From Methylopila jiangsuensis (GTDB lineage: Bacteria > Pseudomonadota > Alphaproteobacteria > Rhizobiales > Methylopilaceae), in the NCBI RefSeq assembly GCF_027922305.1, contig NZ_BSFK01000016.1, forward strand, positions 310,001-374,000: a DNA stretch of 64,000 bases, written 5' to 3'. Positions within the stretch are counted from its first letter, which is position 1; each line of letters starts with the position of its first letter. Positions 1 through 64,000 of the stretch are shown one piece after another. The translations under genes and the position numbers were made by a program. Under the pieces are notes generated by a model that saw nothing but the letters and a program-made list of their open reading frames with translations, made no database searches and was not told the DNA's origin.

Positions 1-924
1 CTCAACGATCCAATGGCGAGCGATCAGGACCGGCGCGCCTTTCAGCGCTGGCTCGAGGCCGACCCCGCGCATGCGCGGGCGATGGCGGCGACGCGCGACC
101 TCTGGGACGATCTGGCCGCGCCGGCGCGGACGCTGAGCGCGAGCCGCGCCCGGCCGGCGACCGCCGCTCGCCCCTCGCCGCGACCGGCTCTCGGACTTGG
201 CGGCTGGCTGCGCCGCGCCGGGCTCGCCGGGGCCGTCATGGCGTCTCTGGCCGCCGTGGCGGTCTGGCGCGACGTGGGGTTGATCGACCGCGCCTTCGCC
301 GACTACGCCACCCGGCCGGGCGAGCGCGTCTCCACTCTGCTTGAGGACGGCACCCGGCTGCAGCTCGACGGCGACACCGCGATCCGCACACGCTTCACCG
401 CCGCCGCCCGCGATGTGGTGGTGCTGCGCGGCCGGGTCTGGTTCGAGGTGGCGCCCGATCCGTCCCGACCCTTCACGGCCCATGCGGGCGATCTCGACGC
501 GCGGGCGATCGGCACCGCCTTCGAGGTGGACGTGGCGGCCGGCAGCGTCGCGGTCGGTCATGGCGTCGTGCTCGCCGCGGCCCATGGCGGAGCCCAGACG
601 CCGGTGCGGCTCGCGCCCGGCGAGCGGGTCGAGATCGGGCCCGACGGCCGGCTGGGCGCCGCGGAGGCTGCGGATCCGTCCACTTTGTTCGCATGGCGTC
701 GCGGCCTGCTGGTGCTGGACGCCGCCCCGCTCCGGCTGGTGGCGGACGAGCTTGGACGCATGACCGCCGGCCGTGTGGTGTTCGCAGGCCCCGGCATCGC
801 CGAGATGCGGCTGTCGGGCACGTTCAGCGCCGACGAGCCCGAGGCGGTGCTCGCCGCCATGCGCTCGGCGCTGGGCCTGAAGACGGCGATCGCCCCCGGT
901 TTCGCGACCGTCATCTACCGCTGA
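1..924 (+). CDS. FecR family anti-sigma/transmembrane regulator, 5' end outside window
   Basis: The reading frame is open to base 1 and ends at 924. The first in-window ATG (13) lies inside the typical N-terminal FecR cap: the residues around it read like the middle of the DUF4880 helix (ending in FQRWLEADPAHARAMAA), so the true start is upstream. A hydrophobic segment follows at about residues 76-92 counted from position 13, then the periplasmic FecR domain. FecR proteins relay the liganded state of an outer-membrane receptor to an ECF sigma factor. The receptor follows 78 bp downstream; the sigma factor gene would be expected to the left of the window. Family confidence is high; the regulated metal is inferred as iron. 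Confidence 0.88.
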   Translation, partial: LNDPMASDQDRRAFQRWLEADPAHARAMAATRDLWDDLAAPARTLSASRARPATAARPSPRPALGLGGWLRRAGLAGAVMASLAAVAVWRDVGLIDRAFADYATRPGERVSTLLEDGTRLQLDGDTAIRTRFTAAARDVVVLRGRVWFEVAPDPSRPFTAHAGDLDARAIGTAFEVDVAAGSVAVGHGVVLAAAHGGAQTPVRLAPGERVEIGPDGRLGAAEAADPSTLFAWRRGLLVLDAAPLRLVADELGRMTAGRVVFAGPGIAEMRLSGTFSADEPEAVLAAMRSALGLKTAIAPGFATVIYR

Positions 925-1002
925 GATTTTTTACGGGGTTCGCCGCGCCCGCTCGTTCATACAGATGGCCGTGTCGCGTATGACGGGGAATGTGGGCCAC
1001 CG

Positions 1003-3378
1003 ATGAACCAGACGACGAGGGCTGCGCTGCTCGCATGCTGCGTGTCGACGGCCGTCGTCGCCGCGCCGGTCCTCGCGGAGGCTCAAGGGGCGTCCGCCGG
1101 AAGCTCCGCGACCTACGTCCTCGACATCCCCTCGAAACCGCTCTTGTCCGCGCTGGCGGATTTCACCCGCGCCACCGGCGTGCAGGTGGTGCGGCAGGGG
1201 GCTGAGCGCCTCCGGGTCCACAGCCGCGCGGTCACGGGTCGGATGTCGGCGGAGGACGCTCTGGCCCGGATGCTGGAGGGCTCGGGCTATGTTCCCACGT
1301 TCACCGACCCGCGCACCGCGGTGCTGAGCGCTCCGGGCGAGGCCGCCCGGAGCGAACCCGCCCTCGACGGCGCCATCGCGCTGGACGAGATCGCCGTCAC
1401 CGGCGAGCACGGCCCGGCGGTCTCCGCCGCTGCGCCCGGCGCCTTCACGGTGACGCCGGCGGACATCGCGCGCAAGAACCCGCGGACTCTGGGCGACCTG
1501 TTCGCCGGCGAGCCGGGGGTGCAGGTGGGCTCGTCCATCCCGCTGTCGCAGAAGGTCTATGTGCGGGGCGTGGAGGAAACCAACGTCGCGGTCACGATCG
1601 ACGGGGCCGCCCAGAACAACAAGGTGTTCCACCACAACGCCACCACCTATGTGGATCCCAGCCTTCTGAAGCAGGCGCGGGTCGATCCGGGCGTGGCGCC
1701 CGCCGACGCCGGCTTTGGCGCGCTTGCGGGGGCGATCGCCTACGAGACCAAGGACGTGGCGGATGTGCTCGGCCACGACGCCGACGGCCATGGCGGGGCC
1801 TCGAAAACCACGTTCAACTCCAACGGCGCGGTGTTCGGACAGTCCGTCACCGCCTTCGGCAAACGGCAGGGCTTCGAGGCGCTCGGCTCCTTCAACTGGG
1901 CCAGGGGCGGCGACTACCGCAACGGGCGCGGCGACCGGGTGCGCGGCACGGAGACGGACCTCGTCAGCGGCCTCGCCAAGCTCGGCTACGAAAGCGGCGA
2001 AGGCCACCGGTTCGAACTGAGCCACGACCATGTCTATGACGACGCCATCCGCCCGTTTCGCGCCAACGCCGGCAGGGTGACCCGACCCCTGCCCGAGGGC
2101 GAGACTCCGGAACCCGACGTGCGCGACTACCGCTACCAGCGCCAGAACACGGTTCTGAACTACAGCCGGACGGCGCCGGACGGCTTGCTGGACCCCAGGC
2201 TCGTGCTCGCCTACAGCGCCGCCAAGGTGAAGGTGCCGACCTATGTGCGCGTCAAAGGCGTGGGCTTCGTCTACGACCGCGACAGCGCGGGCCTCACCAG
2301 CACCCTGAACGGCAAGGCGGAGAACGCCTTCGCGCTGCCGCTCGGCTCGGTCACCGCCGGCGTGAGCTTCCGCCACGACGTGGCGACGCTCCGGGACCGG
2401 CAGGACGCGTCCAACGAGCGAATGACCAATCTTGGCGCCTACGCCCAGGCGCGGCTGGAGCCCGTGGAGCGGGTCCGGCTCAGTTTCGGCGCCCGCCTTG
2501 ACCACCAGCGGTTCGAGGGCGTGAACGACAGTCGCGGCGCGGACATCAGCCATTCCGGCGTCAGCGGCAACGTTTCAGGCGAATACGACCTGATCCGGGA
2601 CCTGCTGACGGCGAAGGCCGGCTACTCCCACGTCTGGGGCGGCGTGACGCTGGCCGAGAACTTCATCATGAATCCCGCGTGGGTCTATGACGGACCGGGC
2701 GGCCGGCTGAGGGCCACGGTTTCGGACAATGTTTCGGCCGGTCTGACGCTGCGGCGCGGGGGCTTCACCCTCGACGGTTCGGTGTTCCGGACCCGCATCG
2801 ACAACGCCCGCAACGCCAAGTTCGCGCTGGACTATCAGAGCCCCTATGGCGGCCCGACGGTTCCGGGCGCCGTCTGGGCGCCCGACGTTGAGACCCGCGG
2901 CTTCGAACTCGGCGCGGGCTATGCGTGGGAGAGCGGCTTCGTGCGGGTCCGCTACGCCCATATCGACCTGACGCTGAACGGGCGCCCGGGCGACACGGAC
3001 ACCGGCAACTACATCGCGACCCCGGTCGGCGGCGTGTTCACCGTCTCGGCGGCCCACACCTTCGCGGACTGGAGCGTCACCATCGGCGGCGACGTGGAGA
3101 TCACGCCCAGGTATCGGCGCACGGCGGTCAATCCCGCCACCTTCACCGACCCTGAGGGGCCGAGCCGGTACCGCGCCTATCCGGCCTACCAGATCGTCAA
3201 CGCCTTCATCGAGCGCAAGCTGACGCTGCCCTACGAGACCACGCTCCGGCTCGACGTGCGGAACATCTTCGACGAGACCTACGCCCGCCGCGCCTCCTAC
3301 GGCAGCGAGTTTCCCAACGTCACGCCGCTGTACGAGCCCGGCCGGTCGTTTCTGGCGACCGCGCAGGTCAAATTCTGA
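1003..3378 (+). CDS. TonB-dependent outer-membrane receptor with STN signalling domain (iron/haem type)
   Basis: This 791-aa protein begins with a signal peptide (cleavage near AQG, residues 25-30). An STN domain (about 40-115) follows, then a plug domain containing the segment VYVRGVEETNVAVTIDGAAQ, and a 22-strand-type barrel ending in a terminal Phe (AQVKF). The STN domain contacts FecR, so with the upstream gene this forms a FecR-FecA style signalling pair. The plug resembles haem or transferrin/lactoferrin-type receptors, but the ligand cannot be fixed from sequence. The operon probably continues into the DUF2218 gene. Confidence 0.87.
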   Translation: MNQTTRAALLACCVSTAVVAAPVLAEAQGASAGSSATYVLDIPSKPLLSALADFTRATGVQVVRQGAERLRVHSRAVTGRMSAEDALARMLEGSGYVPTFTDPRTAVLSAPGEAARSEPALDGAIALDEIAVTGEHGPAVSAAAPGAFTVTPADIARKNPRTLGDLFAGEPGVQVGSSIPLSQKVYVRGVEETNVAVTIDGAAQNNKVFHHNATTYVDPSLLKQARVDPGVAPADAGFGALAGAIAYETKDVADVLGHDADGHGGASKTTFNSNGAVFGQSVTAFGKRQGFEALGSFNWARGGDYRNGRGDRVRGTETDLVSGLAKLGYESGEGHRFELSHDHVYDDAIRPFRANAGRVTRPLPEGETPEPDVRDYRYQRQNTVLNYSRTAPDGLLDPRLVLAYSAAKVKVPTYVRVKGVGFVYDRDSAGLTSTLNGKAENAFALPLGSVTAGVSFRHDVATLRDRQDASNERMTNLGAYAQARLEPVERVRLSFGARLDHQRFEGVNDSRGADISHSGVSGNVSGEYDLIRDLLTAKAGYSHVWGGVTLAENFIMNPAWVYDGPGGRLRATVSDNVSAGLTLRRGGFTLDGSVFRTRIDNARNAKFALDYQSPYGGPTVPGAVWAPDVETRGFELGAGYAWESGFVRVRYAHIDLTLNGRPGDTDTGNYIATPVGGVFTVSAAHTFADWSVTIGGDVEITPRYRRTAVNPATFTDPEGPSRYRAYPAYQIVNAFIERKLTLPYETTLRLDVRNIFDETYARRASYGSEFPNVTPLYEPGRSFLATAQVKF

Positions 3379-3478
3379 CGGATGCTGTCCTGTCTTGCAT
3401 CTGTGCAAGGTCCGGGCGCTTGCGCGGGGCCCGTTTCCGGCGGACTGCTCAACGTCCCCCCGCTCGAAGGAGAACGCC

Positions 3479-3766
3479 ATGACCGTCACCGCCTCCGCCC
3501 GCACGCCGACCGTGAACGCCGCGCGCTATCTGGCGCAACTCTGCAGCCACTGGAGCCACAAGCTCACCGTGGAGAAGGACGGCGATCAGGCCCGGATCGT
3601 GCTGCTGAACGACGCCGTGGTGAGGCTCGCGGCCTCTCCGGACGCGCTCGACATCGTCATCGACGCCGGCTCGCCGGACGATCTGGAGGCGGCGAAGGAC
3701 GTGGTGGTCCGCCACGTGGACCGCTTCGGCTTCCGCGAGGCGCCGCTGTCCTATCCGTGGCGATGA
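3479..3766 (+). CDS. DUF2218 family protein
   Basis: A 95-aa protein matching the DUF2218 pattern: it starts with an Ala/Thr-rich stretch, has a central SHKLTVEKDGDQARI-like segment and ends FGFREAPLSYPWR, where the terminal aromatic motif is characteristic. The start was chosen at 3479 because a good AAGGAG Shine-Dalgarno sequence lies just upstream. DUF2218 proteins often sit beside siderophore or TonB-receptor genes, and this one is 100 bp behind a TonB receptor. The biochemical function is unknown; a role in iron-complex handling is inference from location. Confidence 0.8.
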   Translation: MTVTASARTPTVNAARYLAQLCSHWSHKLTVEKDGDQARIVLLNDAVVRLAASPDALDIVIDAGSPDDLEAAKDVVVRHVDRFGFREAPLSYPWR

Positions 3767-3852
3767 ACCGTCCCGCACGCGTCGCGCCCGGGCGGAGCGC
3801 GACGCGGCGTCGTCAGCCATGAGGGAAGACCGAATGTCCCCTCGCGGAGCGG

Positions 3853-4839
3853 TCAGAGCCCTTCGAACAGCGCCGTGGACAGGTAGCGCTCGGCGAAGCT
3901 CGGGATGATGATGACGATGTTCTTGCCGGCGGCCTCGGGCCGGGCGGCGATCTCGAGCGCCGCGGCGATGGCGGCGCCGGAGGAGATGCCCACCGGCACG
4001 CCCTCGATCCGCGCCACGAGACGGGCGGTTTCGAACGCGGTCTGGTTGCCTACCGTCACCACCTCGTCGATCACGGCCCGATCGAGAATGCCGGGCACGA
4101 AGCCGGCGCCGATGCCCTGAATCTTGTGCGGGCCGGGCTGGCCGCCGGAGAGCACCGGGGAATCCTCCGGCTCCACCGCCACGATGCGCACGGACGGGTT
4201 GCGCTGCTTCAGCACCGAGCCGACGCCGGTGATGGTGCCGCCGGTGCCGACGCCGGAGATGAAATAATCCACCGCGCCGTCGGTGTCGGTCCAGATCTCC
4301 TCCGCGGTGGTCTCGCGATGGATCTGCGGGTTGGCGGGGTTCTCGAACTGCTGCGGAATGATCGCGTTCGGGATCTCCTTCACCAGCTCCTGCGCCTTGG
4401 CGACGGCGCCCTTCATGCCTTTCGGACCTTCGGTCAGCACCAGCTCCGCGCCCAGCAGCGCCAGCATCTTGCGGCGCTCGATCGACATGGTCTCGGGCAT
4501 GACCAGGATCAGGCGGTAGCCGCGGGCGGCGGCGGTGAAGGCCAGCGCGATGCCGGTGTTGCCGGAGGTGGGCTCGATCAGCACGCTGTCGGGCTTCAGC
4601 ACGCCGTCGCGCTCCAGCGCGTCGATCATGGCGACGCCGATGCGGTCCTTGACGCTGGCGATCGGGTTGAAGAACTCGAGCTTGGCGAGAAGGTTGGCCT
4701 TCACGCCCTTGTGCTTGGCCAGCCGGTCCAGACGGACCAGCGGGGTGTCGCCGACGGTTTCGGTGACGCTGTCATAGATGCGGCCGCGGCCGGGGGCGCG
4801 CGCGGCCGTTTCTTCGGGTTTCAGAGCGGGCTGGGACAT
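3853..4839 (-). CDS. cysK: cysteine synthase A (O-acetylserine sulfhydrylase)
   Basis: A 328-aa PLP fold-type II enzyme that joins sulfide to O-acetylserine to make cysteine in the cytoplasm. The PLP lysine is in ASVKDRIG, the substrate loop is TSGNTGIA, and the phosphate-binding glycine loop is [10 protein letters not shown]. The N-terminal [12 protein letters not shown] motif is typical. Length matches the family apart from a roughly 15-residue N-terminal extension. The gene lies 131 bp downstream of an Rrf2-type regulator in the same orientation, which fits sulfur or O-acetylserine control of the CymR kind. It could also be a cysM-type paralogue, but the motifs favour cysK. Confidence 0.93.
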
Positions 4840-4956
4840 GGCGGTGGCGTCTCCTCAGAGGCCGGGGTCGTCTTCGCCGTCATATGTGGCGGGAGGCCCG
4901 GCGCCGTTCGTTTCCCGGTCACGCTAGCAAAGCCACATAAGAATGTCGATAAAGCG

Positions 4957-4972
4957 AATATTACACTATATT
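4957..4972. promoter_or_regulatory. AT-rich inverted repeat, candidate Rrf2 operator/cysK promoter
   Basis: An unusually AT-rich stretch (about 4935-4985) in very GC-rich DNA contains AATATTACACTATATT, an imperfect palindrome. It overlaps the stop codon of the Rrf2 gene and lies upstream of cysK. I infer a cysK promoter with an operator for the adjacent Rrf2 protein. There is no direct evidence of binding. Confidence 0.35.
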
Positions 4973-5438
4973 AAATTGTAAAATCATAGACGGGACGGTT
5001 GTCGCCGAAGACGTGGCGGCGCTCCGCCTCCTGGCACAGATCCTCGACGCTGATCTCGTCCAGCTTGTCCAAAAAGCTCTCCGAGGCCGAACGGATCATC
5101 GGCTTGACCACCGAGGTCACCAGCCGGGAGCTGTCGTCCTCGGCGCCGTCGCCGTCGATCGGGTCCACGTCGTCGGCCTCGCCCATGGCGGCGCGGATGA
5201 TGTCGGCGATGGTGATGCGGCGGCGCTCGCGCGCCAGCTCGTAGCCGCCGCGGGGCCCGCGCACGCCCTTGAGGATGCCGGAGCGCACCAGCACCTGCAG
5301 CAGGGTCTCCAGATGCCGGGGGGGCAGGCCGTGCCGCGCCGCGAGCGTCTTGGCGGCGATCGGCGTCGGCCGGGCGTGATACGCGATGTCGACGACGGCG
5401 GCGACGGCGAGAAGGCTGCGGCGCGGCAGCAGGTTCAT
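4971..5438 (-). CDS. Rrf2 family transcriptional regulator (CymR-like)
   Basis: A 155-aa regulator with the Rrf2 winged-helix layout: a recognition-helix region around PIAAKTLAARHGLPPRHLETLLQVL and the wing signature GVRGPRGGYELAR. It lacks the three clustered cysteines that bind an Fe-S cluster in IscR, NsrR and RirA; the single Cys is in the C-terminal part (EDLCQEA). That makes it closer to CymR/CysB-function Rrf2 proteins, which sense O-acetylserine via CysK. The next gene in the same direction is cysK, supporting a sulfur-metabolism role. The target is inferred from neighbourhood only. Confidence 0.85.
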   Translation of the reverse strand: MNLLPRRSLLAVAAVVDIAYHARPTPIAAKTLAARHGLPPRHLETLLQVLVRSGILKGVRGPRGGYELARERRRITIADIIRAAMGEADDVDPIDGDGAEDDSSRLVTSVVKPMIRSASESFLDKLDEISVEDLCQEAERRHVFGDNRPVYDFTI

Positions 5439-5457
5439 AGGGGGTGTGCCTCCGGCG

Positions 5458-5907
5458 TCATCGTCCAGTCGAACCGAAGCCTCCGTCGCCGCGCGACGTG
5501 GCGTCCAGCGTCTCAGCCTCCACGAGCGTGGCGCGCGCCACCGCAGCCATCACCAGCTGGGCGATCCGCGCGCCGCGCGTCACGGTGAACGTCTCCTGCC
5601 CGAAATTCACGAGCAGCACCTTCAGTTCGCCGCGATAGTCCGCGTCGATGGTCCCGGGCGCGTTGAGCACCGTCACGCCGTGCCGGAGCGCCAACCCCGA
5701 CCGCGGCCTGACCTGGGCCTCGAAGCCCATGGGGAACTGGAGCGCAAGCCCGGTCGGGACAAGGGCGCGCGCGCCCGGCGCGATGGGAATCGGCGCATCG
5801 TCCGGCACCGCGGCGGCGAGATCGAGCCCCGCCGCGGCCTCCGTCTCATAGCGGGGGAGGGGGAGGCCCTCCGCATGGGGCAGGCGATGGATGCGCAGTT
5901 CGATCAT
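5458..5907 (-). CDS. dut: dUTP diphosphatase (dUTPase)
   Basis: A 149-aa trimeric dUTPase that hydrolyses dUTP to dUMP and pyrophosphate, keeping uracil out of DNA. The conserved motifs are present in order: AAGLDLAAA (motif 1), RPRSGLA (motif 2), [10 protein letters not shown] (motif 3), and the C-terminal [10 protein letters not shown] arm (motif 5). The start at 5907 was chosen over a longer frame because it gives the usual length and a 4-bp overlap with the end of coaBC. Translational coupling with coaBC is therefore likely. Confidence 0.93.
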
Positions 5908-7118
5908 GCGGACGTTCCCCCCAGCAGCGCGGCGAAGCGGGCGACCAGAGCCTCGGCCACCGCCTGCTTGCTCATGGCGTCCCAGCGCTCCACCTCCTCG
6001 GCGCTCACCAGCGCCACCGTGTTGCGGTCGCCGCCCATGACGCCGCTGTCCGGCGACACGTCGTTGGCGACGATCAGGTCGCAACCCTTGCGGGCGAGCT
6101 TGGAGCGGGCGTGCTCGATCACGTTTTCGGTCTCGGCGGCGAAGCCGACCACGAGAGGCGGGCGCCCCTCCGCCCGGCGGGCGACGCCGGCCAGGATGTC
6201 CGGGTTCTCCACCAGCGTGAGCGTGGGCGGGCCGCCGGCGCCCTTCTTGATCTTCTGGGCGGAATCCGCCTCCACCCGCCAGTCGGCCACCGCCGCGGCG
6301 AAGATGGCGAGGTCGGCCGGCAGCGCGGCGTCCACCGCCGCCTGCATCTCCCGCGCGCTCTCCACCTTGACCACGCGCACGCCGGCGGGATCGGGGATCG
6401 AAACCGGGCCGGACACCAGCGTCACTTCGGCGCCGGCGGCGGCCGCGGCGGCGGCGAGGGCGTGGCCCTGCCGGCCGGACGAGCGGTTGGCGAGCACCCG
6501 CACCGGGTCGATGGGCTCATGGGTCGGGCCGGAGGTCACGAGCACGCGCCGGCCCTTCAGCGGCTGCGGCCGGTCGCGGTTCAGCGCCGCTTCCACCGCG
6601 GCGACGATGGCGAGCGGCTCGCTCATGCGGCCGAGCCCGCTCTCGCCCCGCTCCGCCATCAGCCCGGTCTCCGGCCCCACGAAGGCGACGCCCTGGCCTC
6701 TTAGCCAGTCCACGTTGCGCCGGGTCGCGGGGTGCGCCCACATGGTCGGGTTCATGGCGGGCGCGGCGAGGACCGGCGCGGTGGTGGCGAGCAGGGCGGT
6801 GGAGGCGAGGTCGTTGGCGAGCCCCGCCGCCATCTTGGCCAGAAGGTCCGCGGTGGCGGGCGCGATCACCACCAGATCGGCGTCGCGGGCGAGGCGGATG
6901 TGGCCCACGTCCTGCTCGGCGGTGAGGTCGAACAGGTCCTGGAACACCGGCTCCGCGGTGAGCGTCCCCACCGACAGCGGCGTCACGAACTCCGCCGCCG
7001 CCGGCGTGAGGATGGCGCGCACGGAATGGCCGCGCTCCTTCAGCCGCCGGATCAGGTCCAGCGCCTTGTAGGCGGCGACGCCGCCGCCGATGACGAGCAG
7101 GATGCGGGACTGGGTCAT
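5904..7118 (-). CDS. coaBC: bifunctional phosphopantothenoylcysteine decarboxylase/phosphopantothenate-cysteine ligase
   Basis: A 404-aa two-domain enzyme of coenzyme A synthesis. The N-terminal flavin-dependent decarboxylase half starts with [19 protein letters not shown] and contains the PAMNPTMW substrate motif. The C-terminal synthetase half begins near residue 190 with [16 protein letters not shown] and carries the NRSSGRQG nucleotide loop. It lies between dut (4-bp overlap) and ubiB, all on the minus strand, a gene order common in Rhizobiales-type genomes. Confidence 0.93.
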
Positions 7119-7184
7119 GGACGCGGGCTGTCCTGTCGGTGCGGGAGAGCGGTTCGCGGGCGCGGGAGCATGACAGGCGCGCCG

Positions 7185-8750
7185 TTATGCGAACAGATAG
7201 GCCGCAAGCAGAAGCGCGATCGCCCACAGCGCGAGGTCGCCGCGCCGCGAACGGCGCGTCGTCGCCCGCTCGATCGCCCGCACGCTTTCGGGCGCGAGCG
7301 GCGCGCCGCGGCGGGCGGCGTCCTCCATGTCGGTCGCGAGGCGCTCCACCCGCAGCAGAAGGTCCGGCGCGCGGGCGAGGCCGCGCAGCAGGTCGCGCGC
7401 GTTGCCCGACGCCTCCTCCACGAACCCCACCGGCCCCAGATTGCGCTCCAGCCACTCCCGCACCACGGGGGCGGCGGTGGCCCACATGTCGAGCCGGGGG
7501 TCGAGCGAGCGCGCCACGCCCTCCACCACCACCATGGTCTTCTGCAGCATCAGGAGCTCGGGCCGGGTCTGCATCTGGAACAGCTCGGTGATCTCGAACA
7601 GCAGCGTCAGCAGCTTGGCCATGGAGATCTGGTCGGCGGTGCGGGAGTGGATCGGCTCGCCGATGGCCCTGAGCGCGCGGGCGAACTCGTCCAGCGACTG
7701 GTCCGAGGGCACATAGCCCGCCTCGAAATGCACCTCCGCGATGCGGCGGTAGTCGCGCACGATGAAGCCGTGCAGGATCTCCGCCAGGAAGCGGCGCTCC
7801 TTCTTGCCGAGCCGGCCGGTGATGCCGAAATCCACCGCGATCAGCGTGCCGGCCCGGTCCACGAACAGGTTTCCGGGGTGCATGTCGGCGTGGAAGAAGC
7901 CGTCGCGCATGGCGTGGCGCAGGAAGGTCTGCATCACATGGCGGCCGAGCGCCGGCAGATCGAGGCCGGCGGCGATCAGCGCCTCCCGGTCGGAGAGCTT
8001 CACCCCGTCGATCCACTCCATGGTCAGCGCGCCGCGGGCGGTGCGCTCCCAGTCCACCGCCGGCACCCGGAAGGCGGGATCGGCGGCGGTGTTCTCCGCG
8101 ATCTCGGACAAAGCGGCGGCTTCGAGCCGCAGGTCCATCTCCATGGCGACCGAGCGGGCGAGCGTCTCCACCACCGTGACCGGCTTCAGCCGCCGGGTCT
8201 TCGGGACAAGGCGCTCGATCAGCCGGGCGCTGGCGTAGAAGGCCTTGAGGTCGCGGGCGAAGCGGCGCGGCACGCCGGGCCTGAGCACCTTCACCGCCAC
8301 CCGGCGCTCGCCCAGCGCGTCGCGCACCACCGCCGGATGCACCTGCGCGATCGAGGCCGCGGCGACCGGCTCGCCGAAGCTGACGAACAGCTCCGAAACC
8401 GGCGCGCCCAGCGCCTCCGCCACCGCCGCTTCCGCGATCTCCCGCGGGAACGGGTCCACATTGTCCTGCAGCCGTTCGAGATCGCGCGCGGTGCGCACCC
8501 CCACCACGTCCGGCCGGGTGGCGAGGAACTGGCCGAGCTTGACGTAGGACGGCCCGAGCCGCTGCAGCGCGCGGGCGAGGCCCACCCCGCCGTCGGCCGC
8601 GCCGCGCTTCTCGATCAGCCGGCCGAGGCGGAGCAGGGTGCGGATCGCCGGCGGCAGGTCGATGGGGTCGGCGAGCCGGAGCGCGCCCTCGCGCGCCATG
8701 ACGAAGCCAGCCCGGATCAGGCGGGCGAAATTGGCGGGCGCGCTCAGCAT
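7185..8750 (-). CDS. ubiB: ubiquinone biosynthesis accessory kinase-like protein UbiB
   Basis: A 521-aa ABC1/ADCK/UbiB atypical kinase family protein needed for ubiquinone synthesis. The diagnostic KxGQ motif is visible as VKLGQFLATRPD. The Ala-rich nucleotide loop, AVKVLRPG, the HADMHPGN catalytic segment and the VDFGITG metal-binding motif follow. Hydrophobic segments at the C-terminus (about 500-521) would anchor it to the inner membrane. It is 19 bp downstream of ubiE in the same direction, consistent with one ubiquinone operon. Confidence 0.93.
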   Translation of the reverse strand: MLSAPANFARLIRAGFVMAREGALRLADPIDLPPAIRTLLRLGRLIEKRGAADGGVGLARALQRLGPSYVKLGQFLATRPDVVGVRTARDLERLQDNVDPFPREIAEAAVAEALGAPVSELFVSFGEPVAAASIAQVHPAVVRDALGERRVAVKVLRPGVPRRFARDLKAFYASARLIERLVPKTRRLKPVTVVETLARSVAMEMDLRLEAAALSEIAENTAADPAFRVPAVDWERTARGALTMEWIDGVKLSDREALIAAGLDLPALGRHVMQTFLRHAMRDGFFHADMHPGNLFVDRAGTLIAVDFGITGRLGKKERRFLAEILHGFIVRDYRRIAEVHFEAGYVPSDQSLDEFARALRAIGEPIHSRTADQISMAKLLTLLFEITELFQMQTRPELLMLQKTMVVVEGVARSLDPRLDMWATAAPVVREWLERNLGPVGFVEEASGNARDLLRGLARAPDLLLRVERLATDMEDAARRGAPLAPESVRAIERATTRRSRRGDLALWAIALLLAAYLFA

Positions 8751-8769
8751 GGGCGGGGGACCGTCCCGC

Positions 8770-9540
8770 TCAAATCCGGAAGCCCATGTGCAGCGCCGCG
8801 ACGCCGCCGGTGTAGGGCGTGGCGCTGACCTGGTCGAAGCCGGCCTCGCGCATCATGTCGGCGAAGGTCTCGGCGTCGGGGAAGCGGCGGATCGATTCCA
8901 CCAGATACTGGTAGGGCTCGGCGTCGCCGGCCACCAGCCTGCCGATCTGCGGGATCACGCCGAAGGAGAAGGCGTCGTAGACCTTGTCGAGGCCCGGCAC
9001 GTCCACCTTGGAGAACTCCAGCACCAGCGCCCGGCCGCCCGGCTTCAGCACGCGGCGCATCTCCTTCAGCGCCAGCGGGATGCGCGGCACGTTGCGGATG
9101 CCGAAGGCGATGGTGACGGCGTCGAACGCGCCGCTCTCGAACGGCAGCTCCTCGGCGTTGCCCTGCACGAACTCGATCCGGTCGTCGAGCTTCAGGTCGC
9201 GGGCGCGGGCCCGGCCCACGTCCAGCATGGCGCCGTTGATATCGAACACGGTGACGCCCACGCCCGGCCCGCCGCGCTTCAGCGCCCGGAAGGCGATGTC
9301 GCCGGTGCCGCCGGCCACGTCCAGAAGCCTGAAGCTCCGCGGGCCGCGGGGCAGGCCGAGCGCCGTCACCATGGCGGACTTCCACGCCCGGTGCAGGCCG
9401 CCGGACATGAGGTCGTTCATCAGGTCGTAGCGGGAGGCCACCTTGTGGAACACGTCGTCCACCAGCCCCTGCTTGCGCGACAGCGGCACTTCGGAATAGC
9501 CGAAGTGAGTGGCGTCGGTCTCGGCGTCGGGGCGGGTCAT
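8770..9540 (-). CDS. ubiE: bifunctional demethylmenaquinone/2-methoxy-6-polyprenyl-benzoquinol methyltransferase
   Basis: A 256-aa class I SAM methyltransferase of ubiquinone synthesis. The N-terminal [22 protein letters not shown] signature is specific to the UbiE/COQ5 family. The SAM-binding loop is [12 protein letters not shown], and the second signature, [24 protein letters not shown], is also present. It is divergent from mutM across a 107-bp gap and leads the ubiE-ubiB pair. Confidence 0.94.
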
Positions 9541-9647
9541 GGGCGGTCCTGCTGCGGGGGCGGCGCGCGCCCTGAACGGGGCGGAACCTAGCGCGGGCCG
9601 TCTCCGGGCGCTAGACAGGCGGCCCCTGTCCGACGAGGCGCCCGCGC

Positions 9648-10514
9648 ATGCCCGAACTGCCCGAAGTGGAGACGGTGCGCCGGGGCCTCGCGCCCGCCAT
9701 GGAAGGCCGCCGCATCCTGAGCGTCGAGGCCCGGCGGCCGGACCTGCGCTTCCCGTTCCCGGAGCGCTTCGCCGAGCGGCTCGCGGGGCGGACCATCGCC
9801 GCGCTCGGGCGGCGCGCCAAATATCTGCTGGCCGATCTGGACGACGGCGAGACGCTGGTGATGCATCTCGGCATGTCCGGCTCGTTCCGGGTGGAGAGGG
9901 ACGAAGGCGCCGCCGCCGCGCCGGGCGCGTTCCATCATCCCCGCTCCAAGGCCGCGGCGCACGACCACGTGGCCTTCCGGCTCGAAGGCGGCGCCGTGGT
10001 CACCTACAACGACCCCCGCCGCTTCGGCTTCATGGCGCTGATCCCCCGCGCGGGGCTGGAGGCGCATCCGCTGTTCCGCCATGTGGGGCTGGAGCCGCTC
10101 GGAAACGCGCTCGACGGCGCGCGGCTGAAGGCGCTGTTCGGGACCAAGAAGACCAGCCTCAAGGCCGCGCTGCTGGACCAGCGGCTGATCGCAGGCCTCG
10201 GCAACATCTATGTGTGCGAGGCGCTGCACCGCGCCGGCCTGTCGCCGCTGCGCGCGGCGGGCGCGCTGACCGCGGCCGAGGCGGAGCGGCTCGCCGCCGA
10301 CATCCGCACGGTGCTCGGGGAGGCGATCGCGAGCGGCGGCTCCACGTTGCGGGACTTCTCCCACGCCGACGGCGCGCTGGGCTACTTCCAGCACGCCTTC
10401 CGGGTCTACGACCGGGAGGGCCAGCCCTGCCCCACGCCCGGCTGCGGCGGGGTGGTGGAGCGCGTGGTCCAGACCGGCCGCTCCACCTTCTTCTGCGCCC
10501 GCTGCCAGCGCTGA
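9648..10514 (+). CDS. mutM: formamidopyrimidine-DNA glycosylase
   Basis: A 288-aa Fpg/Nei-family base-excision enzyme that removes 8-oxoguanine. The start [14 protein letters not shown] supplies the N-terminal proline nucleophile and the following glutamate. The C-terminal zinc finger is complete, with a CPTPGC pair and a FFCARCQ pair (residues about 259-287). Length is close to the family norm. It is divergent from ubiE, a common alphaproteobacterial arrangement. Confidence 0.95.
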
Positions 10515-10542
10515 CGGGCCCTCCGGACCGTCAGGAGCGATT

Positions 10543-11484
10543 TCAGCCGCGGTCCTGCCGCGCGGCTTCCGCCTCCACCCGGCGGTAGAGATCGAGCCGC
10601 CGCTCCAGCGACAGCGGGATGGTGGACTGGATCAGGCAGGACACCTGCTCCGGACGCACCGCGGCCACGAAGGCGTCCTCGTCGGCCGCGTCCGCGAACC
10701 CTTCCGTCCAGCGGGAATGGCACAGCGAGCGGTCGTCGGCGTAGAGGCCGGCGGCGTCGAGCCCGGTCACCTTGTCCGCATGGACGCCGTAGAGCACGTA
10801 TTCCGCGAAATGCGGCGTGCGCGCCAGCGCCACGTCCCAGCGCTTGCCCGTGACCTGCTCGATCCGCGCGATCATGGCGAGAAGCGAGGAGCGCCGCCAC
10901 ACCACCAGCGCGTCGATGTACTCCGCGTCGTAGAAGTCGCTCGCCGGCAGGCCAAGCAGCCGGCCGGCGGCGGCGTGCCACAGCCGGTGGCCGGGCGTGT
11001 CCGTGGGCTTCGGATCGCGGTAGAGCCGGACCCTGTCGCCGCGGATGATCCGCTCCGGCCCGAACGGGCGGATGAAGGCGTTGTCGCTGTCCACATGCAC
11101 CACGATGTCGGTGGCGGCCGACGCGGTGGCGGCGATCTTGATCATCTGCTGCGCGATCCAGCCGCGCACCGGCAGGCTGTAGGGCGTGAGATAGACGTTG
11201 CGGCGCGGCAGGCCGAGGCGCGCGCGCCAGCGCGGCGACGGCATGGGCGCCCGGAAGAACCCGCGCGGCAGATAGTCGTCCTCGGACGCCACCCGGCGGC
11301 GCGGCCCGGCCAGGGGCGCGAACAGCGGCAGGTCGCGGGTCGGCACGATCAGCCAGTGCTCGATCTCGGGCGCCACGAAGCGGTCCACGCTGGCGCACAG
11401 CGCCCGGCAGGCCTCGAAATCGCCCTTGAACGAGCAGGTGGAAAGGCGCGCGGTGAGCGGCGCTCCGCCGGTCGCCGCCGTCAT
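10543..11484 (-). CDS. DUF6492 family protein (putative glycosyltransferase-like)
   Basis: A 313-aa protein with a GT-A-like feel: an N-terminal beta strand with CSFKGDFEACRALCASV, a DSD motif in VHVDSDNAFI (residues about 128-137), and a central region with YDAEYIDALVVW. This matches the DUF6492 pattern, a family without assigned activity. The DxD-like motif suggests a nucleotide-sugar enzyme, but that is inference. The start at 11484 overlaps the stop of the upstream oxidoreductase by 4 bp, so the two are translationally coupled and may act in the same surface-sugar pathway. Confidence 0.7.
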   Translation of the reverse strand: MTAATGGAPLTARLSTCSFKGDFEACRALCASVDRFVAPEIEHWLIVPTRDLPLFAPLAGPRRRVASEDDYLPRGFFRAPMPSPRWRARLGLPRRNVYLTPYSLPVRGWIAQQMIKIAATASAATDIVVHVDSDNAFIRPFGPERIIRGDRVRLYRDPKPTDTPGHRLWHAAAGRLLGLPASDFYDAEYIDALVVWRRSSLLAMIARIEQVTGKRWDVALARTPHFAEYVLYGVHADKVTGLDAAGLYADDRSLCHSRWTEGFADAADEDAFVAAVRPEQVSCLIQSTIPLSLERRLDLYRRVEAEAARQDRG

Positions 11485-12641
11485 GTGGCCCAGTCCATGG
11501 GGGCGATCGGCGCGAAGGTGGAGCGCACGACGGCGGGACGCGCGAAGCGCTCCGGGTGCTGCAGCATCTCGGTCACCTCCGTCACATGCACGGCGAAGTC
11601 CTCGTCCAGCCGGCAGCGGCGGCCGTCGCGGACGGCCTCGGCCAGTTCGGCCACGCCGCGGGCGAAATCCATGGTCGGCCGGCCGCGTCCCCGACGCAGC
11701 GCGATCTTGCGCAGCGGCGGCAGGGTGGAGGCCGCGAAGCCGGCGCCGAAGCGGCGCTCCAGCATGCGCCCGAGCCGGCCCTGCTGCGACTTCCGCAGCC
11801 GGACGGGCGAAGCGTAATCCCACGGCTCCTTCATCTCCAGCGTCCCGTCCTCGCCGATGATCCGCATGCGGTGATCATAGGGCGCGACGATGGAGTTGGT
11901 GATCCGCGCCACGACGCCGCCGTCGAACTCCAGGCAGCCGACGGAGAAATCCGGCGCCGGGTGAGGCAGCGGCGGCTCCGTGCGCTTGTCGGGGATCAGC
12001 AGCGACGAGAACGAGGTCACCCGCCGCACCGGGCCGAACATGGCGGCGAACACGGTGATGGCGTAGCCGGCGTGCTCGAAGGTGCAGCCGGTCTCGAACT
12101 CGTTGCGCGCCGGCCAGGGCCGCCCGCTGACGCTGAGCCAGCTCTTGTAGTCGGTGCGGTGGATCATGCCGTCGTCGAGCTCGGCGTAGGCGAGCGCCAC
12201 CCGGCCCACGTCGCCGCGCCGCACCGCGGCCCAGGCGGTCTGGGCGCTTTCCCCCAGCACGTTGCAGGGGGCGGTGGAGAGCCGCACGCCCGCGGCCCGC
12301 GCGGCGTCGCGCATGCGCTCCGCCTCGGCGGTGGTCATGCCGAGCGGCTTTTCGGAATAGACGTGCTTGCCGGCGGCGATGGCCTGCGCCGTCACCTCGG
12401 CGTGGCTCTCGGGCGTGGTGAGGTTGACGACGATCGCGACCTCGCGGTCCGACAGCGCCTCGTCCAGCGCGCGGTAGGCCCGGTCGCTCCAGTAGCGGGA
12501 ATAGACCCCGAGCCGCTCGGCGTCCCGGTCCCACACGCCCACGAGCCGCAGACCGGGATGGAGCGGAAAGCACTGGCGGTAGTAGTCGGCCACGTAACCG
12601 CAGCCGACCACCGCGATCCCCGTCGCGGGGCCTGTCGACAT
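11481..12641 (-). CDS. Gfo/Idh/MocA family oxidoreductase
   Basis: A 386-aa NAD(P)-dependent sugar or inositol dehydrogenase-type protein. The Rossmann motif VVGCGYVADYY lies near residue 11, and the family signature YSEKPLGMT near residue 95 contains the conserved EKP lysine. The C-terminal alpha/beta domain spans roughly 130-370. The substrate is unknown. Its 4-bp overlap with the DUF6492 gene points to a joint role in modifying a carbohydrate. Confidence 0.87.
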   Translation of the reverse strand: MSTGPATGIAVVGCGYVADYYRQCFPLHPGLRLVGVWDRDAERLGVYSRYWSDRAYRALDEALSDREVAIVVNLTTPESHAEVTAQAIAAGKHVYSEKPLGMTTAEAERMRDAARAAGVRLSTAPCNVLGESAQTAWAAVRRGDVGRVALAYAELDDGMIHRTDYKSWLSVSGRPWPARNEFETGCTFEHAGYAITVFAAMFGPVRRVTSFSSLLIPDKRTEPPLPHPAPDFSVGCLEFDGGVVARITNSIVAPYDHRMRIIGEDGTLEMKEPWDYASPVRLRKSQQGRLGRMLERRFGAGFAASTLPPLRKIALRRGRGRPTMDFARGVAELAEAVRDGRRCRLDEDFAVHVTEVTEMLQHPERFARPAVVRSTFAPIAPMDWAT

Positions 12642-12757
12642 GGAATCGCCCTCAAGGACATGACGCTCGCGCGGCAGTCTTGACGGCGGAACCTTGCGGA
12701 AGGGCTAAAAGCCCTGATGGAGCTCGCAGGAGCGCGCCATCCGGGGCCTTCCCCGCC

Positions 12758-13543
12758 TCACGACGCGGACAGGGGCTGCGCCATGGCGCGGTCGCGGGCG
12801 TAGCGCACCAGATCGGCCTTCAGCGCCGCCACCTCCGGGGCGTTGGCCCAGACCTTCACGTTCATCTCCCAGGCGCCGTCGGCGAAGCCCGTGGGCGTCA
12901 CCACCGGGGCGGGCGCGACGAGCGCGTGGGGGTTGGCCGCCAGATAGGCTTCGATCTCCTGCGCGGCCTGATCGGCGTCCCGGTCCGCGGGGGCGCTGAA
13001 CGTGGTCTCCACGCGCCGCGTGGGATAGCGCGACAGGTTGGTCATGGCCGCGCCCCAGACCTGCGCGTTCGGGATCAGCACCTGCACGTTGTCGCCGCTC
13101 GCGAGTTCGGTGAAGAACAGGTTCAGGTCGCGCACCGCGCCGCTTTTGTTCGCCACCTCGATCTGGTCGCCGAGCTTGAACGGGCGGAACAGCAGCAGCA
13201 TCACCCCCGCCGCCATGTTGGACAGCGTGCCCTGCAGCGCGAGGCCGATGGCGAGCGAGGCGGCGCCCAGCACGGCGATCAGGCTGGTGGCCTGGATGCC
13301 GATCAATTGCAGGATCGCCACCAGCACCACCGCCAGGATCGCGTAATGGACGAGGCTCGCCAGGAACGAGGCCACCGTCGGGTCCATGCGCTTCGAGGCC
13401 GAGAGCGCCCGGTGCAGTCCGCGCTCCACCAGGCCCGCGACCCAGAAGCCCGCCACCGCCAGCACGATCGCGCCCAGCACGTTGACGCCGTAGACCACCA
13501 CGAGATTGGTGAGGAAGGTGAAGTCGACGGGGATGTGGGGCAT
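12758..13543 (-). CDS. small-conductance mechanosensitive channel, MscS family
   Basis: A 261-aa MscS-type channel. Three transmembrane helices occupy about residues 10-105; the pore helix contains the Ala/Gly pattern GAASLAIGLALQGTLSNMAAG and is followed by RPFKLGD, the usual start of the beta domain. The C-terminal alpha/beta domain completes the minimal MscS architecture. The start at 13543 was chosen over a longer upstream frame because it gives the minimal family length. The gene is divergent from dnaN across 249 bp. Confidence 0.9.
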   Translation of the reverse strand: MPHIPVDFTFLTNLVVVYGVNVLGAIVLAVAGFWVAGLVERGLHRALSASKRMDPTVASFLASLVHYAILAVVLVAILQLIGIQATSLIAVLGAASLAIGLALQGTLSNMAAGVMLLLFRPFKLGDQIEVANKSGAVRDLNLFFTELASGDNVQVLIPNAQVWGAAMTNLSRYPTRRVETTFSAPADRDADQAAQEIEAYLAANPHALVAPAPVVTPTGFADGAWEMNVKVWANAPEVAALKADLVRYARDRAMAQPLSAS

Positions 13544-13792
13544 GGGCGGCTCCGGTTCGGCGCGCCGCCGCGCCTGATCCTGGCGCAGGGCCCGCTGTTG
13601 TCGGTGGATGACGAGCGACCTAGCGCGTCGGGGCGTCGCCGCAACCCGTCCGCCCGCTTGCGTCCCGCCGCAGCCTTGGGCAATGTCGCCAGTCCTTACG
13701 CGGCGCCGCCGCATGCCTTCCGGATCGTCCGCGCCGCCCGCGCTGCGGCGGCGGCCGGTCCCATCATGACGTCAAAGCGGGGACTGACCCTC

Positions 13793-14911
13793 ATGCGCGC
13801 GACCCTCGAGCGGGCGGCTCTTCTCAAGGCGCTGTCCCATGTCCACCGTGTGGTGGAGCGGCGGAACACCATACCGATCCTCGCGAACGTGCTGCTGAAG
13901 GCCGGCGACGGCGGCCTCAGGCTGCAGGCGACCGATCTCGACATCGAGATGGTGGAGACGGTGGCGGCCGAGGTGGCCCAGCCCGGCGCCACCACCGTGC
14001 CCGCCCACACCTTCTACGACATCGTGCGCAAGCTGCCGGACGGCGCGCAGGTGTCGCTGGAGGTGGGCGGCGAGCGCGGCACGCTGGTGATCCGCGCCGG
14101 GCGTTCGCGCTTCACGCTGCAGACCCTGCCGGACAGCGACTTCCCCGATCTGGCGCCGGGCGAACTGCCCACCCGCTTCGCGGTCGGCGCGGCGGAGTTC
14201 AAGCGCCTGATCGACAAGACCCAGTTCGCGATCTCCACCGAGGAGACGCGCTACTACCTCAACGGCATCTATTTCCACACCGTGGACGTGGGCGGCGCCT
14301 CGCTGCTGCGGGCGGTCGCCACCGACGGTCACCGCCTCGCCCGGGTCGAGACCCCGGCCCCTCCCGGCGCCGACGGCATGCCGGGCGTGATCGTGCCCCG
14401 CAAGACGGTGGCCGAGATCCAGCGCCTGATCGACGACCCGGAGGGCGAGGTCCAGGTGGAGCTGTCGCCCACCAAGATCCGGGTGTCCTTCGGCCCGGTG
14501 GTGCTGACCTCCAAGCTGATCGACGGCACCTTCCCGGACTACGGCCGCGTCATCCCGTCCGGCAACGACAAGCGCCTGACCGTGGACCGCCTGGAGTTCA
14601 AGAGCGCGGTGGACCGCGTCTCCACCATCTCGTCCGAGCGCGGCCGGGCGGTGAAGCTCTCGCTCGCCGACCGCAAGCTGGTGCTGACCGTGACCAACCC
14701 GGACAGCGGCAACGCCACCGAGGAGATCGAGGTGGATTATGACGCCGATCCGCTCGATATCGGCTTCAACTCCCGCTACCTGCTCGACATCGCCGACCAG
14801 CTCGACGGCGACACCGCGCTGATCCGCCTCGCCGATCCCGGCTCGCCCACCCTCGTTCAGGACCGCGACGACGCCCCGGCGCTCTACGTGCTGATGCCGA
14901 TGCGGGTGTGA
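13793..14911 (+). CDS. dnaN: DNA polymerase III subunit beta (sliding clamp)
   Basis: A 372-aa beta clamp, exactly the usual size when started at 13793 (MRATLERAALLKALSHVHRV). The first clamp domain contains RRNTIPILANVLL, and the protein ends in the conserved ALYVLMPMRV. It holds the polymerase on DNA as a ring-shaped dimer. It precedes recF by 84 bp in the classical order. dnaA is not in the window; in many alphaproteobacteria it lies elsewhere or further left. Confidence 0.97.
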   Translation: MRATLERAALLKALSHVHRVVERRNTIPILANVLLKAGDGGLRLQATDLDIEMVETVAAEVAQPGATTVPAHTFYDIVRKLPDGAQVSLEVGGERGTLVIRAGRSRFTLQTLPDSDFPDLAPGELPTRFAVGAAEFKRLIDKTQFAISTEETRYYLNGIYFHTVDVGGASLLRAVATDGHRLARVETPAPPGADGMPGVIVPRKTVAEIQRLIDDPEGEVQVELSPTKIRVSFGPVVLTSKLIDGTFPDYGRVIPSGNDKRLTVDRLEFKSAVDRVSTISSERGRAVKLSLADRKLVLTVTNPDSGNATEEIEVDYDADPLDIGFNSRYLLDIADQLDGDTALIRLADPGSPTLVQDRDDAPALYVLMPMRV

Positions 14912-14995
14912 GGATCGGGGCAGCGCCGAAAACGTCGCCCTCCTGTCCGGGCTCGTCGGTCCGGACAGGGCCAAAGGCCATTTGAGACCGGCCCG

Positions 14996-16153
14996 ATGAC
15001 CCGGCCCCGCCGCGCCGCCGTCACCCGGCTGCGCCTGACCAGCTTCCGCTCCTACGCTGCGCTGGATCTCGCCTGCGGCGAGGGCTCGGTCGCGCTGGTG
15101 GGGCCGAACGGCGCCGGCAAGACCAACATTCTCGAGGCGATTTCCATGCTGGCGCCCGGCCGCGGCCTGCGCCGGGCGCCGCAGGCGGAGCTGGCGCGGG
15201 TCGATCGCGCCGGCGCCGGCGACGGCTCCTGGGCCATCGCCGCGGAGGTTTCGGGCGAGGACGGGCTCGCCCGGCTCGGCACCGGCGTCGAGCCGGGGAG
15301 CGAAGGACGCGGCCGGGCCTGCCGCGTCGACGGCGCGCCCGTCTCCGGCGCGGGCGCCTTCGCCGACCATCTGCGCCTCGTCTGGCTCACCCCCGACCTC
15401 GACGGCCTGTTCCGCGGCCCGGCCGGCGACCGCCGTCGGTTCCTCGACCGGCTGGTGCTGGCGGTGGACCCCGGCCACGGCGCGCGGGCCTCGGGGCTCG
15501 AAAAGGCGCTCCGCTCCCGCAACCGCCTGCTGGAGGAGGGCCGCGACGCCCGCTGGCTCGACGCGGTGGAGCGGGAGCTGGCGGAGCTGGCGGTCGCGGT
15601 GGCGGCGGCGCGGGCGGAGACGCTCGGTCATCTTGCGCGCCTCATCGCCGAGACCGCCGATCCGGCCTCGCCGTTTCCCGCAGCCGACGCCGCGCTGGAC
15701 GGGACGCTGGAGGCGGAGCTTGCGCTTCAGCCCGCGACCGTGGTGGAGGACGCCTATCGCGACCGCCTCGCCCGCGCCCGTCCCCGCGACCGCGCCGCGG
15801 GGCGCACGCTGGAGGGCCCGCATCTGAGCGACCTTCTGGTGCGCCACGCCGCCAAGGCCATGCCGGCGGAGAAATGCTCCACCGGCGAGCAGAAGGCGCT
15901 GCTGGTCGGCCTCGTGCTGGCCCATGCGCGCCTCGTGACGCGGCTCGACGGCCGCGCTCCCGTGGCGCTGCTGGACGAGGTGGCGGCCCATCTCGATCCC
16001 GCCCGGCGCGAGGCGCTGTTCTCGGCGCTGGACGCGCTCGGCGCGCAGGTCTGGCTCACCGGCGCCGACCCGGCCGCCTTCGCCGGCGTCGGCGCCCGCG
16101 CCACGGTGTTTGAGGTGGCGGACGGCGTCGTCCGTCGCGCCGACGGCCCATGA
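14996..16153 (+). CDS. recF: DNA replication and repair protein RecF
   Basis: A 385-aa SMC-like ATPase that helps load RecA at single-strand gaps. The start region LRLTSFRSYAALDL is typical; Walker A is VGPNGAGKTNILEAI (near residue 40). The ABC signature region is CSTGEQKALLVGLVLAHA and Walker B is PVALLDEVAAHLD. Length is normal. It overlaps the next gene (DUF817) by 4 bp, so expression of the two is probably coupled. Confidence 0.96.
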   Translation: MTRPRRAAVTRLRLTSFRSYAALDLACGEGSVALVGPNGAGKTNILEAISMLAPGRGLRRAPQAELARVDRAGAGDGSWAIAAEVSGEDGLARLGTGVEPGSEGRGRACRVDGAPVSGAGAFADHLRLVWLTPDLDGLFRGPAGDRRRFLDRLVLAVDPGHGARASGLEKALRSRNRLLEEGRDARWLDAVERELAELAVAVAAARAETLGHLARLIAETADPASPFPAADAALDGTLEAELALQPATVVEDAYRDRLARARPRDRAAGRTLEGPHLSDLLVRHAAKAMPAEKCSTGEQKALLVGLVLAHARLVTRLDGRAPVALLDEVAAHLDPARREALFSALDALGAQVWLTGADPAAFAGVGARATVFEVADGVVRRADGP

Positions 16154-17016
16154 CCGGCGCGCCGCTCGGCCACCCCCAGCATTACGCCGGCTGGCTCGGC
16201 GGCGCGCACGCCCGCGCCCGCTCAGCGCTGGCGCGGCTGCATCCGTGGCTGGCGGAGTTCCTGATCTTCGGCTTCAAGCAGGCCTGGGCGGCGCTGTTCG
16301 GCGGCGCGATGCTGGCGCTGCTGATCGTCACGAAGCTCGTCTGGCAGGCCGACTGGCCGCTGGCGCGCTACGATTTCCTGACCCTCGCCGCGCTTGGCCT
16401 GCAGGCTCTGCTGCTGGCGACCCGGCTGGAGAGCTGGCGCGAGGCGCGCGTCATCCTGCTGTTCCATCTGGTCGGAACCGGCATGGAGCTGTTCAAGACG
16501 CAGGTCGGCTCCTGGAGCTATCCCGAACCGAGCCTGCTGCGCATCGGCGGCGTGCCGCTGTTCTCCGGCTTCATGTACGCGGCGGTGGGCAGCTACATGG
16601 CCCGCGTCACCCGCATCTTCGACCTGCGCTACGTCCACGCGCCGCCGAACGCATGGGTGCTGGCGCTCGGCCTCGCGACCTACGTCAATTTCTTCAGCCA
16701 CCACTACCTGCCGGACGCCCGGCCGCTGCTGTTCCTCTGCGCCGCCCTGATCTGGCGGCGGACGCGCATCGTCTTCACCGTGGACGCGGCGCCGCGCTGG
16801 ATGCCGCTGCTGCTGGCGGCGGCGCTGACCGCCTTCTTCATCTGGATCGCGGAGAACGTGGGCACGGCCACCGGCGCCTGGCTCTACCCGACCCAGCGGG
16901 TCTGGCACGTGGTGTCGTTCGGCAAGTTCGGCGCCTGGTTCCTGCTGATCGTGCTCAGCTTCGCGCTGGTCTCGCTGGTCCATCCGCCCCGCCCGCCGGA
17001 TGCGGCGGAGCGCTGA
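16150..17016 (+). CDS. DUF817 family integral membrane protein
   Basis: A 288-aa protein with about eight hydrophobic helices and the DUF817 features EFLIFGFKQAWAALFGG near the N-terminus, YPEPSLLRIGGVPLFSGFMYA in the middle and GAWLYPTQRVWH near residue 245. DUF817 proteins have no established function. The gene sits between recF and gyrB with a 4-bp overlap with recF, so it is read with replication genes although nothing links it mechanistically. It is an uncommon insertion in the conserved recF-gyrB order. Confidence 0.85.
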   Translation: MTGAPLGHPQHYAGWLGGAHARARSALARLHPWLAEFLIFGFKQAWAALFGGAMLALLIVTKLVWQADWPLARYDFLTLAALGLQALLLATRLESWREARVILLFHLVGTGMELFKTQVGSWSYPEPSLLRIGGVPLFSGFMYAAVGSYMARVTRIFDLRYVHAPPNAWVLALGLATYVNFFSHHYLPDARPLLFLCAALIWRRTRIVFTVDAAPRWMPLLLAAALTAFFIWIAENVGTATGAWLYPTQRVWHVVSFGKFGAWFLLIVLSFALVSLVHPPRPPDAAER

Positions 17017-17089
17017 GGCGGCGGCCTCGAAGCCCTCAGTTTCCAGATGGTGGAAAGCGTCGGCGCGGACCGCGAAATCCGCCGCTTAA

Positions 17090-19681
<2,592 letters not shown>

Positions 19682-19682
19682 T

Positions 19683-19731
19683 TGTCGAATTTCAAAATAA
19701 ATGAGTCTATGCCGGATAAACTGAGTCTACG
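19683..19731 (+). repeat. transposon end with two direct repeats (candidate TnsB-binding sites)
   Basis: The end starts TGTCGAATTTC. It then has two copies of TGAGTCTA, at 19702-19709 and 19722-19729, exactly 20 bp apart. Each is preceded by ATAAA and followed by TG or CG (ATAAATGAGTCTATG and ATAAACTGAGTCTACG). A 5' TGT and about 20-22 bp repeated transposase sites are the known design of Tn7 ends. The exact outer boundary is inferred. Confidence 0.62.
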
Positions 19732-19769
19732 TGAACGGAGAAAAGCGTCAACATATTTCACCGTTCACG
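19730..19769. repeat. 9-bp inverted repeat inside the transposon end
   Basis: CGTGAACGG (19730-19738) pairs with CCGTTCACG (19761-19769) across a 22-nt loop. It abuts the second TnsB-type repeat. It could be a weak terminator for gyrB transcripts entering the element, or an oppositely oriented protein site. There is no T-tract on the plus strand, so a classical terminator is less likely. Confidence 0.4.
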
Positions 19770-19819
19770 CGAGCGGGGTCGTCGGAAATAGTTAATTTCT
19801 GGTGAGTTGGAAAGAAGAA

Positions 19820-19863
19820 CCTCCTGAGACCTTCTCGCCCTTATAGGGGGCGGCCTCAGGAGG
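19820..19863 (-). terminator. nested hairpin terminator at the end of the tns operon
   Basis: CCTCCTGAG (19820-19828) pairs with CTCAGGAGG (19855-19863). The loop contains a second stem, CGCCC against GGGCG around TTATA. Read on the minus strand, the hairpin lies 32 bp after the tniQ stop and is followed by TTCTTCTTT, the layout of an intrinsic terminator. It would stop tns transcription before it runs antisense into gyrB. Confidence 0.7.
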
Positions 19864-19894
19864 CGTCATTATTTAGATATTCAGATTTCCGGAG

Positions 19895-22303
19895 TCATTT
19901 CCCTGACTTCGGCCAATCAATCCCGGCATAGATCAGGCGTCGACTTATAGATGACTTGTGATAACGGGTTCCAAATTTGTCATTAATATTTTTGGTGAGC
20001 GATGCGATCGTGATTCCCTGTTCTCCATTTCTAATTCTGTGTATCAATCGCGTAGCATATGCTTCAAATTCATCTCTTTGCTCGGGACTTAAAAGGCTTT
20101 TTGTAGACGTTACTCTTGTCGAATTTACAGAGAGGCCGTTCTTCCGATAATTTGGAAGCCAGACCTTCATGATTGTAGCGATTGCGACACTATAACGTTC
20201 GGAAACTTCGTGCACTGTTAACCCAGATAACAGATCCGAGATAGCACGAAGACTTCGTTTTCTTGTTTCAAAGTGGGTCTTATCTGCCGCCGCTTGTAAC
20301 TCAGCAGCAGTGCTGTCGGTCGGAATCTGTAGATATCTGATCCATGCCACCTTGCCAGCGGCCGCTTGCTCGGAAACGTGGGCGATCTCTTTTGAGATAC
20401 GCGAGATCGTATCTTCTACATCTCTTCGCACGAACACGAGTGGGATGTCCCACTTCGTATACTGAATTTCGTGGACGCCCTCCGCGTTGAGCCATGCCTT
20501 AATTGCTTTAGGCGTCATGGCGAATATTTCGGAAAGTTCAGTGGAAAGAACGTAGTCGCGTTTGAAATTGGCGATCGCCTCGCGGCTGACGAGGTATTTG
20601 AAGCCGCCGATCGTTTCGACGGTGGTCTCGATATGCCCGTGCTTTGCCAGATGATTTGCCGGTGTCGGTTTGATCCCCATGTCAGTGCAGGCTTCCGTGA
20701 GCGGGCGGACATCCGCGTCGACCGCCTGGCTGTTGAGGAGGGCCATCACCTCCGCCTTATCGATTTCCCATCGGTTCCCGATCGCTTCGACGTCCTCCTT
20801 CACACCGGAGATACGAAGCCGGCCGCTGAGAAGATGGTTGACCACATCGATCCACACTTCGGCTGTCCCGCCGGCCTGGGCCAAAGCGACCCGAAGTTCG
20901 CTTGCTCGCCCGGCCGTCCCGCGGGGCATAGCTTCAATCCGGGCGCGCAACTCGCGCCACCTCTTACGGTTCACCAGCATATCTGGCGTCTGATAGAGCG
21001 TGGACGCTCGGTCTGACGCGATCAAAAGGAAGCCGGCGTCGACAAACTTTCTGAGCAGCTTCTGGGAGATCTTCTCCTGAAGCGCGAGCTCGGTGAGGGA
21101 GACGATTTCCGTCTGCTCCTGCCTCAGCGCTTCCACCGCTGATCGTTGGAAAACCAATGCTTTTCCCGAAGTGCCGCCGGTGAGAACGATCTCGGGATAA
21201 ACCTTGAGGCGAGCGACACGCTGCACCGTCGCGCCCAATACCTCGGCTGCTTCCTGCGCCGACATGGTGGATCGGGCCCACCGCAGGAGCACGCTGGGGT
21301 ACGAGGTGTTTTTCAACCGATCGAGATGCCGGTCGTAATAATCGTGGAGCGCTGCCGAAACCAGCGCGCACACCGCCGGATCGGTGATCTCATGATCCGT
21401 TAGATCTGCGAGAATCCCCAGCTCGATGCCTAGAGGATCCCGTCCTTTGACAGGCTTGGCCTGATCCCGAACGTTGTCGATGACGGCTTCGAAGGAGTGC
21501 GGCCATCCGTAGAGGATCTTCATGCCGGTCGTGAGCAGACCGATGTCGGTCTGTTTGGTGTGACCGTGCATGATCTGTTTGCGAAGCGCTCCCGACTGAA
21601 CAGGCATCGCGGCGAGGCCGAGCATAAGAGCGAAATGGAGAATTTCGCCTGGGGCGATTTTCGCAAGAGCTTCCGGAAGCCCAAGGCGGGCTGGCTCGGC
21701 CAGTGCCGGAACGCCGGAAAGGAGATGCGCCAGCGGCACGAGATAGGTCGCATCCTCGGCGCTTACCCGACTTGTCAGCGCGTTGCGAAGATCAAAACCG
21801 CACTGCGTGCAATGGGTGATGGAAGATCCGCCCCAGCGAAGCGGGCGGCCGCAATCGGGGTCCGGGCAGTTTTCGACGAGAAGCTCAAGTGACTCAGGGC
21901 AAAAGCCGAGTGGAACGATGTCCCACACGGATCGATGATAGGGGTCTTTTCGAAGAGACTGGGGTGAGATGGCCCGACGGGTCGTTGATAGAAACCGATC
22001 TCGGATGACGACGCCTCCGACCGAACGGAGGTTCCGCTCTTCGGATTCCTTGCCGGCGTCGAGGTACATTCGGCCCTCAATCTCCAGCAGCGGCAAGCCG
22101 CAGAGTTCGGCGAAGTCCTTCGCTGCATCCACGTAACGCGCTGGCGAGGCGACAGCGAAATATGGCAGCCCGACCGGGCCGCACAGAGCCGTCAGGCTGT
22201 CGTGCCCGGACGCCTGCAGGAGCCTCGTCAGAACGCTGACGAGGCTTTCGCCGGGCTTAGGGACGACGCGGTCCGGCGCTGTGCGCTCGCCGATGACGAA
22301 CAT
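19895..22303 (-). CDS. TniQ/TnsD family target-selection protein
   Basis: An 802-aa protein with an N-terminal TniQ domain (GESLVSVLTRLLQASGHDSL, about residues 20-160) and a zinc-finger stretch with paired cysteines around residues 184-204 (CPDPDCG ... CTQCG). A long C-terminal part holds several helix-turn-helix-like segments (for example MSAQEAAEVLGATVQRVARLK). In Tn7, TnsD binds a fixed sequence in the attachment gene and recruits TnsC. The start at 22303 was chosen because upstream residues in the longer frame are low-complexity Arg/Ser and overlap tnsC. It is larger than Tn7 TnsD (about 500 aa). The likely DNA target is the 3' end of gyrB, inferred from insertion position. Confidence 0.85.
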   Translation of the reverse strand: MFVIGERTAPDRVVPKPGESLVSVLTRLLQASGHDSLTALCGPVGLPYFAVASPARYVDAAKDFAELCGLPLLEIEGRMYLDAGKESEERNLRSVGGVVIRDRFLSTTRRAISPQSLRKDPYHRSVWDIVPLGFCPESLELLVENCPDPDCGRPLRWGGSSITHCTQCGFDLRNALTSRVSAEDATYLVPLAHLLSGVPALAEPARLGLPEALAKIAPGEILHFALMLGLAAMPVQSGALRKQIMHGHTKQTDIGLLTTGMKILYGWPHSFEAVIDNVRDQAKPVKGRDPLGIELGILADLTDHEITDPAVCALVSAALHDYYDRHLDRLKNTSYPSVLLRWARSTMSAQEAAEVLGATVQRVARLKVYPEIVLTGGTSGKALVFQRSAVEALRQEQTEIVSLTELALQEKISQKLLRKFVDAGFLLIASDRASTLYQTPDMLVNRKRWRELRARIEAMPRGTAGRASELRVALAQAGGTAEVWIDVVNHLLSGRLRISGVKEDVEAIGNRWEIDKAEVMALLNSQAVDADVRPLTEACTDMGIKPTPANHLAKHGHIETTVETIGGFKYLVSREAIANFKRDYVLSTELSEIFAMTPKAIKAWLNAEGVHEIQYTKWDIPLVFVRRDVEDTISRISKEIAHVSEQAAAGKVAWIRYLQIPTDSTAAELQAAADKTHFETRKRSLRAISDLLSGLTVHEVSERYSVAIATIMKVWLPNYRKNGLSVNSTRVTSTKSLLSPEQRDEFEAYATRLIHRIRNGEQGITIASLTKNINDKFGTRYHKSSISRRLIYAGIDWPKSGK

Positions 22304-22349
22304 GAAGGGCTGAGGAGCTTCGGCGGACGACGCGTTCGAGGTGCACGGA

Positions 22350-23345
22350 TCAATCAAGGGAGTCTTCCCACGGCTCCGGCCACACTTGCTCGGGCAGAGG
22401 AGGCCTAGACGCCGAGAAGGGGTTCGTCTTCGCCGCCTCCGAATAACGCCAAAGGCGGTCGAACCCCGTCGCGAAGGATTCGAGATCGAGGCGCTCTCCA
22501 TCGCTGTTGAGGAGCGAATCGACGGCGGCTGTCTGGATCAGCTTCGCAGTGGCGCCGGGGTAGCCGAGGGAGGCGGCATGGATACGCCTTGCCAGATCCG
22601 ATTTATGCAGGTCGCTGACGGCGAAACCGGCATGCTCGCGAAGCTGCTGATCAAAGTGGGCCAGATACGCTCGATAGCGCTTCCAGTCCTCGGGATCTTC
22701 GCTTTCGCGTTTGTAGGGGAGGATCTCGAAATGGAAGTCGTTGCGGCCGACCAGATGGCCGTTCGCTTCGTAGATGCGCCTGGATCGGGTCGTTCCGACC
22801 AGCAGGAAGCTGCACTCGCCCTGGCTGTCGTTGATGAGGCCCTGGATCCAGTCCGCGACCTTATAAGACACTTTGCCGCGATCTCGTTCGACCAGGCGCT
22901 GCATTTCATCGAAGATCAGCAGGCGCGTTCCGCGTTTCCGCAGGCCTTTGGTGATCTGCAATCGCTTGTAGTCGCCGTCACCGCGGTCCGGATTGATGTC
23001 CCTGAGCCGCTCCAGCGCCGCGCGGCCCAGGGTTTTGGGGGTCGCTGAGCTCGGCACTTCCACATAGACGATGGGCATCTGATCGGAAGTCGATGAAGCC
23101 TCTGGCTCGAACGCCGCCCTGAACGTGTTGACGATCGTCGTCTTGCCGCCGCGGGTCGGAGCGGTCAAAGAAGCGCAGGATGACTCGGCGCCGCCGGTGG
23201 CGCTTCGCATGAACAGCCGGATCTTGCTGACAAGGTCGGACGTGCGATCGGTGTTGATGCGGATCGCCTTCACCGCCTGAATTCGTTGGGCGTGCAGGTC
23301 GGCCAGATGATCGAAATCTGCGCCTTTGAGAACATTTTCAAGCAT
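22350..23345 (-). CDS. tnsC: TnsC/TniB-like AAA+ transposition regulator
   Basis: A 331-aa ATPase of the TniB/TnsC group. Walker A is TAPTRGGKTTI (about residues 61-71), Walker B is RLLIFDEMQRL (141-151), and a later sensor region includes VGTTRSRRIYEAN. TnsC passes target information from TnsD to the TnsAB transposase and mediates target immunity. It overlaps the end of tnsB by 8 bp, and tniQ follows 46 bp downstream. Function by family is secure; interaction with this TniQ is inferred. Confidence 0.9.
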   Translation of the reverse strand: MLENVLKGADFDHLADLHAQRIQAVKAIRINTDRTSDLVSKIRLFMRSATGGAESSCASLTAPTRGGKTTIVNTFRAAFEPEASSTSDQMPIVYVEVPSSATPKTLGRAALERLRDINPDRGDGDYKRLQITKGLRKRGTRLLIFDEMQRLVERDRGKVSYKVADWIQGLINDSQGECSFLLVGTTRSRRIYEANGHLVGRNDFHFEILPYKRESEDPEDWKRYRAYLAHFDQQLREHAGFAVSDLHKSDLARRIHAASLGYPGATAKLIQTAAVDSLLNSDGERLDLESFATGFDRLWRYSEAAKTNPFSASRPPLPEQVWPEPWEDSLD

Positions 23346-25566
23346 TGCTACGCGTTACCTGTTTTGCGGACATCGGGGTTAAGGCCATCAGAGACGCAGC
23401 GTCGTCGTCGTCGTCGACCTCGGTCACTTGCGGCTCTTCGGTCAGCAACGGGAGCTCCGGCTGTACGACGGTCGCGATGACCGTCTTGACCTTCGTTCTG
23501 CGGTTTGCCTGATTTTTCTTCGGGCGAGAGATTTTGTTCGGCTCGTCGATCACGGGCGCTTCCTCAGCAGCCGCTTGGGCCATCGCCTCGTTTACGGTCA
23601 CGTCGACCGAGATCATGCGGTTCGTGCTCACCGCGCCATTTCGCGGCTGGCCGCGCGCCGGCTTCGTCGTGACGATGATGCTGCCGGTTTCACCCAGACG
23701 CTGGAAGCGAGCGTCGATCGTCTTGGCGGCGCCGGCTTTGATCGCCTGAACTGTTTCAGCGATCAGCTCGGACCGCGTCAGCATGAGATCCCTGAAGTTT
23801 TTGGATCTCCGGTCCCGATCGCGGTTTTGCTGTTGAATGATTTTGTGCTGCCAGAGCGAAAGACCCTTGGCGTAATCCTTCTGATCGCATACGAGCGGGA
23901 GGTATTCGCCCGTAGTCTTGAGCAAAACCTGCATCTCGCTCAGGTCGGCGGGATCGAACCTGAAGTCGACGTCGATCCGGGACTTCTTTGTCCCGGCGAA
24001 CATGCGGCGGATGGTGTCATCGCTGCGGAAGGTGAGGTTCTGAAAACGGATACCGTTCCGATCCAGAACCGCGGTTCCGTGCCGCGAGAGAATGGACTTC
24101 AGCACTCCAATCCGCTCGGGCATGTCGATGCGCCGCTTCGCCGTTCCTTCGATCCAACGGCGTTCCGGCGTCGTCCCGATCATGCGGTGGCGGCTTTTGC
24201 AGTAGTCCCCGAGCAGCCACTTCAGGAACAGAAGCTGGAACTTGGCGAAGGACATCCGCATGGTGTTTTGCGGATTGATCTCCAGATCCCTGAGCAGCTT
24301 CGGATTGCCGTAGGTCGTTCCCGGCAGTCGGTGCATGAAGCGCTTGTTCATCGTGCCGAAGAAGCGCTCGATGATGCCCTTGTGCTTGGGGGTCTTGACC
24401 GGCGACGTCTCGAGTTCGATCGCGAGTTCCGCGCATGCCCTGGGGAGCGAGATGCCGACGACCTCCTTCGCGTTGTCGGCGACCAGCTTCATCGGAGTGC
24501 CCATGGCGAGCCATTCATGCTCAAGGCCCGGCGCCTGCTTAAGGAGCTCGGCCTTCGGGGCGATGGCTTGACGAAGGCACATCATCACCGAGTAGACGCT
24601 CGGCGGCTCGAAGCCGATGTAGAACCCGAGCGGATACCGGGAGTAGGCGTCGATCGCCATGGTGAGCCAGGGCCGGCCTCCGCATGGGAGGGCCGAGGTC
24701 TCGTCGAACAGCATCCATCCGTCGAGCTTGGTGTGATCGATGAGGACGCGTTCGAGCGGATAGGTCGCTTCCGGCGCGACCCTGAGCGGCTTGAGTTCGA
24801 GATCAGCGGCTCGAGAACCGTGCCTCGCACGGATGGTGCGGTAATAGTCGCAGTCACGGATCCGCCGGAAAACCGTCGACCGCACCGGGTGCGGCAGCAG
24901 CAGCTGCTCCAGAGTCCTGTCGGACGGGTCGGCGGTTTCGATCAGTTCGCGGTTGCGCTTTTCGACGGCGCCGAACGCGGCTTCATAGACGGCTGTCGCC
25001 GGCAGCAGCGCTCTGTTCAGATACACGCTTCGGATCGCGTTCTGGATGATCTCTTCGACCGCATCGTCGATTCCACGAGTCCGCCCCTTTTTCTCGTCGT
25101 AGGAGCGCATCGCCTTGAGAGGCCGTCTGCCTGGAACGCCGCGTTCGCGGAGCCAGGTCAGAAGGGTTTTCCAGTTGGGTTTCTTGACGTGCCCTTTCTC
25201 AGCGGCGACCTCATCGATCAAGGCGGTGAGACAGGCTTCGTTCTTGAGAAGGCCCGGGCGCGCGTCGAAGGCGACGCAATAGGCGTGTCGCCACTCGGCC
25301 TTGGTCGTCGCCTCGGGAGGAAGGGACTCCAACGCGCGATCCGCGACGTCGCTATGCGCAATCGGCAACCGCTTCCAGTCTTTGACGCTCAACCGGTCGG
25401 ACGCGTAGAGCGAGACGAAGTCGTCGTCGCTCAGGACCTTAATGCGGCCGTTTTCGGCGTCTTCGAACACCATGCGACCGTCGTCGAGCAGGCGCGAGAA
25501 GGAATACTCGCGCTCGTTGATCGTCACGCTGCCGCCGCGCGTGATCCGGAGGTTGAACTCGGTCAT
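23338..25566 (-). CDS. tnsB: TnsB-like DDE transposase
   Basis: A 742-aa transposase of the TnsB/TniA/MuA superfamily that binds the element ends and joins 3' ends to target DNA. The catalytic triad is visible: D277 in VLIDHTKLD, D364 in LVADNAKE and E400 in KGIIERFFG, with exactly 35 residues between the last two. N-terminal DNA-binding domains precede the rve core and a beta-barrel domain follows. The start at 25566 (MTEFNLRITRGG) was preferred because upstream residues overlap tnsA and look non-coding. It overlaps tnsC by 8 bp. Confidence 0.92.
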   Translation of the reverse strand: MTEFNLRITRGGSVTINEREYSFSRLLDDGRMVFEDAENGRIKVLSDDDFVSLYASDRLSVKDWKRLPIAHSDVADRALESLPPEATTKAEWRHAYCVAFDARPGLLKNEACLTALIDEVAAEKGHVKKPNWKTLLTWLRERGVPGRRPLKAMRSYDEKKGRTRGIDDAVEEIIQNAIRSVYLNRALLPATAVYEAAFGAVEKRNRELIETADPSDRTLEQLLLPHPVRSTVFRRIRDCDYYRTIRARHGSRAADLELKPLRVAPEATYPLERVLIDHTKLDGWMLFDETSALPCGGRPWLTMAIDAYSRYPLGFYIGFEPPSVYSVMMCLRQAIAPKAELLKQAPGLEHEWLAMGTPMKLVADNAKEVVGISLPRACAELAIELETSPVKTPKHKGIIERFFGTMNKRFMHRLPGTTYGNPKLLRDLEINPQNTMRMSFAKFQLLFLKWLLGDYCKSRHRMIGTTPERRWIEGTAKRRIDMPERIGVLKSILSRHGTAVLDRNGIRFQNLTFRSDDTIRRMFAGTKKSRIDVDFRFDPADLSEMQVLLKTTGEYLPLVCDQKDYAKGLSLWQHKIIQQQNRDRDRRSKNFRDLMLTRSELIAETVQAIKAGAAKTIDARFQRLGETGSIIVTTKPARGQPRNGAVSTNRMISVDVTVNEAMAQAAAEEAPVIDEPNKISRPKKNQANRRTKVKTVIATVVQPELPLLTEEPQVTEVDDDDDAASLMALTPMSAKQVTRSNA

Positions 25567-25627
25567 TAGCGCAAGCTCTCGAAAAGTTCGGAGGCCGGAA
25601 GCGAGGGACGTGTCGGAAGGCTGCCCA

Positions 25628-26374
25628 TCAGGCCGACCGCAACGTCTTGATGCGCAAGCGGTAGCCGTCTTCGAGCGTGACGATCGTCTGCGATCCAAGC
25701 GGCTGGTCGAGCTGGAGACGCACGATCCGCCGCAGCGCCAGCGCCATCACGCGGGCGGCGCCGAGATCGGGATCGGACATCGCGCCGGCGCAGTCCTGCA
25801 GACTGGACTCCTTGATGGTTTCGAGATGAGCGATCAAAGAAGCGAGGGCTGCGGGCGACGGCGAGAGGCGGCGCGCTTTCTCGAGCTCGATGGCGTTCTC
25901 ATGCCAGGTCGACGCGACCTTGAGCCGGAGGTCAGTGAAGAATTCGAGATTGGAGCCGATGCTGCGGTAGATCGCGCGCGCGCGCTTCAGGCGCTTGCGC
26001 TCGTCGGGCTCCATTTTGAAGAGATCGCGCCGATATTTGACCTCAAGATAGGTCGTGTGGCGATTGCGGTTGATCCCGAAGTCCGGGGTGTAGCGCGTCT
26101 GCTTGCCATTGAACGTGAAATGCAGCGTATGCGGCTGATCCATGTAGCTGACGACATCGCTGTCGACCTCCAGCCACCGGATCGCGCGACGCTCGAGATA
26201 GGACTCCGAGGCGATCATTCGATCGCACTTGACGCTCGGATAGAGGCTGACGGGTCGATTCCGGCGGCCGTTGAAAACGGTGCGGATGGGCTCCCCGTTC
26301 TCCAGAACCTCCATCCGGGCGTCGTATGCCTCGAGGATCTTTTCGGCCTGCTTCTTCGTGAGCGGCTTAAACAT
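25628..26374 (-). CDS. tnsA: TnsA-like endonuclease of the heteromeric transposase
   Basis: A 248-aa protein with the TnsA nuclease core: acidic residues in ASESYLERRAIRWLE (about 56-69), YTPDF with D98, and YLEVKYR with the E111-x-K113 pair. TnsA cuts the 5' strands at the ends so that the element moves by cut-and-paste. Elements lacking tnsA, such as Tn5053 types, copy instead, so this one is predicted to excise cleanly. It lies 61 bp before tnsB and overlaps the upstream 174-aa gene by 8 bp. Confidence 0.9.
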   Translation of the reverse strand: MFKPLTKKQAEKILEAYDARMEVLENGEPIRTVFNGRRNRPVSLYPSVKCDRMIASESYLERRAIRWLEVDSDVVSYMDQPHTLHFTFNGKQTRYTPDFGINRNRHTTYLEVKYRRDLFKMEPDERKRLKRARAIYRSIGSNLEFFTDLRLKVASTWHENAIELEKARRLSPSPAALASLIAHLETIKESSLQDCAGAMSDPDLGAARVMALALRRIVRLQLDQPLGSQTIVTLEDGYRLRIKTLRSA

Positions 26375-26891
26375 AGGCCGCCTCCGGCAGAGAGCTGTCG
26401 TGCAGAAATGACCGGTTCAGCGAGTCGATCGCCGGTGCGATCAGCGCCTTGAGGCCTCCTTTTTCCGAAAGCCATTTAGCGCGGCGTGCAATGAGCTCAG
26501 AGCCGGCGTTGACGCGAAGATCGTGAAGCCTGTTGAAGGCTTCGAGCACCGCGCATGTTTCCTTCTGCGGCAAGGCTGGGCCGCAAAGGAGATCGATCAA
26601 GCGGATCCAAGCCATTTCCCTTCGGAGTTCGACAAGTAAGGAAGACTCGAGCGAGGCTGCGGCGATCACGTCCGGAGCGGTCAGCCTAGGGAGTGAGAAC
26701 ATCCCCGAAGGAGCGCGTTCGCACAGCATCCAAGGCGCCACGAGAACGCGCTCGTCGGACGAGAGCGAGACCTCACATACGATATGAATTTCGACGCGCC
26801 TGCGGTCCGCGACCTGTTCGGCGGCGTCGAAGTGCTTCTGCTTGAGATCGCAAAGGCCTTCTGCAGAACGAGGCCTGGTGCAGTCCAACAT
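26367..26891 (-). CDS. hypothetical protein encoded immediately upstream of tnsA
   Basis: A 174-aa soluble protein I do not recognise. It is mainly helical with no transmembrane segment. The middle contains LRREMAWIRLIDLLCGPALPQ and the C-terminal half contains ARRAKWLSEKGGLKALIAPA. It overlaps tnsA by 8 bp, which strongly suggests co-translation and a role tied to transposition. An alternative is unrelated cargo caught at the head of the operon. The start codon is uncertain. Confidence 0.6.
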   Translation of the reverse strand: MLDCTRPRSAEGLCDLKQKHFDAAEQVADRRRVEIHIVCEVSLSSDERVLVAPWMLCERAPSGMFSLPRLTAPDVIAAASLESSLLVELRREMAWIRLIDLLCGPALPQKETCAVLEAFNRLHDLRVNAGSELIARRAKWLSEKGGLKALIAPAIDSLNRSFLHDSSLPEAAYV

Positions 26892-27069
26892 GACGACCCT
26901 CTTGGCGCACGTCTCCAGTCGCAGAGAGCGGACTCCGCTGCGGCGGTCAGATCGAAAGTTCGGAGAAGTTCGTTCGGAAGAGCTAAGCTCTAGGATGTGA
27001 AATGGACCAATCCCTCTTTCGAGGTTGTAAACGGTCCAGGCCTGACGGATTGAAAGTCTGCGTCGTTCC

Positions 27070-27519
27070 TCAGCCTCTTACTTTGTGGGTTAATGGGGTA
27101 TTGGAGCCTCCGTTTTTGCACGCGCGAAAAGCAAGCGTCTCAGCAATCGCGATGATCGCAGGCGCCAATCTTTCCATAATCGCCAAGGCCTTAGGCGATG
27201 TGGAATGGGCGATGCCCCTTTCGAGCAGCCATTTGCGGAGCTCGAGCAAGGCTAAGGAATTGTCCGTGACGATCGAACTCGGAACGTGATTGCGGGCGAC
27301 AGCCCTCTCGATCAATTGGATCGGGGCTGACTGCAGGCGACCGGTGACGAGCTCCACCTGCAATTGTCCGGCAACAGGGATGAGTAAGGCGTGGCACGCG
27401 ACGCCAGAAACGGTGCGATAGTGCTCAAGGAGCCATGCATCCGGGTCCGGCGTCGCCTCAACATAGGCTGGCCGTTTCACGACGCCTGCCGGTCGTCGGC
27501 GTTGAAGGGCGCGGTTCAT
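27070..27519 (-). CDS. small RNase-H/integrase-fold-like protein lacking key catalytic acids
   Basis: A 149-aa protein starting at 27519, whose ATGA overlaps the stop of the FtsH-like gene by 4 bp. Residues about 42-117 look like the second half of an rve (integrase core) domain: VTDNSLALLELRKWLLERGI resembles the usual DNG..F....WL...GI stretch, with D86 and a downstream E116 only 29 residues on rather than about 35. No obvious first catalytic Asp is seen. It may be a non-catalytic DNA-binding remnant kept for regulation, or a decayed transposase fragment. The translational overlap favours a retained gene. Fold assignment is tentative. Confidence 0.55.
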   Translation of the reverse strand: MNRALQRRRPAGVVKRPAYVEATPDPDAWLLEHYRTVSGVACHALLIPVAGQLQVELVTGRLQSAPIQLIERAVARNHVPSSIVTDNSLALLELRKWLLERGIAHSTSPKALAIMERLAPAIIAIAETLAFRACKNGGSNTPLTHKVRG

Positions 27520-29453
27520 GCCGAGCGCTCGGCGTCGAAGGCGTTTCGGGTCGAGACGGTGGCCTCGCGGCAAAGGCGCGCGACATCTTCGCCTCGAACG
27601 AAGCGATGCTCGACGAGCAAGGCGGCGACCGCCTCGATTTCACGTCTGTGCCTCCGAACGAGATCGTTTGCGCGCTGCTGAAGGCGTGAGAGATCGGCCT
27701 CCACGCCGTTCCGCAGCTGCTCGTTCGTCGAGAGGGTCGCCGCGACGCGGTCGGCGGCTCCGAGGAAGGCCAGTTTCTCGCCGAGCCCGAATGAACCATG
27801 GGCGCCTGCAAGCAGCGACGTTGCGACGGCGAGGTCGGACGCCTCTGCGCCACCGGAGCCGGCGTCGACGGCCCCGCAGAGGACTTCGTCGGCAGCGCGT
27901 CCGCCCAGTGTGGCGACGACGTAATCTTCGACGTCGGCGAAGGTCATCGGACGCCGGCGGCGAGCGAAGTTCGTGGCGCCGAGTCCTGCGCCGCTGGCGC
28001 CGACCTGAACTGCTCCGACTTTCAGACCTAGGACTGTGGCCACCACCGCGTGTCCGGCCTCATGCAATGCGGTCTGTAACAGCAGTTCCTTGTCCATTTC
28101 GATTGGTGGCGCGACCGCGGCCGCCAGGTCCGCGGGCCGAACCTCCCGGGCGGCGTCGCGGGCGATCTGGCGGGCCTCCGTGACGATCCTGACGATGTCG
28201 GCCCCCGACATGCCTTCCGTCATTTGCGCGAAGGGCTCGAGATCCTCCGAGGCGAGGTCGCGGCCAAGATAACAGCGGAAGATGACCTCCCGGTCCGCCT
28301 TGTTCGGCAGATGGATCTTGACGACCTTGTCGAGCCGTCCGGCGCGCCTCAATGCCGGATCGACGCGACTGGCGTTGTTGCAGGCGCCGATCGTGATGAG
28401 TCCCGGGTAGCGCAAGGTGCCGTCGATCAGGTCGAGGACGCCGTTGACGAAGTTGATCCACCAGGCCGCGTATTTTCCTTCCTGGCTGTCGCGGTCAACG
28501 ATGCTGTCGATTTCGTCGATCATCAGCAGTCCGGGGCGATGCGCGCGCGCCGCCTCGATGGCCGCCCGCGCGGCCTTCAGCGCATCGTCGAGGTGACCAT
28601 CGCCCGCTGAGAGCCATCGGGAGACCGAGGTCGTTTCGAGCGGCAGCTGCGTCGTTTTCGCTAGAGCCATGGCGTAGATGCTTTTGCCGACGCCCGGAGG
28701 TCCCTCGAGCAGAATGCCCTTCGGGAGATCCTTGAGCGTGATGCCGGGTTCGCCTCGCCTCAGGCGCTGGATGTCGCGCGCCAGCGCCATGCCCCACGTC
28801 TTCGCGGCTCCATATCCGGCGAGCTCGGCAAGGTCTGGGATGCCGTTGTCTGCCGAGGACGGCGGCGCAGCGGTCGTCGCGCACAGGCGTTTGAGGGTGT
28901 CTGCCACCGATGAGCCGGGCCTCACCGCGAAGGCCATCGCCGACAGGTTGAGCACGTCCGGGGCGCCCACGTCTTCGGGCGAGACGGACTCATCGTAGAA
29001 CTCGCTGAGGGCGCGAGCGACATCGGTCGCCGCAGGTTTCGGCACGACGATCCAGCGATCGCAGTTTCGCACCAGAATGGCTGGCAGTTGCCGTTCCGGA
29101 TCCGCTGCGACGCCAATGACGGATTTGCCCAGCGCAATCTCTCCGCCGATGATGTTGGCCATATCGTCGAGATGGTTGGTGCGCGCTCTCGTTGATTTGG
29201 ACCCCGTCTCGGAGCGGAACAGGTGAGGGTCTGAGAGACCGGATTTGTCCTCGACGCGCTGGTCGATGAGGTGGCGTAAGACCGACACCACGGGCTCGAC
29301 CCAGCTTTCCGCCGGCGCTTCGACGATCCAGGCGAGCGGCTGGTTCAGCAGCGATTGGAACGTCTCCACATTGATCGCATCAAGCACCGCGGTCCGGACG
29401 AGACGTTTCGTGAAAGGCAGACCGCCGGCGTCGTCTTCGTCCTTCGCGCGCAT
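27516..29453 (-). CDS. soluble FtsH-like AAA+ ATPase with M41 zinc-protease domain
   Basis: A 645-aa protein starting at 29453, two bases after the 237-aa gene ends. Residues 1-240 have no match I recognise and no transmembrane helix, unlike true FtsH. The AAA+ core follows: Walker A GPPGVGKS (251-258), Walker B LLMIDEID (309-316), sensor GACNNASRVDPALRRAGRLD and the GMSGADI helix. The M41 peptidase has HEAGHAV (464-470) and a downstream SDLAVATSLL with the likely third zinc ligand. The protein therefore looks like an intact ATP-driven protease. It sits in the same orientation as tnsABC; remodelling or degrading transposition proteins, as ClpX does for Mu, is a hypothesis. Confidence 0.82.
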   Translation of the reverse strand: MRAKDEDDAGGLPFTKRLVRTAVLDAINVETFQSLLNQPLAWIVEAPAESWVEPVVSVLRHLIDQRVEDKSGLSDPHLFRSETGSKSTRARTNHLDDMANIIGGEIALGKSVIGVAADPERQLPAILVRNCDRWIVVPKPAATDVARALSEFYDESVSPEDVGAPDVLNLSAMAFAVRPGSSVADTLKRLCATTAAPPSSADNGIPDLAELAGYGAAKTWGMALARDIQRLRRGEPGITLKDLPKGILLEGPPGVGKSIYAMALAKTTQLPLETTSVSRWLSAGDGHLDDALKAARAAIEAARAHRPGLLMIDEIDSIVDRDSQEGKYAAWWINFVNGVLDLIDGTLRYPGLITIGACNNASRVDPALRRAGRLDKVVKIHLPNKADREVIFRCYLGRDLASEDLEPFAQMTEGMSGADIVRIVTEARQIARDAAREVRPADLAAAVAPPIEMDKELLLQTALHEAGHAVVATVLGLKVGAVQVGASGAGLGATNFARRRRPMTFADVEDYVVATLGGRAADEVLCGAVDAGSGGAEASDLAVATSLLAGAHGSFGLGEKLAFLGAADRVAATLSTNEQLRNGVEADLSRLQQRANDLVRRHRREIEAVAALLVEHRFVRGEDVARLCREATVSTRNAFDAERSA

Positions 29454-29455
29454 GC

Positions 29456-30169
29456 TCAACGCTCCCTCTTGCATTCTTCGACCGGGGACATCGGCGTGAT
29501 GGCGGCCTCGAAATCGATCGTCAGGAGACCGCTGGAGACGAGCGCGAAGACGACGCCGAAGGCATCCGTCGCCTGAACGACCGCGGCGCAGTCCTCCAAG
29601 GTGGCGAGGGGGTTTTCCCGGACCAGAAGCTGAACAGAGAAACGATCGCGCGCTGAAACCGAGAGCTGTGCGCACCGCGCAATGAGCTCGCAGTTTTCCA
29701 GAAACGGCTTCCGGCGGATCCAGCGCTGTGTCAGCAGACGGACCGTGGGTACGCCATCGACGAGCGACGATCGGCGCAAGCGCCAAAGCCGTTCACGGAT
29801 CTTAGCGTCGTGCCAGACCCGCGTCGGCGCAACGATGACCACCATCGAGCCCTTCGGTCCGCGGACTGGAACGGGGATCAGCTCCGCCGTGCCGATGAAG
29901 GACTTAAGGTGCTCTGCTTGGCTTTCGAACTCGCATTCCCTGAACTCGTACTGCGGCAGAGCTCGGACGACCGCCTGCGTCTCGAGCTTGAGGCGATCCA
30001 AATCCCTTTGGCGTCGCTTCAAGCGTTCAAGGAAGGATCGTTTTCCATCGTAATGAGGGATTGGACGTGCGATTGCTTCGGAGAGATCCACGGCGCCCTC
30101 TTCCTCGGTCGTCGTGACCGGAAGGATTGTCCAAGGCGTCGTGTCGAGGCCGGAATGGCCGGCTCGCAC
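29456..30169 (-). CDS. hypothetical protein, first gene of the protease-tns gene block
   Basis: A 237-aa protein of unknown function. It has a charged coiled-coil-like stretch at about residues 43-65 (SFLERLKRRQRDLDRLKLE), a central alpha/beta segment and a C-terminal VVFALVSSGLLTIDFEAAI. It has no signal peptide. The start is a GTG at 30169, since no earlier ATG fits. It is followed after 2 bp by the FtsH-like gene and is divergent from the XRE gene, so its promoter probably shares the palindrome at 30274-30288. It could be an adaptor or substrate selector for the protease; this is inference from position. Confidence 0.6.
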   Translation of the reverse strand: MRAGHSGLDTTPWTILPVTTTEEEGAVDLSEAIARPIPHYDGKRSFLERLKRRQRDLDRLKLETQAVVRALPQYEFRECEFESQAEHLKSFIGTAELIPVPVRGPKGSMVVIVAPTRVWHDAKIRERLWRLRRSSLVDGVPTVRLLTQRWIRRKPFLENCELIARCAQLSVSARDRFSVQLLVRENPLATLEDCAAVVQATDAFGVVFALVSSGLLTIDFEAAITPMSPVEECKRER

Positions 30170-30273
30170 GCGAGGGAGTGAGACCCGCTACTAAGACTTT
30201 TGGATCAGTTGCCCGGTCTTGAAGCCGGATGCCTTTCACTACAGTGATCCAACTGAGGTTGGGAAGAGAAACA

Positions 30274-30288
30274 TTGACATTATGTCAA
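30274..30288. promoter_or_regulatory. perfect 15-bp palindrome, candidate XRE operator
   Basis: TTGACATTATGTCAA is a perfect inverted repeat ending 13 bp before the XRE start codon, inside the 132-bp divergent region shared with the protease-tns block. TTGACA also resembles a -35 box. A very similar 15-mer lies at 30963-30977. Binding by the adjacent XRE protein, and hence control of both directions, is inferred. Confidence 0.6.
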
Positions 30289-30301
30289 CCCGACTGCGGC
30301 G

Positions 30302-30523
30302 ATGGTAAACGAACGGCAAATTAGAGCGGCCCGCTCTTTGCTGAATTGGTCTCAGCAGGACCTTGCCGACCGTGCCGGCGTAGCGCGCTTTACACTCATC
30401 AAGATCGAAGCCGGGGAAGCGGCCCATCAGGCGACCGTCGCTAAAATCGTCACCGCCCTTGAGAGCGAAGGCATCCTTTTCCTAGACGCCGACGATCGCT
30501 ATGGCGTGTCAGCACGCAGATAA
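30302..30523 (+). CDS. XRE-family helix-turn-helix transcriptional regulator
   Basis: A 73-aa single-domain regulator. The helix-turn-helix runs LLNWSQQDLADRAGVARFTLIKIEAGE (about 14-40), the classical Cro/C1 pattern. It has no effector domain, so it resembles small controller proteins of restriction-modification or mobile elements. It is divergent from the FtsH-like/tns genes with a perfect palindrome between them. The simplest reading is an autoregulated switch limiting transposition gene expression. Confidence 0.85.
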   Translation: MVNERQIRAARSLLNWSQQDLADRAGVARFTLIKIEAGEAAHQATVAKIVTALESEGILFLDADDRYGVSARR

Positions 30524-31085
30524 GGCCCAGCCGCTCTTGGATTGAAGGCAGCGGTCCACAGGGGACGGAGTTCGCGTAGGTCTGTCGGGACGGGCTTGAT
30601 CGATTGATGGTGCGTCCGCTCGCCCGTTGAACGTCCGCCATCGCGTCTCGACAAAAGGCTGAAGGCGCCGCGCAAGGCTAGCCACCGTCCCTGTTCGCAG
30701 CTGGCGGAGCGCGTTTCGAACGTCGATGCGCGTTTCCGATACAGCGATGCCCCTGGAACGCCACGTTCCGATCGCAGCTATTCGCCACGCCGCAGCGGAC
30801 AGCTGCGCTGTGGCTCGCTGCTGTGCTCGCGGCGGCGATGCTCTTGAAGTTTGGGTTTCCTGACGGTCGATCGGATTGAAGACCGCGCTGGCGCGCCATC
30901 AGGCGGGACGAGGCCAGCATTCGCTACGCGAACAGAAGCGCCGTAGCTAGATTGACAAAATATTGTCATTATGACAAAAATCTGCATTCACCTCGACGGG
31001 TATCAATGCCGACGGTTGATGCAAACCGTTCGCAAACCTGGCGTTCGGCGGACGCCGAAGCATTCTTCAAGTCTAGGAGACGATA
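30524..31085. other. 562-bp intergenic region without a supported gene
   Basis: No reading frame here looks coding; the short open frames on both strands are Arg/Ser-rich and lack recognisable motifs or ribosome sites. It may contain decayed sequence. The only clear structure is the palindrome cluster near 30953-30977 upstream of the oxidoreductase gene. Confidence 0.5.
30953..30977. promoter_or_regulatory. overlapping palindromes similar to the XRE operator
   Basis: TTGTCATTATGACAA (30963-30977) is a perfect 15-bp inverted repeat, differing from the 30274-30288 palindrome only in swapping A and T at one position in each arm. It overlaps a second repeat, TGACAA-AATA-TTGTCA (30953-30968). It lies 108 bp upstream of the oxidoreductase start. 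It could be a second site for the same XRE protein, or for the MarR protein encoded downstream. Confidence 0.5.
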
Positions 31086-32057
31086 ATGCCGCAGATTAAA
31101 GCGGTCGGCTGGTCCCGTGCTGGATCGACGGAGCCACCGCTGCCTCTTATGATCGAGTCCCCGACGCTGCAGCCCGGAGAGGTCAAAGTCAAAGTCGCTT
31201 GGTCGGCAATAAACCCGGCCGACGTGAAGGTGTCTCGCGGCGACTTCGTTGGCCGATTTCTCCACGCCAGGGTTTCGCCGCTGGTTCTTGGCTACGATTT
31301 TTCGGGAACGGTCGAGGGTGGGCCGGGCATGGCGGACCTGAGCATGGGAGATGAGGTTTTCGGCTTCCTTCCCTATGCGAGCGCCACGCGGCAAGGCGCG
31401 TTTGCGCAGACGATCACAATTGATCGTGGATCGATCGGACGCAAACCTTCGAATGTTCCGCATGATTTGGCCGCGGCCGCTGCGACGCCGGGGCTGACCG
31501 CATTACAGTTTTTGCGGGATCTCGGGCGGCTCAGGGCGGGTCAGAAGGTGCTCGTCATCGGGGCCGGCGGTTCGGTGGGTGGTCTGGCGGTAGGCGTCGC
31601 CAAACGACTGGGGGCTCACGTCACCGCCGTATGTTCAACATATGCAGTCGAATATGTGCGCTCGTTGGGCGCAGACGCAGTCATCGATAGAAGCCAGCGT
31701 GATCCTCGTTCGGTTGATGAACGCTTCGATATCGTGTTCGACGCCGCGGCGGCCTATTCCTACTTCGCCTTCCGCAGGCGCATTGGGTCCCATGGGGCGT
31801 ATGTGACGACCTTGCCGTCGCCGCAGCTTCTCCTCGGGAAGGTGATGGCGCCGCTATCCGGCAAGCGATGTGAAACCGGCACGGTTCGATCTGTCGCCGC
31901 CGATCTCGAGCAGATCGCTGCGTGGCTCGCAAACGGGCTTAGGGTTCCGATCGCGTCGCGGTTTCCTGTGACGGAGCTCGGCGCAGCGCTTGATCAATCC
32001 GCCAAGGGCGGGCTGCTTGGGCGCGTGGCTGTTGAGGTCGGCGACGCGCTGGCCTGA
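31086..32057 (+). CDS. zinc-independent MDR-type NAD(P)-dependent alcohol dehydrogenase/quinone oxidoreductase
   Basis: A 323-aa medium-chain dehydrogenase/reductase. The GroES-like N-terminal half has WSAINPADVKVSRGDFVG and a VLGYDFSGTVE turn. The Rossmann half shows VLVIGAGGSVGGLAVGVAKRLGA (about 155-177). The structural zinc cysteines of classical alcohol dehydrogenases are absent, favouring the quinone-oxidoreductase branch. The start follows an AGGAGA site. A MarR regulator follows 74 bp downstream in the same direction, a frequent pairing for electrophile or quinone stress. The substrate is unknown. Confidence 0.83.
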   Translation: MPQIKAVGWSRAGSTEPPLPLMIESPTLQPGEVKVKVAWSAINPADVKVSRGDFVGRFLHARVSPLVLGYDFSGTVEGGPGMADLSMGDEVFGFLPYASATRQGAFAQTITIDRGSIGRKPSNVPHDLAAAAATPGLTALQFLRDLGRLRAGQKVLVIGAGGSVGGLAVGVAKRLGAHVTAVCSTYAVEYVRSLGADAVIDRSQRDPRSVDERFDIVFDAAAAYSYFAFRRRIGSHGAYVTTLPSPQLLLGKVMAPLSGKRCETGTVRSVAADLEQIAAWLANGLRVPIASRFPVTELGAALDQSAKGGLLGRVAVEVGDALA

Positions 32058-32131
32058 CCCCAGATCTAGTCGTCGCCGTACATCAGGAACAAGATTGATG
32101 CATTCATCTGTTATCGGTGAGGCCAAATTAG

Positions 32132-32614
32132 ATGACGACCCATACGCCAGAAGGAGAAGCGGTAACAGATCTGATACTGGCGATCTTTCTTGCCTACGGT
32201 CGGATCATGAAAAGCGGCGACGCTCTGCTTGACGATCTCGGGATCACTGGGGCGCGTTGGCAGATCCTCGGCGCGATCAAGAACAGCCCCAAAACGGTCG
32301 CCCAGATCGCGCGGCGATACGAACTTAGCAGGCAGGGCGTTCTATGGAATGTGCAGGGTCTGGTGAAGGACGGTCTCGTCGAGTTCGTCGCAAACCCGGA
32401 TCACAAGAGAGCGAAACTTCTCGTTTTCACTGATCTTGGCCGAAAGACCCACGATGAGATCGAGATGAGGCAGCGCGTTTGGTCGAATGCCTTGGGCAGG
32501 TCTTTGGGCCTCCAAGATGTGGAGGCGGCGACCCGGTGCGTTCAAAGCCTAGGAGAGTTGATGAAGGGAAGCGAGACCGAAGATGCCGATTTGGCCTCAT
32601 CCGATATATCTTAG
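32132..32614 (+). CDS. MarR family transcriptional regulator
   Basis: A 160-aa winged-helix protein. The pattern ARWQILGAIKNSPKTVAQIARRYELSRQGVLWNVQGLVKDGLVEFVANPDHKRAK shows the helix-turn-helix and wing of MarR (about 48-100). Helices at either end form the dimer interface. It lies directly after the oxidoreductase gene, which it probably represses. Its operator was not identified with confidence; the palindromes at 30953-30977 are one candidate. Confidence 0.87.
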   Translation: MTTHTPEGEAVTDLILAIFLAYGRIMKSGDALLDDLGITGARWQILGAIKNSPKTVAQIARRYELSRQGVLWNVQGLVKDGLVEFVANPDHKRAKLLVFTDLGRKTHDEIEMRQRVWSNALGRSLGLQDVEAATRCVQSLGELMKGSETEDADLASSDIS

Positions 32615-32801
32615 AGCGAGCTTCTCAAGAGCAAACAGGGCCACTCGACGCGCGCCGGCTCAACGTCATGGGACTTCTGTCGGCTTGACGATCCCGACTA
32701 TGGCGAACCGCGCACAAGAGGCTCCGGGGTTCGTGCCGCTTGGACGTGATGCGGAGCGCATGCGAAGCTGTGGCGACAAACCAAAGATAAGAGGGCGGCG
32801 A

Positions 32802-33269
32802 ATGAAGATCGACCGCAGGACGTTCACGACGCTTGCGCTGGGAGCGACGATTCTTCGATCCGGACACGCCATCGCCGCGCCAGGCATGCTCGTTCATAAG
32901 GACCCGACCTGTGGGTGCTGTGATGCGTGGGTCGATCATGTCCGGGCCGCGGGCTACGACACGCGGGTGATCGAGGTTCCGGCCATAAACGCGATCAAGG
33001 CGCGACTCGGCGTTCCCCTCGACCTGAGATCTTGCCACACGGCAGAGATCGACGGGTACGTGCTTGAGGGACACGTCCCGGCGGCGGCGATCAATCGCCT
33101 GCTTTCCGAACGACCGCAGGTTCGAGGACTCGCGGCGCCGGGAATGCCGATCGGGTCGCCCGGCATGGAGGTGGAAGGTCGCGATCCGGAGGCTTACGAC
33201 GTCACGGCGTTCGGCGGGCGACAGCCGGCGGTGTTCATGAGGTTCAAGGGCGCCGATCCGATGCGATAG
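32802..33269 (+). CDS. DUF411 domain copper-associated exported protein
   Basis: A 155-aa protein with a Tat-like signal (IDRRTFTTLALGATILRSGHAIA) followed by the DUF411 core: HKDPTCGCCDAWVDH, LRSCHTAEIDGYVLEGHVP and PGMPIGSPGMEV. The CGCC cluster, the CH pair and Met residues are plausible copper ligands. DUF411 proteins recur in copper and silver resistance loci. The start at 32802 gives the signal peptide directly at the N-terminus and follows a GAGGG site. It opens the copper part of the cargo. Confidence 0.85.
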   Translation: MKIDRRTFTTLALGATILRSGHAIAAPGMLVHKDPTCGCCDAWVDHVRAAGYDTRVIEVPAINAIKARLGVPLDLRSCHTAEIDGYVLEGHVPAAAINRLLSERPQVRGLAAPGMPIGSPGMEVEGRDPEAYDVTAFGGRQPAVFMRFKGADPMR

Positions 33270-33325
33270 ACGGTCGAACGGCCGAGCTCTCTGCTCACCC
33301 ACGGCTTCCAACACCCTCTTCATTC

Positions 33326-33697
33326 GTGCATGATCTCGCCATGGGATTTATCGGCATCCTTCGCGGTCTAGCGTTCGCTCTTCTCGTCGTCGGCATCGGC
33401 GCGACCCCGCTTGCTGCCCAGGGAGCCAAGGTCGCAGCAGCGGCCGCGGACGTTGTGACTATGGCGTCGATGACCGCGGAGATGCCGTGTTGCCCGAATG
33501 AGGCGCCGTCTGCCCCGGACTGCATGAAGACTTGCCCGCTACTGGCCTTATGCATGCCCGGCTACGTCGCCGCGGCGCCGGCGACGCTGATCGTCGCCGA
33601 TCGAGCGACTACGTCGCTCGTGACGCTGGCGCCGGCGGACGACCTCGCACGCTCCGGTCCTTACGCCGGGCCGCCGTCCCGACCACCTCGAATCTGA
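33326..33697 (+). CDS. small exported Cys-rich hypothetical protein
   Basis: A 123-aa protein with a signal peptide (GILRGLAFALLVVGIGATPLAAQG) and a mid-region rich in Met and Cys: MPCCPNEAPSAPDCMKTCPLLALCMPG. I recognise no family. Similar small exported proteins with paired cysteines occur at 48166 and 50579, so this may be a periplasmic copper-binding type repeated in the island. ATG at 33341 is an alternative start; neither has a clear ribosome site. Confidence 0.55.
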   Translation: MHDLAMGFIGILRGLAFALLVVGIGATPLAAQGAKVAAAAADVVTMASMTAEMPCCPNEAPSAPDCMKTCPLLALCMPGYVAAAPATLIVADRATTSLVTLAPADDLARSGPYAGPPSRPPRI

Positions 33698-33818
33698 CCG
33701 CCTGAGCGGCGCGCGAGCGCTGCGCCGCGCAGGGATGACTTGCGCGGTCCGTCGCCGTGGGTCTTTGCCCGCGGCGTTCGCCTGCTGACGCGGGCACGGC
33801 AACATTGGCTTTCAGGTC

Positions 33819-34220
33819 ATGACCTATCGACTTCGGCTTCGCGCTTGCGAAGCCACGCTCGCTGCTATCCTGGCGACGGCCTCCTTCTCCGCTTCGGCTG
33901 ATCCCAAGAACTACGAATTTCAACTCGTCGATCCGGCGCCGAAGATTGGGGACGTTGTCCTGTCGGTGCGTCTTCTCGACGCGAGAAGCGGTAAGGTCGT
34001 GCCGGACGCCGTCATCTTTGCGTGGCGGGTCGACATGGCCCCCGATGGGATGGCCTCGATGACGGCTCCGCTCGAGCCGCAGGCTTCGAACCAGCCGGGC
34101 GTCTACCAATTCAGGGCAAACCTACCGATGGAGGGAGCTTGGCGGCTCTCGCTGGCGGCGAAGGTGCAAGGCGAAGCCGAAACGGTAGTCGGCAGCCCGA
34201 TCTTGAGGGCGCTGCCATGA
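33819..34220 (+). CDS. FixH-like exported protein
   Basis: A 133-aa protein with an N-terminal signal peptide and an immunoglobulin-like beta domain of the FixH/YtkA type: VGDVVLSVRLLD-like strand, then VDMAPDGMASMTAPLEPQ and GVYQFRANLPMEGAWRLSL, the typical closing strands. FixH-like proteins occur before CusB in metal-efflux operons. The stop overlaps the cusB start by ATGA, so the two are coupled. A metal-delivery role is inference. Confidence 0.72.
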   Translation: MTYRLRLRACEATLAAILATASFSASADPKNYEFQLVDPAPKIGDVVLSVRLLDARSGKVVPDAVIFAWRVDMAPDGMASMTAPLEPQASNQPGVYQFRANLPMEGAWRLSLAAKVQGEAETVVGSPILRALP

Positions 34221-35635
34221 GACGCGCCTTTGTCGCCTCGATTGTGTTCGCGGTTGTGATTGGCGGTGCGTCCGTCTGGGCCGTGACGCGCGGTTGGGTC
34301 GCCTTTCCAGGGCTGCCTTCGGACGGTCAGGCGGAGCCCTCGGAAACGAGGCGCGTTCTCTATTACCGCTCTCCTGACGGCGAGCCCGTCTACTCGGCAG
34401 CTTTGCGCCACGCAGACGACGGCCGCCCATTCCTCGCCGTGCGAGAAGGGGACGACGTGGCTTTCGACGAAACGACCGGCGAGCGTCGCGAGTCCGGGGT
34501 GTCCGCCGCCGAGGGTGGCAGGAAGCCGGAAAAGCCAGGCCGGATCCTGTTCTATCGCAATCCCATGGGGCTTCCGGACACGTCTGCCACCCCAAAGAAG
34601 GACTCGATGGGGATGGACTACATCCCCGTCTACGAAGGCGACGATCAAGGCTCGACCGTCACCGTCGATCCCGGCAAACGCCAGCGCACCGGCGTCCGGA
34701 CCGAAGCGGTCGTCCGACGTTCAATCTCGGTCCCGGTCCGGGCCTCCGGCGTGATCCAGATCGACGAACGCCGCGTTTCGGTGGTCGCGGTGCGCGCCCA
34801 GTCCTTTGTAAACAAGGTCGAGCAGGTCACGACCGGAGATCATGTCAGGCGCGGTCAGGTGCTGATGCGTCTGTACTCGCCGGAGGTGGCGGCGGCCGCC
34901 GCCCAGTATCTCTCGATCGTCGGTCAGCCGACGGCGGCCGGCAAAGCGGTCGTCGACGGCGCGCGGCGCCGACTCGAGAACCTCGACGTGCCGGCCGCCG
35001 TCATCGACGAGGTCGAGCGGAGCAAGCGTGCGCCGCTCGATTTCGCGTGGACGTCGCCTCGCGACGGCGTCGTGCTCTCCCGAAAAGCCGTTGACGGCAT
35101 GCAGGCCATGCCGGGCGAAGAGATGTTCCGCATCGCCGATCTCGCCTCTGTTTGGGCGGTCCTCGACATCCCTGAATCTCAGCTGCCGCTGGTCATGCCG
35201 GGACAGAAGGTGACCGTCCGGCCCCGCGGCTCGACGATCGCATTCGAGGGGCGGATCCAGCTCATTTATCCCGAGATCAACGCGGCGACGCGGACCGCGC
35301 GATTGCGAGTCGAGCTCGCCAATCCGGACGGCGCCCTCAAGCCCGAGATGTATGCCGACGCCGACATCGAAACCGGCGCCGGGACGCCGGTTCTGGCGGC
35401 GCCCCTGAGCGCAGTGATCGACAGCGGCGACCGGCGGGTGGCCCTGATCGAAAAGGGCGAGGGCAGGTTCGAACCGCGCGACGTGACGACTGGTCGGTCC
35501 GGCGACGGCTATGTCGAGGTTCGATCGGGGCTCGCAGAGGGCGACCAGGTGGTGGTCGCGGCGAACTTCCTGATCGACGCCGAGAGCAATCTCAAGGCCG
35601 CGCTGAGCGGCCTTTCGGCGGGAGCGTCGCAATGA
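34217..35635 (+). CDS. cusB: CusB-like periplasmic adaptor of a heavy-metal RND efflux pump
   Basis: A 472-aa membrane-fusion protein. After an N-terminal anchor helix (about 4-24) comes a heavy-metal-binding domain around residues 110-140 with YRNPMGLPDTSATPKKDSMG, the Met-rich signature that supplies Cu(I)/Ag(I) ligands. The barrel-sandwich hybrid, alpha-hairpin and beta-barrel domains follow. It links CusA in the inner membrane to a TolC-type channel. It overlaps both neighbours by 4 bp (FixH-like, CusA). Confidence 0.9.
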   Translation: MRRAFVASIVFAVVIGGASVWAVTRGWVAFPGLPSDGQAEPSETRRVLYYRSPDGEPVYSAALRHADDGRPFLAVREGDDVAFDETTGERRESGVSAAEGGRKPEKPGRILFYRNPMGLPDTSATPKKDSMGMDYIPVYEGDDQGSTVTVDPGKRQRTGVRTEAVVRRSISVPVRASGVIQIDERRVSVVAVRAQSFVNKVEQVTTGDHVRRGQVLMRLYSPEVAAAAAQYLSIVGQPTAAGKAVVDGARRRLENLDVPAAVIDEVERSKRAPLDFAWTSPRDGVVLSRKAVDGMQAMPGEEMFRIADLASVWAVLDIPESQLPLVMPGQKVTVRPRGSTIAFEGRIQLIYPEINAATRTARLRVELANPDGALKPEMYADADIETGAGTPVLAAPLSAVIDSGDRRVALIEKGEGRFEPRDVTTGRSGDGYVEVRSGLAEGDQVVVAANFLIDAESNLKAALSGLSAGASQ

Positions 35636-38600
35636 TCGCCCGCCTCATCAGCTGGTCCGCGCGAAACGTGACGCTGGTCCTCATCGCGACCGCCTTCGCC
35701 GTCGCCGCCGGTATCTATGCGCTGAAGACCCTGCCGCTTGACGCGATCCCGGATCTCTCGGACGTCCAGGTGATCGTCTACACCGAATATTCCGGGCAGG
35801 GTCCGCAGGTCGTCGAGGATCAGGTCACCTATCCGCTGACGACGGCGATGTTGACCGTTCCCAGGTCGAAGGTCGTGCGCGGGTTCTCGTTCTTCGGGGT
35901 GTCCTTCGTCTACGTCATATTCGAGGACGGCACGGATCCGTACTGGGCCCGCTCGCGTGTGCTCGAATTCCTGAGCGCCGCCGCGTCGCGCTTGCCTTCT
36001 TCGGTGACGCCCACGCTGGGTCCGGACGCGACCGGCGTTGGCTGGGTATATCAGTACGCCGTTCTGGCGAAGAACCTCACCCTCGCCGAGACCCGGTCCA
36101 TCCAGGACTGGCGGGTCCGTTTCGGCGTGTCCGGCGCCGAAGGCGTCGCGGAAGTCGCAAGCGTCGGCGGCTTCGAGAAGCAGTACAATGTCGTCGTCGA
36201 TCCGCAGCGGCTGCGGGCGCTCGGCGTTCCGCTGTCGAAGGTCCGCGACGTCGTGCGCGGCGCGAACATGGACGTCGGCGGCCGCACTGTCGAACTCAGC
36301 GAGTTCGAATTCATGGTGCGGGGCCGCGGTTATGTGAAGTCGCTCGCCGATCTCGAGAAAGCCGTGATCAAGGCCGACGGCGGCGTGCCGGTCCTGTTGA
36401 AGGACGTCGCGCGCGTCGAGCTTGGTCCTGACGAACGCCGCGGCGTCGCGGAGCTCAACGGCGAGGGCGAAGTCGCGAGCGGGATCGTGCTGCAGCGCTT
36501 CGGCGCCAACGCGCTCGAGGTGATCGCGAACGCTAAAGCGCGCATCGCGGATCTGCTGCCGAGCCTGCCGTCGGGGTCTGAAATCGTGCCCGTCTATGAC
36601 CGCTCGACGCTGATCGAGGCCGCGATCGAGACGCTGAAGGGCACGCTGGTGGAGGAGAGCATCGTCGTCGCGCTGGTGACGATCGTCTTCCTTCTCCACG
36701 TCCGAAGCGCGCTCGTCGCGATCCTCATGCTCCCGGTCGGCATTCTGATCGCCTTCGTCGCGATGCGGGCGCTCGGCATCGGCGCGAACATCATGAGTCT
36801 TGGCGGCATCGCGATCGCGGTCGGGGCCATGATCGACGCGGCGATCGTCATGATCGAGAACGCGCACAAGCATCTCGAGCGAGCCCCTGAGGGGAAGCCC
36901 CGGATCGAGTCCGTGATCGAAGCGGCGTCCGAAGTCGGACCCTCGCTGTTCTTCAGCCTGGCGATCATCACGGTCTCCTTCCTGCCGATCTTCACGCTCG
37001 AAAGTCAGGAAGGGCGCCTCTTCGGACCGCTTGCCTTCACGAAGACCTTTGCGATGGCCGCCGCCGCGCTCCTGTCCGTGACGCTTGTGCCTGCCCTTAT
37101 GGTTCTGTTCGTCCGGGGCCGGATCATTCCCGAGGCGAAGAACCCGGTGAACAGGATCCTGATCGCGATCTACCGGCCGATCATCCGCGGCGTCCTGAGG
37201 GCCAAGACCCTTACGCTCGCGCTCGCGCTCGCGGCGCTCGCGATCTCGGTCTGGCCGGCGACCAGACTTGGCAGCGAGTTCATGCCTCCGCTCGACGAAG
37301 GCACGCTGATGTACATGCCGACGACGCTGCCGGGCCTGTCGATCACCAAGGCGGCGGAACTGCTTCAGATGCAGGACCGGATCATCAGGTCGTTTCCGGA
37401 GGTCAGGTCGGTTTTCGGAAAGGCCGGCCGCGCCGCGACGGCCACGGATCCCGCGCCGACCGAGATGTTCGAGACGATCATCAACCTCAAGCCGAGGGGT
37501 GAGTGGCGGCCCGGCGTTACGACCGAGAGCCTGAAGGCCGAGATGGACCGGGCGCTGCAATTTCCGGGCGTATCGAACGCCTGGACCATGCCGATCCGAG
37601 CCCGCATCGACATGTTGGCGACGGGCATCCGGACCCCGGTGGGCGTCAAGATCTTCGGATCCGACCTTGGCGAGATGGAAAGGATCGCCAAGCGCGTCGA
37701 GGCTGTCCTGAAGGGCGTGTCCGGAACTTCGAGCGCCTACGCTGAACGTGTGATCGGAGGCTACTACCTCGACATCACGCCCGACCGGGCGGCGCTCGCG
37801 CGCTACGGACTGATGGTCAGCGACGTGCAGGACGCCGTCTCGTCCGCTCTGGGCGGCGAGGCGGTGACCACCACGGTCGAGGGCCGCGAGCGCTACTCGG
37901 TCAACGTTCGCTATCCCCGCGACCTGCGAGACGATCCGGCCGCGATCGGCCGCAACGTTCTTATCGCGCTGCCGGGAGGCGGAACGGCGCCGCTCGGCGA
38001 ACTCGCCAGCATCGAACGAACGCGGGGACCGACATCGATCCGGACCGAGAACGGCCAGCTTGCGGTCTACGTCTTCGTCGACATCACGGGCCGCGACCTC
38101 GGAGGCTATGTCGCCGAGGCCCGGCGCGCGGTCGCGGATCAGGTCGCGCTGCCGACCGGCTACCAGATCTCGTGGAGCGGCCAGTTCGAGTATCTCGAAA
38201 GGGCCGAGGCCCGTCTGATGATTGTCGTTCCCGTGACGTTGATGATCATCTTCCTGCTGCTCTACCTCAATTTCCGCAGACTGACCGAGACGCTGATCGT
38301 CATGCTGTCCTTGCCGTTCGCGCTTGTCGGCGGCCTCTGGCTGATGTGGTGGCTCGGCTTCAACCTGTCCGTCGCCGTCGCGGTTGGCTTCATCGCGCTC
38401 GCCGGCGTCGCCGCCGAAACCGGCGTGATCATGCTGATCTACCTCGATCACGCGCTCGAAGAGCTGAAGTCGCGCCGCGCCTCGCAGGGGCGGGCCTTCA
38501 CGCGAGCCGACCTGCACGACGCCATCATGGTCGGCGCGGTCGAGCGCGTGCGGCCGAAGATGATGACCGTCGTCGCGATCATGGCCGGCCTGCTCCCGAT

Positions 38601-38799
38601 CCTGTGGAGCACCGGTGCGGGGTCCGAGGTCATGCAGAGGATCGCGGTTCCAATGATCGGCGGAATGGCGTCCTCGACCGTGCTGACCCTTGTGGTCATT
38701 CCAGCGGTGTATGCGCTGGTGAAGGGCGTCGGCCTGGCGCGGTCCGATCCTGCCCGTGACGAAGTCGGCGTCGGGGCGGCTGCGACGAGCGGAGGCTAG
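35632..38799 (+). CDS. cusA: CusA/CzcA-family heavy-metal RND transporter, predicted Cu(I)/Ag(I) efflux
   Basis: A 1055-aa proton-driven inner-membrane pump with twelve transmembrane helices and two large periplasmic loops. The HME-RND proton-relay motif appears as GAMIDAAIVMIENAHK (about 398-413). The start ARLISWSARNVTLV and PLDAIPDLSDVQVIVYTEY are CusA-like, as is IRTENGQLAVYVFVDITGRD. Copper rather than zinc/cobalt is supported by the copper genes around it. No TolC partner is adjacent; a CusC-like gene lies at 51372. Confidence 0.92.
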   Translation: MIARLISWSARNVTLVLIATAFAVAAGIYALKTLPLDAIPDLSDVQVIVYTEYSGQGPQVVEDQVTYPLTTAMLTVPRSKVVRGFSFFGVSFVYVIFEDGTDPYWARSRVLEFLSAAASRLPSSVTPTLGPDATGVGWVYQYAVLAKNLTLAETRSIQDWRVRFGVSGAEGVAEVASVGGFEKQYNVVVDPQRLRALGVPLSKVRDVVRGANMDVGGRTVELSEFEFMVRGRGYVKSLADLEKAVIKADGGVPVLLKDVARVELGPDERRGVAELNGEGEVASGIVLQRFGANALEVIANAKARIADLLPSLPSGSEIVPVYDRSTLIEAAIETLKGTLVEESIVVALVTIVFLLHVRSALVAILMLPVGILIAFVAMRALGIGANIMSLGGIAIAVGAMIDAAIVMIENAHKHLERAPEGKPRIESVIEAASEVGPSLFFSLAIITVSFLPIFTLESQEGRLFGPLAFTKTFAMAAAALLSVTLVPALMVLFVRGRIIPEAKNPVNRILIAIYRPIIRGVLRAKTLTLALALAALAISVWPATRLGSEFMPPLDEGTLMYMPTTLPGLSITKAAELLQMQDRIIRSFPEVRSVFGKAGRAATATDPAPTEMFETIINLKPRGEWRPGVTTESLKAEMDRALQFPGVSNAWTMPIRARIDMLATGIRTPVGVKIFGSDLGEMERIAKRVEAVLKGVSGTSSAYAERVIGGYYLDITPDRAALARYGLMVSDVQDAVSSALGGEAVTTTVEGRERYSVNVRYPRDLRDDPAAIGRNVLIALPGGGTAPLGELASIERTRGPTSIRTENGQLAVYVFVDITGRDLGGYVAEARRAVADQVALPTGYQISWSGQFEYLERAEARLMIVVPVTLMIIFLLLYLNFRRLTETLIVMLSLPFALVGGLWLMWWLGFNLSVAVAVGFIALAGVAAETGVIMLIYLDHALEELKSRRASQGRAFTRADLHDAIMVGAVERVRPKMMTVVAIMAGLLPILWSTGAGSEVMQRIAVPMIGGMASSTVLTLVVIPAVYALVKGVGLARSDPARDEVGVGAAATSGG

Positions 38800-38807
38800 A
38801 GAAGATT

Positions 38808-39611
38808 ATGCTGTTCATGGTGTCGAAGTCGGTCGAATTTCTGCTGGCGCCTTCTAATGTGATCGGCCTGCTCGCCTTGCTGGGGCTGGCTTCTCTGGTG
38901 CTGCGGCGCCGAAGGACGGGCGTCGGCCTGCTCGCTCTGTCCGGGACGGCGCTTGTCCTGTTCGGGTGGTCGCCGCTCGGCGCGGCCGGCGTGCTCGTGC
39001 TTGAGAACAGGTTTCCGCAGGCCCGGATCGACGCTCCGATCGCGGGCGTCATCATGCTGGGCGGAGCGGTCGACACGCACATCACGGTCGATCGGCGGTC
39101 GCCGACATTGAATGACGGAGCTGAGCGTCTCACCGCGGCGGCGACGCTCGCCAAGGCCTATCCGGAAGCGCGGATCTTTCTGTCTGGCGGAGCGAACCAT
39201 CTGTTCGTGGCCGAACCCGTGACCGAATCGAGGATCGCGCGGGATCTTCTGGTCGCGATCGGCGTCGCACCGGAGCGCATCTCGTCGGAAGAGCAGTCGC
39301 GCACCACGCTCGAGAATGCGGTGAAGAGCATCGAAGCGCTCAAGCCGAAACCCGAGGATCGGTGGGTGTTGGTGACGTCGGCGGCGCATATGCCGCGTGC
39401 GGTGGCGTCGTTCAGGGCCGTAGGGTTCAATGTCGTCCCGTATCCGGTCGATTACCGCACGCGGGGATCGGTCGATCTTCGCCGGCCCGCTGCGACCATC
39501 GCGGAAGGCCTGGCGCTCTCGGATCTCGCCGCCCATGAATGGTTCGGCCTGGCGACATATCGGGCGCTGGGTCGAACGCTGGAGTTTTTTCCAGAAAACA
39601 TTGAAAAATGA
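38808..39611 (+). CDS. YdcF/SanA family (DUF218) membrane protein
   Basis: A 267-aa protein with two N-terminal hydrophobic helices (about 13-60) and a DUF218 domain: GVIMLGGAVDTHI, ARIFLSGGANHLF, SEEQSRTTLENAVKS and WVLVTSAAHMPRAVASFRAVGF. The family includes ElyC and SanA, linked to envelope integrity and lipid-carrier metabolism, though the reaction is unknown. It follows cusA after 8 bp and is probably in the same transcript. Why a pump operon should carry it is unclear. Confidence 0.82.
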   Translation: MLFMVSKSVEFLLAPSNVIGLLALLGLASLVLRRRRTGVGLLALSGTALVLFGWSPLGAAGVLVLENRFPQARIDAPIAGVIMLGGAVDTHITVDRRSPTLNDGAERLTAAATLAKAYPEARIFLSGGANHLFVAEPVTESRIARDLLVAIGVAPERISSEEQSRTTLENAVKSIEALKPKPEDRWVLVTSAAHMPRAVASFRAVGFNVVPYPVDYRTRGSVDLRRPAATIAEGLALSDLAAHEWFGLATYRALGRTLEFFPENIEK

Positions 39612-39615
39612 ACGC

Positions 39616-39698
39616 TATATCAATTTCGCGAAATTAGTATAATCGGCTTGTCAGGTAGGCTTGAGGGCGTTATATTAATCTCGCGAAATTAGTATAAC
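39616..39698. promoter_or_regulatory. tandem palindromic operators upstream of the nucleotidyltransferase gene
   Basis: Two related palindromes are spaced 55 bp apart. The first (39616-39641) has a perfect core AATTTCGCGAAATT flanked by TATA arms. The second (39669-39698) has the core AATCTCGCGAAATT with outer arms GTTATA/TATAAC. The second ends 8 bp before the start codon, covering the ribosome-site region and perhaps the -10. This layout suggests cooperative repression of the downstream gene. Confidence 0.7.
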
Positions 39699-39705
39699 GA
39701 AAGCC

Positions 39706-40824
39706 ATGAAATCAATCGGCCACATCTATCAAACGCTGTACTCAGAGCTCGCCCAGCGCAGCCTCGACGCCCGATTTGCAAGCGACTTTCCGTCGGACGG
39801 TCGGTTCGTGCCCGTCACGGTGAAGGACCGGAAATACTGGTACTTCGATCGCCCTGCCGGCGATGGCTCCAGCAAACAGGATCGGAGCTATGTCGGACCG
39901 GCCGACGACGAGGAAATCACCAAGCGCGTCGAGGCGTTCAAGGACTTGAAGGCCGATGTCAGGGAGCGGCGGAAAATCGTCTCGACCTTGATCCGCGAAG
40001 CCTATCTGCCGCGCCCCGACAAGACTGCTGGGGACATCGTGCAGGCCCTTTCCGACGCCGGCCTGTTCCGCCTGCGCGGCGTGCTCGTCGGGACCGTCGC
40101 ATACCAGGCCTATTCTGCGATGCTGGGCGTCCGGCTCGAGAACACGGCGATGCTCACCGGCGACGCCGATTTCGCCCAGTTTCATTCAATCTCGGCCGCC
40201 GTCGGCGACCAGCTTCCGCCTGTCCTTGACGTCTTGCGCTCCGTCGACGGGACCTTCCGGGAAGTCCCGCACATGAATGACGGGAGACTGTCGACCCAGT
40301 TCGTCTCGCGTTCAGGCTACAAGGTTGAATTTCTGACCCCGAATCGCGGGTCCGACGACAACGCGGGGGGACCTGCGCCGATGCCGGCCCTAGGGGGCGC
40401 AGCGGCTCAGCCGCTACGCTTTCTGGACTTTCTGATTTACCAGCCCGAGCGCGCGGTGCTGCTGCATGGCGCAGGCGTGCCCATCCTCGTTCCAGCCCCG
40501 GAACGCTTCGCGATCCACAAGCTGATCGTCGGGTCGCGCCGCCGGACCGACGGCGACGGGACGGCGAAGAGCGCCAAGGATCGCCTCCAGGCCCTTACGC
40601 TCATGAACGCCATGATCGAGCTGCGACACAAAGAGGATCTTGCAGACGCCTACATGGAGGCCTGGAGCCGTGGGCCGGCGTGGAGGGACGCCATCAGCTC
40701 GAGCCTGCGAAGCTATGACGACGACGAGCGCGTCGGTCTCCAGCGAAGTCTTTCCGAAGGCGTTCAGGCGCTTGGAGCCAAACCCGCCGACTACGGCTTT
40801 CGAGATGACGGTGACCACAGCTAA
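39706..40824 (+). CDS. GSU2403-type nucleotidyltransferase-fold protein
   Basis: A 372-aa protein whose middle carries a nucleotidyltransferase-like core: GLFRLRGVLVGTVAYQAYSAMLGVRL followed by LTGDADFAQ (about residues 120-165), where the DAD acidic pair would bind metal. This matches the NTP_transf_8/GSU2403 pattern. The C-terminal part has ERFAIHKLIVGSRRR, as in AbiEii-like proteins. The gene has its own tandem operators and lies 218 bp before the SPARTA genes. It may be a toxin-like or defence accessory nucleotidyltransferase; the activity is untested. Confidence 0.72.
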   Translation: MKSIGHIYQTLYSELAQRSLDARFASDFPSDGRFVPVTVKDRKYWYFDRPAGDGSSKQDRSYVGPADDEEITKRVEAFKDLKADVRERRKIVSTLIREAYLPRPDKTAGDIVQALSDAGLFRLRGVLVGTVAYQAYSAMLGVRLENTAMLTGDADFAQFHSISAAVGDQLPPVLDVLRSVDGTFREVPHMNDGRLSTQFVSRSGYKVEFLTPNRGSDDNAGGPAPMPALGGAAAQPLRFLDFLIYQPERAVLLHGAGVPILVPAPERFAIHKLIVGSRRRTDGDGTAKSAKDRLQALTLMNAMIELRHKEDLADAYMEAWSRGPAWRDAISSSLRSYDDDERVGLQRSLSEGVQALGAKPADYGFRDDGDHS

Positions 40825-41042
40825 TGATCATGAACGAGAGAGCTAAAGACTGAGCGGCGCACACACCATCCATGGCCGCCGCGTCAACGCCGGCCGTGCG
40901 ATCTGAGCTATAAGGACGTTCGCTGTTCTGCAGACGGTCGGCCGCGCTGGCGCGTGCGAGCTGACGAACGGCGCGCATGCGTCGGACGGTGGAAGAACGC
41001 GTGGGCGACACGCGGCTTGTTGGCGAGCAAGCCCGACACGTA

Positions 41043-42473
41043 ATGTTCTGTCAGCGCGATTCTCGTCCAAAGCCAGCAGCGGTGAACGCCATTCCGCCAG
41101 ATCAGAGCCGCGAGACGATCTTCGTCACTCACGCTGCGCCGGAAGACAACGAGTTCGCGCTGTGGCTGTCGTCAAAACTCACCATCGCTGGATATCGGGT
41201 CTGGATCGATCGCCGCAGGCTGAGAGGCGGGAATGACACTTGGAACGAGATCGACCAGGTGTTGCGCCACCATGCGATCAAGCAGATCGTCGTGTTCTCC
41301 GAGCATGTTCGCAAGCCGGGGGTCGCGACCGAACTTGGCATCGGAAGCATTGTTCGCAACCAGCTCGACGACCCCGACTTCATGATCGCGGTGCGCATCG
41401 CGGACGTGGCCTATTCGAACGCGCCGCCGGAATTCGTCCGGACCAACATACTGAACGGCTACCCGAATTGGCACGACTGCCTTGCCGACCTCTTCAAAGC
41501 GCTCGAGCCCGTCCAACCCAAGCCTCATCCAGACCAGGACGCCCTGCGTCGGATCGTCGAGGCGCGAGAGGACGGCCGGCGGTTTGTTCTACAGGAGCCG
41601 GAGCGGCTCCTGACCAACTGGTTTACCCTCAGTCCCCCGCCTCGAGTTCGCTATTACCGATATGAGGGGCTCCAGGATCGCCTCAAACCCTGGTTGGCCG
41701 CGTGTCACATGCCGCATGTCCAGGTCGGGGGCGGTCGATTGATCGCAAGCTTCGCCGACCCGGTCGCGCTCTCGGCGGCGGGTCCCTTTCCCCTGCCGTT
41801 CGAGCTGCTTCACGATCTCGACTTCGAGGCTTTCGTCTCAGGCGAAGCCCTCGGGCCGTATGTCGATCGGCGCGCCGCGACAAATGACGTGGTCAACCTC
41901 CTGCGCCAGCATTTCGACGTCGTGGCGGCGGCGAAAGGGCTGAGGCCGCTACGGTATGCGTCGGGCGAGACCGGTTGGTATTTTCCCGACGGTCTGGCGA
42001 CGGACGACAGGATATCCTTCGTCGCGCCAGACGGCCGCCGCATCCGGCGCACCGTCGCAGGCAAGTTCAAATCACTGAGATGGCGGCTCTGCCTGCTCGC
42101 CAAGCCCCGGCTCTGGCCCGAACCCATGTTCCGAATTCACGGCAACGTGGCGCTGAGCGACGGCGCAGGCCTTCTCGATGGCGAGCGTGCGCACGCAAGG
42201 CGCCGTCGGCTCACACGCTCCTGGTGGAACGACGTCTGGCGAGACAGACTGCTGTGCGCGATGCGGTTTCTCGCAGAGCCCGGCGACAGGATCGAGCTGG
42301 CGACGAACGGCGAACGCTTCGGCCTGACGACCTGGCCAACGACGATCGAGTTTCCCGTCTCCTACGCCGCCGACGATCCGGAGCCGCCGAGCGAAGAGAA
42401 CGACCGTGGCGACATCGTCCCGTCGCCCGAGTTCAGCGCGACGTTCGACGATCCGGAAAGCGACGACGAATGA
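41043..42473 (+). CDS. TIR-APAZ effector subunit of a SPARTA defence system
   Basis: A 476-aa protein. Residues about 25-155 form a TIR domain starting IFVTHAAPEDNEFALWLSSKL, with YRVWIDRRRL and IVVFSEH strands. Residues about 170-460 form the APAZ region, with NWFTLSPPPRVRYYRYE and a strongly typical WWNDVWRDRLLCAMRFL near the C-terminus, then an acidic tail (DDPESDDE). In SPARTA, guide-bound short Argonaute that recognises target DNA activates the TIR NADase and kills the infected cell. The start is uncertain (40977 ATG, 41043 ATG, 41082 GTG); known proteins begin just before the TIR, so later starts are plausible. The TIR helix reads WNEIDQ where WxxIE is usual. Confidence 0.88.
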   Translation: MFCQRDSRPKPAAVNAIPPDQSRETIFVTHAAPEDNEFALWLSSKLTIAGYRVWIDRRRLRGGNDTWNEIDQVLRHHAIKQIVVFSEHVRKPGVATELGIGSIVRNQLDDPDFMIAVRIADVAYSNAPPEFVRTNILNGYPNWHDCLADLFKALEPVQPKPHPDQDALRRIVEAREDGRRFVLQEPERLLTNWFTLSPPPRVRYYRYEGLQDRLKPWLAACHMPHVQVGGGRLIASFADPVALSAAGPFPLPFELLHDLDFEAFVSGEALGPYVDRRAATNDVVNLLRQHFDVVAAAKGLRPLRYASGETGWYFPDGLATDDRISFVAPDGRRIRRTVAGKFKSLRWRLCLLAKPRLWPEPMFRIHGNVALSDGAGLLDGERAHARRRRLTRSWWNDVWRDRLLCAMRFLAEPGDRIELATNGERFGLTTWPTTIEFPVSYAADDPEPPSEENDRGDIVPSPEFSATFDDPESDDE

Positions 42474-44002
42474 ACCTGCGACCCCTTTTCCTGGAAGAGC
42501 CTTTGCTCGAGTTCGGGTCGGGGCAGACGCTGGAGCATCCTCAGGACGGTCTTTTCCTATACGGGCCCGTCAGAGCTGGCGGGGCGGCGAATGCGATCCA
42601 TGTCGGCGTCATCGGGGCGCGGGCCGGCGTGGCGCTGGTCCGCGCCTGGCTGGCGAAGATCAACGGTCGCATTCCGGTCCTGGATCCGACCAAGCTCCAC
42701 ACCAACGCTTGGCCGGGATTTCAGGCCGCCTTCGGCGTTCGCCTTGTCGAAAAGCCCATGGTCACGATCTGCGTGCCGTCTGACAGGATCGGCGACGCCC
42801 TGGGCAGAACCAACAAGGTCGACGCCGTGCGCTCGACGGTCAAGCTCTTCGAGGACGCGATCCTCGAGCATCTCCGGACCGATGAACGGCGACCCGACGT
42901 CTGGCTGGTCGTCGTGCCCGAGAGCGTGTTTCGCTACGGCCGACCGGAGGTGGCCGCCCCCAAGGACGCAATCCGATCGACTCTGATGTCGAAAAAGACG
43001 GCGAGCGGCTTCCTCAAGGGCGGCGGCGCCCTGTTTCCGGACATGGCGGAGGAGGCCGAGACATATTTGTTCGCGCGCAACTTTCATCATCAGTTGAAAT
43101 CGCAGCTTCTCGACCGTGACGCCGTGATCCAGGTCATTCGCGAGACCACGCTCGATCCCGCGATCGAGACGGATCGACTGGGACGGCCTGTGCGCTCGGT
43201 GCAGGAACCCGCCAAGATCGCCTGGAATCTCTCGACCACGCTGTACTTCAAGGGCGCGCGCTCGCAACCGTGGCGCCTGGCGCAGGTGCGGCCGGGCGTC
43301 TGCTACGTCGGGCTGGTGTTCAAGATCGATCCCTCGCCGGCCCAGGTCGGCGAGGCGTGCTGCGCGGCTCAGATGTTCCTCGATTCCGGCGACGGCGTAG
43401 TGTTTCGCGGCGCGCTCGGGCCTTGGTACTCTAGCAAAAATCGAGAATTCCACTTGCGCCCGGACGCAGCCGAGGCGCTGATCCGTCAGGTGATCGAGGC
43501 CTATACGAAGGAACATGGCGCGCCGCCTAAGGAGCTTTTCATCCACGGGCGACAGCGCTTCTCGAAGGATGAATGGGACGGCTTCTGCGCAGCCATCCCC
43601 GCCGAAACCGAACGGTTCGTCGGCGTGCGGATCCGCCCGACCCAGGACCTTCGCCTGTTTCGGGCGGACGGACCGTTCCCGGTGCTGCGCGGTTCAGCCG
43701 TTCTCGCGTCACACCGTGAAGGCTATCTCTGGACGACCGGCTATGCGCCGCGTCTTCGGGTCTATCCGGGCTTTGAGACGCCAAAGCCGATTTTGATCGA
43801 GATCACCCATTCCCGGGGCGGGGCGGACCTCGAGACCGTCATGCGCGACGTCCTTGGCCTGACCAAGGTGAACTACAATGCCTGCGATTATGCCAGCGGC
43901 TTGCCGGTGACGCTCAAATTCGCTGACCGTGTGGGCGAGATCCTGCTTGCGTCGCCAAGAGGCCGAGAGGCGCCGCCGCTTCCATTCAGGTTTTATATCT
44001 AA
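42470..44002 (+). CDS. short prokaryotic Argonaute (MID-PIWI), SPARTA guide-binding subunit
   Basis: A 510-aa protein, the typical length of short pAgos, which lack N, PAZ and linker domains. The MID region includes VWLVVVPESVFRYGR and a conserved Lys/Gln-bearing segment; the PIWI part includes KELFIHGRQRFSKDEWDGF and ends with LTKVNYNACDYASGLPVTLKFADRVGEIL, the pAgo C-terminal signature. An acidic DEDX slicer tetrad is not evident, as expected for catalytically inactive short pAgos. The ATGA overlap with the TIR-APAZ stop indicates obligate co-translation of the heterodimer. Confidence 0.87.
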   Translation: MNLRPLFLEEPLLEFGSGQTLEHPQDGLFLYGPVRAGGAANAIHVGVIGARAGVALVRAWLAKINGRIPVLDPTKLHTNAWPGFQAAFGVRLVEKPMVTICVPSDRIGDALGRTNKVDAVRSTVKLFEDAILEHLRTDERRPDVWLVVVPESVFRYGRPEVAAPKDAIRSTLMSKKTASGFLKGGGALFPDMAEEAETYLFARNFHHQLKSQLLDRDAVIQVIRETTLDPAIETDRLGRPVRSVQEPAKIAWNLSTTLYFKGARSQPWRLAQVRPGVCYVGLVFKIDPSPAQVGEACCAAQMFLDSGDGVVFRGALGPWYSSKNREFHLRPDAAEALIRQVIEAYTKEHGAPPKELFIHGRQRFSKDEWDGFCAAIPAETERFVGVRIRPTQDLRLFRADGPFPVLRGSAVLASHREGYLWTTGYAPRLRVYPGFETPKPILIEITHSRGGADLETVMRDVLGLTKVNYNACDYASGLPVTLKFADRVGEILLASPRGREAPPLPFRFYI

Positions 44003-44269
44003 GGCGGACTTTTAGCTCGGCGGTTCTGACAGCGCGGAGCCGGCTCCAGCCGGCGCGTCGGCGTCAGGCCCAGCGCAACGTGCCGGTCTTGAAGCGCCTG
44101 CTTCGCGGAGCTACATTTCGGACAAGCGCCGTCATCGTCGGCGCGGCCGCTGCCCTGGCGAAGGACCGTTTGGTCCAACGACTTTGAATATCTCTTGCGA
44201 CCGTATCCCTCATCCCGGCCGCCAGAGACGAGCAGCGCGTCTCGATCAGGCCGATTGAAGGACGCTCGC

Positions 44270-45379
44270 ATGTACTCGTCTCTAGACGGCGCGAAGAAGT
44301 GCGCCAAGACTCTATGCCGACTGCTCGACGGCAGCGGTTTCATCTACCGGCTCAGCAGCTGCCAAGCTGCGATCGCAAAGGCTGGCGGTTATCGAGACTG
44401 GCGAGACCTCGAAGGAGCGCTTGGCTCTGGACGGAGGCCGACCGACCTCGACGCATTCCAGAGGCGGCTGCCCAGGTTGCTTCCGAACGCTTGCGGTCCC
44501 GTCGTGCAGGCGTGGCTCGACCACAGCCTGGACGGCGACAAGTCGCTGGATCCAGACGCGCCGCCGCGTTGGTATCTGCACGCGCTGCTGTTCGTGCTGG
44601 TGACTGCCGCGCTTCACCGAAGCCGCACCCCTGCGCTCCGGCGGGGATCGGGACCGGGCCAGGAACTGCGGGAAAATCTCGTCGTCGGGTTACTGCTAAA
44701 TCACCGCGGTCTGGCGAGGGCGGCGCCACGCGTTGATCCCAAGACGCTCTCAATCGTGTTCAAGGGAGAACCCGCGAGCCTGTTCGGCGAAGATTTCCGT
44801 CATCCGCGATTCGAAATCGAGCTCGCCGCACTGACCGAGGCCGGGATCATCGAGGCGCGAGAGGGCAAGATCTCGGTGTCCTCGCCCGATCCCGATCTGG
44901 TCGTGGCTCGGGTCGCCGATCACATGGCCGGACGAGCACTGGTCGGCATCGGGGCCGTCGCGAAGGACTCTGCAGGAACGCTGCTTGACGCGCTCGTCAC
45001 CATTGGCGTTCGCAACGCCGCTCGGGTCGCCGACGCGATCGCCCAGCAGGGATCGAAGGCGTTCATCACCCCGTCCGGCGCCGTACTCGACTTGCTGTCG
45101 GAGCTGGCCGAAGACGGCGATATCGAGACTTTCGCGAAAACCTACCATCTGTTCGCGACGATCTTGCCGATGAACGCTGCGTATGTCCGTCGCTCGGTTC
45201 CCGCCAAGGTTTCCTCGCGATACCTCGCACGTCATCGCGCGTTGAGCGCGTCGAGGATCATGACTTACGCCGCGAAAAACCCTGAGTGGGCGGAGTCGCT
45301 CAAGCGGACGGTCGCAGAGCCCGCCTTGTTCGCCCGTACAGTCGAGGACATGGCGGACGCGATCTCGCGCGCGGCCTGA
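44270..45379 (+). CDS. hypothetical protein downstream of SPARTA
   Basis: A 369-aa protein of unknown function. The N-terminal 55 residues (AKKCAKTLCRLLDGSGFIYRLSSCQAAIAKAGGYRDWRDLEGAL) look like a small helical module seen at the start of several plasmid and phage proteins (pattern: SxxQ..IA...GYRDW..L). The rest is predicted helical with no catalytic motif I can name. The start at 44270 follows a GAAGGA site. It is 267 bp after the Argonaute gene in the same direction, so it may be separate cargo rather than a SPARTA component. Confidence 0.6.
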   Translation: MYSSLDGAKKCAKTLCRLLDGSGFIYRLSSCQAAIAKAGGYRDWRDLEGALGSGRRPTDLDAFQRRLPRLLPNACGPVVQAWLDHSLDGDKSLDPDAPPRWYLHALLFVLVTAALHRSRTPALRRGSGPGQELRENLVVGLLLNHRGLARAAPRVDPKTLSIVFKGEPASLFGEDFRHPRFEIELAALTEAGIIEAREGKISVSSPDPDLVVARVADHMAGRALVGIGAVAKDSAGTLLDALVTIGVRNAARVADAIAQQGSKAFITPSGAVLDLLSELAEDGDIETFAKTYHLFATILPMNAAYVRRSVPAKVSSRYLARHRALSASRIMTYAAKNPEWAESLKRTVAEPALFARTVEDMADAISRAA

Positions 45380-45649
45380 AAGCGCGACCTGAGCCTTGGT
45401 CAAACGCCGGGCGACGCCGGCGTTTGACCGCCTTCGCCGACGGCCGAGACCACGCCGGCCGTCGCACTTCACCTGCCGGGCGACGACACGCCGACGCCTA
45501 TCTGCCGGAACGCGTGTTTCGACTTAATCTGGTATTTCTTAAAGTTGTGCCTCATCGAGCGAGCGAGCTGATTGTGCGGAGCTGTCGTCGCGACGTTCCA
45601 AAAGATTGAAGACAACACAAAGAGTTATTGGGCCAGTGTGACATTCGGA

Positions 45650-48067
45650 TCAGATCTTTCTCGCCCTCAGCCTTAAGGCGTTGCCGATCACGCTCACCGA
45701 CGACAGCGCCATCGCGGCGGCCGCCACGATCGGCGACAGCAGCAGGCCGAAGACCGGATAGAGCGCGCCCGCAGCGATCGGCACGCCGGCTGCGTTGTAG
45801 ACGAAGGCGAGCGCCAGATTCTGCCGGATGTTGGACATCGTCGCCTTCGACAGCGCGCGCGCCTTGACGATCCCCATCAGATCGCCGCGCACGAGCGTTA
45901 CGCCGGCGCTTTCTATCGCCACGTCGGTTCCGGTGCCCATCGCGATCCCAACGTCGGCGGCTGCGAGCGCCGGAGCGTCGTTGACGCCGTCGCCGGCCAT
46001 GGCGACCACGCGTCCTTCGCGCTTCAGCCGCTCGACGACCTCGTGCTTTTCTTCCGGCAGCACGTCGGCCACGACTTCGTCGATGGCGAGGGACCGCGCC
46101 ACGGCCTCGGCCGTCGTCCGGTTGTCTCCCGTCAGCATCACGATGCGTATGCCTTCGGACTTGAGCGCCCTAACCGCCGGCAGGGTGCTCGGCTTGATCG
46201 GGTCGGCGATCGCGATGACGCCCCTCGTGCGTCGGTCGACGGCCACGAAAATCGCAGTGGCGCCGGCCTGACGCAGTTCGTCGGCTCTGGCGGCGAACTC
46301 GTCGAGACCGACGCCGGCATCCTGCAGATAGCGAGCGTTACCGAGGAACACCTCGCGACCGTCGACCTTCCCTTGCACGCCCTTGCCGGTCGGCGAGTCG
46401 AAATCCTCGACCGCCGGAATCGCCAGCCCCCTTTCTTCCGCGGCCGCCACGACCGCGTGGCCGAGCGGGTGCTCGGAGGCGCGCTCGACTGCGGCTGCGA
46501 GAGCGAGCAGCTCGTTCTCGGACATGCCTTCGGCCACGACGATTTCGGTCACGGACGGCCGTCCCTCGGTCAGCGTGCCGGTCTTGTCGACCACCAATGC
46601 GTCGACTTTCTCGAGGCGCTCCAGAGCCTCGGCGTTCTTGATCAGGACGCCGAGCGACGCGCCCTTGCCGACGCCGACCATGATCGACATCGGCGTGGCG
46701 AGGCCGAGTGCGCAGGGGCAGGCGATGATGAGCACGGCGACCGCTGCGACGAGCCCGTAGGTCAGGCGCGGCTCGGGCCCGACCGCCGCCCAGGCGACGA
46801 AGGCGAGGACCGCGACCGCGATCACCGCGGGGACGAACCATCCGGAGACCTGGTCCGCGAGTTTCTGGATGGGCGCGCGCGACCGCTGCGCGTCGGACAC
46901 CATCTGGACGATACGGGCGAGCATCGTGTCGCGTCCGACCTTCTGGGCCTTGATCGTCAAGGATCCGGACTGGTTGATCGTCCCGCCGATGACGGCGTCG
47001 CCGGACGCCTTCGCCACGGGCATCGGTTCGCCGGTGACCATCGACTGGTCGACGTTCGATCGTCCTTCAGCCACGTCTGCGTCCACAGGGATCCGCTCGC
47101 CCGGGCGCACGCGAAGCAAGTCGCCGACCGAGATGTCCTCGACCGCGACCTCCTCCTCCGCGCCGTCGGCGCGCACGCGCCGCGCGGTTTTCGGCGCGAG
47201 ATTGATGAGGGCGCGGATCGCGCCTGAGGTTTGGTCGCGCGCGCGCAGCTCCAGCACCTGGCCAAGAAGCACCAGCACAGTGATGACCGCGGCGGCTTCG
47301 AAATAGACCGCGACGGCGCCGTCCGGCCCGCGGAACGCCGGCGGGAACAGCGCAGGCGCGAGCGTCGCCACCACGCTGTAGGCGTAGGCGACGCCGACGC
47401 CCATCGCGATCAGCGTGAACATGTTGAGGTTGCGGGTGACGACCGAGGCCCATCCGCGCTGGAAGAACGGCCAGCCGGCCCACAGGACGACCGGCGTCGC
47501 CAGCGCGAACTGGATCCAGACGGACGTCGTGGGCGGTACGATATGATGGATGCCGGGAAAGAGATGCCCGCCCATCTCCAGGATGAGGATCGGCGCCGCG
47601 AGCGCGAGCCCGATCCAGAGCCGACGCGTCATGTCGGCCAACTCGTGGTTGGGCGCAGCCTCGGCGGTGACCTCTTCCGGTTCGAGCGCCATGCCGCAGA
47701 TCGGGCAGGAGCCAGGTCCCACCTGCCGGATCTGCGGGTGCATCGGACAGGTGTAGATCGCGCCTTCCGGCGCCTCCGGTCGATCTTTCTGCCGATCGTG
47801 AGCGTATTTCGCGGGCTCAGCTTCAAACTTGGACTTGCAACCGGCAGAGCAGAAATAGTGCGCCGCGCCGCCGGCGTCCGATTTGTGTCGCGCTGTAGCG
47901 ATTTCGACCGTCATCCCGCACACCGGATCGATGGCCGTCTCCGCGTCGATATGGCCATCGTGCGAGTGGCCGTGGACGCCATGGTCCCGCGCAGTCTCGA
48001 TCGGCGGGCGACGGCCCTCGTGGCTGCCGCAGCATGATCCCGGGGCCTGTTCCGCGGAGTGCGCCAT
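45650..48067 (-). CDS. copA: copper-translocating P1B-type ATPase
   Basis: An 805-aa Cu(I) export ATPase. The N-terminus is His-rich, then a YHS/TRASH-like domain (DPVCGMTVE ... [11 protein letters not shown], about 48-85) and a heavy-metal-binding segment ([24 protein letters not shown], about 104-128); there is no classical HMA domain. The core shows the CPC metal site [12 protein letters not shown], phosphorylation motif DKTGTLTEG and hinge [12 protein letters not shown]. It moves copper out of the cytoplasm. It is divergent from a small exported protein gene, with two CsoR-type operators between them. Confidence 0.94.
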
Positions 48068-48082
48068 GCCTTAACCTCCCAG

Positions 48083-48133
48083 ATACCAAGGTGGGGTATA
48101 AGTCGAATTGATCTTTATACCCGGCAGGGGTAC
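48083..48133. promoter_or_regulatory. two CsoR-type operators between copA and the divergent gene
   Basis: ATACCA-AGGTG-GGGTAT (48083-48099) and ATACCC-GGCAG-GGGTAC (48117-48133) each match the ATACCC-N5-GGGTAT palindrome at five of six arm positions. The same motif lies over the csoR start. I infer copper-relieved repression of copA and the divergent gene by CsoR. Confidence 0.7.
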
Positions 48134-48165
48134 ACTTCAAGTGCACCTGATTTGGATCGTCGAAT

Positions 48166-48546
48166 TTGTCCGCCGTCTCGCGCTCAGTGCTGACCGAAAA
48201 GCGCCGATCTCAGGTCGCCGTTTCGCGCCTGCTGCGCTTCGTTCTCGCGGTCGTGCTTACGATCGGTTTCATGGGCTTTCACGCGCACGCTGAAATCGAA
48301 GTCGGCGGGTCTGGCGCGAGCCATCAGATGGTTTGCGAGTCCGGTGATGGCGACAGATGCCCTGTGCAGGCGAAGTCTGGCGCGAACGAAACGTGCGGGC
48401 CGACGGTTTGCGCCGCCATACCCGCTCCGGAGCCTAAGACGGCGTCGATCCTTTCGCTCTCCGGCGTTCTGGCGCTAGCGCTGCCGGACGCCATCGCGCG
48501 CAACGTCGTGACAGATCGCGCAACTCCGCCGCCTCGGGGCGTCTGA
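48166..48546 (+). CDS. small exported Cys-containing hypothetical protein
   Basis: A 126-aa frame with a signal peptide (LLRFVLAVVLTIGFMGFHAHAE, about 22-43) and later cysteines in MVCESGDGDRCPVQ and ETCGPTVCAAIPA. The start is uncertain; TTG at 48166 or GTG at 48187 would both serve. It is divergent from copA and shares the CsoR operators, which supports copper induction. I recognise no family; it resembles the 33326 and 50579 proteins in layout. Confidence 0.55.
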   Translation: MSAVSRSVLTEKRRSQVAVSRLLRFVLAVVLTIGFMGFHAHAEIEVGGSGASHQMVCESGDGDRCPVQAKSGANETCGPTVCAAIPAPEPKTASILSLSGVLALALPDAIARNVVTDRATPPPRGV

Positions 48547-48660
48547 CCGCATCAGCTCGCTCGGCCGCCGGCCTGAAGGTCGCGGCTGGTTGACCCTTTA
48601 TGGGGCGGCGATCGCGTTCGGACGCGTTTCTCGGCACGCGCGCCGCCAACGGTTCATCTC

Positions 48661-49332
48661 ATGATTCAAACGTCACGCATCGCGGCGGCGTCGCCGCACC
48701 GTGTCAGCTCCCTCCTGGATATCCTCGAAAGCCGCTCCTTGGAGCTTGGCGCACGCAAGCGCGTGCTTCCAAGAGGTCAGGCGATCGACATTCCGGACGG
48801 CGAATCCTGCGTCCTGATCGTTGTGAGCGGGACGCTCTCGGTCGTCACGCCTACGGTCGAGGGCAAGGAGGCGTTCCTGTCCGACGTCCGACCTGGCGAA
48901 ATGGTGGGAGAAGCCTTCGCTCTTGGGAATGACAGCGTTCCGCTCGCAGTCACGGCGCTCGAGCGGACGGAAGTCTGGGCGTTGCGAAGGCCGGCCTATC
49001 TACGGGCGCTTTCGAGCGCGCCGGATTTCACCGTCGCCGCGATGGACGCCATGTGCCGCAGACAATGCCGCACGAATCTCAGAATGGCGGAGAGCGTGAC
49101 GATGCATGTCGCTGATCGCCTTGCGGCGGAGCTGCTCAGGATGGCGCAGTCGAGCGACGACGGCGAGCGCATCGAGAGGCTCCCCACCCATCGAGAGCTC
49201 GCAGTTCGGATCGCGAGCCATCGGGAGGCCGTGACGAAGGAGCTCAGCCGGCTGGAGCGCGCGGGCGCAATACGCCGGGAGGGACAGAGCCTCGTTCTGA
49301 TCGGACCGTCCTGGTCGAAGGATGCGCTGTGA
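48661..49332 (+). CDS. Crp/Fnr family transcriptional regulator
   Basis: A 223-aa protein with an N-terminal cyclic-nucleotide-type beta barrel (about 35-125; VLIVVSGTLSVVTPTVEGKEAFLSDVRPGEMVGEAFAL) and a C-terminal winged helix (LPTHRELAVRIASHREAVTKELSRLERAGAI, about 178-208). It lacks the N-terminal Cys cluster of Fnr; the three Cys present are not in an Fe-S arrangement. The ligand and targets are unknown. It lies in the copper island between two exported-protein genes. Confidence 0.85.
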   Translation: MIQTSRIAAASPHRVSSLLDILESRSLELGARKRVLPRGQAIDIPDGESCVLIVVSGTLSVVTPTVEGKEAFLSDVRPGEMVGEAFALGNDSVPLAVTALERTEVWALRRPAYLRALSSAPDFTVAAMDAMCRRQCRTNLRMAESVTMHVADRLAAELLRMAQSSDDGERIERLPTHRELAVRIASHREAVTKELSRLERAGAIRREGQSLVLIGPSWSKDAL

Positions 49333-49388
49333 TGGCGAGGGCCGCGACCGTGGGGGCGGCCGCGGCCCTCTTTCTCGCCGGGTGAAGG

Positions 49389-49643
49389 TCAGTTCTTCAT
49401 CCAGTGAGAAGCTCCGTTGGCGCCTATGCTCTGACCGGACCGAGTGTTCGCGCCGGACGGAGCGTTGACGTGCTCCCAGCTCTTGGTGGGGAACTTGTTC
49501 GGCGGGATCGTCCGCATCACCCAGCTGCCGTCAGCGTCTGGCGCCCCGAGCCTGGACTGTATCGAATTGGTCAGAGGGTGCGCGGAGGCGATCGTGGCGA
49601 CCGCGCTGGCGAGAATGAGGCCGAAGCCGAGCGTCCTGAACAT
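49389..49643 (-). CDS. small exported hypothetical protein
   Basis: An 84-aa protein with a signal peptide (FRTLGFGLILASAVATIASA) and a short mature part, HPLTNSIQSRLGAPDADGSW followed by a Trp/Pro-containing segment ending in HWMKN. The start at 49643 was chosen over a longer frame because it places the signal peptide at the N-terminus. It has no recognised family. It is on the opposite strand to its copper-island neighbours. Confidence 0.55.
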   Translation of the reverse strand: MFRTLGFGLILASAVATIASAHPLTNSIQSRLGAPDADGSWVMRTIPPNKFPTKSWEHVNAPSGANTRSGQSIGANGASHWMKN

Positions 49644-49865
49644 GTCAGTCTCCTTGAGCGGCCGGCGATTGCGCCGGTGTTGCAGGAGAGTCTGACGGAT
49701 CGAGAGCGCGGTATGTGGCGCTCGCCACCAGCGGCGTTTCTTTTCGTGATTACGGTCGTGTCGTTCTTCCGCGCGATCTCGCGGCTCGAAGCGATCGACG
49801 GTTTTGACCACGTGGCGCGCGCGGGAACGGCTGACCTGGTCGGTCGGTCACAATCGACTGCGCAG

Positions 49866-49882
49866 ATACCCATTAAGGGTAC
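49866..49882. promoter_or_regulatory. CsoR-type operator
   Basis: ATACCC-ATTAA-GGGTAC matches the CsoR palindrome at five of six arm positions with the same 5-bp spacer. It lies 66 bp upstream of the small exported protein gene at 49949 and probably controls it and perhaps genes beyond. Confidence 0.68.
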
Positions 49883-49948
49883 TTATCGCGAGAGCGGTCC
49901 GACCGGCTCGCGCGTTCATCCAACCGGTTCATATCGAAGGAGTTCAGA

Positions 49949-50209
49949 GTGTTACATCTTGATCGCCCCGTCCTTGCCGCGATGTTCGCAATCGGCCTGA
50001 TGACGGCGACGACGGCGTTCGCCGAAGACAAGAACGCGACCCAGAACAGCGCTCCGGCTCGCGAGTCCGGGAGCAATTCGACCCATGTCGAGGGCCCCTC
50101 CTCGAAGGCCGGCGCGGCTGACCGAGGCGTGACGGAAGGGGGGTCTACGGGCCAGGCCGGCGACGGAAAGAAGGTCACCCCGACACAGACAAGCGGTCAC
50201 GATCACTGA
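49949..50209 (+). CDS. small exported low-complexity hypothetical protein
   Basis: An 86-aa protein with a signal peptide (VLAAMFAIGLMTATTAFAE) and a Gly/Ser/Ala-rich mature part ending in GHDH. The start is GTG at 49949, chosen because a strong AAGGAG site lies 7 bp upstream. A CsoR-type operator upstream implies copper induction. I recognise no family; the terminal HDH could bind metal. Confidence 0.55.
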   Translation: MLHLDRPVLAAMFAIGLMTATTAFAEDKNATQNSAPARESGSNSTHVEGPSSKAGAADRGVTEGGSTGQAGDGKKVTPTQTSGHDH

Positions 50210-50279
50210 CCGATCGTCTCGACGCCGAGACGCTCGCGCCGAGGCGGGCGTTTCGGCTCCGTCGAATGGGATTGCATTG

Positions 50280-50296
50280 ATACCCGGACTGGGTAT
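50280..50296. promoter_or_regulatory. perfect CsoR operator overlapping the csoR start codon
   Basis: ATACCC-GGACT-GGGTAT has perfect 6-bp arms and a 5-bp spacer, and its last two bases are the AT of the csoR ATG. This implies negative autoregulation. Confidence 0.75.
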
Positions 50297-50582
50297 GATG
50301 AAGGCGATGATGGCGGCCGCTAAAGCATCTTGCGCCAAGCGCCTGAACCGGATCGAGGGTCAGGTTCGCGGAATCGCGCGCATGGTCGAACAAGACCGCT
50401 ACTGCATCGATGTGGTGACCCAGATCGCGGCTGTTCGCGCGGCCTTGAAGAAGGTGGAGGAGGTCATCCTCCAGGACCACGTTGGTTGCTGCGTCGAGCA
50501 TGCCATCGAGAGCGGCGACAAGGACGAGCAGCGAAAGAAGGTCGCTGAGCTGGTGGACGTACTCGGAAGGGTGCGCGGATGA
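50295..50582 (+). CDS. csoR: CsoR family copper-sensing transcriptional repressor
   Basis: A 95-aa all-helical repressor with the family signature KRLNRIEGQVRGIARMVEQDRYC. The Cu(I) ligand set of CsoR is present with the known spacing: Cys in RYCIDVV, His 25 residues later in QDHVGCC, and Cys four residues after that. This distinguishes it from nickel (RcnR) and formaldehyde (FrmR) relatives. Start ATG 50295 was chosen over an upstream TTG. Its end overlaps the next gene by 4 bp. Four ATACCC-N5-GGGTAT type sites in the island make a probable regulon. Confidence 0.92.
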   Translation: MMKAMMAAAKASCAKRLNRIEGQVRGIARMVEQDRYCIDVVTQIAAVRAALKKVEEVILQDHVGCCVEHAIESGDKDEQRKKVAELVDVLGRVRG

Positions 50583-51010
50583 GCCTGCGGTCGTTGCTTC
50601 GCCTGCTCGCAGGACTGACCGTAGCGATGACGCTGTACGTCGGCTGGACCTCGCCTGGCGAAGCGCATGGCGCCCACGACGCCTCCGCAGTCTCGCAAAC
50701 GTACGAAGACGTCGTCGGAGCCGCGCCGGCTTCGACGCAGCAACAGGCGGTCGATGCCGGCGCTGAGAGCCGGCCGTCGGCGGACGCGTCAGAGCCGGAC
50801 TGCGCCGGGCATGGATCGTCGCCTGGTAATGATAGCAAGACCTGCTGCAGCAATACCTGCCACGCCGTCATGTCGACGGAGCTGGGCCTCCCCCTTGCGC
50901 TTTCGATGGCTAGAACAGCGTCGCCGCGCGCGACTGAGCCTTCGGCGCTGCAGGGCCCGACAATCCACATCAAGCGTCCTCCGAGACCGCTGGCCGCGTT
51001 GGTCGGCTGA
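50579..51010 (+). CDS. small exported Cys/His hypothetical protein coupled to csoR
   Basis: A 143-aa protein with a signal peptide (LLRLLAGLTVAMTLYVGWTSPGEAHG) and a mature part containing EPDCAGHGSSPGN and DSKTCCSNTCHAVM. The paired and spaced cysteines plus His suggest metal binding. It overlaps csoR by ATGA, so it is co-translated with the copper sensor. CopL-like small regulatory metal proteins are one comparison, but similarity is only in layout. Confidence 0.6.
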   Translation: MSLRSLLRLLAGLTVAMTLYVGWTSPGEAHGAHDASAVSQTYEDVVGAAPASTQQQAVDAGAESRPSADASEPDCAGHGSSPGNDSKTCCSNTCHAVMSTELGLPLALSMARTASPRATEPSALQGPTIHIKRPPRPLAALVG

Positions 51011-51138
51011 CGTCTCAGGAACGCTCGCGTCCGGATGACCGTCCGGAATCCGTGAACCGTCCCCTGTCCGTCTGATCGACCGCGCTCGCCGGCGCTGACA
51101 GCGCCATTGCGTCCGTCCGTCAGATTTCGGGGTACTTC

Positions 51139-51372
51139 ATGAAGCCGCTTGTCCCGGCCGTCGCAGCGTCGTTCGCCGCGCTTTTGAGCGCCTGCTCGGC
51201 GCTGCCGCCATCGCCCGTCGCGGGGTGGGATCCGAATGATCCATCCGCTCCCGCGCCGCACGGGCGCTACGTTTCGGTCACCGCCGGCATGGCCGACTAC
51301 CGTCCGGTCGAGCCGAAGCCGTGGCTTGAGCAGAACAAGGCCGTCACCTCCAAGCCGATGGAGGGGATGTGA
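51139..51372 (+). CDS. small lipoprotein in the copper operon
   Basis: A 77-aa lipoprotein: signal sequence with lipobox LLSAC (Cys at residue 19), then a short mature part, GRYVSVTAGMADYRPVEPKPWLEQN. It shares its last bases with the start of the TolC-type gene (TGATG overlap), so the two are made together. I recognise no family; small lipoproteins of this kind may assist outer-membrane channel assembly. Confidence 0.65.
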   Translation: MKPLVPAVAASFAALLSACSALPPSPVAGWDPNDPSAPAPHGRYVSVTAGMADYRPVEPKPWLEQNKAVTSKPMEGM

Positions 51373-52808
51373 TGCGATCAGTTCGCTCCCGCCTCGCTCG
51401 CGCGTCGGCCGTCGCCGCGCTATCGGCGACCCTCGGCGCCTGCGCGTCGATTTCCGCCGACCGCGGTATGACGCCGGTCGTCTCTCGGGTTTCGCTCGAT
51501 CTCGGCAAGGACACCGCGAAGATCGTGACGCCAGCTGACGCGGCTGCCGTCCGGTCCCGTGTCGCGCGCCTTCTTGGCGCGCCGCTGACCGCGGACGCAG
51601 CCGTCCAGATCGCGCTTCTCAACAACCGGGGACTACAGGCGGAATACAACGCCCTTGGCGTCTCAGAAGCCGAATACGTCGAGGCGAGCCTGCCGCCGTC
51701 GCCGACCGTCTCCATCGAGCGTGTCACCTATCGCGGCGAACTGGACGTCGAGCGCCGGCTCGTCGCCGACTTGCTGTCGCTCCTAACGCTGCCGAGACGC
51801 GCAAAGATCGCCGAGACCGAGTTCCGAGCGGCGCAGTACAAGACGATCCAGGCGACGTTCCGCACGGCGGCCAATGCGCGCCGCGCCTATTATCGGGCGG
51901 TCGCCGCGCGCGAGACGGCTGCGTTTCTCGAAACAGCGCGCGCTTCGGCCGCTGCGTCCGCCGAGCTGACCAAGAAGCTCGGCGAAACAGGCGCCACAAC
52001 GAAGCTCAATCAGGCGCGGTCCGGGGCGCTCTATGCCGAGGTCGCGACCGAACTTGCCGAAGCCCGGCTGGAGGCCTCCAAGGAGAGGGAGGCCCTGACC
52101 CGTGAGCTTGGCCTCTGGGGCCGAGACCTCGACTATCGACTGCCGTCGCGGCTTCCGGGATTTCCTCGGCTCAAGGCGCAAAGCGATGTCGAAGCAACTG
52201 CTCTTCGTCGCCGGGTCGACCTGATCGGCGACAGGCTCGAACTCGATGCTTTGGCGCAGAGCTACGGACTGACCGAGCAGACGCGGGCGATCTCGATGCT
52301 CGAGGTCACCGGCATCGCCAATCATTCGAAATCGGCGGAGGGCGACAAGGCTAATCCCAAAGGCTTCGAGGTCGCCGTCCAGATCCCGATCTTCGACTTC
52401 GGCAAGGCCCGGTCCGTGAAGGCTCAGGAAGCCTATATGGGCGCGGTCAATCGCCTGCTCGAAAAGGCGGTGAATGTGCGCTCCGAAGCGCGCGAAGCCT
52501 ACGCGACCTATCGCGGCCGCTACGACATCGCACGGGCCTTCCAGACCCGAGTTCTTCCGCTTCGGAAGATCATCACCGACGAGTCGCAGCTTCAATACAA
52601 CGGCATGCTGGTCGACGCCTTCGAGCTGCTGACCAACGCCCGCGAGAACGTCGCGAGCAATGTCGCGGCGATCCGAGCCAAGCGCGATTTCTTCATCGCC
52701 GACGTCGACTTCCAGGCGGCCCTGATCGGGGGCGGCGGCGCTGAAGAGGCGTCGCCGGAGCCGAAGCTCGCTTCCGCCGCCTCAGCGTCCTCCGCATCGC
52801 CCCAATGA
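51372..52808 (+). CDS. TolC/CusC-like outer-membrane efflux lipoprotein
   Basis: A 478-aa outer-membrane channel protein. It has a lipobox-like LGAC near residue 24, then two TolC-type repeats of long coiled-coil helices (for example ELTKKLGETGATTKLNQARS and the second half around QIPIFDFGKARSVKAQEAYM, a classic TolC motif). It could serve as the outer part of the CusBA pump encoded 12 kb to the left. The C-terminal tail is Ala/Ser rich. Overlaps with both neighbours place it in the multicopper oxidase operon. Confidence 0.87.
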   Translation: MRSVRSRLARASAVAALSATLGACASISADRGMTPVVSRVSLDLGKDTAKIVTPADAAAVRSRVARLLGAPLTADAAVQIALLNNRGLQAEYNALGVSEAEYVEASLPPSPTVSIERVTYRGELDVERRLVADLLSLLTLPRRAKIAETEFRAAQYKTIQATFRTAANARRAYYRAVAARETAAFLETARASAAASAELTKKLGETGATTKLNQARSGALYAEVATELAEARLEASKEREALTRELGLWGRDLDYRLPSRLPGFPRLKAQSDVEATALRRRVDLIGDRLELDALAQSYGLTEQTRAISMLEVTGIANHSKSAEGDKANPKGFEVAVQIPIFDFGKARSVKAQEAYMGAVNRLLEKAVNVRSEAREAYATYRGRYDIARAFQTRVLPLRKIITDESQLQYNGMLVDAFELLTNARENVASNVAAIRAKRDFFIADVDFQAALIGGGGAEEASPEPKLASAASASSASPQ

Positions 52809-52822
52809 CCGGGAGAGACATC

Positions 52823-54226
52823 ATGACCGTCTCGCGCAGATCCTTCCTGTCCGCCTCCGCGGCGGGCGCCACCTCGCTGGTCGCGGCGAGCGCCGTCTCC
52901 GGCCGCGTCCAGGCCGCCTCGATCCCCGAGGCGGCGACGATGAAGGAGGCGACCATGCAGCCTCCGCTCGCGCCGACCACCGGGCCCGACTACAACCCCG
53001 TGGTCACGCTGAACGGCTGGACCGCGCCCTGGCGCATGAACGGCGACTGGAAGGAGTTCCACCTCGTCGCAGAACCCGTGATCCGCGAGCTCGCCCCGGG
53101 CATGGTCGCGCATCTGTGGGGCTACAATGGCCAGTCGCCTGGCCCGACCATCGAGGCGGTCGAAGGCGACAAGGTCCGCATCTTCGTCACCAACCGCCTG
53201 CCGGAGCACACGACGGTGCACTGGCACGGGCAGCTCCTGCCCTCCGGCATGGACGGCGTCGGCGGGCTGACACAGCCGCACATCAAACCCGGCCAGACCT
53301 TCGTCTACGAGTTCCAGCTCCGGAAGAGCGGGACCTTCATGTACCACCCGCATGCCGACGAGATGGTCCAGATGGCCATGGGCATGATGGGCTTCTTCGT
53401 CGTGCATCCGAAGGATCCGGCGTTCCGGCGCGTCGACCGCGACTTCGTGTTCCTGATGTCGGCCTACGACATCGATCCGGGGACCTACGTGCCCCGCGTC
53501 GCGGAGATGACGGACTTCAATCTCTGGACCTGGAACACCCGGGTGTTTCCGGGGATCGATCCGATCGTCGCGGGCAAGGGCGAGAAGGTGAGGATCCGTT
53601 TCGGCAACCTCACCATGACCAACCACCCGATCCACATGCACGGCTACGACTTCAAGGTGTCGTGCACCGACGGCGGCTGGGTGCCGGAGGCCGCGGCCTG
53701 GCCCGAGGTCACGATCGACTGCGCGGTCGGGCAGATGCGCGCCTTCGACTTCGTGGCGGACGTTCCCGGCGACTGGGCGATCCACTGCCACAAGTCGCAC
53801 CACACCATGAACGCCATGGGCCACGAGGTCTCGAACTTCATCGGCGTGAACAAGAAAGACATCGCCAAGAAGATCAAGGCTGTCGTGCCCGGCTACATGC
53901 CGATGGGCCAGGCCGGCATGGCCGACATGGGAGAGATGGAGATGCCGCTCCCCGACAACACCCTTCCGATGATGACCGGCTTCGGCCAGTTCGGCCCGAT
54001 CGAGATGGGCGGGATGTTCACGGTGGTGAAGATCCGCGAGGGGCTGCAGCGCGGCGATTACAAGGATCCCGGCTGGTTTAAGCATCCCGAGGGTCAGGTC
54101 GCTTTCGAATGGAAGGGACATGCGCCGGGCGCAGCAAGCGCGCCGCCCGCCCAGCCAAAACCTGGCGACATGCAGATGAACGTCGTGAAGCCCAAGGCGG
54201 GCTCCGGCGGGCATGCCAACCACTGA
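52823..54226 (+). CDS. Tat-exported multicopper oxidase (copper oxidase, CopA/CueO-like)
   Basis: A 467-aa periplasmic oxidase. The start at 52823 puts the Tat signal SRRSFLSASAAGATSLVAA at the N-terminus and follows a GGGAGA site. All copper motifs are visible: HWHGQLLPSGMDG, YHPHADEMVQMAMG, NHPIHMHGYDF and the HCHKSHHTMNAMGH segment holding the type 1 His, Cys and Met ligands. It is shorter than CueO and close to the small multicopper oxidases of alphaproteobacterial copper islands. It likely oxidises Cu(I) to less toxic Cu(II). Confidence 0.92.
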   Translation: MTVSRRSFLSASAAGATSLVAASAVSGRVQAASIPEAATMKEATMQPPLAPTTGPDYNPVVTLNGWTAPWRMNGDWKEFHLVAEPVIRELAPGMVAHLWGYNGQSPGPTIEAVEGDKVRIFVTNRLPEHTTVHWHGQLLPSGMDGVGGLTQPHIKPGQTFVYEFQLRKSGTFMYHPHADEMVQMAMGMMGFFVVHPKDPAFRRVDRDFVFLMSAYDIDPGTYVPRVAEMTDFNLWTWNTRVFPGIDPIVAGKGEKVRIRFGNLTMTNHPIHMHGYDFKVSCTDGGWVPEAAAWPEVTIDCAVGQMRAFDFVADVPGDWAIHCHKSHHTMNAMGHEVSNFIGVNKKDIAKKIKAVVPGYMPMGQAGMADMGEMEMPLPDNTLPMMTGFGQFGPIEMGGMFTVVKIREGLQRGDYKDPGWFKHPEGQVAFEWKGHAPGAASAPPAQPKPGDMQMNVVKPKAGSGGHANH

Positions 54227-54251
54227 TCTCAACGAAAACCGGACCCCACAC

Positions 54252-54728
54252 ATGAAGCTGATGTTCAAGACCGCAGCCGTCGTCGCGACGGTTCTGCTCC
54301 CGACCTTCGCCATCGCCGACGCCGGTCACGATCACGGCGGCGCTCGCGCCTACGGAGAGCCTGGCGACTCCAAGAAGCCGGCCCGAACGGTCGAGATCGT
54401 CATGAAGGAGACCGACGACGGCAAAATGCTGTTCGAGCCGAACTCGATTTCGGCGAGCAAAGGCGAGCAGATCCGCTTCGTCTTGAAGAATGAGGGCCAA
54501 CTCGACCACGAATTCATGCTCGCGACCCGCGCCGAGAACGACAAGCACGCCATCGCGATGCAGAAGAATCCGGACATGGAGCACGATGATCCAAACGGCC
54601 GGCGCATCGCGCCCGGAAAAACAGAAGAGATTGTCTGGAAATTCTCAAAGTCCGGAGATTTCAACTTCGCCTGCCTGATCCCGGGGCATCGCGAGTCCGG
54701 GATGGACGGCTCCGTCGCCGTCAAGTGA
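54252..54728 (+). CDS. exported cupredoxin-domain protein
   Basis: A 158-aa protein with a signal peptide (LMFKTAAVVATVLLPTFAIA) and an early His-rich GHDHGG. The cupredoxin fold carries likely type 1 copper ligands: His in LDHEFML, Cys in FACLIPGHRESGM, and the following His and Met. Start 54252 was chosen so that the signal peptide is N-terminal. It lies 25 bp after the multicopper oxidase and probably passes copper or electrons to or from it. Confidence 0.87.
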   Translation: MKLMFKTAAVVATVLLPTFAIADAGHDHGGARAYGEPGDSKKPARTVEIVMKETDDGKMLFEPNSISASKGEQIRFVLKNEGQLDHEFMLATRAENDKHAIAMQKNPDMEHDDPNGRRIAPGKTEEIVWKFSKSGDFNFACLIPGHRESGMDGSVAVK

Positions 54729-54751
54729 CCCCAGAGACGAAAGGAAAAACG

Positions 54752-55036
54752 ATGAGGACGTTCAGGACCATCACTGGCGCGCTCGCCTTCACGGTTCTCG
54801 CCGCGACCGCGGCCGCCGCAGCTGACGGGACCGTCAAGAAGATCGACGAAAGCGCCGGCAAGGTCACCCTGGAGCACGGCCCGATCAAGAACCTCGGTAT
54901 GGATGAAGGCATGACCATGGTCTTCAAGGCGGGCGATCCCGCCATGCTGAAATCTGTGAAAGTCGGCGACAAGGTCAGCTTTGAGGCCGAACGTGTGAAC
55001 GGCCAGATCACCGTCACCAAAATTCAGAAGAAATGA
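54752..55036 (+). CDS. CusF-like periplasmic copper chaperone
   Basis: A 94-aa exported protein with a signal peptide and an OB-fold CusF core: ADGTVKKIDESAGKVTLEHG, then IKNLGMDEGMTMVF. The His and two Met residues (H...M...M) in this region fit the Cu(I)/Ag(I) site of CusF, and it ends VNGQITVTKIQ. CusF hands copper to CusB. It follows the cupredoxin gene by 23 bp. Confidence 0.87.
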   Translation: MRTFRTITGALAFTVLAATAAAAADGTVKKIDESAGKVTLEHGPIKNLGMDEGMTMVFKAGDPAMLKSVKVGDKVSFEAERVNGQITVTKIQKK

Positions 55037-55096
55037 GTGCTGGCGGCGGGCGCGGATCTCTGCGCCCGCCACCTAATCGATCTTGGGAGACGAACA

Positions 55097-55543
55097 ATGT
55101 TGAGAATGTTACTGGCGACGACCGTCGCCATGAGCGCCGCCACCGCGATCGCACAGGAAAGCAAGTCCGCCCCTGAAGGAACGGAAAGCCTTCCCAAGGC
55201 CTGCCAAGTCGCGTCGCCCGGGCAGGGTATGACGGGCAAGGCGATGGAGATGGGCGATATGGCGTCCCACTCGATGTCGGACATGGGCGAAGCCCAAATG
55301 GCTTCGATGAAGGCGATGCAGGACATGAACCGGACGATGAGAGCGACCCACGGGATCAAAGATCCCGATCTCGCCTTCGTCTGCGGGATGATCGCTCATC
55401 ACCGCGGCGCCGTGGCCATGAGCAAGATCGAACTGCAGAGCGGCAAGGACGATCAGGCGAAGGCCTGGGCCAAGAAGATCATCGCCGACCAGGAGAAGGA
55501 GATCTCCGAATTCGAAGCGTGGGCGAACAAACGCGCGCAGTGA
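55097..55543 (+). CDS. DUF305 family exported protein
   Basis: A 149-aa protein with a signal peptide (LRMLLATTVAMSAATAIAQE), a Met-rich middle (MGDMASHSMSDMGEAQMASMKAMQDM) and the DUF305 core FVCGMIAHHRGAVAMSKIEL, where the HH pair is typical. DUF305 proteins are helical, ferritin-like and frequent in copper loci. Binding of copper by the Met/His clusters is plausible but untested. Confidence 0.85.
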   Translation: MLRMLLATTVAMSAATAIAQESKSAPEGTESLPKACQVASPGQGMTGKAMEMGDMASHSMSDMGEAQMASMKAMQDMNRTMRATHGIKDPDLAFVCGMIAHHRGAVAMSKIELQSGKDDQAKAWAKKIIADQEKEISEFEAWANKRAQ

Positions 55544-55579
55544 CGTTTCCCGCGTAAGCCGCGATCTAGGGAGGATTGC

Positions 55580-56092
55580 ATGGCTCGTCGCGCTCCAAGG
55601 CCGCCACGATGTCAGCGCCAAGCTGTCCTGTACGGGGTCTGCCTTGCCGCCCTCGTCGGTCCCGCCGGCGCGACAGGGGCTGGTCCCACAGGGAATGCCG
55701 CCGACACGGATGTCCTGGCCAACGTCCTGTCGACGGCATACCTCGCGGAGAATCTGAGCCGCGTCTGCGGCGAGCAGAACCGTTGGTTTTTTGAAGATAC
55801 AAAAGGCTCAAGCGGCGATGGGCGGGCGTTCTCGGAGCACATCAAGTCGGAGGTGCTGGCCCGGCTGTCCGCCAACGACGCCAGCATCGTCGTCGTCAGG
55901 GCTGCCAACGCCGCTCGTGCGGTCTCGCTCGGCATGATTCACGTCATGGGCGAAGACACTGACGCCGCCGAGACCGCACGCATCGCGGGCTGGTGTGAGA
56001 CCACCGCCAAGCCGTTGGTGAAAGGCATCCTGGCTCAACATGACATCCGTCATGATCTGTTCGAACGGATGCTCTCTCGGGCAAAGCAGTAA
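55580..56092 (+). CDS. exported hypothetical protein
   Basis: A 170-aa protein with a likely signal peptide (QAVLYGVCLAALVGPAGATGAG). The mature part is helical with two conserved-looking cysteines (SRVCGEQN and AGWCETT), which could form a disulfide. I recognise no family. It is 36 bp after the DUF305 gene in the same direction, so it is probably part of the copper operon. Confidence 0.6.
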   Translation: MARRAPRPPRCQRQAVLYGVCLAALVGPAGATGAGPTGNAADTDVLANVLSTAYLAENLSRVCGEQNRWFFEDTKGSSGDGRAFSEHIKSEVLARLSANDASIVVVRAANAARAVSLGMIHVMGEDTDAAETARIAGWCETTAKPLVKGILAQHDIRHDLFERMLSRAKQ

Positions 56093-56361
56093 TTCGGCTC
56101 CAAGGTCGCATCGGTGACGGCGCGGACATGTCATGTCCGCATGCCGCGTTCTAGGTCGGCGTGAATGTCCGCCGCTCGAAACGACCAGGGCTTCCAAAGG
56201 CTCCTTGGACGTGCGCCCCAGCATTCCGCGACCCGAGGGAGAACCTCTGAACCATCACCGTTAGGTGATGAGACGTGTGGCGGCGGCCACATCGAAGACT
56301 GTCGAGATGCGTCACGTTCGCTCTGAGCTCAAGTCGAGAGCAACAGATGGAGCGAATGGAC

Positions 56362-56619
56362 ATGAAGACTTTTGTGATGGCGAGCCTGGTCCTGATCGGC
56401 TCGATCGGAGCGGCGCTCGCCGCCGACACCACGATCCCCAACTCGACCAATCAGCACGGTCGAGATCGTGAGGATTTCTACGCCAGCATCCCCAAAATCG
56501 GGGAGCTGATGAAAGGCTCGCTGGTCCGCGAGAAGAGCCCCGAACAGCTCTCCGCCAATACGCACGATCACAGCGCTGGCGACGGCAAGCACGACGCGAA
56601 CCGCGTCATGACTCGCTGA
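56362..56619 (+). CDS. small exported hypothetical protein
   Basis: An 85-aa protein with a signal peptide (MKTFVMASLVLIGSIGAALAAD) and a polar mature part with DREDFYASIPKIGELMKGSL and HDHSAGDGKHD. Start 56362 was preferred because a GGAG site lies 9 bp upstream; 56347 and 56356 are alternatives. No family is recognised. The His-containing tail suggests metal association, in keeping with the island. Confidence 0.58.
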   Translation: MKTFVMASLVLIGSIGAALAADTTIPNSTNQHGRDREDFYASIPKIGELMKGSLVREKSPEQLSANTHDHSAGDGKHDANRVMTR

Positions 56620-56693
56620 GAGCAACGCATTCGACAGGAAGCGCTTCGGTTCGGTCGATCGACCGAACCGAAGCCTGTTTCTTGGAGGCGAAA

Positions 56694-56990
56694 ATGAACG
56701 TCGAGGTTTCCGCTCTGCTTAAAATGGTGGTCGTGACCGCGGCCTTGGCCGGGCCAGGTTTGGCGTCGATCGCGCCTGCTGTAGCCGCGCAAAGAGAAGG
56801 GACGTCTGCGCAGGGAGCGTATCGGCGCATTGGGCTGACGCCGCCGTCCTGCGACGACTCGAAAAGGGTCGTCGTCAGGACGCTTACGGATGACGCATCC
56901 GTCCGTCACGAACAGCTCGTTCACTGGACCCGGCATAACTTCAAGGGTTACCAGATGAAGCCCGTCTGCGCGCTGATCCAGGTTCGCTGA
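56694..56990 (+). CDS. small exported hypothetical protein
   Basis: A 98-aa protein with a signal peptide (LLKMVVVTAALAGPGLASIAPAVA) and a mature part with two cysteines (TPPSCDDSKRVVV and MKPVCALIQVR). Start 56694 follows a strong GGAGG site. I recognise no family. It ends the run of exported small genes on the right side of the copper island. Confidence 0.58.
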   Translation: MNVEVSALLKMVVVTAALAGPGLASIAPAVAAQREGTSAQGAYRRIGLTPPSCDDSKRVVVRTLTDDASVRHEQLVHWTRHNFKGYQMKPVCALIQVR

Positions 56991-57074
56991 CGGAGGCCCA
57001 AACGCCCTATCGGCGCCAGCCCGCAATCTCACCGGCTTGCGGCGAAAGTCCGGTTGACGCCGACGGCCCGCCTT

Positions 57075-57905
57075 TCAGCTATCGAAGGCCACAGAGCGAG
57101 CAAGGTCCTCCTGTGCCTGCAGGGCGGCGAGGCGAGCTTGAAGCGCCGTTTGAACGACCGTGAAGGCGTCGCCGCCGAGGGTCACACGCAGCGGCGGCCG
57201 ATCTTGCGTGGCGACGGTGAAGATCGCTCGAGCGATCTTCACCGGATCCAGCGTGTAAAGTTCGTCACCTGCGGTCTCGAACATTCGGCGTATCGCGCCA
57301 GCTGGGGTATCTCGGTAGGCGGCAATCTCCGAAGCGAATTGCAGATTCCGGCTGAAGCTGGTTCGCGCCCCGCCCGGTTCGACAAGAGTGACGAACACGT
57401 CGAACGGCTCAAGCTCTTGACGCAGACACTCGCTGAAGCCCTCGAGACCCCACTTGGCGGCGTGATACATGCTGCTGGTTGGTAGTGAGTTCTGACCGCT
57501 GGCGCTCGAAATCTGGATGATCCGGCCGCTCTTCCGCTCGCGCATTGTAGGGATGAAGGCCCGCGTGATGTGCACGGGCCCCAGCAGATTGAGCGCGATC
57601 TGCCCCTCGATCTCCGCGTCCGACATCTCCTCAGTGGCGCCGACAATGCCGCCGCCGGCGTTGTTGACCAGAACGTCGACGGGACGGCGATGCTGCGTCC
57701 GGGCGACGAGGGGGTCAATCTCGGCCGTAGCCGTCACATCGAACTGCTCGACTGTAAGCGTCCTCGGATAGCGCGCCACGAGATCGTCGAGGCTTTGCGT
57801 CTTGCGGACGGTTGCTGTCAGATCGTGGCCGGCGGCGAGGACGGTCTCTGCGAGATGTCGGCCGATGCCGCTGGAGGCGCCGGTGAGAAACCAATGCATG
57901 GACAT
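57075..57905 (-). CDS. short-chain dehydrogenase/reductase
   Basis: A 276-aa SDR with the classical motifs: the cofactor loop TGASSGIGRHLAE near the N-terminus, NNAGGG (about 86-91), a catalytic Ser in ISSASGQ and the YHAAK catalytic Tyr-Lys pair (about 151-155). The substrate is unknown. It is divergent from a TetR gene with a palindrome immediately before its start codon, so it is almost certainly controlled by that regulator. Confidence 0.9.
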   Translation of the reverse strand: MSMHWFLTGASSGIGRHLAETVLAAGHDLTATVRKTQSLDDLVARYPRTLTVEQFDVTATAEIDPLVARTQHRRPVDVLVNNAGGGIVGATEEMSDAEIEGQIALNLLGPVHITRAFIPTMRERKSGRIIQISSASGQNSLPTSSMYHAAKWGLEGFSECLRQELEPFDVFVTLVEPGGARTSFSRNLQFASEIAAYRDTPAGAIRRMFETAGDELYTLDPVKIARAIFTVATQDRPPLRVTLGGDAFTVVQTALQARLAALQAQEDLARSVAFDS

Positions 57906-57919
57906 GGAACGCTCCATTT

Positions 57920-57939
57920 GTTACCTACCGGTTGGTAAC
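57920..57939. promoter_or_regulatory. TetR-type operator palindrome
   Basis: GTTACCTACCGGTTGGTAAC is a near-perfect inverted repeat with one mismatch pair. It lies between the divergent SDR and TetR genes, next to the SDR start. This is the expected location and form of the TetR protein's own operator. Confidence 0.75.
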
Positions 57940-57974
57940 TTCAGTAGCGAGGAGCGTCAAGCGGTGAGAGCCCG

Positions 57975-58544
57975 ATGAGTAATGGGCCCAAGCGCAACGC
58001 GGCGCGGACTCGTGAAAAACTGCTCGAAGCGGCGATAGAGGAATTTGCCGCCAACGGCTTTGCGGGCGCTCGAATAGACCGCATTGCGGCAGCCGCCGGC
58101 ATCAGCAAGCCGATGCTCTACGCCTATTTCGGCGACAAAGATGCGCTGTTTGAGGCTGCGCTTACGCAGGAGATCATGGCCGCGGCCGATCTAGACCGCT
58201 TCGACCCCTACGATCTGGAGGACTATGCAGGTCGAACCTATGACCTTCTCGCCACAAGACCACAATTGTGGCGGCTGCTCACTTGGCATCATTTGGAACG
58301 AGGCCAGGACATATTGTTGTTGCCGGCCGGCCAGGATCTTCTGAAAGCGAAGCAGGAGGGGATAGCCAAAGCGCAGACGGAGGGGCGGATCAGGCGCGAT
58401 TTCGCGCCTATGGACGTGATCCGCTTGGTGGCCGCCCTTTCGCAGCTTTGGTGTATGAGCGAACCCGCTCGATCCAAACGAGAACACAATGCGCGTCGAA
58501 CGACCGTGAAGCGGGCTGTAGCTCGCCTCTTGATCGAAAGCTGA
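57975..58544 (+). CDS. TetR family transcriptional regulator
   Basis: A 189-aa regulator with the TetR helix-turn-helix: TREKLLEAAIEEFAANGFAGARIDRIAAAAGISKPMLYAYFGDKDALFEAAL (about 11-62). The C-terminal ligand domain is helical. It is divergent from the SDR gene across 69 bp carrying one palindrome. Repression of the SDR gene, relieved by its substrate, is the simplest reading. Confidence 0.9.
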   Translation: MSNGPKRNAARTREKLLEAAIEEFAANGFAGARIDRIAAAAGISKPMLYAYFGDKDALFEAALTQEIMAAADLDRFDPYDLEDYAGRTYDLLATRPQLWRLLTWHHLERGQDILLLPAGQDLLKAKQEGIAKAQTEGRIRRDFAPMDVIRLVAALSQLWCMSEPARSKREHNARRTTVKRAVARLLIES

Positions 58545-58685
58545 ACGCGAAGAAGTTATACAACTTGAGTGCCGCCGCAAGCAAGCGGACTACGAGAGAA
58601 TGGTGCATGCTTGGGGCAGCTGAAAGCAGTCTCTGCCACAGGTCGTGGCTACTGTCGTGTTGAGCTTCGGTGCAAGCGCGGTTAC

Positions 58686-59060
58686 TTACATGACGCGCCT
58701 CATCGCGGAGAGGTCGCCGTTGACCTTCAGCGTCACGGTCACGTCGGCCTTGCCGCGGTTCCTCCAAAACCAGCCGTGCTTGCCGTCGAAGGCGGCCTCA
58801 AGGACACCCGCTTGGCTCGGGACGGCGCGGCCCTTCTCGTAGCTGGTGGACTGCTGGCCGGCGCCGTCGGCGTGCATGTCGAAGTTCACGACGCCGCCCC
58901 CGACAGTCCACGCGAAGTTCACCTTGGCGGTCTTCTTCATGTCGAGCTTCACCTCGGCGCCCTCGCCGGGCCTGAGCGTGACCTTGGTCTCCTCGGATTT
59001 CTGCGCGGCCTCCTGCGCGTGAGCGGAGCCGACGAAGAGCTCAGGCCAGCCATCACTCAT
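58686..59060 (-). pseudogene. 5'-truncated heavy-metal-associated transmembrane anchor protein
   Basis: The frame encodes about 124 aa matching the periplasmic part of the anchor proteins found beside zinc/cadmium exporters: KVTLRPGEGAEVKLDMKK, WTVGGGVVNFDMHADG and AAFDGKHGWFWRNRGKADVTVTL. The N-terminal transmembrane helix is missing and replaced by a short unrelated stretch, so this looks like a remnant. Family recall is from memory of similar loci. Confidence 0.55.
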
Positions 59061-59087
59061 GGACTTCGCCTAAAATGCGGGCCGCCT

Positions 59088-59267
59088 TTATCGAGGCGAT
59101 CCAGTGATATCTATCCGCAGCAGCCGGAGCGCGTTGGCGGTGACGACCACGGTCGCGCCGCTGTCGGCGAGGATCGCCATCCAGAGCGGGGTGAAGCCGA
59201 CAAGGGTGGCGATGAGGAACGCGCCCTTCAGGCCGGGGCCAGCGCGACGTTGGATCATCGAGGCGTT
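59088..59267 (-). pseudogene. C-terminal remnant of a zinc/cadmium P1B-type ATPase
   Basis: About 55 residues match the last transmembrane pair of ZntA/CadA-type ATPases: GLKGAFLIATLVGFTPLWMA followed by ILADSGATVVVTANALRLLR, the standard ending. No other part of the ATPase is present upstream. With the truncated anchor gene just downstream on the same strand, it marks a deleted zinc/cadmium efflux operon. Confidence 0.65.
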
Positions 59268-59326
59268 GTTGCCTCGTTCGGTATGAACGGGATTGATCAA
59301 ACGGAGGGCTTGGCCGCACCTATCGC

Positions 59327-60577
59327 GTGACACGATCCTTCACATTCAAAACCTTCGAGGGCGCTTTGCCAGGCTCTCCGTCTGATCCATTGATCTGCAG
59401 CGCCTGCGTCCCGGTGAAGCGGTTCGCAAATTGGATCCGCGCGCACGGTTCCCGCGGCCAATGCGAGATCAATCCGTCCCACGGCGCCCGGCGCAACGTG
59501 GCGCCGGCTTCGGATCTCGCCGTTGAGGTCGACTCGTTCTTTCGGGCCCACTACGTGCAGGGTGGCTATGACATCACTGTTGACGACGACGACCGCACCC
59601 ACCACGAGCAACGCGGGGAAGGTTTCAAAGAGATTCTGTTGGAAGAGCTAGGATGCGACGATGACGTTCTCTCGTCCATCGTCGATCAATTACCAGACGT
59701 AGATTGGCACGACAAATCTCAGGGAGCTGAGACATTTTACGACGACTCGATCAATTTCGAGAGCCTTGCGGAGATCCGACGTCGCGACGAAGCGGATGAG
59801 GCAGAGTATTGGTATGAGCGGCGCTTTCAGTTTCAGTGGGAGGATTTCAGCGAGCAGGTGCAATACAGACAGCGGTTTTTCGATATCAAGAAGCCGCTTG
59901 ATCAGCTTTTCGGGAAGCCAAGCGAGTATGACGATGGCGCCGTCCGGCCCGTTTACAGCCTCCCCGTCGGCCAACGCCTTTATCGAGCCCGTCTGCTTGG
60001 ACGTGATCTGACTGAGGAGAAGCTACGGTCAAACGCAGCCGCTGAACTTGGCGCGCCGCCAAGGGAGAAAGCTGCCGCCGGACGCATGAACGTGGAGTTC
60101 ATTCCGGCCTTCTACGCAGCGTTCAGCCTTGAGACCGCTGTTGCAGAGATACGACCAGGCATCGGCGAAGAGGTTGCGATTGGCGAGTTCGAGGTTCGGA
60201 CGGAGCTGAAGGTTTTCGATTTCACAGCTTTCGCGCGTAAACGCGACGAGCATTGGGAGCAGATGATCCGCCACACCCGCTACGACTTTATCAAGCAGAT
60301 GGAGGACATGATCAGCAAGCCTGTGCTGCCGTCAGACCGACAACGCGAGTATATACCGACGCAGATCGTTGGCGAGTACCTAAAGAGATACTTTAATTGT
60401 GATGCAGTGATTTATAAATCTGCGATGATGAAAGATGCCGAAATTGATACTCGGAACATCGTCATCTGGAATAAGGGACGTTTATTCGTCGGGGAGGGTG
60501 CGCCGCTCGCGTATGTCGGGCATGAAATAAAAGAGGTAGCAAACGTCACCTACAGGCTTTCCGGTTTCCCGTTTTGA
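59327..60577 (+). CDS. HEPN/RES N-terminal and RES-domain protein
   Basis: A 416-aa protein with a cysteine-bearing N-terminus (LICSACVPVKRF ... GQCEI), a helical middle of the HEPN-RES N-terminal type (LLEELGCDDDVLSSIVDQLPD) and a C-terminal RES domain (about 225-415). The RES part shows RLYRARL, FYAAFSLETAVAEIRP and IPTQIVGEYLKRYFNCDAVIYKS, with the expected Arg, Glu and late Ser. RES toxins degrade NAD+. No Xre-type antitoxin gene is adjacent. The GTG start overlaps ATPase remnant DNA and is uncertain. Confidence 0.75.
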   Translation: MTRSFTFKTFEGALPGSPSDPLICSACVPVKRFANWIRAHGSRGQCEINPSHGARRNVAPASDLAVEVDSFFRAHYVQGGYDITVDDDDRTHHEQRGEGFKEILLEELGCDDDVLSSIVDQLPDVDWHDKSQGAETFYDDSINFESLAEIRRRDEADEAEYWYERRFQFQWEDFSEQVQYRQRFFDIKKPLDQLFGKPSEYDDGAVRPVYSLPVGQRLYRARLLGRDLTEEKLRSNAAAELGAPPREKAAAGRMNVEFIPAFYAAFSLETAVAEIRPGIGEEVAIGEFEVRTELKVFDFTAFARKRDEHWEQMIRHTRYDFIKQMEDMISKPVLPSDRQREYIPTQIVGEYLKRYFNCDAVIYKSAMMKDAEIDTRNIVIWNKGRLFVGEGAPLAYVGHEIKEVANVTYRLSGFPF

Positions 60578-61305
60578 AGGGTCGGCTGAAGCCCGCGGCC
60601 AGGCATCTCAAGCTTCAGGTCGGGCATGCTTCTTTCTAGTGAGGGAGGCTAACGCTGATCGCCAGGAGCCGGCAGGCATCGCGTCCTGGGCGCGGCCTTC
60701 CCCCCACTTTGCACGTTTGGCCTCGTCGCCTCTGAATTCACGCCGGTCAGCCTGCTAACGCCGATCGCGGCGGACCTCGGAGTCACTGGAGGACAAGCTC
60801 CTCGGCTCGGCTCGGCTCGGCGCCGGCCTCCCCGCAGCGCGCCAATCGACGTTGCGAAAAAGTCGGTCGTGGGGGCGACTGTGAGCGCGGAAAGTTCGCG
60901 ACCTGTCAGGCTGGTGGTCTTTTTTGTCGACGACCACCACAGCGCCTGCTCTCGCCACCGCGGCCATTGTCGCGCCCTCGCCACCGTTGAGTGTTTCAGC
61001 CGCCTGCCTGTACGAGCGACAACAAGACGGACCTTGTCCTTACCCAGCTCTCTCTTACTGGGACGACCCGCGTGCGGTCAGGCGGCTTGGCGGCGGCCAA
61101 ACTCCGAGGGCCGGACTCGGTTTTGGCTCATTGCCCAGCTACGGGTACGACTACCGGAAGCGTGGCGGTTTGGACTCTATCGACAGGAATAATTCGATGT
61201 TCTATTTTTGTTCCGACGCCTATGCACAAGCGTGAGCGCCTCTATCATTGCGTGTGACCGGCGTTTGATCGATCGTCTTTTGACGCTGAGGGATTGGGGT
61301 CCAAA
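60578..61305. other. 728-bp region without an intact gene; contains an MFS remnant
   Basis: No open frame here has convincing coding character; the ones present are Arg/Ser/Thr rich and overlap on both strands. The only recognisable piece is a short MFS transporter fragment. The rest looks like decayed sequence. Confidence 0.55.
60686..60799 (+). pseudogene. N-terminal fragment of an MFS transporter
   Basis: The plus-strand frame containing 60722-60799 reads LVASEFTPVSLLTPIAADLG then VTGGQA, the hallmark of the first helix and loop of sugar/drug-efflux MFS proteins (usual pattern: AEFLPVGLLTPIAADLGVSEGQAG). No start codon or continuation as an intact transporter is visible. This is a short remnant. 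Confidence 0.5.
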
Positions 61306-61791
61306 ATGAGGAATTATGACGACTTGGTCAGGCAGGCTCGCGAGCAGGGTCATTTCAAAGCGGACCAGTCGAAAATTCCTTTGACCACGGCCATCCTCGG
61401 CAAGCTGATCGTTGCGGCATGGGCGGCCGAGAACGGCCGCTCCGATCTGCCCAGACGCGAGAGGGTGATGGCTGCGCTGCTCGATCGCGCGAACGACGCC
61501 CCTGCCGAGGTACGGCAGGTCATGCATGTCGATCGGCGCCTGACCGGTCCTGTGATCGCCGAGTATTCCGAGTATCTCGCATCAGCTCAAATTGATGGAT
61601 TGATAAAGCGCTACAACCCTGACTATGTTCGCGTCGCAGTTGAAATCGACCGGGCCACGGGGGCCGATTTGCTGAACGATTACCGCGATCGACCGGCGGT
61701 CGTCGAATGGGTGAAGAGCGTGACCCGGAAGCTCCTCGAACCGAGATCCGCAAGGTTTGTGAGTGAGCAGCACGTCCGCGCTTCTACCTGA
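61306..61791 (+). CDS. hypothetical protein overlapping the HD-domain gene
   Basis: A 161-aa soluble, mostly helical protein with no recognised family. Notable segments are TTAILGKLIVAAWAAENGR near the N-terminus and PDYVRVAVEIDRATGADLLNDYRDR in the middle. Its last 29 bp overlap the GTG start of the HD-domain gene, so the two form a coupled pair. Start 61306 was chosen over an upstream TTG. It could be a regulator or partner of the HD/nuclease protein. Confidence 0.6.
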   Translation: MRNYDDLVRQAREQGHFKADQSKIPLTTAILGKLIVAAWAAENGRSDLPRRERVMAALLDRANDAPAEVRQVMHVDRRLTGPVIAEYSEYLASAQIDGLIKRYNPDYVRVAVEIDRATGADLLNDYRDRPAVVEWVKSVTRKLLEPRSARFVSEQHVRAST

Positions 61792-64000
61792 TCTGCGGAA
61801 GAGGCTGTCAGCCGCTGGTCCTTTCATCGACGCCGTTTTCGAACATCTCGCTCCGCGGCTGATCCCGGACGAACAAATCCGGGCGTCCAAGAACGCAAAG
61901 CGATTTAACGATCCGATCTGGAAGACCATCAAGCTCGACTATGAAGAGGTCGCGCTGGTGGAGCTTCCGCTTTTCCAGCGCTTGAGGCGGATCCGACAGC
62001 TCGGCCTGGCCTATCTGGTCTACCCCTCAGCCCATCATACCCGGTTCGAGCACTCCCTCGGCGCCTTGCATGTCGCAGAGCAAATGCTCGCGACCTTGAC
62101 GACGAAATCCGAAGACCAGGGGCCGAGCGACCGGGATCGTCGACTGGTGCGTCTGGCGGCGCTGCTCCACGACTGCGGGCATACGTCCTTCAGTCATGTT
62201 GGCGAACGGGCGCTGAACGCCGAGGCATCGATCTGCGATCAATTCCGGACGGTGAACGCGATCCTCAATGAGGCGTTCAAAGATCAGGTCCGGGAGCAGC
62301 TCGCCGACCTCATGTCGAAGGACAAAGGCCAGCCCGCGCCGAGCACGCTGGGCCAGACCAGTCCGCCGACTGCCGAACTGATCTCCATCCTACTTGTACT
62401 CAGCGCGCCGATGGAGCGCTTCGCATCGCGGCTTGGCGTTACGGCTGAGGATCTTATGCTTGTGGCGTCCCTGATCATGGGACGCCCGCACAATTTCTCC
62501 GACAAGGACGGGATCTATCCAGATTACCTGAAATCGATCGTGTCTGGCGATCTCGACTCCGACAAACTCGACTACGTCGCGAGAGACGCTTATTTCGCCG
62601 GAATTCCGATCGCCGCCGACGTCGACCGGTTGATCTCTCAATTGGCGCTCGTCAATCACGTCGTCAGATCGAACACCAACCGCAAGCTGAACTGTAAGCT
62701 GCTGGGTGTTCTGCCTTCAGGCGTTTCGGCGTTCGAGATGTTCGTGATGACGCGATCCTACATGTTCAGCCGCGTTTACCAGCATCCAAAAGTCCGGGTC
62801 GCGGAACGGGCGCTGGTGCGTTCAATCGGTCAGGCGCTTGCAAAGAAGTCCGCTGCCGGTGGCGATGTTGAAAGGAACGTCATCGACCTGCTTTACGGGA
62901 TCCATGGCGACGACGCCTGTTTGCTTCAACTCGACCAGGATCTTGGGGCGTCTCAGTCGATCGCGCAGAGCTGGCGCAAGCCGCGGCGAGCGCTCGCCAT
63001 CACGCCGCGAAACGTGGTCGGCTACGACGAGGATAACGGGCTCACGGTCTCGGCGTTGCTCAAGCAATGGAGCAAGGCTGCAGACGTGCTGATCAATGAT
63101 CCAAGTCCGATCGAATCCAAGATCGCGAAGCTGCTCGGAGCAACGGACGATGCCGTGGTGGTCGACTGGCAGCGTCCGCCCAACATCAAGGAAAACCCAG
63201 CAATTTTCGTGAGCGACGCATTCGCCAAGAGCAGTTTGACGCCGATCTCTCGGGCCTTTGACATCAGCCAGCTCGCCAAAGCCTACGAGGACGTGAAGAG
63301 CCTCGCTTGGGTGTTCGTCGATCACGAAAACATCGCCGATGCATCGGTGGCGGCCGCAATCGTCCTGAACGACGAGTTCGGTTTGATGCCGCGGAAGAGT
63401 GCTATCACGGACGCCAAGATTGACCTCGACGAGTTCGCCCACGCGCTGGAAGACCTGAAAAAAACTCCCCATCACGCCGGCCTGATCGGCGCATCGATGG
63501 ACGCGATCAGCACAAACCTAAGGGGCACGCTGGTCATTCCCGCACGGATGTTGGAGCGATACCTGCCGTTTGCCGAAGCGGACCGCACGCCCGCGGCGTT
63601 CGAGCTCGCAGACGCGCTCGCGGCACTCAATCTTTCCTATGGACACTTGGGCGAGGTGAACGCTGCGTTGACGGTGCTTCGCGCCGTAGGTGAATTCATT
63701 GTCGACAAGCAGGAGGAAGGGCAAACAGCCAAGCTGTCTCTCGACGAAACCGAGCTTCAGAAGGAGCTGTCGAACTATCTGAGAGCGAGATTCCGCGACG
63801 ATGACACCATTCAGTTCAGCCAGGAGGCGCAAGGCGCGAATGGCCGACTTGATCTCCTCGTTTCGGCTGGCCGGTCCAACCGTATTCGCGTCGTTGTCGA
63901 GCTGAAGGCCGAGGAGGCGACGTTCGAGACCTCGGTCAAAAACAACATCGACCAGCTCGAAAGTTATCTCGCGCAAGAGACTGTTGGGCGCGTGGGCATT
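61763..64000 (+). CDS. HD-domain dNTPase-like protein with C-terminal PD-(D/E)XK-like nuclease domain, 3' end outside window
   Basis: At least 746 aa, open to the window edge. A TGA lies directly before the GTG at 61763, which fixes the start at or after it. The HD phosphohydrolase domain has the SAMHD1/dGTPase layout: HHTRFEHSLGALHVA, ALLHDCGHTSFSHVGE and SDKLDYVARDAYFAG (about 90-275). The far C-terminus shows GRLDLLVSAG then RVVVELKAEE, a D...ExK pattern typical of restriction-type nucleases. Depletion of dNTPs combined with DNA cutting would suit antiphage defence, but activity is inferred. Confidence 0.75.
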   Translation, partial: MSSTSALLPDLRKRLSAAGPFIDAVFEHLAPRLIPDEQIRASKNAKRFNDPIWKTIKLDYEEVALVELPLFQRLRRIRQLGLAYLVYPSAHHTRFEHSLGALHVAEQMLATLTTKSEDQGPSDRDRRLVRLAALLHDCGHTSFSHVGERALNAEASICDQFRTVNAILNEAFKDQVREQLADLMSKDKGQPAPSTLGQTSPPTAELISILLVLSAPMERFASRLGVTAEDLMLVASLIMGRPHNFSDKDGIYPDYLKSIVSGDLDSDKLDYVARDAYFAGIPIAADVDRLISQLALVNHVVRSNTNRKLNCKLLGVLPSGVSAFEMFVMTRSYMFSRVYQHPKVRVAERALVRSIGQALAKKSAAGGDVERNVIDLLYGIHGDDACLLQLDQDLGASQSIAQSWRKPRRALAITPRNVVGYDEDNGLTVSALLKQWSKAADVLINDPSPIESKIAKLLGATDDAVVVDWQRPPNIKENPAIFVSDAFAKSSLTPISRAFDISQLAKAYEDVKSLAWVFVDHENIADASVAAAIVLNDEFGLMPRKSAITDAKIDLDEFAHALEDLKKTPHHAGLIGASMDAISTNLRGTLVIPARMLERYLPFAEADRTPAAFELADALAALNLSYGHLGEVNAALTVLRAVGEFIVDKQEEGQTAKLSLDETELQKELSNYLRARFRDDDTIQFSQEAQGANGRLDLLVSAGRSNRIRVVVELKAEEATFETSVKNNIDQLESYLAQETVGRVGI

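Follow-up and report, generated by a model that had tools for sequence, protein, structure and literature searches.

A TnsA-Like Protein Paired with a Soluble AAA+ Metalloprotease Suggests a Built-In Machine Handling the Transposition Apparatus of a Tn7-like Transposon

The Element and Its Insertion Site

The DNA analyzed here (the window) is a 64,000-nucleotide stretch of the Methylopila jiangsuensis genome (NZ_BSFK01000016.1, positions 310,001 to 374,000); all coordinates are counted from its first letter. A 58,025-bp Tn7-like element occupies 19683-77707 and is flanked by a perfect 5-bp duplication: the left boundary reads GTGAT followed by TGTCGAATTTC, and the right boundary reads GAATTCGACA followed by GTGAT, with terminal TGT...ACA. 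The first copy of this target duplication lies at 19678-19682 (unstranded) and the second, 3' of the right end, at 77708-77712, 13.7 kb outside the window. The left transposon end (19683-19735, unstranded) contains repeats resembling TnsB sites, (A)TGAGTCTA, while the binding-site repeats of the right end were identified partly by eye.

The host gene gyrB (17138-19681, plus strand; NCBIfam TIGR01059, E = 3.6e-293, above the cut-off) carries the insertion at its 3' end, 1 bp beyond the stop codon. This gene is present in 13 of 13 genomes of the genus, including that of the window. For related copies in two genomes, the left end is found 6 bp (G004) and 1 bp (G007) beyond the gyrB stop, and the G007 copy shares the left-end sequence of the window element (96.9% over 32 bp); no right end was located for either element within the fetched stretches. 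An RNA element was ruled out, as the window gave no Rfam match at gathering scores and no tRNA.

The Tns Core Genes

Four genes on the minus strand make up the transposition core. tniQ (19895-22501) encodes an 868-aa protein (Pfam TniQ, E = 7e-8), and tnsC (22350-23345) a 331-aa AAA+ regulator with TniB (E = 9e-16) and AAA_22 matches in Pfam. The DDE transposase gene tnsB (23338-25566) scores above the Pfam cut-off for Mu-transpos_C and below it for rve, and matches the PADLOC TnsB model (9e-26); its start, the ATG at 25566, was chosen by reading, the frame being open to 25698. The fourth gene, tnsA (25628-26374), encodes an active-type endonuclease (Pfam Tn7_TnsA-like_N, E = 3e-8) that keeps E57, E61, D98, and E111-x-K113. 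A profile of ten TnsAs, headed by that of the window, finds TnsA among the PDB chains (E = 1.7e-23).

By its genes, ends, and target site, the element is thus a Tn7-like transposon: homologs of TnsA, TnsB, TnsC, and TniQ stand together in the order known from Tn7, the ends are TGT...ACA, the duplication is 5 bp long, and the insertion lies directly beyond the stop codon of a conserved gene. Unlike in Tn7, where tnsA and not tniQ adjoins the target gene, tniQ is here the neighbor, the target is gyrB, and a module of a protease and a TnsA-like protein lies upstream of tnsA.

The Protease Block

The minus-strand block at 26367-30169 reads into tnsA-tnsB-tnsC-tniQ. The original prediction had described four minus-strand genes before tnsA with defined spacings, all of which were confirmed: the stop codon of the first gene is followed after 2 bp by the protease ATG (29453), the protease gene overlaps that of an integrase-like protein (start 27519) by 4 bp (ATGA), 178 bp separate the latter from a 174-aa gene, and this last gene overlaps tnsA by 8 bp.

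The second gene (27516-29453, minus strand) encodes a soluble FtsH-like AAA+ M41 metalloprotease of 645 aa, with AAA (E = 5.5e-21), AAA_lid_3, and Peptidase_M41 (E = 1.3e-13) domains. Its Walker and HEAGH motifs are intact, as had been claimed (Walker A, GPPGVGKS; Walker B, LLMIDE; HEAGH), and there is also a later Asp (GGAEASDL). Hydropathy peaks at a 19-residue mean of 1.57, at residue 469 within the M41 domain; because this is just below the usual limit for a membrane helix, 1.6, the protease has no clear membrane helix, in keeping with its earlier description as soluble. FtsH shares the AAA, AAA_lid_3, and M41 domains and the HEAGH/HExxH motif, but family models match the window protease only from about residue 242 on, its score is 141.8 bits against an FtsH equivalog cut-off of 600, and it has no clear N-terminal membrane anchor. 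Without a clear anchor or the equivalog score, we class it as FtsH-like only.

The two small genes of the block were detected in 4 of 97 scanned stretches and were seen in four elements only. The predicted integrase-like gene is present (27070-27519, minus strand; 149 aa from its ATG), but it resembles rve only weakly (15.7 of the 32.6 bits set as cut-off), and an integrase core, with an above-cut-off score and D-D-E, was not found. A relationship to TnsB was rejected, as the similarity is limited to a TDN stretch of 36 columns (E = 0.006). The 174-aa gene (26367-26891, minus strand) has no family match and yields a poor predicted model (pLDDT 50); a relationship to Tns proteins was likewise rejected because profile alignments gave no significance.

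Calculated against relatives, dN/dS is 0.20-0.23 for the first gene and 0.12-0.13 for the protease. These low values, together with the same gene order in three other copies, argue that the block is more than a chance arrangement. A phage origin was rejected, since a search for close relatives of the first gene product or the protease in viral contigs returned none.

Divergently from these genes, a 73-aa Xre-type regulator (30302-30523, plus strand; HTH_3, E = 4e-8) also belongs to the block, and a palindrome, TTGACATTATGTCAA (30274-30288, unstranded), is its putative operator. Neither the regulator nor the palindrome figured in the original prediction. Another, two-copy palindrome (30958-30977) is only 85% like the first; at this level of similarity, it was not accepted as a second Xre operator.

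A TnsA Paralog without the Active Site

The first gene (29456-30091, minus strand) had been described as a 237-aa unknown. The gene is real, but its product is probably 211 aa long, since in two related loci (L014 and L015) the corresponding frame is open but offers no start codon upstream of the GTG that matches window position 30091. Profile, fold, and tree all point to a TnsA paralog. Comparing this protein and its counterparts beside related proteases (the partners) with 36 TnsAs, profile-profile alignment gave E = 4.3e-13 for seven partners of the window's protease clade and E = 1.9e-23 for the 13 others, against E >= 0.1 for five control families. The predicted model (pLDDT 81, pTM 0.72) placed TnsA-containing entries first to fourth among 683 PDB matches in Foldseek, at a modest level (E = 1.0e-3, TM-score 0.39, probability 1.00). 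Sequence-only searches of the partners against Pfam and PDB sequences did not find TnsA.

The resemblance thus lies in the fold and in full-length profile similarity, and it ends at the active site. Among the 36 TnsAs, E61 is kept in 30, D98 in 33, and K113 in 29. Only one of the 20 partners has E61, and the same one (L154) is alone in having K113; it lacks D98, and its alignment there is doubtful. The complete nuclease triad, E / D / (E,Q)xK, occurs in 0 of 20 partners, which also stand apart from the 36 TnsAs in the tree. Because the triad is absent, we name 29456-30091 a TnsA paralog, putatively catalytically dead, rather than a TnsA.

Some sequences required individual sorting. L071, in which a dead-type sequence occupies the tnsA position, was for that reason excluded from both TnsA groups in the profile alignment and residue counts. 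Five ORFs first placed among 'others' were reassigned to the TnsA group, being judged true TnsAs before a split or distant TnsB, and the partner-like L202 (12244-13026) fell under the filter and is outside the 20 partners.

Recurrence and Association with Tns Genes

Recurrence of the four genes, which the original prediction named as a check, is borne out in part. The block is found in the same order in three other copies from two genomes, two of them damaged, which corresponds to 3 of the 18 protease loci first fetched; genome G007 carries several such elements simultaneously. The association with TnsB extends further, but the exact four genes were seen only in four elements (the window, L013, L014, and L015).

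Across 397 genomes of the order, 21 of at least 73 protease places lie within 10 kb of TnsB; for 17 of them the distance is at most 5 kb, and 16 share the strand of TnsB. Had the places been spread uniformly over 4.6-Mb genomes, 0.24 would be expected, a value that is too low because islands cluster. The searches scored at most three and two candidates per genome, which makes 73 and 53 places minimum totals. The remaining 52 of the at least 73 places have no TnsB inside 10 kb, the stretches around proteases being about 20 kb or less and some ended by contig ends; at L163, L184, and L182, TnsB is 22, 25, and 47 kb off on the same contig. Outside the order, none of the 20 protease places fetched (of 21) has TnsA, or TnsB above 40 bits, and three give weak TnsB-model matches of 21, 21, and 38 bits. 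Taken together, the places away from TnsB and the outside-order sample indicate that the protease family is also at home in other settings.

The dead TnsA is more closely bound to transposons, being present at 16 of 28 Tn-linked proteases but at 3 of the 51 remaining ones (p = 7e-7), a comparison in which the detection profiles were seeded from Tn-linked partners and diverged ones elsewhere may escape; none was detected for the other 12 Tn-linked proteases. The Tn label was assigned by hand from neighboring Tns genes for tree rows L017, L151, and L158, whereas L060, L070, and L073 were brought in by searching for TnsB, which makes them Tn by definition; protease pieces under 380 bits, among them all that L200 and L201 had to offer, were excluded from the tree. 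The original prediction had allowed that the block might be found mainly elsewhere: this applies in part to the protease family, which also occurs in other settings, and much less to the dead TnsA. As its partner is a TnsA paralog, the protease has a closer tie to the Tns machinery than could at first be seen.

Divergence of the partner correlates with that of the protease (rho 0.61, p = 0.0005), while neither tracks TnsA, TnsB, or TnsC (rho -0.02 to 0.10); the distances include broken copies through their best piece. The protease and dead TnsA thus co-diverge, apparently as a module that is swapped between cores.

Possible Functions of the Module

A protease encoded beside a dead TnsA suggests a built-in machine for handling the transposition apparatus. 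The module would comprise the Xre-type regulator, the nuclease-dead TnsA paralog, and the soluble AAA+ metalloprotease. Retaining a TnsA-like mode of binding, the dead TnsA would dock at the transposon ends, on TnsC and TnsB, and act as an adaptor, passing Tns proteins from either its own element or a rival to the protease, which would unfold or degrade them. Transposition might thereby be limited or terminated, or the post-insertion complex cleared. That the block is a swappable accessory module of Tn7-like transposons with this turnover role is the best reading, though in our estimate slightly short of an even chance, and we advance it tentatively. The broader formulation, in which Hyphomicrobiales Tn7-like transposons carry an exchangeable TnsA-mimic/protease module whose dead TnsA is a competitor of TnsA for TnsC and TnsB and passes own or rival Tns proteins to a dedicated soluble AAA+ metalloprotease for transpososome turnover, is possible but somewhat doubtful as a whole.

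A precedent exists in phage Mu, which uses the host unfoldase ClpX on its transpososome. According to a study of the CRISPR-associated transposon PseCAST, deletion of host clpX reduced propagation of the selection phage ~200-fold, and ClpX was hypothesized to disassemble the post-transposition complex (PMC12326709). The likeness lies in a transposition complex that is handled, or proposed to be handled, by an AAA+ unfoldase. ClpX is supplied by the host, whereas the window protease comes from the element itself and carries an M41 peptidase domain of its own. The literature searched contained no report of a dead TnsA/protease module.

Several observations weigh against turnover, among them the Tn-linked proteases without a detected dead TnsA, the many protease places away from TnsB, and the modest fold match and negative sequence-only searches of the partners. 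The pair does not co-diverge with TnsABC, as a specialist for its own complex might; the block sits at the core/cargo border; and six partners of proteases without nearby Tns genes have the same winged helix, which may therefore serve protease docking or DNA binding rather than TnsC binding.

An alternative is a defense or exclusion cassette: the pair, together with the Xre regulator, would guard against phages or further mobile elements while riding the core/cargo border, and the dead TnsA could be a decoy feeding the proteins of rival Tn7-like elements to the protease. Such a cassette fits the swapping between cores, independent of TnsABC, and the presence of several elements at once in one genome, and Tn7-like cargo is described as rich in defense genes (PMC8649781). 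Among 1216 plasmid records with a match, six were examined, and three of these have the match near TIR, ABC-3C, RES, or DNA-methylase and helicase genes, one with an S8 serine peptidase ~4 kb off. The AAA part of the protease is also weakly like IetA of IetAS (54 bits; E = 1.4e-16), a system that likewise combines an AAA domain and a protease. In the window, however, M41 is fused to the AAA domain, the score is 54 of the 510 bits needed, and the block has no subtilase corresponding to IetS. Known defense systems were rejected more generally, with no NCBIfam cut-off reached and PADLOC matches confined to AAA parts. A TnsA paralog would be an odd component for phage defense, and the short distances and shared strand of most TnsB-near proteases speak against it as well. 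This explanation is rather unlikely.

An induction switch is improbable. It would resemble ImmR/ImmA of ICEBs1, with Xre repressing the operon, the metalloprotease destroying Xre upon a signal, and the dead TnsA serving as sensor or adaptor, so that transposition is turned on. All seven loci of the window's protease clade (the window, L013-L017, and L019) have a divergent Xre whose start is preceded by an inverted repeat at a distance of 27-33 bp, and the window has the palindrome; the Xre sequence of the window group differs from that of L016, L017, and L019. Compared one by one with shuffles, the repeats reach p 0.05 in four of the seven (values 0 to 0.48), and Xre-profile matches show no clear link to transposons (11 of 28 Tn-linked protease loci versus 17 of 51 others). 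ImmA, a small peptidase, lacks an AAA domain, and the window protease is M41 with AAA, not the ImmA-type M78; size, gene order, and the adjoining TnsA paralog, for which a switch has no explanation, differ as well. What is shared is an Xre-type regulator with a metallopeptidase on a mobile element; ImmR/ImmA is described as regulating such an element (PMC8960796). Least probable of all is neutral cargo that merely adjoins tns in island-rich genomes without a role in transposition: it would suit a protease family found mostly elsewhere and the rarity of the two small genes, but not the excess of TnsB-near places over expectation, the link between dead TnsA and Tn-linked proteases, or the purifying selection.

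Implications for Tn7-like Transposons

How Tn7-like complexes are disassembled after insertion, limit themselves, and exclude rivals is a largely open field. An element with its own AAA+ protease and a TnsA-shaped partner makes the questions of disassembly and exclusion directly testable. The CRISPR-associated relatives developed for genome editing can be limited by their need for ClpX (PMC12326709), and the module described here may supply CRISPR-associated transposon tools with a matching turnover factor.

Gene Block and Close Relatives

Eight successive genes on the minus strand encode a 211-aa protein (29456–30091), an AAA+ M41 protease, a 149-aa integrase-like protein, a 174-aa protein, TnsA (25628–26374), TnsB, TnsC, and TniQ, with a small Xre-type regulator divergent to the 211-aa gene. 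The original prediction had placed four genes ahead of tnsA on the same strand; they were found there, and their intergenic spacings were identical on recheck, but the first gene probably encodes 211 aa rather than the 237 aa claimed. The expected recurrence of these genes among relatives held only in part. The whole block occurs in order in three of the 18 protease loci first fetched, L013 and L014 from Chenggangzhangella methanolivorans (genome G007), where TniQ is cut off by the end of the fetched stretch, and L015 from Methylopila turkensis (genome G004), both species being Hyphomicrobiales of the family Methylopilaceae; in 12 of the 18, the protease stands alone of the block. The first gene and the protease are also present in L016 and L019, together with some Tns genes, and in L017, where a later model scan turned up a TniQ remnant. 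L015 is the clean relative; tnsB and tnsC are in pieces in L013, and the protease is frameshifted in L014. The G007 chromosome has four or more Tn7-like copies or remnants with a protease (L013, L014, L017, L019).

Synonymous divergence between the window and L014 is 0.36–0.40 in tnsABC, rises to 0.60 for the 174-aa gene, and reaches 1.03 for the first gene, which indicates differing histories of the front and Tns parts; the step, across 26367–30091, is read as recombination of the front module with the Tns core. A short hairpin-like motif, CCGGCT(T/C)CAAGACCGG (30213–30228, minus strand), in the leader that separates Xre from the first gene is kept in L013, L014, and L015. A second palindrome (30958–30977), 85% like the putative Xre operator, precedes an oxidoreductase-like gene at 31086.

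Transposon Ends and Insertion Site

The 64-kb window is part of a 985-kb contig, and the genome totals 3.7 Mb. gyrB adjoins tniQ on its left, and GTGAT stands directly at the gyrB stop, followed by TGTCGAATTTC; at the right junction, 58,025 bp on and beyond the window edge, GAATTCGACA is followed by GTGAT. Counting the flanking GTGAT copies, the element spans from 19678–19735 (the left junction region) to window coordinate 77712 on the same contig (G000:C16). End repeats of the type ATGAGTCTA occur at the left end, with variants at the right end identified partly by eye. The block therefore sits within a Tn7-like element whose two ends are both present and flanked by a perfect 5-bp duplication. 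The left end lies 6 bp past the gyrB stop in the G004 copy and 1 bp past it in the G007 copy, and gyrB is also present in three other fetched stretches (L067, L075, L155). In the element at the gyrB 3′ end, the target-side gene is tniQ, not tnsA. Among the papers listed in a literature search, none concerned gyrB as a Tn7-like or TnsD target, and a term search of the main text of two Tn7-like surveys, PMC10293859 and PMC8649781, found no gyrB.

The cargo right of the block includes an RND pump, a P-type metal ATPase, a multicopper oxidase, and TIR- and RES-domain proteins. The latter two (40977–42473 and 59327–60577), possible defence or toxin genes, stand beside the large copper/RND efflux cargo.

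The First Gene as a TnsA Paralog

Searching the ORFs of 80 loci with a profile of the first gene yielded ten above-threshold matches, all orthologs of the first gene or TnsA-type ORFs. In profile–profile alignment with 36 TnsAs, seven window-clade proteins reached E 4.3e-13 and 13 protease partners from other loci 1.9e-23, against E ≥ 0.1 for control profiles of TnsB, TnsC, TniQ, the protease, and Xre. The AlphaFold2 model of the first-gene protein (six sequences; pLDDT 81.4, pTM 0.72) has TnsA-containing chains as its first four PDB matches (1t0f, 1f1z, and the TnsABCD complex 9bw1; probability 0.98–1.00, E 1.0e-3 to 1.5e-2, TM-score 0.32–0.39). With the partners as queries, neither Pfam nor a sequence profile against PDB chains found TnsA.

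Ten TnsAs share E57, E61, D98, E111, and K113 (window numbering) without exception, and a ten-TnsA profile matches solved TnsA chains in the PDB. TnsAs keep E61 in 30, D98 in 33, and K113 in 29 of 36 sequences; the E61-D98-K113 triad occurs in none of the 20 partners. These residues form the nuclease active site of TnsA. Five partners (L163, L172, L173, L177, L184) keep the PDF aspartate, and the window clade is more degraded. In the tree, a branch with a support of 83, which is not decisive, separates all 20 partners from the 36 TnsAs. Profile alignment, predicted fold, and active-site residues together identify the first gene as a TnsA paralog lacking the active site, a ‘dead TnsA’. In Aureimonas leprariae, a dead-type TnsA (L071:8880–9956) lies immediately ahead of tnsB, together with a DUF6634 protein; models detected no other TnsA and no protease in that stretch.

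Association of the Protease with Tns Genes

In a survey of 397 genomes from the order, relatives of the protease (E ≤ 1e-36; at most three candidates scored per genome) occupy at least 73 places in 49 genomes, and TnsB relatives (E ≤ 1e-12; at most two) at least 53 places in 44. TnsB lies within 10 kb of the protease at 21 of the 73 places, against a random expectation of 0.24, and within 60 kb at 24; 21 of the 53 TnsB places have the protease, and at 16 of the 21 both genes are on the same strand. Approached from the TnsB side, 80 loci with a TnsB alignment were fetched, 16 of which have TnsC by models, and six of these 16 stretches also contain the protease (L059, L060, L061, L069, L070, L073), three being copies already named. 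In 97 stretches scanned with models, several families shared a recurring one-strand order, [TnsA-like]-protease-TnsA-TnsB-TnsC-TniQ, and others the same order minus the TnsA-like protein; the layout was divergent in L060, L155, L164, L169, and L172. The dead TnsA accompanies 16 of 28 transposon-linked proteases versus three of 51 others. On the protease tree, the transposon label changes 14 times versus 23.2 in shuffles (0/500 as low); the window clade is transposon-linked in 7/7, and one clade of 22 has no linked member.

Other findings speak against a dedicated role. Outside the order, protease relatives occur in 11 of 385 class-sample and six of 398 phylum-sample genomes, the latter six all within the class. 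At 20 of these 21 places, which were fetched, there was no TnsA and no TnsC-model match above 24 bits; three gave weak TnsB-model matches (21, 21, and 38 bits). Neighbours in six plasmid records and in the unlinked clade vary, including metallophosphoesterase, GIY-YIG nuclease, TIR, and DUF6634 proteins. DUF6634 (PF20339), a small protein, often neighbours the soluble protease in and outside transposons (L016:10525–10818, L145:11136–11528, and 32 other loci); its model had no match in the window block.

Upstream of the protease in five loci whose stretches have no Tns genes (L189, L190, L192, L196, L197) lie six partners that are GIY-YIG-like by eye; Pfam found no GIY-YIG in the two scanned. 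All six share the winged helix of TnsA (E 4e-9 to 3e-8 with partners and 1.6e-7 with TnsA as the reference); since it also occurs in these non-transposon partners, this helix may be what contacts the protease or DNA.

In 14 loci having all parts, partner and protease distances agree (rho 0.61, p 0.0005; 0.45, p 0.0045 after dropping three near copies), and TnsA, TnsB, and TnsC are mutually concordant (rho 0.65–0.81), but the two sets show no agreement with each other (rho −0.02 to 0.10; −0.15 to −0.07 without near copies). This pattern indicates that the partner–protease pair has been swapped between transposon cores.

Possible Function

TnsA acts with TnsB at transposon ends, and it meets TnsC, as 1t0f is by title a TnsA/TnsC(504-555) complex. 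An active-site-less TnsA encoded with an AAA+ protease would most simply be an adaptor or decoy. Full-text searches, covering few subscription papers, found no report among the papers listed of Tn7-like TnsA/TnsB elements with an FtsH-like, M41, or AAA+ protease; judged by title and the start of the abstract, none of the matches listed dealt with transpososome degradation by a Tn7-borne protease, and none with a TnsA–metalloprotease system in Tn7. The main text of PMC10293859 mentions no FtsH, metalloprotease, or peptidase, and ‘protease’ only as a reagent; that of PMC8649781 mentions no protease, FtsH, or peptidase.

A defence or exclusion cassette is a conceivable, if rather unlikely, alternative. 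A switch in which the protease degrades the divergent Xre regulator is improbable, and that the block is neutral cargo we consider more improbable still.

For the type I-F CAST, PMC12326709 reports that clpX deletion in E. coli lowers selection-phage propagation about 200-fold, and hypothesises that ClpX dismantles the post-transposition complex. Because of this hypothesised role, and of a putative TnsA-like adaptor or decoy beside an AAA+ protease, we tentatively favour turnover or disassembly: judging from sequence and predicted fold, the module may act on the Tns proteins of its own element or of a rival.
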